NCBI GenBank assembly: GCA_001513045.1
Contig: LFSB01000034.1
Span: forward strand, 1-36,425
Reading direction: 5' to 3'
Source of the DNA: Clostridiales bacterium DTU089
GTDB lineage: Bacteria; Bacillota; Clostridia; Oscillospirales; Acutalibacteraceae
DNA: 36,425 nucleotides
This document shows positions 1 to 36,425 of the stretch, piece after piece (positions within the stretch are counted from its first letter, which is position 1; each line of letters starts with the position of its first letter). Below the pieces are notes generated by a model. It did no database searches. It was given only the letters and a program-made list of their open reading frames with translations, and was not told the origin of the DNA. The position numbers and the translations under genes are program-made.

Positions 1-332
1 AGGTTTTTCCTATTCGCTACTCTTTTTTTAATTTTTGTAACACATCTATTGTAATCCTACACCGCTTTGCGGGGCTGTTTGCATTTTTTTGTTGTATTAA
101 AGGTGCTGATTTGATATAATGTAATTATACATCCGTACAGAAGAGTTTGGCGGCATGTTGAACGGAACCGATACCGGAATGAACGGCATATTCAAGCTGT
201 CATATGTATTCGGACGTGCCGGCTGAGGGGAAATTTACGGGCGATAATGGCAGGTGCGGCAAGAAACTGCCTCTTGGAGAACAGCATTTCCGCCGTTTTT
301 TGGTATTCCGCCAATAACTGAAGCGTTTTTGC
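1..332. other. Non-coding region upstream of the Bce module
   Basis: No convincing gene is seen. It holds the promoter listed separately and a long leader of about 200 bases before the response regulator. The leader contains a small stem (GGCAG/CTGCC around 249-275) and a T-run at 295-300. A 23-codon ATG ORF at 155-226 lacks a ribosome binding site and is not called. The long leader could carry regulation, but no known riboswitch is recognised. Confidence 0.5.
92..120 (+). promoter_or_regulatory. Sigma-A-type promoter for the Bce module
   Basis: TTGTAT at 92-97, a 17-base spacer, and a perfect TATAAT at 115-120 preceded by TG at 112-113 (extended -10). It lies about 225 bases upstream of the response regulator start, so the transcript would have a long leader. 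Confidence 0.6.
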
Positions 333-344
333 TTGGAGATGACA

Positions 345-956
345 ATGAAACGTATTTTGATAATGGAAGATGATGCGGTAATTCTTGACGAGCTGCGCCT
401 TTTGCTCAGGGCGAACGGCTATCAGCCCGTGTCCGAGCCGCCGTGTGAGCTGGCGCTTCTCGATGTCAATATGCCGGGCGAAAGCGGCTTTGAGGTTTGC
501 AGGAGACTCAGGCAGACATCCGACATACCCGTTATTTTTCTTACCGCGCGCAGTTCCCCCGAGGATGAGCTGCTCGGCTTTGCCGTGGGTGCGGACGACT
601 ATATTCGCAAGCCCTACAACTCCTCGGTTTTGCTTGCAAGAATCAATAAGTGTCTCAGGCAGGAGTCCGGCAGTATTATGCAGAAGGACGGACTGGTTCT
701 TAATGTTGCCGATTTGACCGCTTCCTCGGACGGCAACAGCGTTGAGCTTACGAAAAACGAGTCTCGCATCCTCGCCTGTCTTATGAGCAAGGACCTGTGC
801 TCCAAGGATGACATTATTGAGGATTTGTGGAACAATAGCCTCTATCTGGACGAGAATACACTGTATGTCAACATCAACCGTCTGCGGGAAAAGCTCAGGC
901 GCATCGGAGCGGGCGAAATGATAAAAACCGTTCGGGGGGTAGGGTATCGCTTATGA
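345..956 (+). CDS. OmpR-family response regulator of a Bce-type two-component system
   Basis: DNA-binding response regulator, 203 residues, partner of the kinase that overlaps it by 4 bases (ATGA). The receiver shows the acidic pair D9-D10, a phospho-acceptor at D40 in LLDVNMPG, the switch Thr in FLTAR, and the KPY lysine. A winged-helix Trans_reg_C domain fills residues about 110-203 and ends in the usual TVRGVGYRL. Start: GGAG at 335-338 sits 6 bases before ATG 345; a TTG at 333 and an ATG at 339 are also in frame but overlap or crowd that site. Odd point: only 29 residues separate the acidic pair from the phospho-Asp, about 12 fewer than usual, so the beta2-alpha2 part of the receiver is missing or collapsed. 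Expected role by family: induction of the downstream ABC transporter under peptide-antibiotic stress. Confidence 0.9.
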   Translation: MKRILIMEDDAVILDELRLLLRANGYQPVSEPPCELALLDVNMPGESGFEVCRRLRQTSDIPVIFLTARSSPEDELLGFAVGADDYIRKPYNSSVLLARINKCLRQESGSIMQKDGLVLNVADLTASSDGNSVELTKNESRILACLMSKDLCSKDDIIEDLWNNSLYLDENTLYVNINRLREKLRRIGAGEMIKTVRGVGYRL

Positions 957-1930
957 AGCTCAAGGACTATATTTCATATAAAAAGCTGCCGATAGCGGTC
1001 TGCGTATTTGCGCTGACGGTCATCGGCTTTGTTCTTTTTGCATCCGGCGTAAAGACGGATACTCTGTGCTTCGTGCTCTGCTTTTCAGCCGTTCTCTTTG
1101 TTTTATGCCTTGCGGCAGGCTTCATAAGCGGCAAACGGCGTGTCGATTTTATCGAAAGAAGCATTGCTCAGCTCGATAAAAAATATTTGCTCGGAGAGAT
1201 ATTGCCCAAGCCCGGCAGCGAGCTTGAACGGGCGTATTATTCGGCAATGCGGGTGATGTCCTACAGCGTCGTGGAGGAGGCTGAACGTGCAAAGCGCGAA
1301 AAGCAGGAGTACCGGGAATATGTCGAGGCTTGGATTCACGAAATCAAAACGCCTCTGACTGCGTGCTCGCTTATTCTTGAAAACGGCGGCGACCGCGCAA
1401 AGCTCAGGCGTGAGCTCAAACGCGCCGACAACATGACGGAAACAATCCTCTATTATGCAAGGCTTTCGGAGCCGGAAAAGGACAGGCTTATACGCACATT
1501 CGATGTTTCGGATATAATTGAAGCCGAAATAAAGAACCAGATGCCGCTGCTCATAGCCTGCAAGGCAAGTGTGGAGACGAGCGGTTCGTTTATGGTTTCA
1601 TCGGATGACAAGGCGCTTTCCTTCATCATAAGCCAGCTGCTTATAAACTCGGCAAAGTACTGTTCGGGCTGTCATATAAATATTTCCGCGCAAGCCGGCG
1701 TGATAACCTATGAGGATGACGGTATCGGAATTCCGTCTCACGAGCTGCAACGTGTTACCGAGAGGGGATTCACCGGCACTAACGGCAGGAATCTCGGCAA
1801 CAGCACGGGGATGGGACTTTATATTGTTGCGTCGCTTTGCAGGGAGTCGGGGATAACTCTTAAAATAGAATCCGAGCAGCAAAAGTATACAAGATTTATT
1901 CTCGAATTTGACTCTCTTACAAAAGTGTAA
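953..1930 (+). CDS. Intramembrane-sensing histidine kinase (BceS-like)
   Basis: Sensor kinase of 325 residues. Two membrane helices (about 12-32 and 37-58) are joined by a loop of only a few residues, the hallmark of intramembrane-sensing kinases that read the state of a partner BceAB transporter rather than a ligand. The phospho-acceptor is H129 in WIHEIKTPLT; the N box is LLINSAKY, the G1 box EDDGIGIP and the G2 box GMGLYIV. Its start overlaps the regulator stop, so the two are translationally coupled. A 76-base gap with a possible separate promoter precedes the ABC genes. Assignment to the Bce type rests on architecture and gene context. Confidence 0.92.
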   Translation: MKLKDYISYKKLPIAVCVFALTVIGFVLFASGVKTDTLCFVLCFSAVLFVLCLAAGFISGKRRVDFIERSIAQLDKKYLLGEILPKPGSELERAYYSAMRVMSYSVVEEAERAKREKQEYREYVEAWIHEIKTPLTACSLILENGGDRAKLRRELKRADNMTETILYYARLSEPEKDRLIRTFDVSDIIEAEIKNQMPLLIACKASVETSGSFMVSSDDKALSFIISQLLINSAKYCSGCHINISAQAGVITYEDDGIGIPSHELQRVTERGFTGTNGRNLGNSTGMGLYIVASLCRESGITLKIESEQQKYTRFILEFDSLTKV

Positions 1931-1948
1931 GGTTTTTATAAGACTGTG

Positions 1949-1979
1949 TTAGAACGATTTTAGCTTTTTGTGCTACAAT
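1949..1979 (+). promoter_or_regulatory. Candidate promoter for the bceAB pair
   Basis: TACAAT at 1974-1979 with an extended-10 TG at 1971-1972. The -35 is weak (TTAGAA at 1949-1954, spacer 19), as expected for a promoter needing an activator such as the upstream response regulator. In Bce systems the transporter genes usually have their own inducible promoter. No clear BceR-type inverted repeat was found. Confidence 0.35.
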
Positions 1980-2006
1980 CAGGGTGAAAAAAGGAGGCGC
2001 GAGAAT

Positions 2007-2771
2007 ATGAAATCAAATCTTGTTATTGAAAATCTTACGAAATATTACGGCTCAGGCTCCGTGGTAACGAAGGCTCTTGACGGAGTTTCGTTTGAGGTCG
2101 AGCAGGGAAGCTTCACGGCGATTATGGGAGCGTCCGGCTCCGGAAAAAGCACGCTGCTCAACTGTATATCCACAATAGACCGACCGAGTGCCGGAGACAT
2201 CAGAATTGAGGGCAAGTCTATAACTCAGCTGAGTGAAAACGAGCTTTCTGTTTTCAGACGTGACAGGCTGGGCTTTATTTTTCAGGAATACAATCTTCTG
2301 GACACTCTCACGGCCGGAGAGAATATTGTTTTACCGCTTAATCTGCGAAAAACCGATGCCGCGGAAACCCGGAAAAGTCTTGAAAACGTTGCCGGACTTA
2401 TGGGAATTGCCGACATTCTTGACAAGTTTCCGCGTGAAATGTCCGGCGGACAGCGGCAGAGAGTCGCCTGTGCGAGAGCTTTGATTACGCAGCCGGCGGT
2501 GGTGCTTGCCGATGAGCCTACAGGCGCACTCGATTCCGCAAATTCACGTCAGCTGATGAAGACCATGCAAAGAATGAACACCGAGCTGTCCTCTACGATT
2601 CTTATGGTTACACATGATGCCGTTGTAGGCTCGTACGCGGACAGGGTGCTGTTCCTCAAGGACGGAAAGCTGTGGAATGAAATTCTCAAGGGGGAGCGCA
2701 CAAGGGAGGAAGTCTATGCCGACATTCTTGCCGTGACGGCGTCACTCGGAGGTGAGAGCGATGTTGGTTAA
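2007..2771 (+). CDS. BceA-type ABC transporter ATP-binding protein
   Basis: Cytoplasmic ATPase of 254 residues in the MacB/LolD/BceA group. Walker A is GASGSGKST, the Q-loop is FIFQEYNLLDTL (typical of this group), the signature is MSGGQRQRVACARAL, Walker B is VVLADEPTGALD and the switch His is in MVTHD. Start: AGGAGG at 1992-1997 lies 9 bases before ATG 2007; the frame is open upstream to 1968 but without a better site. The 3' end overlaps the permease start by 11 bases. By family it powers the permease to free lipid II-cycle intermediates from peptide antibiotics and to relay flux to the kinase. Confidence 0.93.
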   Translation: MKSNLVIENLTKYYGSGSVVTKALDGVSFEVEQGSFTAIMGASGSGKSTLLNCISTIDRPSAGDIRIEGKSITQLSENELSVFRRDRLGFIFQEYNLLDTLTAGENIVLPLNLRKTDAAETRKSLENVAGLMGIADILDKFPREMSGGQRQRVACARALITQPAVVLADEPTGALDSANSRQLMKTMQRMNTELSSTILMVTHDAVVGSYADRVLFLKDGKLWNEILKGERTREEVYADILAVTASLGGESDVG

Positions 2772-4710
2772 GCTCGCCGAGCGTAATGTTAAGCGTCAGC
2801 TGGGTAACTATCTTATCTATTTCGCAACCGTAATGCTCAGCATCGCCATGATGTTTGCCTTTTGTAATCTGATTTTTTCCGAGCAGCTTTCTGAGATAGC
2901 GTTAAAAAGTCAGGGTATTTCAAGCGGAATGACCGGCTTGACGGTGCTCGTTTCCGTAGTTACCGCGTTTGTGCTCTCTTATGCGTCATCATATATGCTC
3001 AAGCTGCGCAAGAAGGAGTTCGGAACATATCTTACTCTGGGAATGAAACGCGGAGATATACTTAAAATATTCACCTGCGAAACCCTGCTTATTTTTGCGG
3101 TTGCTCTGCTGTGCGGCATAGCCGCCGGAGCGTTTATCAGCCAGGGGCTTACGGCGCTGCTGTGCATGCTCATGGGCAGTGAGGTCGGTATTGCGTCTTA
3201 TAATCTCAAAGGGCTTGCCCTTACAGTGGCTCTTGCCGCCGGAATGTTCATCTTCATGTTGGTCATATCATCCGGATATCTGAGGAAGGTGAGTATTCAC
3301 GAGCTGTTGCTTGCGGAAAAAAGCACGAAAAAAATAAAACACACGGCACTGCTGGGCGTTGCAACAGTAATCGGCTTTGCTGTGATGAGCGCAAGCTTTT
3401 TCGGGATTTATTACGGTACAAAAGTCTCTTTGAAGCAGGACAGCGCTACTCCGCTGCTTCTGTACATGTTCACCATGAGCGTAGGAGTGTTTGTGTTTCA
3501 CTCGTGCTTTTCGGCAAGCATAAACGCCGTTTTACTCAAAAACGAAAAGCTTAAATCGCGCCTTACAAACACGTTTCTCTTTCGTCAGCTTTCCGATAAG
3601 GTGGGCGTGAATTCCGCGATGCTCGGCCTGATAGCGTTACTTCTGGTATTTACGGTTATGGGCACAAATCTCTGCTTTACGGAAAAGGTAATGAAGCAGG
3701 CTGTGCTGGACCGTGAAACCCCCTTTGACGTGACCGCAAGATTTAATGTCAACAGTGAGCACGGCATATCAATCGAGGAGGGCGAAAGGATAATCGAAAA
3801 ATACAGTCCTATCGCGGCAAAGCAGAGCTATTCGCTGTGGACCTCCGGGAAGAATGACCTCGGCAAGGGTATTGCCGGAACGGATGACGAGGCGACAGAC
3901 AGCTATATGTCTCTGAGCGATTTTAACGCAATTATCACACTTAACGGCTTTGAGCCTGTTACTCTTGAGAACGGCTGCATGATAATTACTCAGTACACCT
4001 CGATTGCAAGCAGCGAAATTCTCGACAGAGAGGTAACTCTGAACGGAAAAACCTATCAGGTGGAAAGCTCAAGCATGATATATCCGCTGTATTCCTATGT
4101 GTTCTTCTACGCTGTTGTGCCGGATGAGGCAATCGCGGGCATGGAGCCGGAGACAAACTATGTGGCCTACGACCTTGAGAATGACCACTATGACGCCTTT
4201 GCGCTCTCGGATGAATTGACGTGGCAGCGCCGTGCCGAGGACGGGCACTATGAAGAGGAGAACGATTTCAACCTGCGCGAATATGCAAGACTGGAGTCCG
4301 ATGCACAGGTGGGCGTGCTCGTAATAGGTGCGATGTATGCTGCGGTGGTTTTTATATGCATGGCATTCGCGATACTTTCCATGAAAACGCTTTCCTCGCT
4401 TGATGATGACAAAAAGCGCTACGAGCTGCTTTTCCGCTTCGGAGTTTCGCCCGACGGACTCAGACGCACATTGTTCAAACAGCTCTTTTTCTACTTTGTA
4501 ATACCGTTTGCTGTCCCGTTCATTATAAGTCTGCCGACCGGTCTGGCGCTCGCGGACCTTATGAAGCTTATGGCATTGCCGGCTCTTGCTCCGGGCATGA
4601 TAACGGTTTCCGCCGTTATAGCAGCCGTCTTCACTGCGGTGTATCTGCTGTACTTCTTCATAACATACGGTATAGCAAAGAAAAACATCTTTTCGGGTCT
4701 GTATTCGTAA
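2761..4710 (+). CDS. BceB-type ABC transporter permease (FtsX domains)
   Basis: Membrane protein of 649 residues. It begins with the LAERNVKRQLGNYLIYF segment typical of BceB permeases, followed by about ten membrane helices and two FtsX-type regions. A large extracellular domain lies between about residues 305 and 520; in this family it binds the antibiotic and signals to the kinase. Start: GGAGGTG at 2748-2754 precedes ATG 2761 by 6 bases; a GTG at 2752 lies inside that site and is rejected. Together with the preceding three genes it forms a complete four-gene Bce module. The antibiotic recognised cannot be read from sequence. Confidence 0.92.
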   Translation: MLVKLAERNVKRQLGNYLIYFATVMLSIAMMFAFCNLIFSEQLSEIALKSQGISSGMTGLTVLVSVVTAFVLSYASSYMLKLRKKEFGTYLTLGMKRGDILKIFTCETLLIFAVALLCGIAAGAFISQGLTALLCMLMGSEVGIASYNLKGLALTVALAAGMFIFMLVISSGYLRKVSIHELLLAEKSTKKIKHTALLGVATVIGFAVMSASFFGIYYGTKVSLKQDSATPLLLYMFTMSVGVFVFHSCFSASINAVLLKNEKLKSRLTNTFLFRQLSDKVGVNSAMLGLIALLLVFTVMGTNLCFTEKVMKQAVLDRETPFDVTARFNVNSEHGISIEEGERIIEKYSPIAAKQSYSLWTSGKNDLGKGIAGTDDEATDSYMSLSDFNAIITLNGFEPVTLENGCMIITQYTSIASSEILDREVTLNGKTYQVESSSMIYPLYSYVFFYAVVPDEAIAGMEPETNYVAYDLENDHYDAFALSDELTWQRRAEDGHYEEENDFNLREYARLESDAQVGVLVIGAMYAAVVFICMAFAILSMKTLSSLDDDKKRYELLFRFGVSPDGLRRTLFKQLFFYFVIPFAVPFIISLPTGLALADLMKLMALPALAPGMITVSAVIAAVFTAVYLLYFFITYGIAKKNIFSGLYS

Positions 4711-4732
4711 TATATGCCCTCATAGGGGACAT

Positions 4733-4768
4733 AAAAAAGCCCGCAATCTCAATGAGGTTGCGGGCTTT
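4733..4768 (-). terminator. Rho-independent terminator, mainly for the minus-strand unit
   Basis: Perfect 11-bp stem AAAGCCCGCAA (4736-4746) / TTGCGGGCTTT (4758-4768). Six A's at 4733-4738 give a U-tract on the minus strand, so it ends transcription from the cyclase unit; it may also stop bceAB transcripts in the other direction. Confidence 0.8.
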
Positions 4769-4842
4769 GAATGTATCAGCCTGTCAATCGACAGATTCCC
4801 CTTTTTGTTTAAAATGCCATTTTGACACATTGCAAACGGATA

Positions 4843-5394
4843 TCAGCCGTCATCTTCGTATGAGTTTTCTTTGAGCTGTTTCACCTGGACGATGGTTATA
4901 ATTACAAAAATCAACGAAAGAAAGGTGCAAGTATAAAACAAGGTATTTATTATAAGCGTGTCGGCAGTTTCAAACGGGTAGCCGTAAAAGCGCACGTGTA
5001 TCAGCGGGTCAAGCACATCCCATATAACATGTGTAAGGCTCAACGGTAAAAACAGAATTCCTATGGTAAAGGCATATATCCAGGAGAAAATGTTTCCGTC
5101 ATCGGAAAATATAGAAGAAAAGATTATGTAAACAAGAGGATACGTCAGCGCGATAAACGCGGACAAGGACATGCAAAGCATGTTTTTGAATTTGCCGATT
5201 ATGCAAATCGCCAGAGTTACAACAGGCGGAAGCATCAACAATACCGATGACAGAAGGTCATAAAACAGATATGAATCATACGTAAAGTCTTTAAAGAGCA
5301 AATACTCGGATAGATAGTTGCATACCAGCATGTTGATTATCCACAGAGTAACTATGCTTCCTGCGCCGATTATAACCTGAACAGATTTTCTCAT
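4843..5394 (-). CDS. Hypothetical five-helix membrane protein
   Basis: Unrecognised protein of 183 residues. Five hydrophobic segments are visible (about 8-28, 45-66, 72-94, 102-124, 145-170), with a short charged C-terminus (KQLKENSYEDDG). No enzyme motif is seen. It starts 52 bases after the stop of the diguanylate cyclase on the same strand, with no terminator between them, and a strong terminator follows it, so the two are probably co-transcribed. A role in c-di-GMP output or in sensing is possible from context only. The ribosome binding site is weak (GGGG about 12 bases upstream). Confidence 0.7.
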   Translation of the reverse strand: MRKSVQVIIGAGSIVTLWIINMLVCNYLSEYLLFKDFTYDSYLFYDLLSSVLLMLPPVVTLAICIIGKFKNMLCMSLSAFIALTYPLVYIIFSSIFSDDGNIFSWIYAFTIGILFLPLSLTHVIWDVLDPLIHVRFYGYPFETADTLIINTLFYTCTFLSLIFVIITIVQVKQLKENSYEDDG

Positions 5395-5446
5395 GGCAGT
5401 TTTAACCCCGCTTTATCGATAATTGTGCCGGAAAGATGTAAATATA

Positions 5447-7924
5447 TCAGTCATGCGAAAAGCAGAAATTGTTTTTGCCGTGTTCCTTGACCTTGTAAAG
5501 CGCCGCATCGGCTTTTTTGTAGAGGATTTCAAAATCGGTTCCGCCGGACGGTATCATAACCACACCGCAGCTTGTTGTTACCGGAGACTCTGAGCCGGCG
5601 GGGCGGATATCCAATGAAATAATCTGATGTGCCTTTGTCTTGGCTATTGCTTCGCCGGGAATGCTTTTCAGAAATACGCAGAACTCATCTCCGCCGAATC
5701 TGCCGATAAGGTCGCTGCGTCTGAGTATTGCGCGAAGCCGGATTGTAAGATTTTGCAGCACCTCATCACCTGCGGCGTGACCGAGGGAGTCGTTGACATG
5801 CTTGAAATTGTCAATATCCAGCATGTATAAAGCATGATTTTCATCCGGTCTTGAGGTGCTTATTATCTGAGTCATGCGCGAAACAAACGCCTCGCGGTTG
5901 AGCGCGCCGGTGAGAGGGTCGGTTTCTGAGCGCTTTAGTGCAAGCAATTCAGCCTGCTTGCGTTCGTCGATGTTTTCATACATCAGGTACGCCTCAATAT
6001 CCCTTGAATTGGGATATTCGACAAGGTCAACAGACAGGCGCAGCCATCTGATTTTGCCGTCGGGCATTTGCTCACGGTATTCGAGAGTGCTTGAGCGTAT
6101 TCCGCGGTAATAGTTTGCCAGAAGTGTATCTGCGTTTAAAAAGGCTATATATAACTCCTTGTCCTCGTCATAAACACACTGAGAAACATATTCTCCGGTG
6201 CGTTCACCGAAGCTTTTTTCTCCTGAAGCAAAATCGACGCTCAGCAGCTTGCCGTCCCAGCTGTCGTATGAAGCATCTCTGCTGAGATTGCAACGGAAGA
6301 GCGTATAGGAATCCTCCCTGCGCTCATCGAGGGATTGCTGCCATTTGTTGTAGACAACCTCCTTCTCAAGCTGCTCGGTTATATCGGAAAATGAGATTAC
6401 GGCCGATACCGGTTCTCCGCTGTCGGAAAAAACCGTGGTATACTGCGCCTTCAGCCAGCGCCAGCCCTCTGAGGAGCTTTGCTGAAAGCTTGCCGAGCCG
6501 GAGGCACTGCCGCGAAGTATGCTTTCAAACAGCTCTGTATAGGCGTCGGCTGTTTCGGGTGAAATTCTTCCGAGTTTTATTTGCTCCTCGGGCACGTTGT
6601 TGAGAATAGGGGGCAGAACAAATATCTCGTTGAAGGAGGCGGGAAGGGTGAGCGTCCGCTTATGAACATCAAATCTTGTTATGATGTTGCCGCTGTGCTC
6701 AAGAGCCAGGCGATTTTCCTCCTCGCTTACGCGCAGACCTTCCTCGATAACACGTTTTTCGGTGATATCAACAAGTGTTACATAGTACCAGGATTTACCC
6801 TCATGGTCGGTTATTTTTATGCCTTCATCATGAAACCAGCGCAGACTTCCGTCCGCCGCCTCGATGCGGTAATCGAATTTCCCTATTTGTCCGTTGTTTT
6901 CCTGCCTTACAACGTTTGCCTCCGTCTCGTCCCTATCCTTGGAGTACACCATATTGCAAAATCTGTTGTTGAATTTTTTTCTGAACTGCTCCTGGGTATA
7001 TCCGAGATTTTCTATAAGGTTTTTGCTGACATATGCGAACTGTTCCTCTGAGTCCGCTGAATATTTTAATATTCCGCTCGGAATCACGTTTAAAAGGTTG
7101 TTCAGCTCAAAATCCGCCTTTTTTTCTCCGGTTACATCGCGGCTGGTTCCGTATATTCCGATGACCTTTCCGTCGGTGTCTATAATGGGGAATTTTGAAG
7201 TGACAGCAAGACACAATCTGCCGTGCTTTGATTGGATTTTTTCATTTTTTTCGACAATGGATTTGCCGCTTTCGATGATTATTTTGTCATCCGCAATAAA
7301 ACCGTCCGCCAGCTCTTTATCGAACAGGTCGGAATCTGTTTTCCCGATGATATCCCGCTCGCTCGCAAGGCCGAGCATTTGAGCCGCAGAGGCGCTGCAG
7401 CAGACATAGCGCGAGTCCCTGTCCTTGAGATATGCCAGGTCTCCGGAGGCGGACATGACGGTTGACAGCGCTATCGGTATCATCTCCTTCATGGACATCA
7501 CCTGCTCGGAGACGGAGGTGTAGGAGACAAAAAATTTGTATTTTCCGTCCGGCTCCGGGGAGATGTTTGCGGCCACTTTAAAGGGCTTGTAGCCTCCGGC
7601 TCCGCACATGATACGCATATCTATCGCGGCGTCCCTGTGCTGACGTATAGCGGCGCCGATTTCCTGCATAACGGGAGTTTTATCCTCCGGGTGAATCGCA
7701 TCGAGAACGGAGGTGTCCGAGTAGTCGGTAGGCCCACGTCCGACAAGCTGCCAGTAGCGTTTATTGATATGAAGCACCGAGATACGGTTGCCGTCATATT
7801 CATAAAGCGCCGCTCCGCACGGAAGATTGTCGAGCAGCTGCTTTTGCATTTCCCCGGAGTCGCCGGTTATGCTGTCTGTGAAAACCGGCTCCGTATCAAG
7901 TATTCCGTTCTTCTTTTTTTCCAT
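5447..7924 (-). CDS. Multi-PAS diguanylate cyclase (GGDEF)
   Basis: Cytosolic signalling enzyme of 825 residues expected to make c-di-GMP from two GTP. No membrane helix or signal peptide is visible. Five PAS-like repeats can be traced (about 27-140, 150-270, 280-395, 405-520, 530-650); three end in the typical D(V/I)T(E/G) linker (SRDVTGEKK, LVDITEKR, FSDITEQ) and the last in ENIDERKQ. The C-terminal GGDEF domain (about 655-822) begins DPLTGALNR, has the intact active loop GRFGGDEF at about 744-748, and an RxxD inhibitory site (RRSD) five residues before it, so feedback inhibition by c-di-GMP is likely. No EAL domain follows. The start is ATG 7924 with AGCGGAG about 9 bases upstream. The GPH symporter is divergent. 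Confidence 0.93.
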   Translation of the reverse strand: MEKKKNGILDTEPVFTDSITGDSGEMQKQLLDNLPCGAALYEYDGNRISVLHINKRYWQLVGRGPTDYSDTSVLDAIHPEDKTPVMQEIGAAIRQHRDAAIDMRIMCGAGGYKPFKVAANISPEPDGKYKFFVSYTSVSEQVMSMKEMIPIALSTVMSASGDLAYLKDRDSRYVCCSASAAQMLGLASERDIIGKTDSDLFDKELADGFIADDKIIIESGKSIVEKNEKIQSKHGRLCLAVTSKFPIIDTDGKVIGIYGTSRDVTGEKKADFELNNLLNVIPSGILKYSADSEEQFAYVSKNLIENLGYTQEQFRKKFNNRFCNMVYSKDRDETEANVVRQENNGQIGKFDYRIEAADGSLRWFHDEGIKITDHEGKSWYYVTLVDITEKRVIEEGLRVSEEENRLALEHSGNIITRFDVHKRTLTLPASFNEIFVLPPILNNVPEEQIKLGRISPETADAYTELFESILRGSASGSASFQQSSSEGWRWLKAQYTTVFSDSGEPVSAVISFSDITEQLEKEVVYNKWQQSLDERREDSYTLFRCNLSRDASYDSWDGKLLSVDFASGEKSFGERTGEYVSQCVYDEDKELYIAFLNADTLLANYYRGIRSSTLEYREQMPDGKIRWLRLSVDLVEYPNSRDIEAYLMYENIDERKQAELLALKRSETDPLTGALNREAFVSRMTQIISTSRPDENHALYMLDIDNFKHVNDSLGHAAGDEVLQNLTIRLRAILRRSDLIGRFGGDEFCVFLKSIPGEAIAKTKAHQIISLDIRPAGSESPVTTSCGVVMIPSGGTDFEILYKKADAALYKVKEHGKNNFCFSHD

Positions 7925-8000
7925 AGATTCACGCTCCGCTTGTAATAGGTTGTCATATCAAACTGCCGAAATGATACTTTAATATGGATATATACAATAA

Positions 8001-8029
8001 ATGATATCATAGTGTCGTAATAAAATCAA
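8001..8029 (-). promoter_or_regulatory. Promoter for the diguanylate cyclase
   Basis: On the minus strand TTGATT (plus 8024-8029), a 17-base spacer and TATCAT (plus 8001-8006). It lies about 77 bases before the cyclase start codon. Confidence 0.5.
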
Positions 8030-8121
8030 CAATATTAGAGAATTTTTGTTATACTTCAACTAATTCGTGCAATTATATTTCCGTTATGAATTTAAAAGTT
8101 GAAATGAAGATGGCTTTGTTA

Positions 8122-8150
8122 TTTACTTTTTGAGAGCGCTGTGATAATAT
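8122..8150 (+). promoter_or_regulatory. Promoter for the GPH symporter with a cre-like site
   Basis: TTTACT at 8122-8127, a 17-base spacer and TAATAT at 8145-8150. Between them TGAGAGCGCTGTGA (8131-8144) matches about 12 of 14 positions of the CcpA cre consensus, with the central CG. Binding there would block the promoter, so carbon catabolite repression of the transporter is possible. The site is short and could be chance. Confidence 0.4.
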
Positions 8151-8173
8151 TATGAGAAAGGGGAGATGGTTTT

Positions 8174-9721
8174 ATGGCTAACAGCGAGGTAAAGAAAAAA
8201 ATAAACATAAAAGAGTCTCTGCGCTCATTCCGTGAGTCGGGCAAGAATCTTGACCCGTCCGTATCGCTTGAGCAGCAGAAAAACGTTACCGCAATAGAAT
8301 ATGTGAGCATATGTCTTGCGCGTATCGGCTCAGTGCTGGTGAGTACCCTTAGCGGTCTTGCGGCAACCTTTGCTTACGAGGTTTACTACGGCTCGATAAA
8401 TGTCGGCAGTGAGGAAATTGCGAGAATCAACGCCGTCCAGACGACGATTACCACCTTGCTTACCTATGCCGTGGGCTTGCTCGCGGCGGTTGTGGCATAC
8501 AAGTGGAAATCAAAATGGGGACGTTACCGCCAGTGGTATGTAATCTGTCTTGTGCCTGTCTTTGTGCTTACGGTGCTTAACTATTTTGTTCCGACCGGCA
8601 TGGATAAGGAGGGCATGATAGCCTTCAAATACATTCTGGCAATATTGAGCACCTTCTTTTCCGCCTTCAACAATCTCGGACTTAACATTCCTCAGGTTAT
8701 ATCGCCTAACTTCAAGGAAAAAAAGATTGTTGCGACGGCGTGGCAGATGTTCTATTATCTCGGCTACGGCGGAGCATATCTTTACACCTTCGTTTTCGGC
8801 GCATTCAGTGAAAACAAGCGGGCAATGTATATGTCTCTTGCGGTTGCCGCCGGCATCATCACAATGGTGGGTAACGTAATGTGCGCAGTGTTCTGCCGTG
8901 AGCGTATTGAGCTGCCCAAGCAGGAAAAGGTCAAGCTTTCCGGCGCGCTGTTCTCTCTGTTTAAATACAAAAACTACCGTGCGTATTATTATATGCAGTG
9001 GGTAAATGTTCTTGCCATGCTCGGCAAGATGTCAACCTATCTTGCCGCAATAACCGTGGGCTCGTCCAAAAACCTTCTGCTGACGTTGCCGACGGCGATA
9101 GGAACCGTGGTCGGCAACGTTATCTGCGCAAAGATATCCAAGAAGAAGGAACCGACTAAGATACTCAAGTTTTGCGGAGCCTACTCAATGGTATGTGCCG
9201 CGATTATATTTGTGGTTGCATATATGCAAAAGGAGTTCGGTCTGTTTTTCTATATATTCTACTTCTGCTTCGGCATCGGCGTGGGAATGCAGGAGCTCTC
9301 CACAAGCCATTTTACCGTCGAGTTCAACGACTATCTCGAATGGGAAACCGGAGAGCGCCTTGAGGCAATTCACGGTACGATTCCTACATATATCACAAAT
9401 GTTCTCAATTACTTCAAGGAGCTGCTCATCCCCTTTATGCTCGCATGGGTGGGCTATGAGTCGTCCAATGTTGACAATCTTGTTGAAACGATGAAGGCAA
9501 AGCCCGATTATTGGGACACCTGCATGTGGCTGCTCGCGTTCCTTGTGTTCGGCTATGCGCTGTGCAATCTGTTTAAAGCAATCATATTGAAGTTCTTCTA
9601 TGACGTGGAGGGCGACAAGAAAATACGCATGTATGAGGAGCTTGAGCAGAAGCGGCGCGAGCGCCATGAGGAAAACCTCGCCGTCAATGCGTCAGCGGTC
9701 GAAACCGTAAATAAGCAGTAG
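8174..9721 (+). CDS. GPH-family (MFS) sugar:cation symporter
   Basis: Membrane transporter of 515 residues with about 12 helices, resembling the glycoside-pentoside-hexuronide:cation symporters (MelB/XynB/UidB type). Supporting segments are KWKSKWGRYRQW in the first cytoplasmic loop, NNLGLNIPQVISPNFKEKK, and EFNDYLEWETGERLEAIHG near helix 10. The N-terminal 45 residues are polar, and the C-terminus is a charged tail rich in E, K and R. ATG 8174 follows AAAGGGGAG by about 8 bases. It converges on the six-gene catabolic operon that contains a lyase and an esterase, so a glycan-derived oligosaccharide or uronide is a reasonable substrate. The exact substrate cannot be told. Confidence 0.85.
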   Translation: MANSEVKKKINIKESLRSFRESGKNLDPSVSLEQQKNVTAIEYVSICLARIGSVLVSTLSGLAATFAYEVYYGSINVGSEEIARINAVQTTITTLLTYAVGLLAAVVAYKWKSKWGRYRQWYVICLVPVFVLTVLNYFVPTGMDKEGMIAFKYILAILSTFFSAFNNLGLNIPQVISPNFKEKKIVATAWQMFYYLGYGGAYLYTFVFGAFSENKRAMYMSLAVAAGIITMVGNVMCAVFCRERIELPKQEKVKLSGALFSLFKYKNYRAYYYMQWVNVLAMLGKMSTYLAAITVGSSKNLLLTLPTAIGTVVGNVICAKISKKKEPTKILKFCGAYSMVCAAIIFVVAYMQKEFGLFFYIFYFCFGIGVGMQELSTSHFTVEFNDYLEWETGERLEAIHGTIPTYITNVLNYFKELLIPFMLAWVGYESSNVDNLVETMKAKPDYWDTCMWLLAFLVFGYALCNLFKAIILKFFYDVEGDKKIRMYEELEQKRRERHEENLAVNASAVETVNKQ

Positions 9722-9758
9722 CTGAAGGAATGTATAAAGCTCGAAAGGGGGCATGGCT

Positions 9759-10583
9759 GTGATTGAGTTGCCGGAGGCGCTTTCACTACCGCGTCTGATA
9801 AACGAAAGGCTTGCCGGAAAAGCAGTTGTACAGGTATTTGCGCCTACCAAGCCGCACCGGTTTTGCTGGTTTAGCGGAGATGCGTCGGAATATGATGCCG
9901 GACTCCGGGGCAGCACACTCACCGGAGCAGAGGGCTTCGGCATATATGCGGAGCTTGCGTTTGACAACGGCAGAAGGCTTTGTGTGAATGACGGTGTGAA
10001 TATGCGCCTTGTCTGCCGGGGCGACGTGCCTAAGGATTATCAGCTGCTTATTACCTTCGATACCGGAGAGGCACTTGTTTTCACGGTTGCGATGTACGGC
10101 GGTATAGTTTTACACGCGGGCGATTATGACAACGAATATTACCTCAAGAGCCGGAACTTTGTTTCACCCTTTTCTCCGGATTTTGAAGCGCTGTACTATG
10201 ATACTCTCAAAAGCAGCAAGCCCTCGGCAAGCGTAAAGGAATTTCTTGCAACGGGGCAGCACTTTCCCGGCATAGGCAACGGTGTGCTTCAGGATATTCT
10301 GTTTGATGCGGGAATAAATCCCAGAAGTAAGCTTTCGGCGCTGGGCGAGGAAAAACTCCGGAGCTTGCTGAAAAGTACGGTTTCGGTTCTGCGTGATATG
10401 ACCGATAAGGGCGGACGCGATACCGAGAAAAATATTCTGGGAGCTCCCGGAGGATATATCACGAAAATGTCAAGGAACGCTCTGAAAAACGGTTGCCCCG
10501 TTTGCTCGGGGGCAGTGACCAAGGAGGCATATCTCGGCGGTTCGGTGTATTATTGCAGTCACTGTCAGCCGGTTTTAAAGTAA
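9759..10583 (+). CDS. Fpg/Nei-fold protein lacking catalytic residues
   Basis: Member of the formamidopyrimidine-DNA glycosylase/endonuclease VIII superfamily, 274 residues, all domains present: N-terminal beta-sandwich, H2TH region (HFPGIGNGVLQDILFDAGINP) and a zinc finger with C246, C249, C266 and C269 ending CxxCQ. Start: AAAGGGGG at 9744-9751 is only one base from ATG 9753 but 7 bases from GTG 9759; the GTG start gives M-I-E-L-P-E, aligned with the canonical M-P-E-L-P-E. The catalytic Pro is therefore Ile, and the conserved beta-hairpin Lys (RRxKY) is Ile62 (GFGIYAEL). Glu3 is kept. It begins 37 bases after the symporter and may be co-transcribed. DNA-lesion binding without the usual Schiff-base chemistry, or a changed chemistry, is inferred. 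Confidence 0.85.
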   Translation: MIELPEALSLPRLINERLAGKAVVQVFAPTKPHRFCWFSGDASEYDAGLRGSTLTGAEGFGIYAELAFDNGRRLCVNDGVNMRLVCRGDVPKDYQLLITFDTGEALVFTVAMYGGIVLHAGDYDNEYYLKSRNFVSPFSPDFEALYYDTLKSSKPSASVKEFLATGQHFPGIGNGVLQDILFDAGINPRSKLSALGEEKLRSLLKSTVSVLRDMTDKGGRDTEKNILGAPGGYITKMSRNALKNGCPVCSGAVTKEAYLGGSVYYCSHCQPVLK

Positions 10584-10591
10584 CATTAAGT

Positions 10592-10625
10592 AAAAGGACC
10601 TGCGAAAAATCGCAGGTCCTTTTTT
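10592..10625. terminator. Bidirectional rho-independent terminator
   Basis: Near-perfect stem AAAAGGACCTGCGA (10592-10605) / TCGCAGGTCCTTTT (10610-10623), loop AAAA, with T-runs on both strands. It separates the convergent Fpg-like gene (plus) from the lyase gene (minus). Confidence 0.9.
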
Positions 10626-10647
10626 ATGCAGTAAAGGGGCTGAGCTT

Positions 10648-12642
10648 TTATACCGCAGGCTCAAGCGTTACGGTTATTACCGCACTTTTTACATTTTCAA
10701 GATGAACGGCGAGCTTGGTTATGCCTGTGTATTCCGAATCGTATTCGTACGCTCCGGACAGCGCCCTTGCGGGCATGACGCAGAAGGTTCCGTCATCGGG
10801 AAGTGTTGCTCTGAGCTGCTTTCCGTTGAGAGTGAGCAGGGCGGTTTTGCCGTCCTGTGAAATTTCCGCCGCTGCTTTGGTGTGCATGAACCAGTATATT
10901 TCGCTCTCGCTGCTGCATTCAACGGTATCCTTGATTTTCAGACAGGTTCGTCCGTTGTAAAGCTCGAATTCCCTTGTGACGGATTTTGCCTTGTTCATGC
11001 AGTAGGCATCAGTCATGTCAAGAACGCATTTGCCGCCGTCGGATGTTTCCTCGAAGGAGGAGAAGGAGCATTTTGCAAGGGCGTACTGGTCCTCACTTTT
11101 TAAATCGGGATTTATAAGCAGAGTGTTCTGACCCTCGGCGCGCTTGCAATAGTTCTTCCAGCGTCCGCCTCCGGGCAGACCGAGGAAATAATCAGGTGCG
11201 TCATAGCTTCCGGGGCCGAGCTCTTCAGCCCATCTTTCGCCCATGGAGTCAAATATAAAGGTTCCGATATCAAGGTCGCCGTGGTTTGTGTAGTTATAGC
11301 CGCCCTTTATTGCGGCGCAGGTTGCGTTTTTGTCAAGATACGCGCTGCGCATGAGTGCCAGAGTCTGACCGGCATCGGATTTCAGCAATACCGAAAGCGG
11401 CTCACCGTCAAAGACGGCGTTGTCGGTGGGAAGGCTTCTGTTATACCACAGCGAGCACAGAGCATTTTCCCGTCCTCCCGAATTGCGCTCTGTGTTATCC
11501 GAGGTGTCCGCGCTAAAGGCTGCGGGTATCTCCTGCATCTGATATGCCGCCAGCAGGGGAGCGTTATATTCCGAGGCGTACCAGTGCAGAGCCGGTGAAA
11601 AGCCCATCTCGTCCTTATTGTCGCCGAAATTGAAAACTCCGGCGGGTGCGGTTACATATACAGGAAAATTGCCGAGCTGACGGAAGCCGTCAATTTCGGA
11701 CATTCCGAAGTCGGTTCCGAAAAAGTTTCTTGAGGAGGCTATAAAATTAACGATGGCATTTGTGCCGGATATTGAGTATACAGGCCCCTCAATATATACA
11801 CCGTCCGGGGTGAAGCTTGAAAAGGCTATGGGCATATTTTTATAGCACATTGCAAGGAATTCGGCGGCCTGCTCCGGATAGTATGAAGCGAACGCCATGC
11901 ACGCCGTGCCTATGCCGTTATAGCAGATGCTGTTCCAGTTGTTCTTGGACCAGGTAAACCAGTTTTTCAAATAGTTTTTGGAAAGCGCGGGAGTTATTGC
12001 GTAATCAAGGGTCTTCTGAGCGAGCATGTCTTTTTGTGCCTCACTCAGATAATCGAAAAGCCAGTCGTAGCCGACGGATACAGCCATTGCCATTTCGGCG
12101 GTTGCGAGGAAGTGTGTGGGGCACCAGTCCGGATACGAGCAGACCTTTTCAAGCTCAAGCACTGCCCGGTCGGCATACTTGGCTTCTCCGGTCACCTGCC
12201 AGGCATATCCGAGAATTACAATGCGGTTTATAACCTCGCGGGATATCGGCAGGATGCTGTCCTCCTCATCAAGCTTGTATTCCATCACGGGGAAGCTGTC
12301 CGTGTTCAGCAGAGCGTCGGCGTTTGCAAGCACATAGGTGTTGAGTGCTCCGGCGTATTCGCCTGCGCTTCCGGCTTTGTATTCGGAACGTACGGCGGCG
12401 AAATTCTCCTCATCCGCAAGAACAAAGGGGTGCTTTGCCGTGCTGACGGCAGCCGATATTGCTTCGCTCAGCTCCTTTTTGCCTACCGCGTTTTTATCCC
12501 TGTCAAGATTTACGTAATCAATTCCGACCTTTACCATGTCGGGAATCACCGAAAGCGCGGGAACAAGACCGGTGCATGAAAGGGCGATAACGGCGCAGAG
12601 AATGATTGCGACAACCAGCAGAATCCTTTTGAAAATACGCAT
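10648..12642 (-). CDS. Heparinase II/III-like polysaccharide lyase, exported
   Basis: Protein of 664 residues with an N-terminal hydrophobic export or anchor segment (residues about 5-24, ending ALSCTG; the Cys could be a non-canonical lipobox). An alpha/alpha-toroid region (about 80-400) carries the NNWN motif at 234-237 followed by NGIGTACMA, as in heparinase II/III and PL8/12/15/21-type lyases. The beta-sheet domain begins about 420 and contains NHGDLDIGTF (H454) and SMGERWAEELG, a conserved block of Hepar_II_III proteins. Expected reaction: beta-elimination in a uronic-acid polysaccharide. It is the last gene of the six-gene operon, 34 bases after the esterase, with GGAGG 8 bases before the ATG. 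The actual glycan is unknown. Confidence 0.85.
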   Translation of the reverse strand: MRIFKRILLVVAIILCAVIALSCTGLVPALSVIPDMVKVGIDYVNLDRDKNAVGKKELSEAISAAVSTAKHPFVLADEENFAAVRSEYKAGSAGEYAGALNTYVLANADALLNTDSFPVMEYKLDEEDSILPISREVINRIVILGYAWQVTGEAKYADRAVLELEKVCSYPDWCPTHFLATAEMAMAVSVGYDWLFDYLSEAQKDMLAQKTLDYAITPALSKNYLKNWFTWSKNNWNSICYNGIGTACMAFASYYPEQAAEFLAMCYKNMPIAFSSFTPDGVYIEGPVYSISGTNAIVNFIASSRNFFGTDFGMSEIDGFRQLGNFPVYVTAPAGVFNFGDNKDEMGFSPALHWYASEYNAPLLAAYQMQEIPAAFSADTSDNTERNSGGRENALCSLWYNRSLPTDNAVFDGEPLSVLLKSDAGQTLALMRSAYLDKNATCAAIKGGYNYTNHGDLDIGTFIFDSMGERWAEELGPGSYDAPDYFLGLPGGGRWKNYCKRAEGQNTLLINPDLKSEDQYALAKCSFSSFEETSDGGKCVLDMTDAYCMNKAKSVTREFELYNGRTCLKIKDTVECSSESEIYWFMHTKAAAEISQDGKTALLTLNGKQLRATLPDDGTFCVMPARALSGAYEYDSEYTGITKLAVHLENVKSAVITVTLEPAV

Positions 12643-12676
12643 AAGCGGGTCCTCCGTTCGTTTTTATATAAATAAA

Positions 12677-13720
12677 TTATTTACCGGACAGGAAGTCGAA
12701 GGCTTGCTTGCCGCTGACCTGATGCTTGCCGTCAAAAACATCTGTATGCAGCTTATCCGAGGCACCGACGAGCGAATATATTTCGGCAATCTTTTTATGT
12801 GCGAGACGGCTTGCTTCAATCGGGAAAATTTTGTCGCGGGTTCCGGATTCTATAAGAAGCTCACGCGGAGCGAGAGCACAGGCAAAGTCGTATATTTCGC
12901 CGATGCTGAGTATTCCCGGAATGTAGTTGTCGGGGCAGTGCCACAGCGAGAGTATGCTGTCGCGGAAGGTGTTTATGTAGCCGCTCACGACAATTCTTTT
13001 AAACCGTTCGTCAAGCACCGAGGCGTAGAGCGCGGTAAGACCTCCGCCGGAAATTCCCATGCAGGCAAGGCGGCTTGTATCAACCTCCGGCTTTTCCGAA
13101 AGTAGGCTTGCGCATGCGATTGCCTGAAGCACGCGAACCGATGCGGTTGTGAGAGAGTAAGGCAGAAGATGGTGTGACAGCTCTTTACAGGAGCTTGCGT
13201 AAAACGGCTTTGCCAAATCCTTTTTCAGCCTTGCTTCGCCGAAGCCGAAAAGCTCGGGAGCGGCAACTATGCAGCCGCGCCGTGCAAGCTCAAGAGCAAA
13301 GCTTTTCTGGTAGTTGTCGAAATATCTCAGGTGCTTTTTGCGTCCGTTTCCCGATATGCCGAGAATCTGGCGCACTCCGTAGCCGTGTCCGCACAGAGCG
13401 ACAACGCCGGGGACGGGCTGTCTGACAGTTTTCGGGGTAAGTATGTAGACGGCTGTTTGAAGGTTTTCACACACCCGCACCGAATACTTTTGCATGGCAA
13501 AGCTTCCGAAATCGACAGGCTCGCCTCTTTTTTCAGTCGAAAAAGGGGCGCTTATGTCGCAAAGAGCGTCAAGGTTGAACAGCTGTTTTGCCCTTTCTCT
13601 GATATCGGCACCGACCTTCAAAGCCTCCTCGGCGTTTTTTGTCTGCGCATAGGGCTGTGCACGGTGTGAGGCGTAAAGCTTATCCATAAATAAATCCGGA
13701 GAATATTCGCTGTCCTTCAA
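12677..13720 (-). CDS. Alpha/beta-hydrolase, acetylxylan-esterase-like
   Basis: Cytosolic hydrolase of 347 residues without a signal peptide. The nucleophile elbow is GISGGG with Ser224. The likely acid is the Asp in ESGTRDKIFP and the catalytic His is in DGKHQVSG near the C-terminus. The oxyanion region is LCGHGYG, and the long insertion before the elbow (about 120-190) fits the dienelactone-hydrolase/AXE1-like group often found in glycan loci. Start: TTG 13720 is chosen because AGGGAGG lies about 7 bases upstream; the next in-frame ATG is residue 12. It probably removes acyl groups from imported sugars, inferred from its neighbours. It lies 93 bases after the TIM-barrel gene. Confidence 0.8.
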   Translation of the reverse strand: MKDSEYSPDLFMDKLYASHRAQPYAQTKNAEEALKVGADIRERAKQLFNLDALCDISAPFSTEKRGEPVDFGSFAMQKYSVRVCENLQTAVYILTPKTVRQPVPGVVALCGHGYGVRQILGISGNGRKKHLRYFDNYQKSFALELARRGCIVAAPELFGFGEARLKKDLAKPFYASSCKELSHHLLPYSLTTASVRVLQAIACASLLSEKPEVDTSRLACMGISGGGLTALYASVLDERFKRIVVSGYINTFRDSILSLWHCPDNYIPGILSIGEIYDFACALAPRELLIESGTRDKIFPIEASRLAHKKIAEIYSLVGASDKLHTDVFDGKHQVSGKQAFDFLSGK

Positions 13721-13813
13721 AACAAGACCTCCCTGTTATCTCGTGTTACCCTGTGCCGCGGTTACGGGTATTTTTCCTTAATTCTGCCCTCCGTCGGGGG
13801 AGTTAAAAAGCCT

Positions 13814-14557
13814 TCAGTAGCTTTTCAGACGTTTAACGTCCTGCATGAAATATTCGGCGCTTGCCTGCCGTGTGAATTCTATCATAACCACGCCTGCAAA
13901 ATCCTTCTCAAGAAGCTTTTTGAGCAGGATATCTATATATTCCCTGTTCTTTTTCTTGAAGCGCTGTTCACGAGTAAGCTCGGAATAGGATATATGCACA
14001 TCGCGCGTTATTTCAAAGGTGCGCTCGATTCTGTCAAGGTCATAGTCGAGCGAGTGATATCTCGATTGAAAATAGGTGCGGAAATTTTCACATTTCAGCT
14101 CGTCACAAAAGCGCAGTATGGCATCGGTGTTGTTGTTGAAGGTGTTGCCGTGGCACTCCGCGCAGACGGTAAGACCTGAACGTTCTGCGGCGGAGCACAT
14201 GGAGCGGGTGTCCTCAAGCAGCCGCTCATATTCCGCGGCGGAGGTTTTCTCGCTGTTTTTGTTTCCGAGCCATATTCTTATTGACGGTGCGGACATCTCG
14301 TGCGCAAGAGCGCATATACGCAGCCACTCATCCTTATCGCCGCAGCCGGCGGTGTAATAGCTGCCGCAGGAGCATATCCCGATTCCCGCAGCATCGCACA
14401 GCGATTTGACATTTGCGGCATCATCGGGTGTTTTTACGTGGATATCCGTACCCCATTCTATGTATTGCGCGCCGGCGTCCTTTGCGATTCCGACAATCTC
14501 GCTATGGGATTTTTGACGGAAGGTGGTGCTTGTAAGACCGATTTTAAAATTGTCCAT
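13814..14557 (-). CDS. TIM-barrel sugar isomerase/epimerase-like protein
   Basis: Xylose-isomerase-like TIM barrel (AP endonuclease 2 superfamily), 247 residues. The strand ends usually bearing metal ligands are visible: Glu in VCAECHG, His in DVHISYS and Glu in VVMIEFTRQ. The strand that normally gives an Asp reads TYFQSRYHS, with Gln instead, so metal binding may differ. It starts 3 bases after the flavoprotein stop and its GAGG ribosome site lies inside that gene, so the two are tightly coupled. Enzymes of this fold isomerise sugars, epimerise keto-sugars, or cleave C-C and C-glycosidic bonds of 3-keto-glycosides (DgpC/DfgA type). Which of these applies is unknown. Confidence 0.75.
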   Translation of the reverse strand: MDNFKIGLTSTTFRQKSHSEIVGIAKDAGAQYIEWGTDIHVKTPDDAANVKSLCDAAGIGICSCGSYYTAGCGDKDEWLRICALAHEMSAPSIRIWLGNKNSEKTSAAEYERLLEDTRSMCSAAERSGLTVCAECHGNTFNNNTDAILRFCDELKCENFRTYFQSRYHSLDYDLDRIERTFEITRDVHISYSELTREQRFKKKNREYIDILLKKLLEKDFAGVVMIEFTRQASAEYFMQDVKRLKSY

Positions 14558-14560
14558 AGC

Positions 14561-16360
14561 TCAAACCTCGGTTTCGGCAAGATATTTTTCAAACGCACCG
14601 TCCGGCAGCGGCACCGGAGACGTTTTTTCAAAGCTGATTTCCTCGCCGTCGGTAATCGTAAGATATTCTCTGTATTTCCGGTTTTCCGGCACAATTTTGC
14701 CGCCATCGGCAAATACGGCTCCTCCGCGGCTGCCTGTGAGAGGCATTTCGAGAAGAACGGTTTTCAGCAGAGCCCGTGCACAAATGAGCATATCAAGGTC
14801 ATAAAAATACTGTTCAATGCCGCGGTGCTTCGCGGGGTAAGTCTTTAACAGAGCGGTTATTTCGCCGAGCAGTGCCTCACATTTTTCTTTGTCCCTTATA
14901 AATGCGGCAAAATTGCTCATTTTACGGGGGATGTATGAGTAATCAACCTCCGGGGCCGTTTTAAAGCCGGATACCTTCGCCGCATAACGCTTTTCCTCGT
15001 CAATTACGGCGTCACGGTTGATTTCCCGGCTGATATGATTTTTTATACGGCGCGCGCATACAAGTGCGCCGACCTGTGTATCGTTGAGAGCGGAGCCGCC
15101 GGGTCTTGCAAGCCCGAAGGAGCCTGCCGCCTCACCGATGACATAAAGCCCTTCGATGTTTGTCTGATAATCGCAATCGGTATACACTCCGCCGTTGTTG
15201 TGCTGGGCGCACACCCCTATACGCAGTCGCTGAGAACGCAGGTCAATACCGTGTCCTGCATAGACGGCAATTGCCTTGGGATTGAGAAGCGCAAGTCTTT
15301 CAATCGGCGTTTCCGCCTCGGCACCCGCGTTTTCCAAGTATCCGAGAGCCTCGTCGGAAAGCGAGGAAAACGCAAAGCCCTCGGGATTTTTCGTATAGTC
15401 GAGGTATACTCTTCTGCCGTTGCGGATTTGCTCATCAACGGCAAGGTCTATCTTCGACGAGCCCTCTGTCCTCTCCGAGCAGAAGGGCCACTGATAGCCC
15501 TTGAGAAAGACAAGATTGTTCGCAGCCTCTGCGCTGCCGGCATATTCCGGCAGGAATTCACGCTCATCCGAGTCCTCGCCGACACTTACAAATCTTGGTA
15601 TGACCTGCATGAAGCTTCCCGATACATTCCAGCGGAAGTCGGTTGAGGCAAGGCCGTACTGCCATTGCGAAAAATTGCACAGCCTTACGCCGGCGCTGAT
15701 AAGCACGCCTGTCATTCCGTGCTGCGATTCGGGATATACCGAGCGCTCGTAAATACAGGCCGGTGCACCGGATGCGACGATTATATTTTTTGCAAAAATG
15801 CTTTCCGGCTGTCCGGTTTTGCGGTTGAGCGCAACAATACCGCATACCCTACGGTCTTTAATGCCTTCGGTTACGATTTTTATTACCTGCAGATTGTCAA
15901 GCAGAGGGGTGGCGTTTTTGTTCAACACCACATCCTCGAGAGCCTGTGTCATGAATTTTGAGGTGAGAGGTCCGGCGGAGGTTGCGCGCATGGAGCTGTC
16001 GTGGTCGGTTTTATAGCCCGGAAAGCCACCGAAGCTGTCTGTGGGAAATTTAACCCCGTATTCGCACAGACGCAAGAAGCAGCGCTGGCTGTTGACGGCC
16101 TGAATGTACGCTTTTTCGCCGTCACATGAGCCGCCCGAGCAGATGTCGAGAGCCATTTTCCGGGCGCTGTCCTCGGAGCAGCCGTCCATAGCGAGCTTGT
16201 AATAGGTCTGCTTATCGCTGCCGGTGTTTCTTGAGGTTCCGGAAAGCCTGCCTTCGGTGACAACGGCTATGTTCGTGACTCCCTCGCAGAAAAGCCTGTC
16301 TGCCGCGGCGTATCCGGCTGCGCCGCTGCCTATTATTATTGCATCGTAAATCTTTTTCAT
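14561..16360 (-). CDS. Fumarate-reductase-type FAD oxidoreductase of unknown substrate
   Basis: Flavoprotein of 599 residues. An N-terminal Rossmann motif GSGAAG (11-16) and the late FAD block GLYVIGEAAGSFGLARPGGSALN place it in the fumarate reductase/succinate dehydrogenase/L-aspartate oxidase/KstD superfamily. A run RNTGSDKQTYYKL sits where that superfamily often has its SGG...A segment near the flavin. CAQHNNGG marks the capping region. No signal peptide or haem motif is seen, so electrons probably move within the cytosol. It overlaps the SDR by 4 bases (ATGA). The C-terminal 100 residues, helical and then a short beta segment, resemble the superfamily's helical domain. A sugar or polyol dehydrogenase role is inferred from context; the substrate is not known. 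Confidence 0.82.
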   Translation of the reverse strand: MKKIYDAIIIGSGAAGYAAADRLFCEGVTNIAVVTEGRLSGTSRNTGSDKQTYYKLAMDGCSEDSARKMALDICSGGSCDGEKAYIQAVNSQRCFLRLCEYGVKFPTDSFGGFPGYKTDHDSSMRATSAGPLTSKFMTQALEDVVLNKNATPLLDNLQVIKIVTEGIKDRRVCGIVALNRKTGQPESIFAKNIIVASGAPACIYERSVYPESQHGMTGVLISAGVRLCNFSQWQYGLASTDFRWNVSGSFMQVIPRFVSVGEDSDEREFLPEYAGSAEAANNLVFLKGYQWPFCSERTEGSSKIDLAVDEQIRNGRRVYLDYTKNPEGFAFSSLSDEALGYLENAGAEAETPIERLALLNPKAIAVYAGHGIDLRSQRLRIGVCAQHNNGGVYTDCDYQTNIEGLYVIGEAAGSFGLARPGGSALNDTQVGALVCARRIKNHISREINRDAVIDEEKRYAAKVSGFKTAPEVDYSYIPRKMSNFAAFIRDKEKCEALLGEITALLKTYPAKHRGIEQYFYDLDMLICARALLKTVLLEMPLTGSRGGAVFADGGKIVPENRKYREYLTITDGEEISFEKTSPVPLPDGAFEKYLAETEV

Positions 16361-17094
16361 AGGCGTCTTACATTGAAGCCTCCGTCACAGTCTATAACGG
16401 TGCCGGTACAAAAATCGAAATCTCCGCGCGCAACAGCCCGGACGCATCCTGCGATGTCCGAGGGCTGACCCATGCGATTTATGGGTGTGACACCGTCGGC
16501 GATGAGCTTGTCGTATTTTTCCTTTACGCACGCCGTCATGTCCGTTTCAACGATTCCGGGGCGTATTTCAAGCACGCTTACGGAGTGCTCGGCAAGCCTT
16601 GCCGCAAACAGCTTGGTAAGCATGGAGATTCCCGCCTTGGATACGCAGTATTCCGCTCGGTTTACAGAGGCGGTGTATGCGGAAACAGACGAGATATTGA
16701 CTATTCTCGCTCTGCCGTTTTTTATAAGCAGCGGCGCGAATTTTTGTGTTACAAAGAAGGTTCCGCGCAGGTTTATGTCGAGCACGGAATCAAAATCCTC
16801 CGGGGATATTTCAAGAATATCCTTGCGTGAACGGGGAGCAACTCCCGCGTCATTTACAAGCAGGTCAAGGCTGCCGTATTTTTCTCTTACAAAGCAGACG
16901 AGCGCCTCTATGCTTTCGGGATTTGAAATGTCCGCAGGTACAAAGTCAAACCTGTCCGGAAAAGCGCTTTTTAATTCGCCGACGGTGTCCGACTCTTTTC
17001 TTGATGAGCCGACAACACAAAAGCCGTCATCAAGCAACGCCTTTACCGTTGCGGCTCCGATTCCCCGGCTCGCTCCCGTTACTACTGCAACCAT
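16357..17094 (-). CDS. SDR-family NAD(P)-dependent oxidoreductase
   Basis: Classical short-chain dehydrogenase of 245 residues. The cofactor motif is TGASRGIG (6-13), the structural motif is NDAG, and the active site is S in NISSVSAY with Y149 and K153 (YCVSKAG). The C-terminus DFCTGTVIDCDGG is typical of FabG-like SDRs. GSSRKES after beta2 suggests NADP(H). It sits 15 bases after the OYE gene and overlaps the flavoprotein. FabG itself usually lies in a fatty-acid cluster, which is absent, so a sugar or carbonyl reductase of this pathway is more likely. GGGAGAG lies 7 bases before the ATG. Confidence 0.88.
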   Translation of the reverse strand: MVAVVTGASRGIGAATVKALLDDGFCVVGSSRKESDTVGELKSAFPDRFDFVPADISNPESIEALVCFVREKYGSLDLLVNDAGVAPRSRKDILEISPEDFDSVLDINLRGTFFVTQKFAPLLIKNGRARIVNISSVSAYTASVNRAEYCVSKAGISMLTKLFAARLAEHSVSVLEIRPGIVETDMTACVKEKYDKLIADGVTPINRMGQPSDIAGCVRAVARGDFDFCTGTVIDCDGGFNVRRL

Positions 17095-17109
17095 AATATA
17101 CTCTCCCTT

Positions 17110-18324
17110 TTATTTTAAAACATATTTTTTGTAGTAGGGCATATATGTTTCGCTGTCCCTCACCGCGCAGCCCGACACTGTTCCGGCGCGCATAAGCTCG
17201 GTGCATTTCCCGCATTTAAGGCATACCTTTGACGGGTCGGGCGCTCCGTGTTCAATACTGTCTCTGAAAAACTCCGGATAAGCGAGTGTCATTCTGCCGA
17301 AGCCGGCAAACGAGGCAATTGAGTTCCGAATTATGCGCGATGCGTAGGAGACGGCGTTTTCCCCTTCATAGCTCAAGCCGGACATTGCAAACTTTAAATC
17401 CGGAAATGACTGCGATATGCTTTTTGTAACCTCGTATATGCGCTCCAAGCTGACGCTTCCGTCCTCCGGACCCTTGTTCCACGGGCGATTGACATGTGGT
17501 ATGAGATAAGGATTTCCGAGGGTTATGTTTATAAGCTCAATACCCCTCCGACGCAGCTGCTCAATGATGATTTTTGTCTCAGAAAGGTCAATTTGATTTT
17601 TCTCGTCCACGCCGAAGCCGAAGGGATAATCAAAGCAATCACAGGCGTTAAGACGGGTGGTGACAAACATGTTATCGGGTATGCTTTTCTTTACACTGTC
17701 TATACATTCAAAAAACAGCCTCGTCCTGTTTTCAAGACTTCCGCCGTAGCGTCCGGGACGCTGAGTTGCACTGAGGAACTCATCAAGAAGGTATCCGTGG
17801 CAGCACTTGACATCAATTCCGTCGAAGCCGGCATAGGAGGCGAGAGCGGCGGCGCGTGCGTATTTTTCGGGAAGAGCGGCGCAATACTCGTCACTTGCGA
17901 TGACATAGGGCTGTTCGAGCTTTCCTTTTTCCCACAGGCTGTTGCGGTAGGCAACTATCGGTGCCGGGGTGCCCTCAGGCTTGCTGAACCTTCCGCTGTG
18001 AGTGAGCTGCGCGATAATGACGGGCGAAAAGCCGTGCTCCTCAAAGGATATGCGTTTGATATCGGAAATCAGAGAACGAAAGCTTTCCTTGGTGCTGTCG
18101 TTTAAAAACATCTGTCTGGGATTTGCTCTGCCCTCCGGAGTGACAGCGGTAGCTTCAAACCATATTATTCCGGGAGCGGCGTGGGCAAATCTGAGATATT
18201 TTCTTCTCGCAAGCTCGCCGACTGCTCCGTTTTCGGCGTCACACCCCTCCATGGGCTGAAAGAGGATGCGGTTTTTTATTTCTCTGCCGTATATTGTTAC
18301 GGGTGTTTCAAGCAAGCTGTTCAT
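17110..18324 (-). CDS. Old Yellow Enzyme-family Fe-S flavoprotein, short form
   Basis: FMN TIM-barrel oxidoreductase of 404 residues, first gene of the operon. The OYE block HGYLLDEFLSATQRPGRYGGSLENR is present in part as H176 followed by YLLDEFLS and GRYGGSLENR. Near the C-terminus C368, C371, C374 and C386 form a C-x2-C-x2-C-x11-C cluster site like that of 2,4-dienoyl-CoA reductase and BaiCD. Unlike those enzymes it ends there and lacks the FAD/NAD(P)H domain, so another protein must supply electrons; the flavoprotein two genes on is a candidate. The first His of the usual H-x-x-H pair is Lys173 (KCCH), so substrate binding is altered. AAGGAAG precedes ATG 18324. Confidence 0.88.
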   Translation of the reverse strand: MNSLLETPVTIYGREIKNRILFQPMEGCDAENGAVGELARRKYLRFAHAAPGIIWFEATAVTPEGRANPRQMFLNDSTKESFRSLISDIKRISFEEHGFSPVIIAQLTHSGRFSKPEGTPAPIVAYRNSLWEKGKLEQPYVIASDEYCAALPEKYARAAALASYAGFDGIDVKCCHGYLLDEFLSATQRPGRYGGSLENRTRLFFECIDSVKKSIPDNMFVTTRLNACDCFDYPFGFGVDEKNQIDLSETKIIIEQLRRRGIELINITLGNPYLIPHVNRPWNKGPEDGSVSLERIYEVTKSISQSFPDLKFAMSGLSYEGENAVSYASRIIRNSIASFAGFGRMTLAYPEFFRDSIEHGAPDPSKVCLKCGKCTELMRAGTVSGCAVRDSETYMPYYKKYVLK

Positions 18325-18373
18325 TTTCTGTATCTTCCTTTCGCAACGGCTGAAAGATTGGTTATTTATGCTA

Positions 18374-18403
18374 AATGTACCACGGTAAAGGGGGAGTTTG
18401 CAA
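18374..18403 (-). promoter_or_regulatory. Candidate promoter of the six-gene operon
   Basis: On the minus strand TTGCAA (18398-18403), an 18-base spacer and TACATT (18374-18379), about 50 bases before the OYE start. The -10 is imperfect. No operator-like repeat was recognised here. Confidence 0.4.
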
Positions 18404-18489
18404 TAGTAAAAGGAAAAATACTTGTTTTTTAGGAGAAAAACCCTGTTGCGGTATGCCCCCGGATGCTGCTGTATGTTTCATATTCCGCC

Positions 18490-18518
18490 TTGCAATCCTG
18501 ATAAGAATGTGATATAAT
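18490..18518 (+). promoter_or_regulatory. Promoter of the hybrid histidine kinase
   Basis: TTGCAA (18490-18495), a 17-base spacer and TATAAT (18513-18518), about 57 bases before ATG 18576. Good match to the sigma-A consensus. Confidence 0.65.
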
Positions 18519-18575
18519 AATTTTAATTGTAATTTCATAAAGCGTTATCGGGATTTTAGAAAAGAGAGGTTGAAA

Positions 18576-21269
18576 ATGGGAAGCAAAAATCAAAACAGCC
18601 CGCTTAAATATATAAAAAGCTCACAGTTTGTCCGCTCGGTTTTTATAAGAATTGCAGTAATATTTATGCTTGTGCTTATTGCGGTGGTTGCAATTGTGTT
18701 TTCCTCCTTCACGACTGAGATAAACAAAAGCCTTATATCGGAGAGGGAAAAGCAGCTTGATGTAATGGAAAACACCATATCAAAACGCATGGCGGAGGTT
18801 TCAAGCATAGCCTACAGCATAGGAAACGACACTTCGTTTTTCCTCGAATCCCCCGACAAGGCAAGCTATTACGGCTATGAAATGGCCGAGACAATGAAAA
18901 GATATCTCATAGGAAACGATTTTATAGAATATCTCGCGTATTACAGGCTTTCAGAGCCGGATACAATTTACACCTCCAAGGGCGAAATGTCCTTTAAGGG
19001 CTTCTGGAGCGCCTATCTCGGGCTTAATGAGGATTCGGCTGAAAAATATATCAGCATGACACAGTCGGTTACCAAGCCCGGTGTAAGATTTATGAACTTT
19101 GAGAGCACGGGAAAGGCTTATTTTTCATATATATGTCCGTTGCCGCAGTTTTCCGAAACTCCCCAGGCGTTCGTGTTAATGCTTATTCCGTTTTCTCAGG
19201 TTGAGCCTATAATAGAGTCTCAGCTCACAAACTGCTCCGGGGAGGTAGCCGTGTTTGATTCGTCGGGGAACGAGATATACCGTACCGGAAACCTTGAGGA
19301 AGGCGTACCCGTTGAGCTTTACACAACAGAGAACGGGGAGTCCTTTATGCATGACGGAAAAAGGTTTGTTGTGCAGAAAAAGATTTCTGAGAATAACAGC
19401 TGGACATATGTTTCTGTCATACGTCTTAACGACATAGTTTCAAGGGTTGCAGTCAAGCAGCTTGTTTTCATAGCGCTGATGATGGTGTTGATGATTGCGG
19501 CGGTTTTCGTGCTTCTTCGCAGTGTGGTCAAGCAGTATAAGCCCATAAACGAGCTTGCCGTAGGGCTCAGCTCGGAATCGGATGACGGAAAGGAAGCAGG
19601 AGCCGTAATCGATGAGAAGAGTCTGCTGTCGGATAAATTTGCCGTGCTGAAGGATGACAGCATGCAAAAGCAAAAGTTTGAGGAGGCTTATTACGCGGCG
19701 GAAGCGGCAAACAAGGCAAAGTCGGCGTTTCTGTCAAACATGAGTCACGACATAAGAACTCCCATGAATGCAATAGTGGGCATGACGCAGATAGCGCTCA
19801 AGCATCTTGATGACCCGCCGTACGTGAAGGATTGTCTGCAAAAGGTCGGCGTGGCATCGCAGTATCTTCTCGATATTATCAATAACGTGCTTGATATGAG
19901 CAGAATCGAGTCCGGGCACTTCACGCTTTCGCAGGACGTTATAGAGCTGCCGAGGTTTATAGGCAGAATAATCACCGTGCTCAATCAGAGCCTTGAGGTA
20001 AAAAGCCAGCGTCTGATAGTTGAGGTCGGTGACGTTTCGGACGAGAAAATCATAGGTGACAATGTCCGTCTTACTCAGGTGTTTATGAACATCCTTTCAA
20101 ATTCCGTAAAATTTACGCCCAACGGCGGTACGGTCGGCTTGAGAATAAGCCAGGAAGCATCTGAAGACGAGGGCTTCGGGAATTATGTTTTTACCTTCTC
20201 GGATAACGGAATAGGAATGTCACCGGATTTCGTGCAAAAGGTATTTGACACGTTTACGCGCGATGAAAAATCCGGCATCTCGAAAATAGAGGGAACCGGA
20301 CTCGGAATGGCAATCGTAAAGAATTTTGTTGACCTTATGGGCGGAACCATAGTCTGTAACAGCAAGCCCGGAGAGGGAACCGTATTTACCGTGCGTATGC
20401 ACATGAAGCTTGCTCAGGGCTCGGATGAAAACGAAGCTGAGGATTATACCGATACGTCTGTGCTCATATTCGGCGATGAAAAGCGTGTGTGCGACAATCA
20501 GAGCCGGATGTTCGAGAGTGTCGGCGCTAAGACGGATTGTGCATTCAGCCTGCTTGATGCCGTCAAGCTTTCATCACGGGCGGCGTCCAACGGGAAGCCG
20601 TATAAATATGTAATAATTAACCAGAGCGAGAGCGATAAGAGCGGCATACGTGCGGTGGCGCAGCTGTCCGGGGCGGCACTCGGCGCTGATGCTACATATA
20701 TTCTTGCGGCGCGTGATATGTTCTCGGTTGAACGTTCCTCGGCGTACAATGCCGGTATAGCTGCCTTTGTTCAGATTCCTCTTTTCAAAAGCACGGCGCT
20801 GAGCATACTCAATAATACTGTAAAGCGTCAGGATATGACCGACAATGAAAACACGGTCAAACTTGAAGGGGCTCATGTGCTTCTGGTTGAGGATGATAAA
20901 ATCAACCGTGAGATTGCACGTACGCTTATCAGCGAAACCGGAGCTCAGACAGTGGAGGCGGTCAACGGCAGGGAGGCAGTGGATGCCTTCAGAGAGCACG
21001 GTGAGGGATATTTCGATGTCATTCTTATGGATGTGCAGATGCCGGTTATGAACGGATATGACGCAACTGTCGCGATACGCTCAATACAGCGCGCTGATGC
21101 TTCCTCGGTGCCAATTTATGCAATGACGGCAAACACCTTTGATGAGGATGTGCGGCAGGTCAGAGAGGCGGGGATGAACGGCCATCTCGGGAAACCCTAT
21201 GTGCCATCCGAGCTGTTTGAACTTCTTGCAAACGCCGTCGAGCAAGGCGGCGGAAAAAACAGCATTTAA
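18576..21269 (+). CDS. Hybrid sensor histidine kinase with C-terminal receiver
   Basis: Membrane kinase of 897 residues. TM1 is at about 20-45 and TM2 at about 290-313, with an extracellular sensor of about 245 residues between them. HisKA has H391 in FLSNMSHDIRTPMNAI. The HATPase region shows NILSNSVKFTPNGG, FSDNGIGMS and GTGLGMAIVKN. A receiver-like segment at about 630-760 has Asn in place of the phospho-Asp (VIINQSE), so it is degenerate. The last domain (about 765-890) is a full receiver with DD pair, D819 in ILMDVQMP and KPY. ATG 18576 follows AGAGAGG by 6 bases; an in-frame TTG at 18570 lies too close. It is divergent from the catabolic operon and convergent with a solute-binding protein, so it may sense the locus substrate. 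No output regulator gene is present nearby. Confidence 0.9.
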   Translation: MGSKNQNSPLKYIKSSQFVRSVFIRIAVIFMLVLIAVVAIVFSSFTTEINKSLISEREKQLDVMENTISKRMAEVSSIAYSIGNDTSFFLESPDKASYYGYEMAETMKRYLIGNDFIEYLAYYRLSEPDTIYTSKGEMSFKGFWSAYLGLNEDSAEKYISMTQSVTKPGVRFMNFESTGKAYFSYICPLPQFSETPQAFVLMLIPFSQVEPIIESQLTNCSGEVAVFDSSGNEIYRTGNLEEGVPVELYTTENGESFMHDGKRFVVQKKISENNSWTYVSVIRLNDIVSRVAVKQLVFIALMMVLMIAAVFVLLRSVVKQYKPINELAVGLSSESDDGKEAGAVIDEKSLLSDKFAVLKDDSMQKQKFEEAYYAAEAANKAKSAFLSNMSHDIRTPMNAIVGMTQIALKHLDDPPYVKDCLQKVGVASQYLLDIINNVLDMSRIESGHFTLSQDVIELPRFIGRIITVLNQSLEVKSQRLIVEVGDVSDEKIIGDNVRLTQVFMNILSNSVKFTPNGGTVGLRISQEASEDEGFGNYVFTFSDNGIGMSPDFVQKVFDTFTRDEKSGISKIEGTGLGMAIVKNFVDLMGGTIVCNSKPGEGTVFTVRMHMKLAQGSDENEAEDYTDTSVLIFGDEKRVCDNQSRMFESVGAKTDCAFSLLDAVKLSSRAASNGKPYKYVIINQSESDKSGIRAVAQLSGAALGADATYILAARDMFSVERSSAYNAGIAAFVQIPLFKSTALSILNNTVKRQDMTDNENTVKLEGAHVLLVEDDKINREIARTLISETGAQTVEAVNGREAVDAFREHGEGYFDVILMDVQMPVMNGYDATVAIRSIQRADASSVPIYAMTANTFDEDVRQVREAGMNGHLGKPYVPSELFELLANAVEQGGGKNSI

Positions 21270-21286
21270 AAGATTTGCAACAAAAA

Positions 21287-21318
21287 GCGCTCCGCCTCAC
21301 CTGCGTGGGACGGAGCGT
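21287..21318. terminator. Convergent terminator
   Basis: Stem CGCTCCGCCTCAC (21288-21300) / GTGGGACGGAGCG (21305-21317) with one mismatch and one G-U, loop CTGC. AAAAA before it gives a U-tract on the minus strand, so it chiefly ends the solute-binding-protein transcript; it may stop the kinase transcript as well. Confidence 0.75.
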
Positions 21319-21349
21319 TATTATTTATGCAGGGGCTTGCGTGTAAAGC

Positions 21350-23011
21350 TTACTTAATGTTGCTTTTTATGTCCGTATATCTGTCAACGGCGTTTTGATA
21401 GAGTCCCACAAGCTCATCGGAGCCGAGCTTGTGAAGCTGTGAAAGGTATGAATCCCATTCATCGAAGCTCTTTTTGCCGGTAATAAAGTCCGTCATTGAT
21501 GAGGAGATATGCTTTGAAATATCCGCTTGAAGAATGCTTATGCGGTCATTTTCCTCATTTGTAAAGGTGAAGCTCGGCCAGAACTCCTCGGGACGGTATT
21601 CAAACAGCTTTCTTGCCGCCGCCGCGGGGATTTCAGCCATCTCACCGCCCATGAAGTAAGGGGCGATTTCAACCGTCGGGTTGCCGCCGCCGGGATACGG
21701 AGAGTATTTTGCAATTATGGCATCGAACGATTTCCCGGAGCTGTTTATTTCATCATAAATCTTCTGAGAGTAATCGTAGCTGCCGTCCTCTTTTACAACA
21801 AAGGTGTCATTTTCAATTCCCATATGATAGAAAAGCGTACCCTCATCTGTCCAGAAGTAGTCAAGCCAGCGCAGCACAAGCGCGGGGTCTGTGCAGGTTG
21901 AGGGAATGAGGGCGGCTCCGGTTGAGTGGAAGTTTGCTCTTACCGCAGAAATCTTTTTATAGCCCTCAGGTCCCTCAAGAGCCTCCTCCACGGCGACCCA
22001 ATTGTCCGCCGCGCCGGAGGGAAGGGAGGCGAGATTTGTGCTTGAAAAAACGCCTATACAGTCGTTGGCGGCATAATTCGTCCACTGCTCAAGGGTGATG
22101 GTGAACACGGATTTGTCGAGTAAGCCCTCGGAATACAGGCGGTTCATGTATTCAAGATAATCCCTGTAACCGTCGGTTCCGGCAATCAGACGAGCCTTGC
22201 CGGTGGTTTCCTCGGCATCGACAAATAGGTTGTGCACACCCCTGTTGCCTATTCCGAAGGAGCCGTATAATGCTTCCTCAAGGCTGAGTAAATCCTGAGA
22301 GCAAAGAGGTATTTCGTCGGAGGGGTCGCCGTTGCCGTTGGCATCAAGCTCTTTAAAGGCTTTAAGCAGCGCATAAAGCTCCTCGGTGGTGGAGGGAAGC
22401 TGCATATTCACATTTTCGAGCCATTTTTTATTGATGAAAATCTTTCTTGATACGCTCAGCTCGGCTCCGGAGTTTACCTGTGGCAGCGCATATATGGTTC
22501 CGTCGGGATTTGTTACGGAGGCGAGAGCTTCGGGATGGGATTTCAGATAAGCCCAGCAATTCGGGGCATATTTTTCGAGCATGCCGTCCTTGGCAAGGTC
22601 GAGAATCAGTCCGCTTTCGCCGTATTGCATCAGTCTTCTCGCAGAAACCTTGCAGCGTATAACCAGGTCGAGCGGGGTTTTGTTCATGAGTGCGTCATAT
22701 AAAGCCTTTGCGCGCTCATCCTTTGTTACGGTTGTCCAGTTGACATCTATGCCGGTCATTTCCTCGTATTTTTGCCAGATGTAAATGTCCCCGGCGCTTA
22801 CACCGTTGCTTTCCACATTCATGATATTGAAGGACGCGGTATTGTTGACAAGCGGAAATTCACACGGGATATTTCCCACAACAGACGGCTTTCCGGCAAG
22901 ACTGGTGGTTACAACAATTCCGTTTTTTGAGTTGTCGGGAGCTTTATCGCAGGAGCTGAAAAAAGTGCACATGATAAGCAAAACGGCGACGGCGCTTGTG
23001 AGCTTTTTCAT
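21350..23011 (-). CDS. Extracellular solute-binding lipoprotein (ABC family 1), orphan
   Basis: Lipid-anchored substrate-binding protein of 553 residues. It has a KK-type signal peptide and a lipobox FSSC with lipidated Cys21. The body is typical of large sugar-binding proteins of the LplA/YtcQ kind: EEMTGIDVNWTTV, the calcium-site-like DANGNGDPSDEIPL, and a C-terminal SFDEWDSYLSQLHKLG. No permease or ATPase genes lie in the window, so it must use components encoded elsewhere or present ligand to the neighbouring hybrid kinase. ATG 23011 is chosen (AAGGGGG about 11 bases upstream); a TTG at 23020 sits against the site. It most likely binds a saccharide. Confidence 0.88.
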   Translation of the reverse strand: MKKLTSAVAVLLIMCTFFSSCDKAPDNSKNGIVVTTSLAGKPSVVGNIPCEFPLVNNTASFNIMNVESNGVSAGDIYIWQKYEEMTGIDVNWTTVTKDERAKALYDALMNKTPLDLVIRCKVSARRLMQYGESGLILDLAKDGMLEKYAPNCWAYLKSHPEALASVTNPDGTIYALPQVNSGAELSVSRKIFINKKWLENVNMQLPSTTEELYALLKAFKELDANGNGDPSDEIPLCSQDLLSLEEALYGSFGIGNRGVHNLFVDAEETTGKARLIAGTDGYRDYLEYMNRLYSEGLLDKSVFTITLEQWTNYAANDCIGVFSSTNLASLPSGAADNWVAVEEALEGPEGYKKISAVRANFHSTGAALIPSTCTDPALVLRWLDYFWTDEGTLFYHMGIENDTFVVKEDGSYDYSQKIYDEINSSGKSFDAIIAKYSPYPGGGNPTVEIAPYFMGGEMAEIPAAAARKLFEYRPEEFWPSFTFTNEENDRISILQADISKHISSSMTDFITGKKSFDEWDSYLSQLHKLGSDELVGLYQNAVDRYTDIKSNIK

Positions 23012-23059
23012 AATTATCAATACCCCCTTCTGACGAAATACGACAAGGTGTCACATTTT

Positions 23060-23074
23060 TGTTATACTGTAACA
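23060..23074 (-). promoter_or_regulatory. Dyad upstream of the solute-binding protein
   Basis: TGTTA-N5-TAACA is a perfect 5+5 dyad; read on the minus strand it includes a TATAAC that could be a -10. It lies about 50 bases before the lipoprotein start. No good -35 is seen, so an activator-dependent promoter or an operator is possible. Confidence 0.35.
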
Positions 23075-23092
23075 TATTTAAGCGGAATTTTC

Positions 23093-23136
23093 AAGCCCCG
23101 TCTGAGTATGATAAAAATCACTCTGAGACGGGGCTT
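23093..23136 (-). terminator. Terminator-like hairpin after the metallophosphoesterase
   Basis: Stem AAGCCCCGTCT (23093-23103) / AGACGGGGCTT (23126-23136), extended inside by GAGT/ACTC. It is 26 bases beyond the phosphoesterase stop. The U-tract on the minus strand is poor. Confidence 0.6.
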
Positions 23137-23161
23137 TGTGACCGGATTTTATTTTTATGTA

Positions 23162-24778
23162 TCAGGGCTGCTCGGTTATAGGCTTGTCCTCGCTTTCGTG
23201 TTCAAAGGACAGGAAGTTGTTTCTCGGAGCATATGCCCAGCGCATTCCGAAGGCGGAAACAGCGTCCGCCGGAGCATAAAGCTGGCCGCGATGGCTTCTG
23301 TATACCTTTGCGGGAAGAATTACATTACCCGCGTCGGTTTCCATTATGTCGCTGCCCTCGGTGAGCACAGCCTTGTGTCCGTAAATTTCAAGCTCAAGCT
23401 TTCCCGGAGCTTTTCTTACCCCTCCGCCTATGTAGCCTATAAGCACGGAAAGCGGAGCGAACCAGACCCCGGCAATGTTTTCGCACGGAGTGTCTGCCTG
23501 ACAAAGTCCGCAGTCCATGCCCTTGAACATCATTCTTGTGCGGTTGAATATGGGCGCGACCGCATACGGAAGAATGGTATCCGAGGCTTTATCAATGACA
23601 CAGCTGTCTACGGTTCTGCCGTCGCTGAGCACGGAGGTCAGCGTCATTTTGTCGCCTTCAACTTCAACGATGGCAACCATGGCATTGTCTTCCTCCTGCG
23701 GATAAAATGCCGCATGCCATACCTTTGAAAGCGTGCGCGAGCCGGGAGGGTTCTGATTTGAGTTTCCGAGCATGTAGTGAACGGTTCCCTGCGAGGGACG
23801 GTCAAAAAGCTCCTCGTTCTTCAGCGGAAAGCTTCTTGAAAAATTATGCTCATGACCTGAAAACATCAGGTCGAAAAGCTCCATTCCCTCTCGCATAACC
23901 GGATAGGCGTCATAATTCTGGCAGTCCTCACCCGAGTAGCATATCGGAAAATGATAGGTTCCGATTTTCCAGGTCTGTTTGCAGGCGCTCAAATCCTTTA
24001 CAAGCCAGTCATTTACAAGCTCCGGCTCATTTATTCCTATAACGCTGAAATGAACATTGCCGTAATCGAAGGTGTAGTTTTCGGTCTTCCAGCCTTCGGG
24101 ACCGTCGTCGGCGTAGGAGCCTTTAAACTGCTTGTCGAAATATTCCGCCGGCTCCGCGTAGTAGCGTCCGATGCATTTTTCGTAATCCTTGAAGCCGCGG
24201 TTATCATGATTTCCCACAGCCATCATCAGCGGCACGGATTCGGATATGCCGACAAATCCCGAAAATGCGCCGTTCCACTGAACCTCGTGCTGTCCGCAGT
24301 CTGTGTTGTCACCTCCGGTAAGTATAAAGCGTACATCCGGATTCTTTTTTAGCACATCTTTAATAAAGCGGTTAAAATATGAGTAGTCCGGGCAGTCGTG
24401 CGGCTCGCCCTTCTGCTGGTCTGAAACACAGATGAATTTGAATTTTTCAAGCTTTTCCGGCTGTGTGGAGAAGGAATATTCCGCGCTGCGATGAGTGCTG
24501 TCACCGCAGGTGTAGTAATATTTTTTGCCGGGCTTGAGATTTGTAAGGCGTGCCCAGAAGATGCTGCTTATGTCGATGTCGCTTTCAAATATTTCGGTAT
24601 CAGCATATACCTTTCCGGTAACGCCGTCCTCTCCGCGATATTCAACATAGCCCTCGGTGATTTCCGCACAGGTGCGCCAGGTGACCGCCATGGAGGTTTT
24701 TGCATCTCCGTTTATGCTTATCATGATATGATCCGGATTTTCGCCTGAACCTCTGACGGGCTTGGATTTTGTAGTCAT
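23162..24778 (-). CDS. Metallophosphoesterase with FN3-like and CuAO-N-like domains
   Basis: Protein of 538 residues in three parts. Residues about 14-105 are a purple-acid-phosphatase-type fibronectin-III-like domain. The calcineurin-like domain (about 113-345) keeps the metal ligands: D120 (VSDQQ), D157 (GGDNTD), N190-H191-D192 (GNHD), His in TYHFP, and GHEH. The Tyr of the purple phosphatase GDxxY motif is absent. The C-terminal 120 residues resemble the copper-amine-oxidase-N/stalk repeat of Gram-positive surface proteins and include CGLCQADTPC. Odd: this is an extracellular-type layout, yet no signal peptide is visible. GGAGG lies 6 bases before the ATG. It probably hydrolyses phosphoesters or nucleotides; the substrate is unknown. 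Confidence 0.82.
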   Translation of the reverse strand: MTTKSKPVRGSGENPDHIMISINGDAKTSMAVTWRTCAEITEGYVEYRGEDGVTGKVYADTEIFESDIDISSIFWARLTNLKPGKKYYYTCGDSTHRSAEYSFSTQPEKLEKFKFICVSDQQKGEPHDCPDYSYFNRFIKDVLKKNPDVRFILTGGDNTDCGQHEVQWNGAFSGFVGISESVPLMMAVGNHDNRGFKDYEKCIGRYYAEPAEYFDKQFKGSYADDGPEGWKTENYTFDYGNVHFSVIGINEPELVNDWLVKDLSACKQTWKIGTYHFPICYSGEDCQNYDAYPVMREGMELFDLMFSGHEHNFSRSFPLKNEELFDRPSQGTVHYMLGNSNQNPPGSRTLSKVWHAAFYPQEEDNAMVAIVEVEGDKMTLTSVLSDGRTVDSCVIDKASDTILPYAVAPIFNRTRMMFKGMDCGLCQADTPCENIAGVWFAPLSVLIGYIGGGVRKAPGKLELEIYGHKAVLTEGSDIMETDAGNVILPAKVYRSHRGQLYAPADAVSAFGMRWAYAPRNNFLSFEHESEDKPITEQP

Positions 24779-24797
24779 TGTTGTCCTCCGTTATAAA

Positions 24798-24824
24798 GAG
24801 AGCCATACGGGGCGTACGGCTCTC
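24798..24824 (-). terminator. Hairpin between lipase-like and phosphoesterase genes
   Basis: Stem GAGAGCC (24798-24804) / GGCTCTC (24818-24824), extended inward by ATAC/GTAC with one mismatch. It lies 27 bases past the lipase-like stop and just before the ribosome binding site of the next gene. The U-tract is short (UUU), so termination may be partial. Confidence 0.55.
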
Positions 24825-24850
24825 CTTGTTTATTTTATATGTATTTGATT

Positions 24851-26455
24851 TTATTTAAAGGTTTCCACAAGCGAGGTGATTAGCATTATTACCTGCTGAA
24901 TAAACTGCTTGATTCTGTTTACAAGCGTAAGCTGCTCAAACGGAGTCGGCTCCGCGGGATTAGCATCCTCAAGCGGAATGAGACTGCCGTCAACGCTTGC
25001 AAGGAACTGAGGGAACTCGGTATAGGTGCCTACATCTATCTGCTTGTCGCCGTAGAGCACAAGGTCCACAAGATTCTTGAGCAGCTGCCTGCTGTCGGTA
25101 TGATTCATATATTTGCCGAACCAGGTAATATCGGGGAAGGCGCAGGTCGAAGCATCAATCTGGCGGTCGCAAGAGATATGGTTGAAGCCGGAGGGGCACT
25201 CAACCGCCTGAACATATCCGTCACCGAGAACATCATCCACTTCGGCACAGGTAGCTCCGAAGCTTTCCGCTGCAGTGGTTATTACGCTGTCGGAGAGGCG
25301 TTCGTTATCGGAGGTTACCGGAGCCATCGTATAGCCGTATTCGGCAAAAATGCCCACTCTTATGCCATCGGAGAGCATACTGCGTATTACAGCGACATTG
25401 TTGTCCTGAACACTGTCGTGATAATAATCGTTCTTTGCGATAAGACCGGCATAATGTTCAAGCTTTTCGGGAGTGTCGAAGATGGCCGCCCGGCACGCGT
25501 CATATTCCTGAGGTGACATCAGAGCGTAGAAGCCGGGCATGGTCGCGAGAGTCTTTAAGAAGCCGTCATCCATGAGCTGGTCTATAAGCGCATCGGTGAG
25601 CTTGTTTGCATAGTTTGCAACAGGCTCAAGAACACCCACGGCATACATTGACTCAAGCGCATAATATACGGCCTGAAGAATTGCGGAGCCCATCATCTTC
25701 TCGGACATAAAGCGCAGCAGAGAGGTGGTGTCTATTGAAATATTTCCGGAGAATGCGTCGCCGCAGCAGGCGACACCGTTCATTGCTCCGGCAATGAACA
25801 TAGCAGCCTCAACGGTTCCGTCATAATCGGGGTCGGTATAATAATCCTCATAGAGATAAGTGGTCAGAACACAGTTACCCATGCTCATGGCGGTAATAAC
25901 AACACGGTCAGAGCCTGTGATTTCCATAATATCCTTTATATACTCATCGAGCTGGGCGGAAATCGTGTGCATATCAAGCCGCCAGTCATAGCTGAAGGAG
26001 TAGCGGTTTTCAAAGCCGTAGGCTTCCTTTGCCTCATAGTCATTAACGGTTTTAATTCCGGTATCGGGATTCGGAACACCGTTTTCATCGCATGCAGCCT
26101 GTTGGAATATCGGAAGCAGAGCCTGAGACAGAACAGCTGCCGCAGCGTCATAATTTTCCGTGGCAATCCATACTGCGAGCTGAGGACCGTAAACAGCAAC
26201 GGATTTTGCTATTACCTCTGCCGAGGGTGCCCATATCTGTTCATCGTCATCCTCCGAGGGGGTTGAAAGACCCTTGTAGATTGACGTTCCGAAGCCGTTA
26301 ACGGTAATGACAGGAACATCACGCTCAATTGAGGCGAGGTCATTTTCGCAGGATACGGGTGCCGCCGCCGACGCAGCGAGCGCAGGGCAAAGTGTTACCG
26401 CAACCATACACAGACACATAAGAATCGTTGACAGCTTTTTCAGTGCAGATTTCAT
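24851..26455 (-). CDS. Secreted LCAT/lipase-like alpha/beta-hydrolase
   Basis: Exported protein of 534 residues. The signal peptide spans about 1-30 (KK start, hydrophobic core, ALAASAAA cleavage region). The mature protein begins with a lipase-like VPVITVNGFG strand, followed by YSFSYDWRLD, the tyrosine-aspartate-tryptophan-arginine block of LCAT-type acyltransferases and lipases, and a nucleophile elbow AMSMGN with Ser191 (A-x-S-x-G rather than G-x-S-x-G). The likely catalytic His is in GFNHISCD. The last 25 residues form a positively charged amphipathic helix, shared in style with the divergent phosphoesterase. ATG 26455 is chosen because it begins the signal peptide; AAAGGA is about 12 bases upstream, and the open frame to 26542 runs through a palindromic leader. 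Lipid or lipoglycan substrates are inferred. Confidence 0.78.
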   Translation of the reverse strand: MKSALKKLSTILMCLCMVAVTLCPALAASAAAPVSCENDLASIERDVPVITVNGFGTSIYKGLSTPSEDDDEQIWAPSAEVIAKSVAVYGPQLAVWIATENYDAAAAVLSQALLPIFQQAACDENGVPNPDTGIKTVNDYEAKEAYGFENRYSFSYDWRLDMHTISAQLDEYIKDIMEITGSDRVVITAMSMGNCVLTTYLYEDYYTDPDYDGTVEAAMFIAGAMNGVACCGDAFSGNISIDTTSLLRFMSEKMMGSAILQAVYYALESMYAVGVLEPVANYANKLTDALIDQLMDDGFLKTLATMPGFYALMSPQEYDACRAAIFDTPEKLEHYAGLIAKNDYYHDSVQDNNVAVIRSMLSDGIRVGIFAEYGYTMAPVTSDNERLSDSVITTAAESFGATCAEVDDVLGDGYVQAVECPSGFNHISCDRQIDASTCAFPDITWFGKYMNHTDSRQLLKNLVDLVLYGDKQIDVGTYTEFPQFLASVDGSLIPLEDANPAEPTPFEQLTLVNRIKQFIQQVIMLITSLVETFK

Positions 26456-26481
26456 TTTTATGACCATTCCTTTCCGCCGAG

Positions 26482-26572
26482 CCGCAAACTTTGTGGCGGT
26501 TTCGGCTTGCCGAAATGACGGTCGTTGACCGTCAAGGCACAAATTTGCCGTTTGAAAGATTTATCTTTCAAA
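26482..26572 (-). repeat. Chain of five adjacent short palindromes in a leader
   Basis: Back-to-back inverted repeats: CCGCAA/TTGTGG (26482-26496), TTTCGGC/GCCGAAA with a TT loop (26500-26515), TGACGGT/ACCGTCA (26516-26534), GGCA/TGCC (26536-26549) and TTTGAAAGAT/ATCTTTCAAA (26551-26572). They lie between the predicted promoter and the ribosome site of the lipase-like gene, so they would be transcribed. They may be a structured leader RNA or a REP/MITE-like dispersed repeat. Confidence 0.7.
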
Positions 26573-26613
26573 CTTTAGCCCCCGTTTTATATAAATTTAA
26601 AAACCCAATTGTT

Positions 26614-26642
26614 ATTGTATGATATTTTTCGGAAACAGTCAA
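26614..26642 (-). promoter_or_regulatory. Promoter of the lipase-like gene
   Basis: Minus strand: TTGACT (26637-26642), a 17-base spacer, TACAAT (26614-26619). Transcription would begin near 26607, giving a leader of about 150 bases that contains the palindrome chain. Confidence 0.65.
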
Positions 26643-26659
26643 TAGGGATAAGGATTTTC

Positions 26660-26688
26660 TTGACAAGGCATCTGTATAATGTTAAAAT
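26660..26688 (+). promoter_or_regulatory. Promoter of the secreted phosphoesterase
   Basis: Perfect TTGACA (26660-26665), a 17-base spacer, TAAAAT (26683-26688). It is back to back with the divergent promoter, with only 17 bases between the two -35 boxes, so the two genes may be co-regulated. Confidence 0.65.
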
Positions 26689-26773
26689 CTAACTAAATAT
26701 TAAGAAAATGCGGCGTCGGTTGCGGATACCTGATATGCTTCTGCGTCCCGCCGCGAAAGGAACGATTGCAAGC

Positions 26774-28492
26774 ATGAAAAAACTCATATCTGTTTTCCTT
26801 TGTATTTCACTTTTGGTATCCGTCACGGGAATATGTGCCGTTGCGGCGCAGCCCGATGAGGGGATAAGCTTTGCTCTGGCATCGGATTTGCATTACAATG
26901 TTCCCCGCGATGCTATCGAGGGGGAAATTGACGACCCGATATTCTGGTATTCAAACCGGCGTGCGGCAATGAATGATGAGAGCGGCTTTATTATAGATGA
27001 GTTTCTCAGACAGTGCGCGCAGGACGAAGAGTGCGAATTTGTGCTCATTTCCGGCGACCTTGCCGACCACGGCAGAACAATTCCTCAGGAGCATTACGAT
27101 ATGGCTGAAAAGCTGCGTGCCTTTGAGGAGTCGAGCGGCAAGCAGGTTTATGTAATAAACGGCAACCATGATGCAAGCGAGGATTCACAGACCACCTTTG
27201 CGGATTTCATGAGAATATATGCCGATTTCGGATACGACAAGGCGCTCGCGACCGATGAGGGAACCTGCTCATATACGGCAAACCTCGGAACAAAATACAG
27301 GCTCATAGCTCTCGACAGCTGCGGAAAGACCGCCTCGACGGAGGACGGAATGTCGCAGGAAAAGCTGGACTGGGTTCATGAGCAGGCGGATGCGGCAAAG
27401 CGTGACGGCAGATATCCCATACTCATGATGCATCATAATTTGCTCGACCACATGCCGCTCGAGAGGATAATATCCAGGAATTTTATTGTAAGATTTCACT
27501 ATACCACGGCAGAGCTGTTTGCCGACTGGGGTATAAAGCTTGTGTTTACCGGACATGAGCATTGCAGTGACGCCACCTCGTTTACGAGCGCTCTCGGCAA
27601 TGTCATATACGATTTTGCAACCACGGCGCTTACAATGTATCCCCTTGAGTACAGGATGTTTTCAATTACGGAAAATGAAATAGAATACACCGCAAAAAGC
27701 ATTGATTCCATAGATACCGATGCTCTCACTGCAAGAGTGAGCGGGTATTCGCCTGAGCAGATAAGCCTTATGAACAGTGATATGCGCGCGTATTCAAAGG
27801 GCTTTTTGAAGAAGGGCATAGAATATCGTCTGAGTCTCTCGCTTTCAATGGAAAAGCTCGGCATTGCGGAGGATGCGATTTATTACAACCTTGTAAAAAC
27901 AGCGGTTGAGGGCATAACCGATATTCTTTCAATGCCGCTTTACGGAGACAACAGCGTTCAGCAGATTGCCGAACAGTACGGCACACAGCTGCCCGACAGC
28001 GATTTTGAAACCGGCTGGGACCTTGTGACGGATGTCGTTGCCGCGCACTATGCCGGTGAGGAGGCGTACGACCTCGACGGTCCGGAGGTTACTTTACTGC
28101 TGAAAACGCTTGTGCTTATACTTAAAACCGATCTCGCCGCGGTGAGTGACGAGCTGTTTCTCGGTGTGGCGCGTGATATGCTTGAGCAGCTCGGTGCGGA
28201 CGTCATTTCGGATGAGCTTACCGAGCTGGGCAATTCAGTGTACGGCTCCGTTGAGGCGGGTCAGTATTTCATCCTTGCGCTTGTATCTCCCTTGCTCTAC
28301 GGCTTTGCTTATGATGATGACGGCGTGAACGATAACAACGGAATACTTCCCGGCTACGGCAGCGTGTCCGCCGGAGAAAACCTTGCGAATATAGGAGCAA
28401 ATGTTACCGGTATTGCGGCAAGAATTACGCATTTTGTACAAATGATTATGAAGTACGTCAATATGCTTGCAAACCTGAAAGAGGCATTTTAA
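26774..28492 (+). CDS. Secreted calcineurin-like metallophosphoesterase
   Basis: Exported phosphoesterase of 572 residues. The signal peptide is at 1-25 (KK, hydrophobic core, AVAAQ). All metal motifs are intact: D38 and H40 (ASDLHYN), GD in ISGDLADHG, GNHD in INGNHDAS, MMHHN, and GHEH in FTGHEHCSD. After about residue 320 comes a helical region of about 230 residues without a recognised domain, then a C-terminal amphipathic tail (ITHFVQMIMKYVNML). Start: ATG 26774 begins the signal peptide, with AAAGGA 12 bases upstream; the frame is open back to 26708 but without export features. It differs from the nearby non-secreted phosphoesterase in having no FN3-like or stalk domain. Substrate unknown; a nucleotide, phospholipid or cell-wall phosphoester is possible. 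Confidence 0.85.
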   Translation: MKKLISVFLCISLLVSVTGICAVAAQPDEGISFALASDLHYNVPRDAIEGEIDDPIFWYSNRRAAMNDESGFIIDEFLRQCAQDEECEFVLISGDLADHGRTIPQEHYDMAEKLRAFEESSGKQVYVINGNHDASEDSQTTFADFMRIYADFGYDKALATDEGTCSYTANLGTKYRLIALDSCGKTASTEDGMSQEKLDWVHEQADAAKRDGRYPILMMHHNLLDHMPLERIISRNFIVRFHYTTAELFADWGIKLVFTGHEHCSDATSFTSALGNVIYDFATTALTMYPLEYRMFSITENEIEYTAKSIDSIDTDALTARVSGYSPEQISLMNSDMRAYSKGFLKKGIEYRLSLSLSMEKLGIAEDAIYYNLVKTAVEGITDILSMPLYGDNSVQQIAEQYGTQLPDSDFETGWDLVTDVVAAHYAGEEAYDLDGPEVTLLLKTLVLILKTDLAAVSDELFLGVARDMLEQLGADVISDELTELGNSVYGSVEAGQYFILALVSPLLYGFAYDDDGVNDNNGILPGYGSVSAGENLANIGANVTGIAARITHFVQMIMKYVNMLANLKEAF

Positions 28493-28511
28493 ACCGCCGA
28501 TATATGTGTAT

Positions 28512-28552
28512 AAAACCGCCCGGCTGCACTTATAGCAGTCGGGCGGATTTTT
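28512..28552. terminator. Bidirectional terminator
   Basis: Stem CCGCCCGGCTGC (28516-28527) / GCAGTCGGGCGG (28535-28546), one G-U, flanked by AAAA on the left and TTTTT on the right. It separates the secreted phosphoesterase (plus) from argD (minus). Confidence 0.88.
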
Positions 28553-28553
28553 C

Positions 28554-29714
28554 TTATTCGGCGGCCTTTTTAATTGTTTCAACCGCTTTCTCAAGCAGAG
28601 GCATCGGTATGTTGAGCGCGGGTAACAGACGAACCTTGTTTTTCGCGGTCAGAGGTATAATGCCGTTTCTTATACATTCAAGCACAACCTCTTTTGCGGG
28701 CTTTTCTGTTTCTATTCCGAGCATAAGACCTATTCCGCTGATGCTCTTTATACCCTTTGCTCCGGAGAGGGCGGAAATTATATACTCGCTCTTTTCCCTG
28801 ACCTCACACATAAGCGTATCATCAAGTCTTTTCAGCACGCTCAGTGCTCCGGCGGCGCATACGGGATTGCCTCCGAAGGTCGAGCCGTGACTTCCGGCTC
28901 CGAGAACAGCTTGAACCCTTTCGGAAAACATTGTCGCACCCAGCGGCAGACCTCCGGCAAGACCCTTTGCCGTTGATACAATATCGGGATGTATGCCGTA
29001 ATTCATATAGCAGTACAGCTCACCGGTGCGCCCGTTACCCGTTTGCACCTCGTCAATTATCAGGAGTATATCGTTATCGTCACAAAGCTTCTGAACCTCG
29101 GCGACGAAAGACCTGTCGAGCACGAGCACTCCGCCCTCGCCCTGAATAAGCTCCATCATGACGGCACAGACCTTGTTTTCGCACAAAAGCGCCTTTACGG
29201 AGTCGATGTCGTTCGCCTGAGCGTACACAAAGCCCTCCGTGAACGGGCAAAAATCCTTATGAAAAACGTCCTGACCTGTTGCGGAAAGCGTTGTAACCGT
29301 GCGCCCGTGGAAGCTGTTTTTCAGCGTTATTATCGTGCTGCGTCTCTCGCCGTATTTGTCGGAGGAGTATTTGCGCGCAGCCTTGATTGCGCACTCGTTT
29401 GCTTCGGCTCCGGAGTTTCCGAAAAACACCTTCTTCATGCCTGATTTTTCACACAGAAGTGCCGCGAGCTGCGCCTGAGGAGCGGTGTAGTAAAGATTTG
29501 AGGCATGCTGGAGCGTGTTCAGCTGCCCGGTAACCGCCGCTGTCCATTCTTCGTCACAAAAGCCGAAGGTGTTGACTGCTATACCGCCGCCGAGGTCGAT
29601 ATACTCAGTGCCGGACTCGTCATACACAAGCGAGCCCTTGCCGCGTACAAGATACAGGTCAAACCGCGCATAGGTGTTTGCTATATAGGTGCTGTCGAGC
29701 TGTTTTATATCCAT
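28554..29714 (-). CDS. argD: Acetylornithine aminotransferase
   Basis: PLP-dependent class III aminotransferase of 386 residues, the family's normal size. It converts N-acetylglutamate-5-semialdehyde to N-acetylornithine with glutamate as amino donor. Seen: FGNSGAEANECAIKAARK, the IDEVQTGNGRTG block with the PLP Asp, catalytic Lys250 in STAKGLAGGLPLGA, and GSHGSTFGGNPVCAAGAL. ATG 29714 gives the usual N-terminus with YIANTYARFDL; AAAGGA is 12 bases upstream. The frame is open to 29807 into argB but offers no ribosome site. It is the last gene of the argCJBD operon, 46 bases after argB. Confidence 0.95.
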   Translation of the reverse strand: MDIKQLDSTYIANTYARFDLYLVRGKGSLVYDESGTEYIDLGGGIAVNTFGFCDEEWTAAVTGQLNTLQHASNLYYTAPQAQLAALLCEKSGMKKVFFGNSGAEANECAIKAARKYSSDKYGERRSTIITLKNSFHGRTVTTLSATGQDVFHKDFCPFTEGFVYAQANDIDSVKALLCENKVCAVMMELIQGEGGVLVLDRSFVAEVQKLCDDNDILLIIDEVQTGNGRTGELYCYMNYGIHPDIVSTAKGLAGGLPLGATMFSERVQAVLGAGSHGSTFGGNPVCAAGALSVLKRLDDTLMCEVREKSEYIISALSGAKGIKSISGIGLMLGIETEKPAKEVVLECIRNGIIPLTAKNKVRLLPALNIPMPLLEKAVETIKKAAE

Positions 29715-29760
29715 ATTTTTGATTATTCCTTTCGCTTCGGGAAAAAGCAGCTTCCCGCTT

Positions 29761-30618
29761 TCAGAATCTGAACATCGTTCCGACGCCGGAATCCGTAAGA
29801 ATTTCAATGAGAAGCGAGTGGGGCTTGCGTCCGTCGATTATGAACACGCGTCCGACACCGAGACGTATTGCCTCAACGCAGCATTCCGCCTTGGGAATCA
29901 TGCCTCCGGAGATAACATCCATGTTTATGAGCTTGGGAACCTGTGAAACGCGGATTTCCGACATGAGTGTGTCCTCGTCCTTGGGGTCCTTCATAATGCC
30001 GAGGGTGTCGGTCATGAGAATAAAGCTCTGCGCTTTGAGGCTTCCGGCGATTCTTGAGGCGGCTGTGTCTGCATTTATGTTGTAGACATTGCCCTCGGAG
30101 TCGGTTCCGACCGTTGACACCACGGGGATATATCCCTTATCGAGCAGGTCGAGTATCGGCTCGGTGTTGATTTTTGTTATATCTCCGACATATCCGAGCT
30201 CCTCACTGACAGGCTTGGCTTCAATGAGGTGGTCATCCATGCCGCTGATGCCGATTGCCTTACCGCCCATACTGTCTATGAGCGCAACGAGGCTTTTGCT
30301 TATTTTTCCGGCAAGCACCATCTGGACTATTTCCGCAGTTTCCTTGTCGGTTACACGCAGACCGTCGACAAATTCGCTCTTTTTGCCGATTTTATTGAGC
30401 ATTTCGGTGATTTCGGGGCCTCCGCCGTGTACGAGTACAACCTTTATGCCGATAAGCGAGAGCAGAACAATATCGCCCATAACCGCTTTTTTCAGCTCAT
30501 CGTTTATCATTGCGTTGCCGCCGTATTTTACCACGACGATTTTGTTGTAGTATTTTTGAATATAGGGGAGTGCTTGAGTGAGAACCTCTGCCCTCTGAAT
30601 GTCTGAAAACTTTTCCAC
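29761..30618 (-). CDS. argB: Acetylglutamate kinase
   Basis: Amino-acid kinase of 285 residues that phosphorylates N-acetylglutamate. Seen: the VVKYGGNAM phosphate loop, VHGGGPEI, the substrate segment FVDGLRVTD, NINADTAASRIAGSL, and PKAECCVEAIRLGVGRVFIIDGR. The N-terminal helix (RAEVLTQALPYIQKYY) before the kinase fold is the type that forms hexamers sensitive to arginine feedback. The start is GTG 30618 with AGGAGG about 8 bases upstream. It is 19 bases after argJ. Confidence 0.96.
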   Translation of the reverse strand: MEKFSDIQRAEVLTQALPYIQKYYNKIVVVKYGGNAMINDELKKAVMGDIVLLSLIGIKVVLVHGGGPEITEMLNKIGKKSEFVDGLRVTDKETAEIVQMVLAGKISKSLVALIDSMGGKAIGISGMDDHLIEAKPVSEELGYVGDITKINTEPILDLLDKGYIPVVSTVGTDSEGNVYNINADTAASRIAGSLKAQSFILMTDTLGIMKDPKDEDTLMSEIRVSQVPKLINMDVISGGMIPKAECCVEAIRLGVGRVFIIDGRKPHSLLIEILTDSGVGTMFRF

Positions 30619-30637
30619 TGTATTTTCCTCCTTATAA

Positions 30638-31852
30638 TCAGGTTCTGTAATCGCCGTTTATTTTGACGTAATCGTATGTGAGGTCGCAGCCCCATGCGAC
30701 TGCCGAGGCGTTGCCGTCCCCGAGCATTGCTTTTACGGTTATTTCATCCTCGGAGAGGATTTTTTTCGCGTCCTCCTCGGAAAAATCAATTCCGGAGCCG
30801 TTGACGCATACCGTTATTTCTCCTGCACGCGAGACAAAGGATACCGAAATTTTTGTTACGTCTGTCTCCGCTCCGCTGTAACCTATGGCGCAGAGCACGC
30901 GTCCCCAGTTGGCATCCGCGCCGAACATCGCGGCCTTGAAAAGGCTCGAGCAGATAACGGACTTGGCTATGAGCTTGGCATTTTTCTCATCAAGCGCACC
31001 GGTGACCGCACATTCGAGAAGCTTTGTGGCGCCCTCGCCGTCCTTGGCAATTGTGCGGCACAGCTTGACCATAAGCAGGTTCAGCGCCTTTTCAAACTCG
31101 CAGAGGCCTTCGTCAGGGCAGGTTATTTCCTCATTACCTGCCATGCCGTTCGCGAGAATGCTTACCATATCGTTTGTAGAGGTGTCACCGTCAATGCTTA
31201 TCATGTTGAAGGTGTCCTTTACCGTGTCCGATAACGCTTTTGAAAGCATTGCCGGCGATATGGCCGCATCAGTGGTGAGAAAGCAAAGCATTGTTGCCAT
31301 GTTCGGATGTATCATGCCCGAGCCCTTGGCTATGCCGCCTATAAAGCACTCTTTGCCTGAGAGAGAAAACTTTACGGCGTACTCCTTGAGCACGGTGTCG
31401 GTTGTCATTATTGCGGTTGCGGCGTGTTCGCTGCCGTCCTGAGCAAGATTTTTAACAAGCTCGGGCATACCGCTTTCAATGGCGTGAACATTGAGAGGCT
31501 GTCCTATTACGCCGGTGGAGGCGATAATTACGTCACCTGAGGGAATGCCGGCGTATTTTTCCACGAAGCCGCACATCTTTTCCGCAATTTCCACTCCGTC
31601 GGCGTTGCAGGTGTTGGCATTTCCGCTGTTGCAGATTACGGCACTTGCGTAGCCGTCGGAAATATTCTTCTTTGTCACCGCTATCGGCGCACCCTTTACA
31701 AGATTCTGAGTGTATACTGCGGCGGCTGCGGCTCGTTTTTCGCTCACTATGAGGGCGAGGTCCTTTTTAGTCTTGTTTTTGCGCAGTCCGCAGTAAACCC
31801 CGGACGCCTTATATCCCTTTGCGGCACAAATGCCGCCGTTTACAAACTCCAT
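30638..31852 (-). CDS. argJ: Glutamate/ornithine N-acetyltransferase
   Basis: ArgJ of 404 residues, which recycles the acetyl group from N-acetylornithine to glutamate and in some species also makes acetylglutamate from acetyl-CoA. The self-cleavage site is intact: KGSGMIHPNMATML with Thr187 as the new N-terminal nucleophile of the beta chain. Other family blocks are CNSGNANTCNADG and SIDGDTSTNDMV. GGAGG lies 7 bases before ATG. Because no argA or argE is seen, the cyclic acetyl route is implied. Whether this ArgJ is mono- or bifunctional cannot be told. Confidence 0.96.
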   Translation of the reverse strand: MEFVNGGICAAKGYKASGVYCGLRKNKTKKDLALIVSEKRAAAAAVYTQNLVKGAPIAVTKKNISDGYASAVICNSGNANTCNADGVEIAEKMCGFVEKYAGIPSGDVIIASTGVIGQPLNVHAIESGMPELVKNLAQDGSEHAATAIMTTDTVLKEYAVKFSLSGKECFIGGIAKGSGMIHPNMATMLCFLTTDAAISPAMLSKALSDTVKDTFNMISIDGDTSTNDMVSILANGMAGNEEITCPDEGLCEFEKALNLLMVKLCRTIAKDGEGATKLLECAVTGALDEKNAKLIAKSVICSSLFKAAMFGADANWGRVLCAIGYSGAETDVTKISVSFVSRAGEITVCVNGSGIDFSEEDAKKILSEDEITVKAMLGDGNASAVAWGCDLTYDYVKINGDYRT

Positions 31853-31873
31853 GTTGTTTTCCTCCGATTTATA

Positions 31874-32806
31874 TTATATAACAAGCCCCGTGGCTTCGGG
31901 GTTGCCGAGAAGTATGTTCATGCATTGAACCGCGGCGGCGGATGCGCCCTTGCCGAGGTTGTCAAATCGCGAAACAATCAATATTCTGTCATCGTTCCCC
32001 TCCACGGAAATCACCATATTGTCCTTGCCTGCGAGGGTGTCGGCGGAAAGGGAGGCGTTTTCTCCGGTATACGGTAAAACCGTCACAAGCGGCTGCGAAT
32101 CGTAATTTTGTGAAAGTATTTCACAAACGTCCTGCGCGGTGAGCTTTTTATCGAGCAATCGGGGAATAAGCGGAACAGTTACCTCCATGCCGCGTGGATA
32201 ATTTGCCACCACCGGACAAAATACCGGCTCGTTTTCAAGTGACGGAATGGCCTTCATCTCTTTCAGATGCTTGTGCTGCTGCGCGGTAGCGTACTGACGG
32301 GGCGCGTCAAGCGAGGAATCGGTGCAGCTTTCATATTGAGCTATCATCTTTTTGCCGCCGCCGGTATAGCCTGTTACGGAAAAGCAAACGAAAGGATAAT
32401 CTCTGCCGACGGCGCCCGAGGCGACCAGAGGATATACCGCACTTATAAATCCGCTCGCATGGCAACCAGGCACGGCAATTCTTGAACCGGAAGCTATTGC
32501 AAAGCGATAGGCGCGGGAAAGCTCCGGAAAGCCGTAAGCCCAGCCGGGAAGCGTACGATGGGCGGTAGAGGTGTCTATGATTTTCACGGCATCGTTTTCA
32601 ACAAGCGATACGGATTCGCGCGCAGCATCGTCCGGAAGACAAAGAAAAGTGATATCGGATGAGTTTATCATCTCCCGGCGTTTGGCGGTTGATTTTCGTT
32701 CCTCTTCACTGAGGGTGAGCAGCTCTATGCCCTCAAAATCAGCGAGCCTGTCATATATCAGCAGTCCGGTTGTGCCCTCTCTGCCGTCTATAAATACCTT
32801 TTTCAT
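31874..32806 (-). CDS. argC: N-acetyl-gamma-glutamyl-phosphate reductase, short type
   Basis: NADPH-dependent reductase of 310 residues making N-acetylglutamate semialdehyde. The catalytic Cys is C115 in VPGCHASG. The N-terminus FIDGREGTTGLLIYDRL and total length match the short type-2 ArgC rather than the ~345-residue form common in Bacillus (GxxGYxGxEL). First gene of argCJBD, 21 bases before argJ. The ribosome site is weak (GGTAAG). The predicted leader is about 110 bases. Control by ArgR/AhrC is indicated by ARG boxes flanking the promoter. Confidence 0.94.
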   Translation of the reverse strand: MKKVFIDGREGTTGLLIYDRLADFEGIELLTLSEEERKSTAKRREMINSSDITFLCLPDDAARESVSLVENDAVKIIDTSTAHRTLPGWAYGFPELSRAYRFAIASGSRIAVPGCHASGFISAVYPLVASGAVGRDYPFVCFSVTGYTGGGKKMIAQYESCTDSSLDAPRQYATAQQHKHLKEMKAIPSLENEPVFCPVVANYPRGMEVTVPLIPRLLDKKLTAQDVCEILSQNYDSQPLVTVLPYTGENASLSADTLAGKDNMVISVEGNDDRILIVSRFDNLGKGASAAAVQCMNILLGNPEATGLVI

Positions 32807-32904
32807 TTTACTTACCGGATTTCAATATGCACGGTGCACGGCACGGCATAAGATGAAAATTTGTTGCGGTATGCCGGAGACGCAAGGTGTATATCTGCCT
32901 TTCT

Positions 32905-32919
32905 TGTAATATTTATACA
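32905..32919 (-). promoter_or_regulatory. Second, weaker ARG-box-like dyad at the argC start site
   Basis: TGTA-N7-TACA dyad covering the predicted transcription start. Spacing is one base longer than a perfect ARG box, so it would be a weak partner site for the strong box upstream. Confidence 0.4.
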
Positions 32920-32922
32920 CAG

Positions 32923-32950
32923 ATTATACACTCAAACCTGTAAAAATCAA
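32923..32950 (-). promoter_or_regulatory. Promoter of argCJBD
   Basis: Minus strand: TTGATT (32945-32950), a 16-base spacer and a perfect TATAAT (32923-32928). It is bracketed by the two ARG-box elements. Confidence 0.7.
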
Positions 32951-32958
32951 GGGTTTTA

Positions 32959-32972
32959 TGAATATTTATTCA
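32959..32972. promoter_or_regulatory. ARG box (ArgR/AhrC operator)
   Basis: TGAATATTTATTCA is an exact match to the consensus TGAAT-wwww-ATTCA and a perfect dyad. It lies 8 bases upstream of the argC -35 box, fitting arginine-dependent repression of the operon. Confidence 0.82.
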
Positions 32973-33031
32973 ATTTTTTTGCAAGTTCATTACATTTGTC
33001 AAATAATTTTAGAAAATTTCGCGATTTTCTA

Positions 33032-33060
33032 TTGATTTAACCGAAACTTTGTGTTAACAT
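33032..33060 (+). promoter_or_regulatory. Promoter of the tRNA gene
   Basis: TTGATT (33032-33037), a 17-base spacer and TAACAT (33055-33060), about 60 bases before the tRNA. Confidence 0.5.
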
Positions 33061-33120
33061 ATCAAACGCGTTAGGTTTGCAGGCAATGTTCCGGCACGCT
33101 TAACCGAAAAATAATTCCAT

Positions 33121-33196
33121 GGGGCATTAGCTCAGCTGGGAGAGCGCTACACTGGCAGTGTAGAGGTCAGCGGTTCGATCCCGCTATGCTCCACCA
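33121..33196 (+). tRNA. tRNA-Ala (GGC anticodon)
   Basis: Full cloverleaf of 76 bases with encoded CCA. Acceptor GGGGCAT/ATGCTCC (one G-U), D stem GCTC/GAGC with AGCTGGGA loop, anticodon stem CTACA/TGTAG with loop CTGGCAG (anticodon GGC, reads GCC/GCU Ala codons), variable loop AGGTC, T stem AGCGG/CCGCT with TTCGATC. A terminator follows at once. It stands alone, outside any rRNA operon, and marks the border to a region of different character. Confidence 0.97.
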
Positions 33197-33237
33197 AAAA
33201 CCGTCAATCGGCTTTAGCCGTTCGGCGGTTTTTTTAA
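33197..33237 (+). terminator. Terminator of the tRNA gene
   Basis: AAAACCG ... CGGTTTT outer stem with an inner CGGC-TTTA-GCCG hairpin, followed by seven T's. Confidence 0.8.
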
Positions 33238-33363
33238 TTTACCCGGTATCGAACTATACTGCTCTGTCTTTTGTCGGGAGGCCGCAGGCGACGCCGAAAT
33301 GGGCAGGAACCAAATAACGTGACTTGAAGCGGTCGGCCGCATTTGTTTATTATAGCAAACAAG
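33238..33363. other. Non-coding gap between tRNA terminator and exporter promoter
   Basis: No gene or clear RNA is seen. It includes a short GC-rich patch (33280-33342, with GCGG/CCGC inverted segments) whose composition differs from the AT-rich sequence after it. It may be the remnant of an integration next to the tRNA. Confidence 0.3.
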
Positions 33364-33392
33364 TTGCCAATTTCATTAAGGTATGGTAAAAT
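33364..33392 (+). promoter_or_regulatory. Promoter of the ABC exporter
   Basis: TTGCCA (33364-33369), a 17-base spacer and TAAAAT (33387-33392) with extended-10 TG at 33384-33385. A TTGTTT/AAACAA dyad (33343-33362) lies immediately upstream. The transcript would have a leader of about 190 bases before the exporter gene. Confidence 0.6.
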
Positions 33393-33433
33393 ATATAAAA
33401 TAGCTATTATCGGTTGTTTTGAGAGGTACCGTA

Positions 33434-33475
33434 ATGACTGATTTCATTGAGACAAATTTTAATATGATTATTTGA
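33434..33475 (+). CDS. Candidate 13-codon leader ORF
   Basis: ATG 33434 to TGA 33473-33475 encodes MTDFIETNFNMII. GAGAGG at 33421-33426 is 7 bases upstream. It falls inside the exporter leader, and its stop codon lies within the 5' arm of the long inverted repeat, so a ribosome finishing it would prevent that stem from forming. No stalling motif is recognised. Short ORFs occur by chance, so this is tentative. Confidence 0.35.
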   Translation: MTDFIETNFNMII

Positions 33476-33569
33476 TTCGATTCAAAGCAGGCTCCCGAAA
33501 GATTAAAACTTTCGGGTTATTTGAGTTGCGGCGTAAGCAGCTCTTATCTGTTATTTGAATCGAATCAAA
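33471..33569 (+). promoter_or_regulatory. Structured leader / paired operators before the ABC exporter
   Basis: A perfect 16-bp inverted repeat, TTTGATTCGATTCAAA (33471-33486) and TTTGAATCGAATCAAA (33554-33569), encloses two hairpins: CCCGAAAG/CTTTCGGG (33494-33516) and GAGTTGC/GCAGCTC (33523-33543, one G-U). As RNA this folds into a three-way junction ending 9 bases before the ribosome site. Each arm is also one mismatch from the palindrome TTTGAATCGATTCAAA, with a central CG as in LacI-type operators, so two protein sites 83 bases apart are an alternative. Confidence 0.6.
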
Positions 33570-33590
33570 ACATATTTTAAGGAGTTTCAT

Positions 33591-35399
33591 ATGAAAAACA
33601 AAAAACTTTCAAGTCTATCAAAGTCGAAGTATATCTTATTTCTCCTCAAGCCTTATTGGAAATACGGCAAGGGATATATGCTTACGGTTTTACTGATGTC
33701 AACCCTGCTTCAGCCTGTTTCAGCATATCTAACCGCGCTTCTACCTCAAAAGGCGATTGATGCCGTTATGAGCGACACGCCTCGTAACGAGGTTATTTCC
33801 GTCATTGTTATGTTTACCCTGTTCATCGTTTTTGTTGCCGCTTCGGAGAAGGTCATACAAATGGCATACACGCAAATGACTCTTGTGAAAATCAGTAACA
33901 GAATAAAGAATGATGTCAATAAAAAGGCTCTGCGTACCGATTATAAATACTATGACAGACCGGATTTCTTTGTGAAGTTCATTTTTGCGCAGGAAACATA
34001 TCCCATTCATGCTCAAAATGTTGTGATGCTTTTCCCCGATATTTTGCGCGGAGCTTCAACAATGATTGCTATGGTTGCAATTATAGCGTCCGTCGGTCCG
34101 GTTCTGCTCGGGATAACCGCTTTCTTTGTGGTCCTCAATGCGGTGGTGGGAATTCCCGTAATAAAACCCTCTGCGGATTACGATGTGAGCCTTACCGACG
34201 CATGGCGTCCGCTTGACTATGTGAGCAGGATGCTGAAAATTAAAGAAAATGCCGCGGAGCTGCGTTCATCCGGTGCGGGTCTGAAGCTGCTTTATACAAT
34301 CAATGCGGCAATGGCAAATTTCCAAAAAACGTATAAGCAATACATGAAAAAAGTCGCTCCGTTTTATCTTTTACAGGGAGCGGTTTCGCCCATTCAGGCA
34401 GCTTGTGTTCTTGCATATGTGATATTTTTCGTTATTGCCGGTGACAAAACGCAAATCGGATTATACGCTTCGCTTACTATCGCCTCAACGGCCTTGGCTG
34501 AAAGCTTGAATGATGCTGCGGGCGGTATTATGCAAATGCTTCAATGCATTGTGAACGGTGAGAAGGTTGCGGAGTTTTTTGAAGCAAAATCAGATATTGA
34601 ACCCGTGAAAGAAAACGCTCTGCCGGCTCCTGAGGGAAAATATGAGGTCGAATTCAAGGATGCTTCATTCGGATATGAAAACACGTCATTTTCTATCGAA
34701 AACCTTAATCTCAAGATAAAACCCGGTCAGAGAGTTGCCATAGTCGGAGAAAACGGTTCAGGTAAAACAACGCTTACAAAGCTTCTGTTGCGGCTGTACG
34801 ATGTGAGCAACGGCGCTGTGCTCATTAACGGCAAAAACATAAAAGAATATGATATTCATCAGCTGCGGCAGCATACGGGCGTGGTGTTTCAGGATGTCAG
34901 ACTTCTTGCAATGAGTCTGCGCGACAATTTAACGGTATATCACGATGTATCCGATGAAAAGCTGCTTGAAATAATTGACAAGCTTGATTTGAGCGAGATA
35001 CTAAAAAAGGCAAACGGAGATTTAGATACAATGATTTCCCGCGAATTCACGCAGGACGGCATAGCACTTTCCGGCGGAGAAGCACAAAGGCTGATGATTG
35101 CAAGGCTGTTCACAGGCTCATTCGGGCTGCTGATACTTGACGAGCCGTCATCGGCTCTCGACCCGTTGGCGGAGGTTCGGTTAATGCAGAATATTCTCGA
35201 TGCATCAAACACCGCCACAACAATTATGATTGCGCACCGTCTTTCTGCCATACGGGATTTTGATATCATTTATCATATGGAACACGGGAAAATTATCGAA
35301 AGCGGAACGCATGACGAGTTGATGTCGGCAAGAGGAAAATACTATGAGATGTTTGTCAGACAGGGCGAAAATTATCAGAGTCAGAGAGATTTATCTTAA
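33591..35399 (+). CDS. ABC exporter, fused membrane and ATPase domains
   Basis: Half-transporter of 602 residues of the ABCB/MsbA-like exporter type. The membrane domain spans about 18-325 with six helices, and carries the KYYDRPDFFVKF segment seen in many Firmicutes peptide exporters. The ATPase domain (about 355-590) has Walker A GENGSGKTT, Q-loop VFQDVRLLAMSLRDN, signature LSGGEAQR, Walker B LLILDEPSSALD and switch His in IAHRLS. It has no N-terminal C39 peptidase domain. Start: AAGGAG (33579-33584) is 6 bases before ATG 33591; an upstream TTG at 33555 lies inside the inverted repeat. It works as a homodimer, or with a partner elsewhere. Likely cargo is a peptide or drug. Expression appears controlled by its unusual leader. 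Confidence 0.88.
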   Translation: MKNKKLSSLSKSKYILFLLKPYWKYGKGYMLTVLLMSTLLQPVSAYLTALLPQKAIDAVMSDTPRNEVISVIVMFTLFIVFVAASEKVIQMAYTQMTLVKISNRIKNDVNKKALRTDYKYYDRPDFFVKFIFAQETYPIHAQNVVMLFPDILRGASTMIAMVAIIASVGPVLLGITAFFVVLNAVVGIPVIKPSADYDVSLTDAWRPLDYVSRMLKIKENAAELRSSGAGLKLLYTINAAMANFQKTYKQYMKKVAPFYLLQGAVSPIQAACVLAYVIFFVIAGDKTQIGLYASLTIASTALAESLNDAAGGIMQMLQCIVNGEKVAEFFEAKSDIEPVKENALPAPEGKYEVEFKDASFGYENTSFSIENLNLKIKPGQRVAIVGENGSGKTTLTKLLLRLYDVSNGAVLINGKNIKEYDIHQLRQHTGVVFQDVRLLAMSLRDNLTVYHDVSDEKLLEIIDKLDLSEILKKANGDLDTMISREFTQDGIALSGGEAQRLMIARLFTGSFGLLILDEPSSALDPLAEVRLMQNILDASNTATTIMIAHRLSAIRDFDIIYHMEHGKIIESGTHDELMSARGKYYEMFVRQGENYQSQRDLS

Positions 35400-35409
35400 T
35401 GCGTTGGAG

Positions 35410-35443
35410 TTCTTGACAAAATATATACCTAATATGTCAAGAA
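35410..35443 (+). promoter_or_regulatory. Inverted repeat upstream of the AraC-type regulator
   Basis: Perfect 9-bp repeat TTCTTGACA (35410-35418) / TGTCAAGAA (35435-35443), 16 bases apart, just upstream of the regulator's -10 box. Likely an operator, perhaps for autoregulation; a terminator role for the exporter is less likely because no T-run follows directly. Confidence 0.5.
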
Positions 35444-35458
35444 ATCGTTTTTGTCTTA

Positions 35459-35467
35459 TGCTATAGT
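35459..35467 (+). promoter_or_regulatory. Extended -10 promoter of the AraC-type regulator
   Basis: TGCTATAGT, an extended -10 element, 30 bases before the start codon. No consensus -35 at the usual distance; the dyad just upstream may bind an activator. Confidence 0.45.
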
Positions 35468-35496
35468 GAGAGCACCAAAATAAAGGAGGTAATGAA

Positions 35497-36258
35497 ATGA
35501 GAAAAAGAAATGTTTTTAATGTTGTCATGGATTGTATCGATGAAAACATTAGGGACGAGGTAGAACAGATTAAACAACATATTTACAGGGTTTCCGGTTA
35601 CACAAGCAAGGAGTTCGGTGAATACTTTTCAATGCTGACGGAAAACGAAAGTTTGTTTAATTATATTTCATCGAGGAAAGTGTATTTTTTATGTCAAGAA
35701 CTTAGGGGCGACTCAAGCAAAACCATAACAGATATTGCGTACGATTTCAGCTATTCCAGCCCACCGGTTTTAAATCATTATATGAAAAGCTTTTACAACT
35801 GCACTCCGACTGATGTGAGAAAAGGAAAGATAGAGATACCAAACAAGAAATACCAATTTTCTGATTTTGATGAAAAAATCCTCGAGAAAGACAATCATTA
35901 CAACAGCGTGACAAGAAAACTTAAGAATGCAGGGTGGGTTTCTGAAATGGATTTTGACTATATTGAAGCGTTTAACGTGGCAGAAAAAGAGTATGGATTT
36001 GACATCGACACTTGCTATGCAATTTCTGAGGTAGCGGAAAGACTCGGCTTGCCTTTAAAAGAGGCTTTGGAAGGATGCTATGAACTGATGATTGACATTC
36101 GTTCAGACCCGGATTATTTGCCTCCGAAAACAAGAGCGGCAATTGAATACGGTATAGAATCCGATGCAGAGTTGAAAGAAATATGTAAATACTATGATTG
36201 CAAGCATTATGATTTGGATTCTTTTATGGTAAGAGCATATCGGGAACGAAATAAATGA
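35497..36258 (+). CDS. AraC-type HTH protein with unknown C-terminal domain
   Basis: Protein of 253 residues. Residues about 12-108 read as a full AraC DNA-binding domain: CIDENIRDEVEQIKQHI, SGYTSKEFGEYFSML, and the second HTH TITDIAYDFSYSSPPVLNHYMKSF with the closing CTPTDVRKG. In most AraC regulators this domain is C-terminal; here it is N-terminal and followed by about 145 residues, unrecognised, with CYAISEVAERLGLPLKEALEG and a charged helical end. AGGAGG lies 7 bases before ATG. The codons are clearly more AT-rich than in the genes to the left, suggesting later acquisition. It could regulate the adjacent exporter or itself through the TTCTTGACA repeat. Confidence 0.75.
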   Translation: MRKRNVFNVVMDCIDENIRDEVEQIKQHIYRVSGYTSKEFGEYFSMLTENESLFNYISSRKVYFLCQELRGDSSKTITDIAYDFSYSSPPVLNHYMKSFYNCTPTDVRKGKIEIPNKKYQFSDFDEKILEKDNHYNSVTRKLKNAGWVSEMDFDYIEAFNVAEKEYGFDIDTCYAISEVAERLGLPLKEALEGCYELMIDIRSDPDYLPPKTRAAIEYGIESDAELKEICKYYDCKHYDLDSFMVRAYRERNK

Positions 36259-36369
36259 AAAAAGGTTGCCTTGAAGAGAATAAACCATTGGGTCAATTTT
36301 TGGGAAGCAAGTCATAAGCCACTGTTTCGTGGATTTGTCCAAACAACAATTGCCGTCCGGAGAGTGATA

Positions 36370-36425
36370 TGATCCCCTTAGAGTAGACAGTGGAAATAAA
36401 AAAACACTGCTACGGAAAGGGGATC
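36370..36425 (+). mobile_element. Possible insertion-sequence left end (IS3-like), cut by window edge
   Basis: The stretch opens TGATCCCCTTAGAGTAGACA, which resembles IS3-family termini (TG start, CCCC, then a GTAGACA-like core). AAGGGGATC at 36417-36425 is the exact reverse complement of GATCCCCTT at 36371-36379, and GGAAAGGGG could be the ribosome site of a transposase orfA beyond the window. No transposase codons are visible, so this rests on pattern alone. Confidence 0.3.

Follow-up and report, generated by a model that had tools for sequence, protein, structure and literature searches.

The described gene trio closest to the one considered here, by analogy of family, is the equol set, which the earlier sequence-only reading of this DNA had left out of account. 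Its daidzein reductase, dihydrodaidzein reductase and tetrahydrodaidzein reductase belong to the NADH:flavin oxidoreductase, SDR and succinate dehydrogenase/fumarate reductase-like flavoprotein families; a Slackia equol producer carries three contiguous ORFs of these families, and SDR and fumarate-reductase-like proteins are used in L. garvieae (PMC4381290). Oxidoreductases are also combined with TIM barrels acting on sugars in the Dgp and other 3-keto-glycoside lyase pathways (PMC13273386). For the unsaturated uronides left by polysaccharide lyases, the described route to 2-keto-3-deoxygluconate (KDG) comprises GH88/105 followed by KduI/KduD or DhuI/DhuD, KduI and DhuI being unrelated enzymes that catalyse one step (PMC12838403). 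As to the lyases themselves, the catalytic residues of the PL35 enzyme GAGase II are Asn, Tyr and His (PMC12088678), and the +1 site of PL33 is GlcA-specific (PMC11848413).

Here we describe a six-gene operon that we read, tentatively and with less than even confidence, as a cassette for the catabolism of glycan fragments that contain uronate, with a redox path leading from unsaturated uronides to KDG. Its OYE, flavoprotein and helper proteins, encoded beside a lyase, may constitute an undescribed route for eating such fragments.

Organisation of the operon

The window, that is the whole stretch of 36,425 nucleotides analysed (contig LFSB01000034.1), comes from Clostridiales bacterium DTU089, probably a gut bacterium. 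The six ORFs all lie on the minus strand, running from 18324 to 10648, and the spacings computed from their coordinates (15, -4, 3, 93 and 34 bases) bear out the tight packing reported in the sequence-only reading; the six enzyme families that it named were likewise matched by Pfam profiles (Table 1). By eye, most starts are preceded by purine stretches resembling ribosome-binding sites. Terminator-like sites are about as frequent in the region as in shuffled sequence (13 against 11.8 expected), the stem that follows the lyase gene being by far the longest. The convergent symporter-like neighbour, which scores 80.7 bits against TIGR00792 (gph), under the cut-off of 231, is a possible importer of lyase products, and an MFS_2 transporter lies within the related operon at locus L034.

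Table 1. Features of the operon and its immediate surroundings
Feature	Position	Strand	Remarks
Short Fe-S OYE-like protein	17110..18324	-	404 aa; first operon gene; PF00724 (Oxidored_FMN) 96 bits
SDR oxidoreductase	16357..17094	-	245 aa; adh_short; 4-base overlap with flavoprotein gene
Flavoprotein, fumarate reductase/succinate dehydrogenase A fold	14561..16360	-	599 aa; FAD_binding_2
Xylose-isomerase-like TIM barrel	13814..14557	-	247 aa; AP_endonuc_2 65.8 bits
Alpha/beta hydrolase, esterase-like	12677..13720	-	347 aa; TTG start; Abhydrolase_7 26.8 bits, cut-off 21
PL35-type glycosaminoglycan lyase (putative)	10648..12642	-	664 aa; Hepar_II_III_C
Terminator-like hairpin, 14 pairs	10592..10623	-	3' of last (lyase) gene; consensus match only
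GPH-type sugar/hexuronide symporter-like protein	8174..9721	+	MFS_2; convergent neighbour of operon

The lyase

Comparison by phmmer with solved PL35 structures aligned most of the length of the lyase with 9o3q (E 2.9e-64), 8khv (1.7e-63) and 8khw (1.4e-59). Residues N235, Y289 and H454 align with the catalytic Asn192, Tyr246 and His401 of GAGase II, chain numbers being shifted by 22. Both the overall similarity and the catalytic residues thus point to a putative glucuronate-cutting PL35 glycosaminoglycan lyase. Its N-terminus, read by eye, is hydrophobic, so that the enzyme is probably membrane-anchored or exported.

This is the one PF07940 lyase of its genome. In close relatives the PL35 gene lies on the opposite strand, while other operons carry other lyases: a PL33 gene is placed between OYE and SDR at two loci (L063 and L047), and a third heparinase-like family follows the TIM barrel at two more (L073 and L076). 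A protein of 540-570 amino acids found at six loci was considered as a distant heparinase and rejected, the profile comparison giving a probability of 0.3%; it has no Pfam match, and its PDB match is at chance level (E 0.96).

The redox enzymes and their companions

The OYE belongs to a subfamily defined by an unusual active-site signature. Among 48 aligned sequences (53 clustered sequences less five dropped by length), the motif Lys-x-Cys-His-x-Tyr, here K173-x-C175-H176-x-Y178, is invariant, as are the Fe-S cysteines C368, C371, C374 and C386. All five classic members whose alignments were displayed have His at the position of Lys173. Fe-S OYEs bind their cluster at such a four-Cys site. The operon protein shares this site and the FMN barrel with BaiCD (annotated by NCBIfam as an Fe-S flavoenzyme), bilirubin reductase and 2,4-dienoyl-CoA reductase (1ps9), but differs from them in being short, without the C-terminal FAD/NAD domain, and in its invariant Lys, where the five classic members shown have His. 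Its scores against the BaiCD (85 of 825 bits) and bilirubin reductase (69 of 425 bits) models are far under the cut-offs. Long forms bearing the C-terminal domain as a Pyr_redox_2 fusion do occur, in genomes G334 and G375.

The flavoprotein, the single match of its kind in the genome, had been called fumarate-reductase-type, and its AlphaFold2 model (pLDDT 93.8) agrees: the top PDB matches are FrdA/SdhA, Foldseek placing 5vpn_A at TM 0.74/0.77. Arg419 aligns with the arginine of the FrdA 'ANRLG' segment; Q386-H387 stand opposite the FrdA 'HY' pair, in an alignment that misses the proton-shuttle region. The comparison concerns the carboxylate-binding residues of FrdA.

The SDR scores 285 bits against NCBIfam PRK12745 (cut-off 250) and 152.7 bits against KduD, under the cut-off of 339; its S136, Y149 and K153 are invariant in 25 of 25 aligned sequences. 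Although its top model is named '3-ketoacyl-ACP reductase', a role in fatty-acid metabolism was rejected, there being no fatty-acid gene among the neighbours scanned. In the TIM barrel, E134, H136, Q164, H188 and E227 are invariant in 19 of 19 sequences. Its model (pLDDT 95.4) has AsbF (3dx5) as top PDB match and also matches DgpB-C (7drd, TM 0.72-0.73) and YcjR (6wn6, TM 0.77); judged from the model, AsbF and ketose epimerases would fit at least as well as DgpB-C. The flavoprotein has a member of the esterase family two to five genes away at 12 other loci.

Recurrence across genomes

Conservation of OYE, SDR and flavoprotein as a unit is real: the set recurs far beyond chance, and the neighbourhood proposed in the sequence-only reading, with or without the TIM barrel, was indeed found in other genomes. 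Most strictly paired are OYE and flavoprotein. In genome-wide profile searches, which are independent of gene calling, they go together in 38 of 39 cases at order level; overall the OYE subfamily is present in 53 of 59 flavoprotein-positive genomes against none of 21 flavoprotein-negative ones, the two genes lying on different contigs in 17 of those 53. At phylum level most flavoprotein loci have neither OYE nor SDR close by. These neighbour counts are lower bounds: gene calling was simple, retaining the longest frame, and so overlooked some SDR and OYE genes, as at L051 (G132), where tblastn revealed both.

Recurrence beside other lyases and glycosidases, which that reading had said would support it, was also observed: the lyases are of different uronate-cutting kinds (PL35, PL33, heparinase-like), and GH3 accompanies them. 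At the 13 named loci of 61-64% identity, GH3 and esterase genes are present in 11 and PL35 in seven. Other sugar-enzyme neighbours include Gfo/Idh proteins, TIM barrels and 2-hydroxyacid dehydrogenase, and KDPG aldolase is a neighbour at five loci. The set at L068, L061, L090 and L097 takes in both this aldolase and a PfkB kinase; in G292 an aldolase gene is found some 1.6 kb past the flavoprotein, in the downstream direction. Further genes at two loci would fit a glycan of GlcA and HexNAc: L068 also encodes a GKRP-like SIS protein and a BadF-type kinase, and upstream at L037 lies a gene for a GH84 N-acetylglucosaminidase. No recognised sugar gene was seen at the OYE loci L109, L110 and L117, and several flavoprotein loci have neighbours that look unrelated by eye, as in the distant locus L088, which is without this OYE and has genes resembling CoA-transferase and enoyl-CoA hydratase.

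Still other relatives adjoin a Zn-alcohol dehydrogenase, Gfo/Idh or IlvD-type dehydratase, and the family may thus act on sugar acids generally. It is possible, though somewhat less likely than the uronide cassette, that the operon is a general sugar-acid and keto-sugar redox cassette, in which hexonates or keto-acids on the way to KDG would be shifted between oxidation states by OYE and flavoprotein, the lyases being only one of several suppliers. Phylum-level relatives with Gfo/Idh, TIM barrels, Zn-alcohol dehydrogenase, IlvD/Edd dehydratase, arabinofuranosidase, KDPG aldolase and PfkB kinases are consistent with this, as is the absence of PF07940 from 13 of 39 order-level positives; the GH3, esterase and PL35 genes of the 13 closer loci, and the PL33 and other heparinase-like genes embedded in more distant operons, argue against it.

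Uronate metabolism in the genome and its relatives

The sequence-only reading found no standard uronate route. This holds for the window but not for the genome, which elsewhere encodes UxaC, UxuA, a D-mannonate oxidoreductase-type SDR, a KDG-kinase-like PfkB protein and KDPG aldolase. KduI was not found there by profile search. Two PF04962 fragments were rejected as KduI candidates, since they adjoin iolD and iolC where their contigs end and match IolB alone among NCBIfam models, each falling below the cut-off because each is half a gene. DhuI may be present, as an RpiB/DhuI-family gene. For GH88 there is a single partial match of 20.9 bits (27.9 with neighbours in frame; cut-off 26.6), spanning positions 22-104 of the 352-position profile in a frame of 641 amino acids.

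PF07940 lyases occur in 26 of 39 flavoprotein-positive genomes against 2 of 39 negative ones, and 18 of those 26 lack a strong GH88 (E<1e-20). Within 5 kb of the flavoprotein they occur in only five of the 39 positives (the present genome, G192, G208, G264 and G283), and in family f17 the association disappears (2 of 6 positive, 1 of 6 negative). Strong GH88 is itself present in 10 of 39 positive and 1 of 39 negative genomes, so that the set is no simple replacement for GH88. KDPG aldolase is common, being over the cut-off in 61 of 78 genomes.

A variant of the standard route, in which the TIM barrel would act like KduI or DhuI and the SDR like KduD or DhuD on 4-deoxy-5-hexosulose uronate, OYE and flavoprotein serving as a fermentative electron sink or acting on another group of the fragment, we consider unlikely. 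The score of the SDR against KduD and the membership of the TIM barrel in an isomerase/epimerase superfamily speak for it, as does the precedent of KduI and DhuI as unrelated enzymes for one step; the strict pairing of OYE and flavoprotein finds no role in it, and the genome has no confidently found hydrolase for the unsaturated uronide.

A possible route from unsaturated uronides to KDG

In the uronide cassette that we favour, the exported PL35 lyase would cleave at glucuronate to leave a 4,5-unsaturated uronyl end, and the fragment would be imported by a transporter, perhaps the adjoining GPH-type symporter. In the cytoplasm, OYE, flavoprotein, SDR and TIM barrel would convert the unsaturated uronyl group into KDG by redox chemistry and elimination, standing in for unsaturated glucuronyl hydrolase (GH88/105) and KduI/KduD. 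We infer the substrate, the order and direction of the steps and the electron carriers as follows. First, the unsaturated uronide would be oxidised at its allylic C3-OH by the FrdA-fold flavoprotein; the TIM barrel would eliminate the C1 aglycone, much as AsbF-type enzymes and 3-keto-glycoside lyases act on related ketones; the OYE would reduce the enone so formed, whereupon the ring would open; and the SDR would reduce the leftover ketone to give KDG. This would pass to KDG kinase and KDPG aldolase, whose genes lie elsewhere in the genome, though some relatives carry them in the set, and acyl groups would be taken off by the esterase. Against the cassette speak the positives that lack PF07940 or carry it far from the flavoprotein, the loss of the association in family f17, the strong GH88 of some positives, the commonness of KDPG aldolase, the opposite-strand PL35 of close relatives, the possible DhuI and the loci with unrelated neighbours.

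A more specific version, a redox-neutral alternative to glycoside hydrolysis, seems to us improbable. Here oxidation of the C3-OH would yield an oxa-analogue of 3-dehydroshikimate, from which the AsbF-like TIM barrel would expel the aglycone in an aromatising elimination, the predicted intermediate being the hydroxy-pyranone carboxylate comenate. The Lys/Fe-S OYE would then reduce the pyranone ring with electrons from the flavoprotein's first oxidation, the two being coupled through the OYE Fe-S cluster, and the SDR would yield KDG from 2,4-diketo-3-deoxygluconate. Such coupling is weakened as a general rule by G334 and G375, where the OYE is fused to Pyr_redox_2 and the flavoprotein is still present.

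In open-access full text, comenic acid was absent from the literature matches listed and nothing was found on 4-O-methylglucuronate catabolism. Nor does the set appear in the matches listed there for OYE with heparinase, polysaccharide lyase and uronic acid, and none was found that joins OYE to KDG, uronate, flavoproteins and a gene cluster.

GH88 is thought necessary for the use of lyase products, and the set could explain the growth of lyase-positive genomes without strong GH88; if the favoured uronide cassette is correct, it offers a non-hydrolytic way of taking uronides apart. The flavoenzyme pair tracks across the phylum, with links to lyases of this kind and to KDG metabolism in several lineages. 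Even if the substrate is wrongly guessed, the co-occurrence of OYE and flavoprotein is a specific claim about enzyme partners.

Comparison with known systems

Adjacent OYE, SDR and fumarate-reductase-like flavoprotein genes reproduce the equol-type arrangement at the level of family. It is nevertheless highly improbable that the operon is a cassette for reducing enones, whether equol-like or otherwise aromatic or steroid, in which OYE would reduce a C=C bond, SDR a C=O bond and flavoprotein remove oxygen. The Slackia and L. garvieae precedents and the weak OYE matches to BaiCD and bilirubin reductase favour such a cassette, but those scores fall so far below the cut-offs that a bile-acid, steroid or bilirubin role was rejected. 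Moreover, the 48 neighbours picked for Pfam scans include no phenolic, steroid or bile-acid gene, most of those named being sugar enzymes; the steroid, bile-acid or fatty-acid context that the sequence-only reading had set against its own proposal was thus absent from the neighbours scanned.

Least probable of all is the Dgp-type route of that reading, namely 3-keto formation, TIM-barrel cleavage and OYE enone reduction with a plain O- or C-glycoside as substrate. In its favour are the matches of the TIM model to DgpB-C and YcjR and the Gfo/Idh genes found alongside the family in several relatives. Against it, AsbF and ketose epimerases come out above DgpB-C in fold, and the invariant Gln164 occupies the position of a metal-binding Asp in relatives. 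No product of the six genes matches Gfo/Idh/MocA (PF01408), and none corresponds in size to DgpB, the small subunit, so that the operon is not a Dgp system. The likeness stands as regards oxidoreductases combined with a TIM barrel of the same superfamily and fails in the want of a Gfo/Idh dehydrogenase, in the FrdA/SdhA fold of the flavoprotein and in the extra OYE.

The likeness to the PL35 GAGases (8KHV, 8KHW) and the chondroitinase 9o3q covers the upstream lyase step alone, not the rest of the operon. With the GH88/105 route (PMC12838403) the operon would share its presumed start, its end in KDG and an SDR reductase, but that route as described has no place for an OYE or FrdA-like flavoprotein, and the operon's genome lacks KduI and has only the weak, partial GH88. 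To the equol set, finally, the operon is likened by family only: no link to aromatics was seen around its trio, which is flanked instead by TIM barrel, esterase and PL35 genes, to which relatives add GH3 and KDPG aldolase.

Organisation of the operon and its flanks

The six open reading frames described in the sequence-only reading were reproduced exactly in strand, coordinates and spacing. GC content is 51.5% across the operon and 47.8% in the remainder of the window.

Features of the window and of other loci compared (L numbers)
Feature	Location	Strand	Match or remark
OYE	17110..18324	-	Oxidored_FMN
SDR	16357..17094	-	adh_short
Flavoprotein	14561..16360	-	FAD_binding_2
TIM-barrel protein	13814..14557	-	AP_endonuc_2
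Esterase	12677..13720	-	Abhydrolase_7
Lyase	10648..12642	-	Hepar_II_III_C
Terminator-like hairpin	10623-10592	-	14 pairs; 3' of last operon gene
276-aa protein	9753-10583		
Hybrid histidine kinase	18570-21269		
Solute-binding-protein-like gene	21350-23020		weak SBP_bac_8 match
563-aa protein	24851-26542		no Pfam match
Arginine-biosynthesis-like block	28554-32806		
~540-570 aa family	L047:2613-4307; L065:6472-8166; L069:4594-6210; L072:4588-6306; L079:10158-11813; L080:4990-6645		
Long OYE forms	L109:2739-5375; L110:4470-7181		878 aa; 903 aa
iolB-like gene halves	L105:11702-12121; L106:8958-9359		own genome contig ends

The divergent hybrid histidine kinase adjoining the operon (HisKA, HATPase and receiver domains, with a dCache match below cut-off) is a possible sensor for it. 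The 563-aa protein shares a 26% identical stretch with L031, another locus carrying the set. On the other side, the 276-aa protein has an H2TH match below cut-off and, by eye, a C-terminal Cys pattern, and is possibly a diverged formamidopyrimidine-DNA glycosylase relative. The arginine-biosynthesis-like block (class-III aminotransferase, amino acid kinase, ArgJ, semialdehyde dehydrogenase) is ordinary.

Recurrence of the set

The observed grouping of OYE, SDR, flavoprotein and TIM was borne out more strongly than could have been known from the window, the OYE subfamily being present in 53 of 59 genomes with a flavoprotein relative (positives) and in none of 21 without (negatives). Flavoprotein relatives (E<=1e-60) occur in 39/295 genomes of the order and 21/398 sampled from the phylum, the window's own genome being included in both counts, as well as in 16 named loci, 11 of them with herbivore gut in their titles. 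Within four genes of the flavoprotein, gene calls, which give lower bounds, place OYE, SDR and TIM respectively in 16, 15 and 9 of the 16 named loci, in 26, 23 and 11 of 38 order loci, and in 4, 4 and 0 of 20 phylum loci.

Whole-genome profile searches give a cleaner picture. They detected the OYE subfamily (E<=1e-50) in 38/39 order-level and 15/20 phylum-level positives, with no occurrence in the 21 negatives of the order (Fisher p ~3e-14, kinship ignored). The pattern holds inside families: 6/6 positives against 0/4 negatives in f1, and 6/6 against 0/3 in f17. The two genes lie no more than 5 kb apart in 34/53 genomes, farther apart on the same contig in 2/53, and on separate contigs in 17/53 (9 order, 8 phylum), some of which assembly breaks may explain. 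The SDR (E<=1e-70) is present in 37/39 order-level positives, 6/20 phylum-level positives and 0/21 negatives. From these counts, therefore, OYE and flavoprotein are the tight pair, with SDR and TIM as more local partners.

Gene neighbours

Among 13 named relatives (flavoprotein identity 61-64%) the genes mostly run OYE-SDR-flavoprotein-(TIM)-(2-hydroxyacid dehydrogenase)-GH3-esterase, GH3 and esterase being present in 11 and a convergent PL35 lyase in 7. More distant loci carry a PL33 lyase between OYE and SDR (L063, and L047 by cluster), identified through the accession list of PMC11848413, which describes the PL33 +1 site as GlcA-specific. A third heparinase-like family overlaps the 3' end of TIM by 4 bases (L073, and L076 by cluster). 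In L068, L061, L090 and L097 the set includes KDPG aldolase and PfkB kinase, part of these assignments coming from clustering with L068, which also encodes a BadF-type kinase as well as a GKRP-like SIS protein; in genome G292 an aldolase lies ~1.6 kb downstream of the flavoprotein. Other neighbours are an upstream GH84 hexosaminidase set apart by a reversed gene (L037), an MFS_2 transporter inside the operon (L034) and an IlvD dehydratase (L087); several phylum-level OYE loci hold Gfo/Idh proteins, TIM barrels, Zn-alcohol dehydrogenase or arabinofuranosidase.

Among 48 neighbours scanned against Pfam, hand-picked rather than random, 38 gave a match and 31 of these were counted as sugar-related; the others include AraC regulators, a histidine kinase, and beta-lactamase-fold, M20 peptidase, BNR-repeat and MBOAT proteins. 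Inspection by eye alone found CoA-metabolism-like genes beside the flavoprotein in L088 and recognised no sugar genes near the OYE in L109, L110 and L117. A protein family of ~540-570 aa (42-50% identical), possibly of new enzymes, lies 3' of the flavoprotein in six loci; its single scanned member matched no Pfam family and nothing in the PDB above chance level, and by profile comparison the family does not resemble the heparinase-like lyases.

Lyase and uronate genes

Three solved PL35 lyases match the window lyase (E 2.9e-64 to 1.4e-59), the similarity spanning most of the protein. Its N235, Y289 and H454 align with Asn192, Tyr246 and His401 of GAGase II (solved-chain numbering shifted by 22), which mutation marks as needed in that enzyme (PMC12088678). 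Y289 and H454 are kept in all 13 aligned heparinase-type lyases (8 PL35, the window's included, 2 PL33 and 3 others), and N234/N235 in at least 90%. Since the lyase alone of the six proteins has a hydrophobic N-terminus, as judged by eye, it probably acts outside the cell and the other five inside.

The own genome yielded no PF07940 member besides this lyase. PF07940 lyases occur in 26/39 positives against 2/39 negatives (Fisher p 1e-8), an association leaning on some families (2/6 against 1/6 in f17); 13/39 positives lack one, and only 5/39 (own, G192, G208, G264, G283) have it within 5 kb of the flavoprotein. Strong GH88 matches (E<1e-20) number 10/39 in positives against 1/39 in negatives (16 against 9, of 39 each, at E<=0.001) and are missing from 18/26 lyase-bearing positives. 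PF04962 (KduI/IolB) is found in 11/39 positives, own IolB fragments included. The own genome has UxaC, UxuA, a mannonate-type SDR, a KDG-kinase-like protein, KDPG aldolases and one RpiB/DhuI-family gene. Its GH88 signal is a single partial weak match of 20.9 bits (27.9 including frame neighbours; cut-off 26.6), and family searches found no KduI. The PF04962 matches there, mistakable for kduI in such searches, are iolB-like gene halves adjoining iolD/iolC.

Active sites and folds

In 48 OYE sequences (5 of the 53 clustered were left out by length), the motif K173-x-C175-H176-x-Y178 and C368, C371, C374 and C386 are invariant. The lysine differs from the His of the five solved classic OYEs aligned; 2,4-dienoyl-CoA reductase, too, has another residue here. 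The long OYE-subfamily forms carry a C-terminal Pyr_redox_2 domain, and one of them Fer4_20, which hints at a possible means of supplying the OYE Fe-S site. As modelled (pLDDT 93.8), the flavoprotein has an FrdA/SdhA fold (TM 0.74/0.77 against 5vpn), with Arg419 aligned to the arginine of FrdA 'ANRLG' and Q386-H387 opposite its 'HY' pair. The TIM model (pLDDT 95.4) is closest to AsbF (TM 0.80), described as a probable 3-dehydroshikimate dehydratase, then to ketose 3-epimerases, DgpB-C and YcjR; E134, H136, Q164, H188 and E227 are invariant in 19/19 sequences.

Proposed route

The lyase would leave a 4,5-unsaturated uronyl end, a step supported by the aligned lyase residues. For the steps beyond it we infer the following order. 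The FAD-dependent flavoprotein could oxidise the C3-OH of the unsaturated uronyl, because this hydroxyl is allylic, giving an oxa-analogue of 3-dehydroshikimate, the presumed AsbF substrate. The aglycone would be eliminated across C1-C2, as with 3-keto-glycoside lyases (PMC13273386), to leave a pyranone carboxylate. This the OYE could reduce; the ring would open and the SDR would reduce the C4 ketone to KDG. L-KDF 4-dehydrogenase is an SDR. That enzyme is known to act on a 2-keto-3-deoxy acid at C4 (PMC11199699).

Comparison with known systems

The proposed route would have the same net sum as GH88 + KduI + KduD, and so the electrons removed by the flavoprotein could be those spent by the OYE; against such coupling, two genomes have a Pyr_redox_2-bearing OYE as well as the flavoprotein. 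The earlier interpretation, a redox cassette for sugar fragments, holds as to kind, its detailed steps being tentative. DgpB-C ranks behind AsbF and ketose 3-epimerases among matches to the predicted TIM structure, and the nearest gene trio in the literature to OYE-SDR-flavoprotein is the equol set rather than Dgp.
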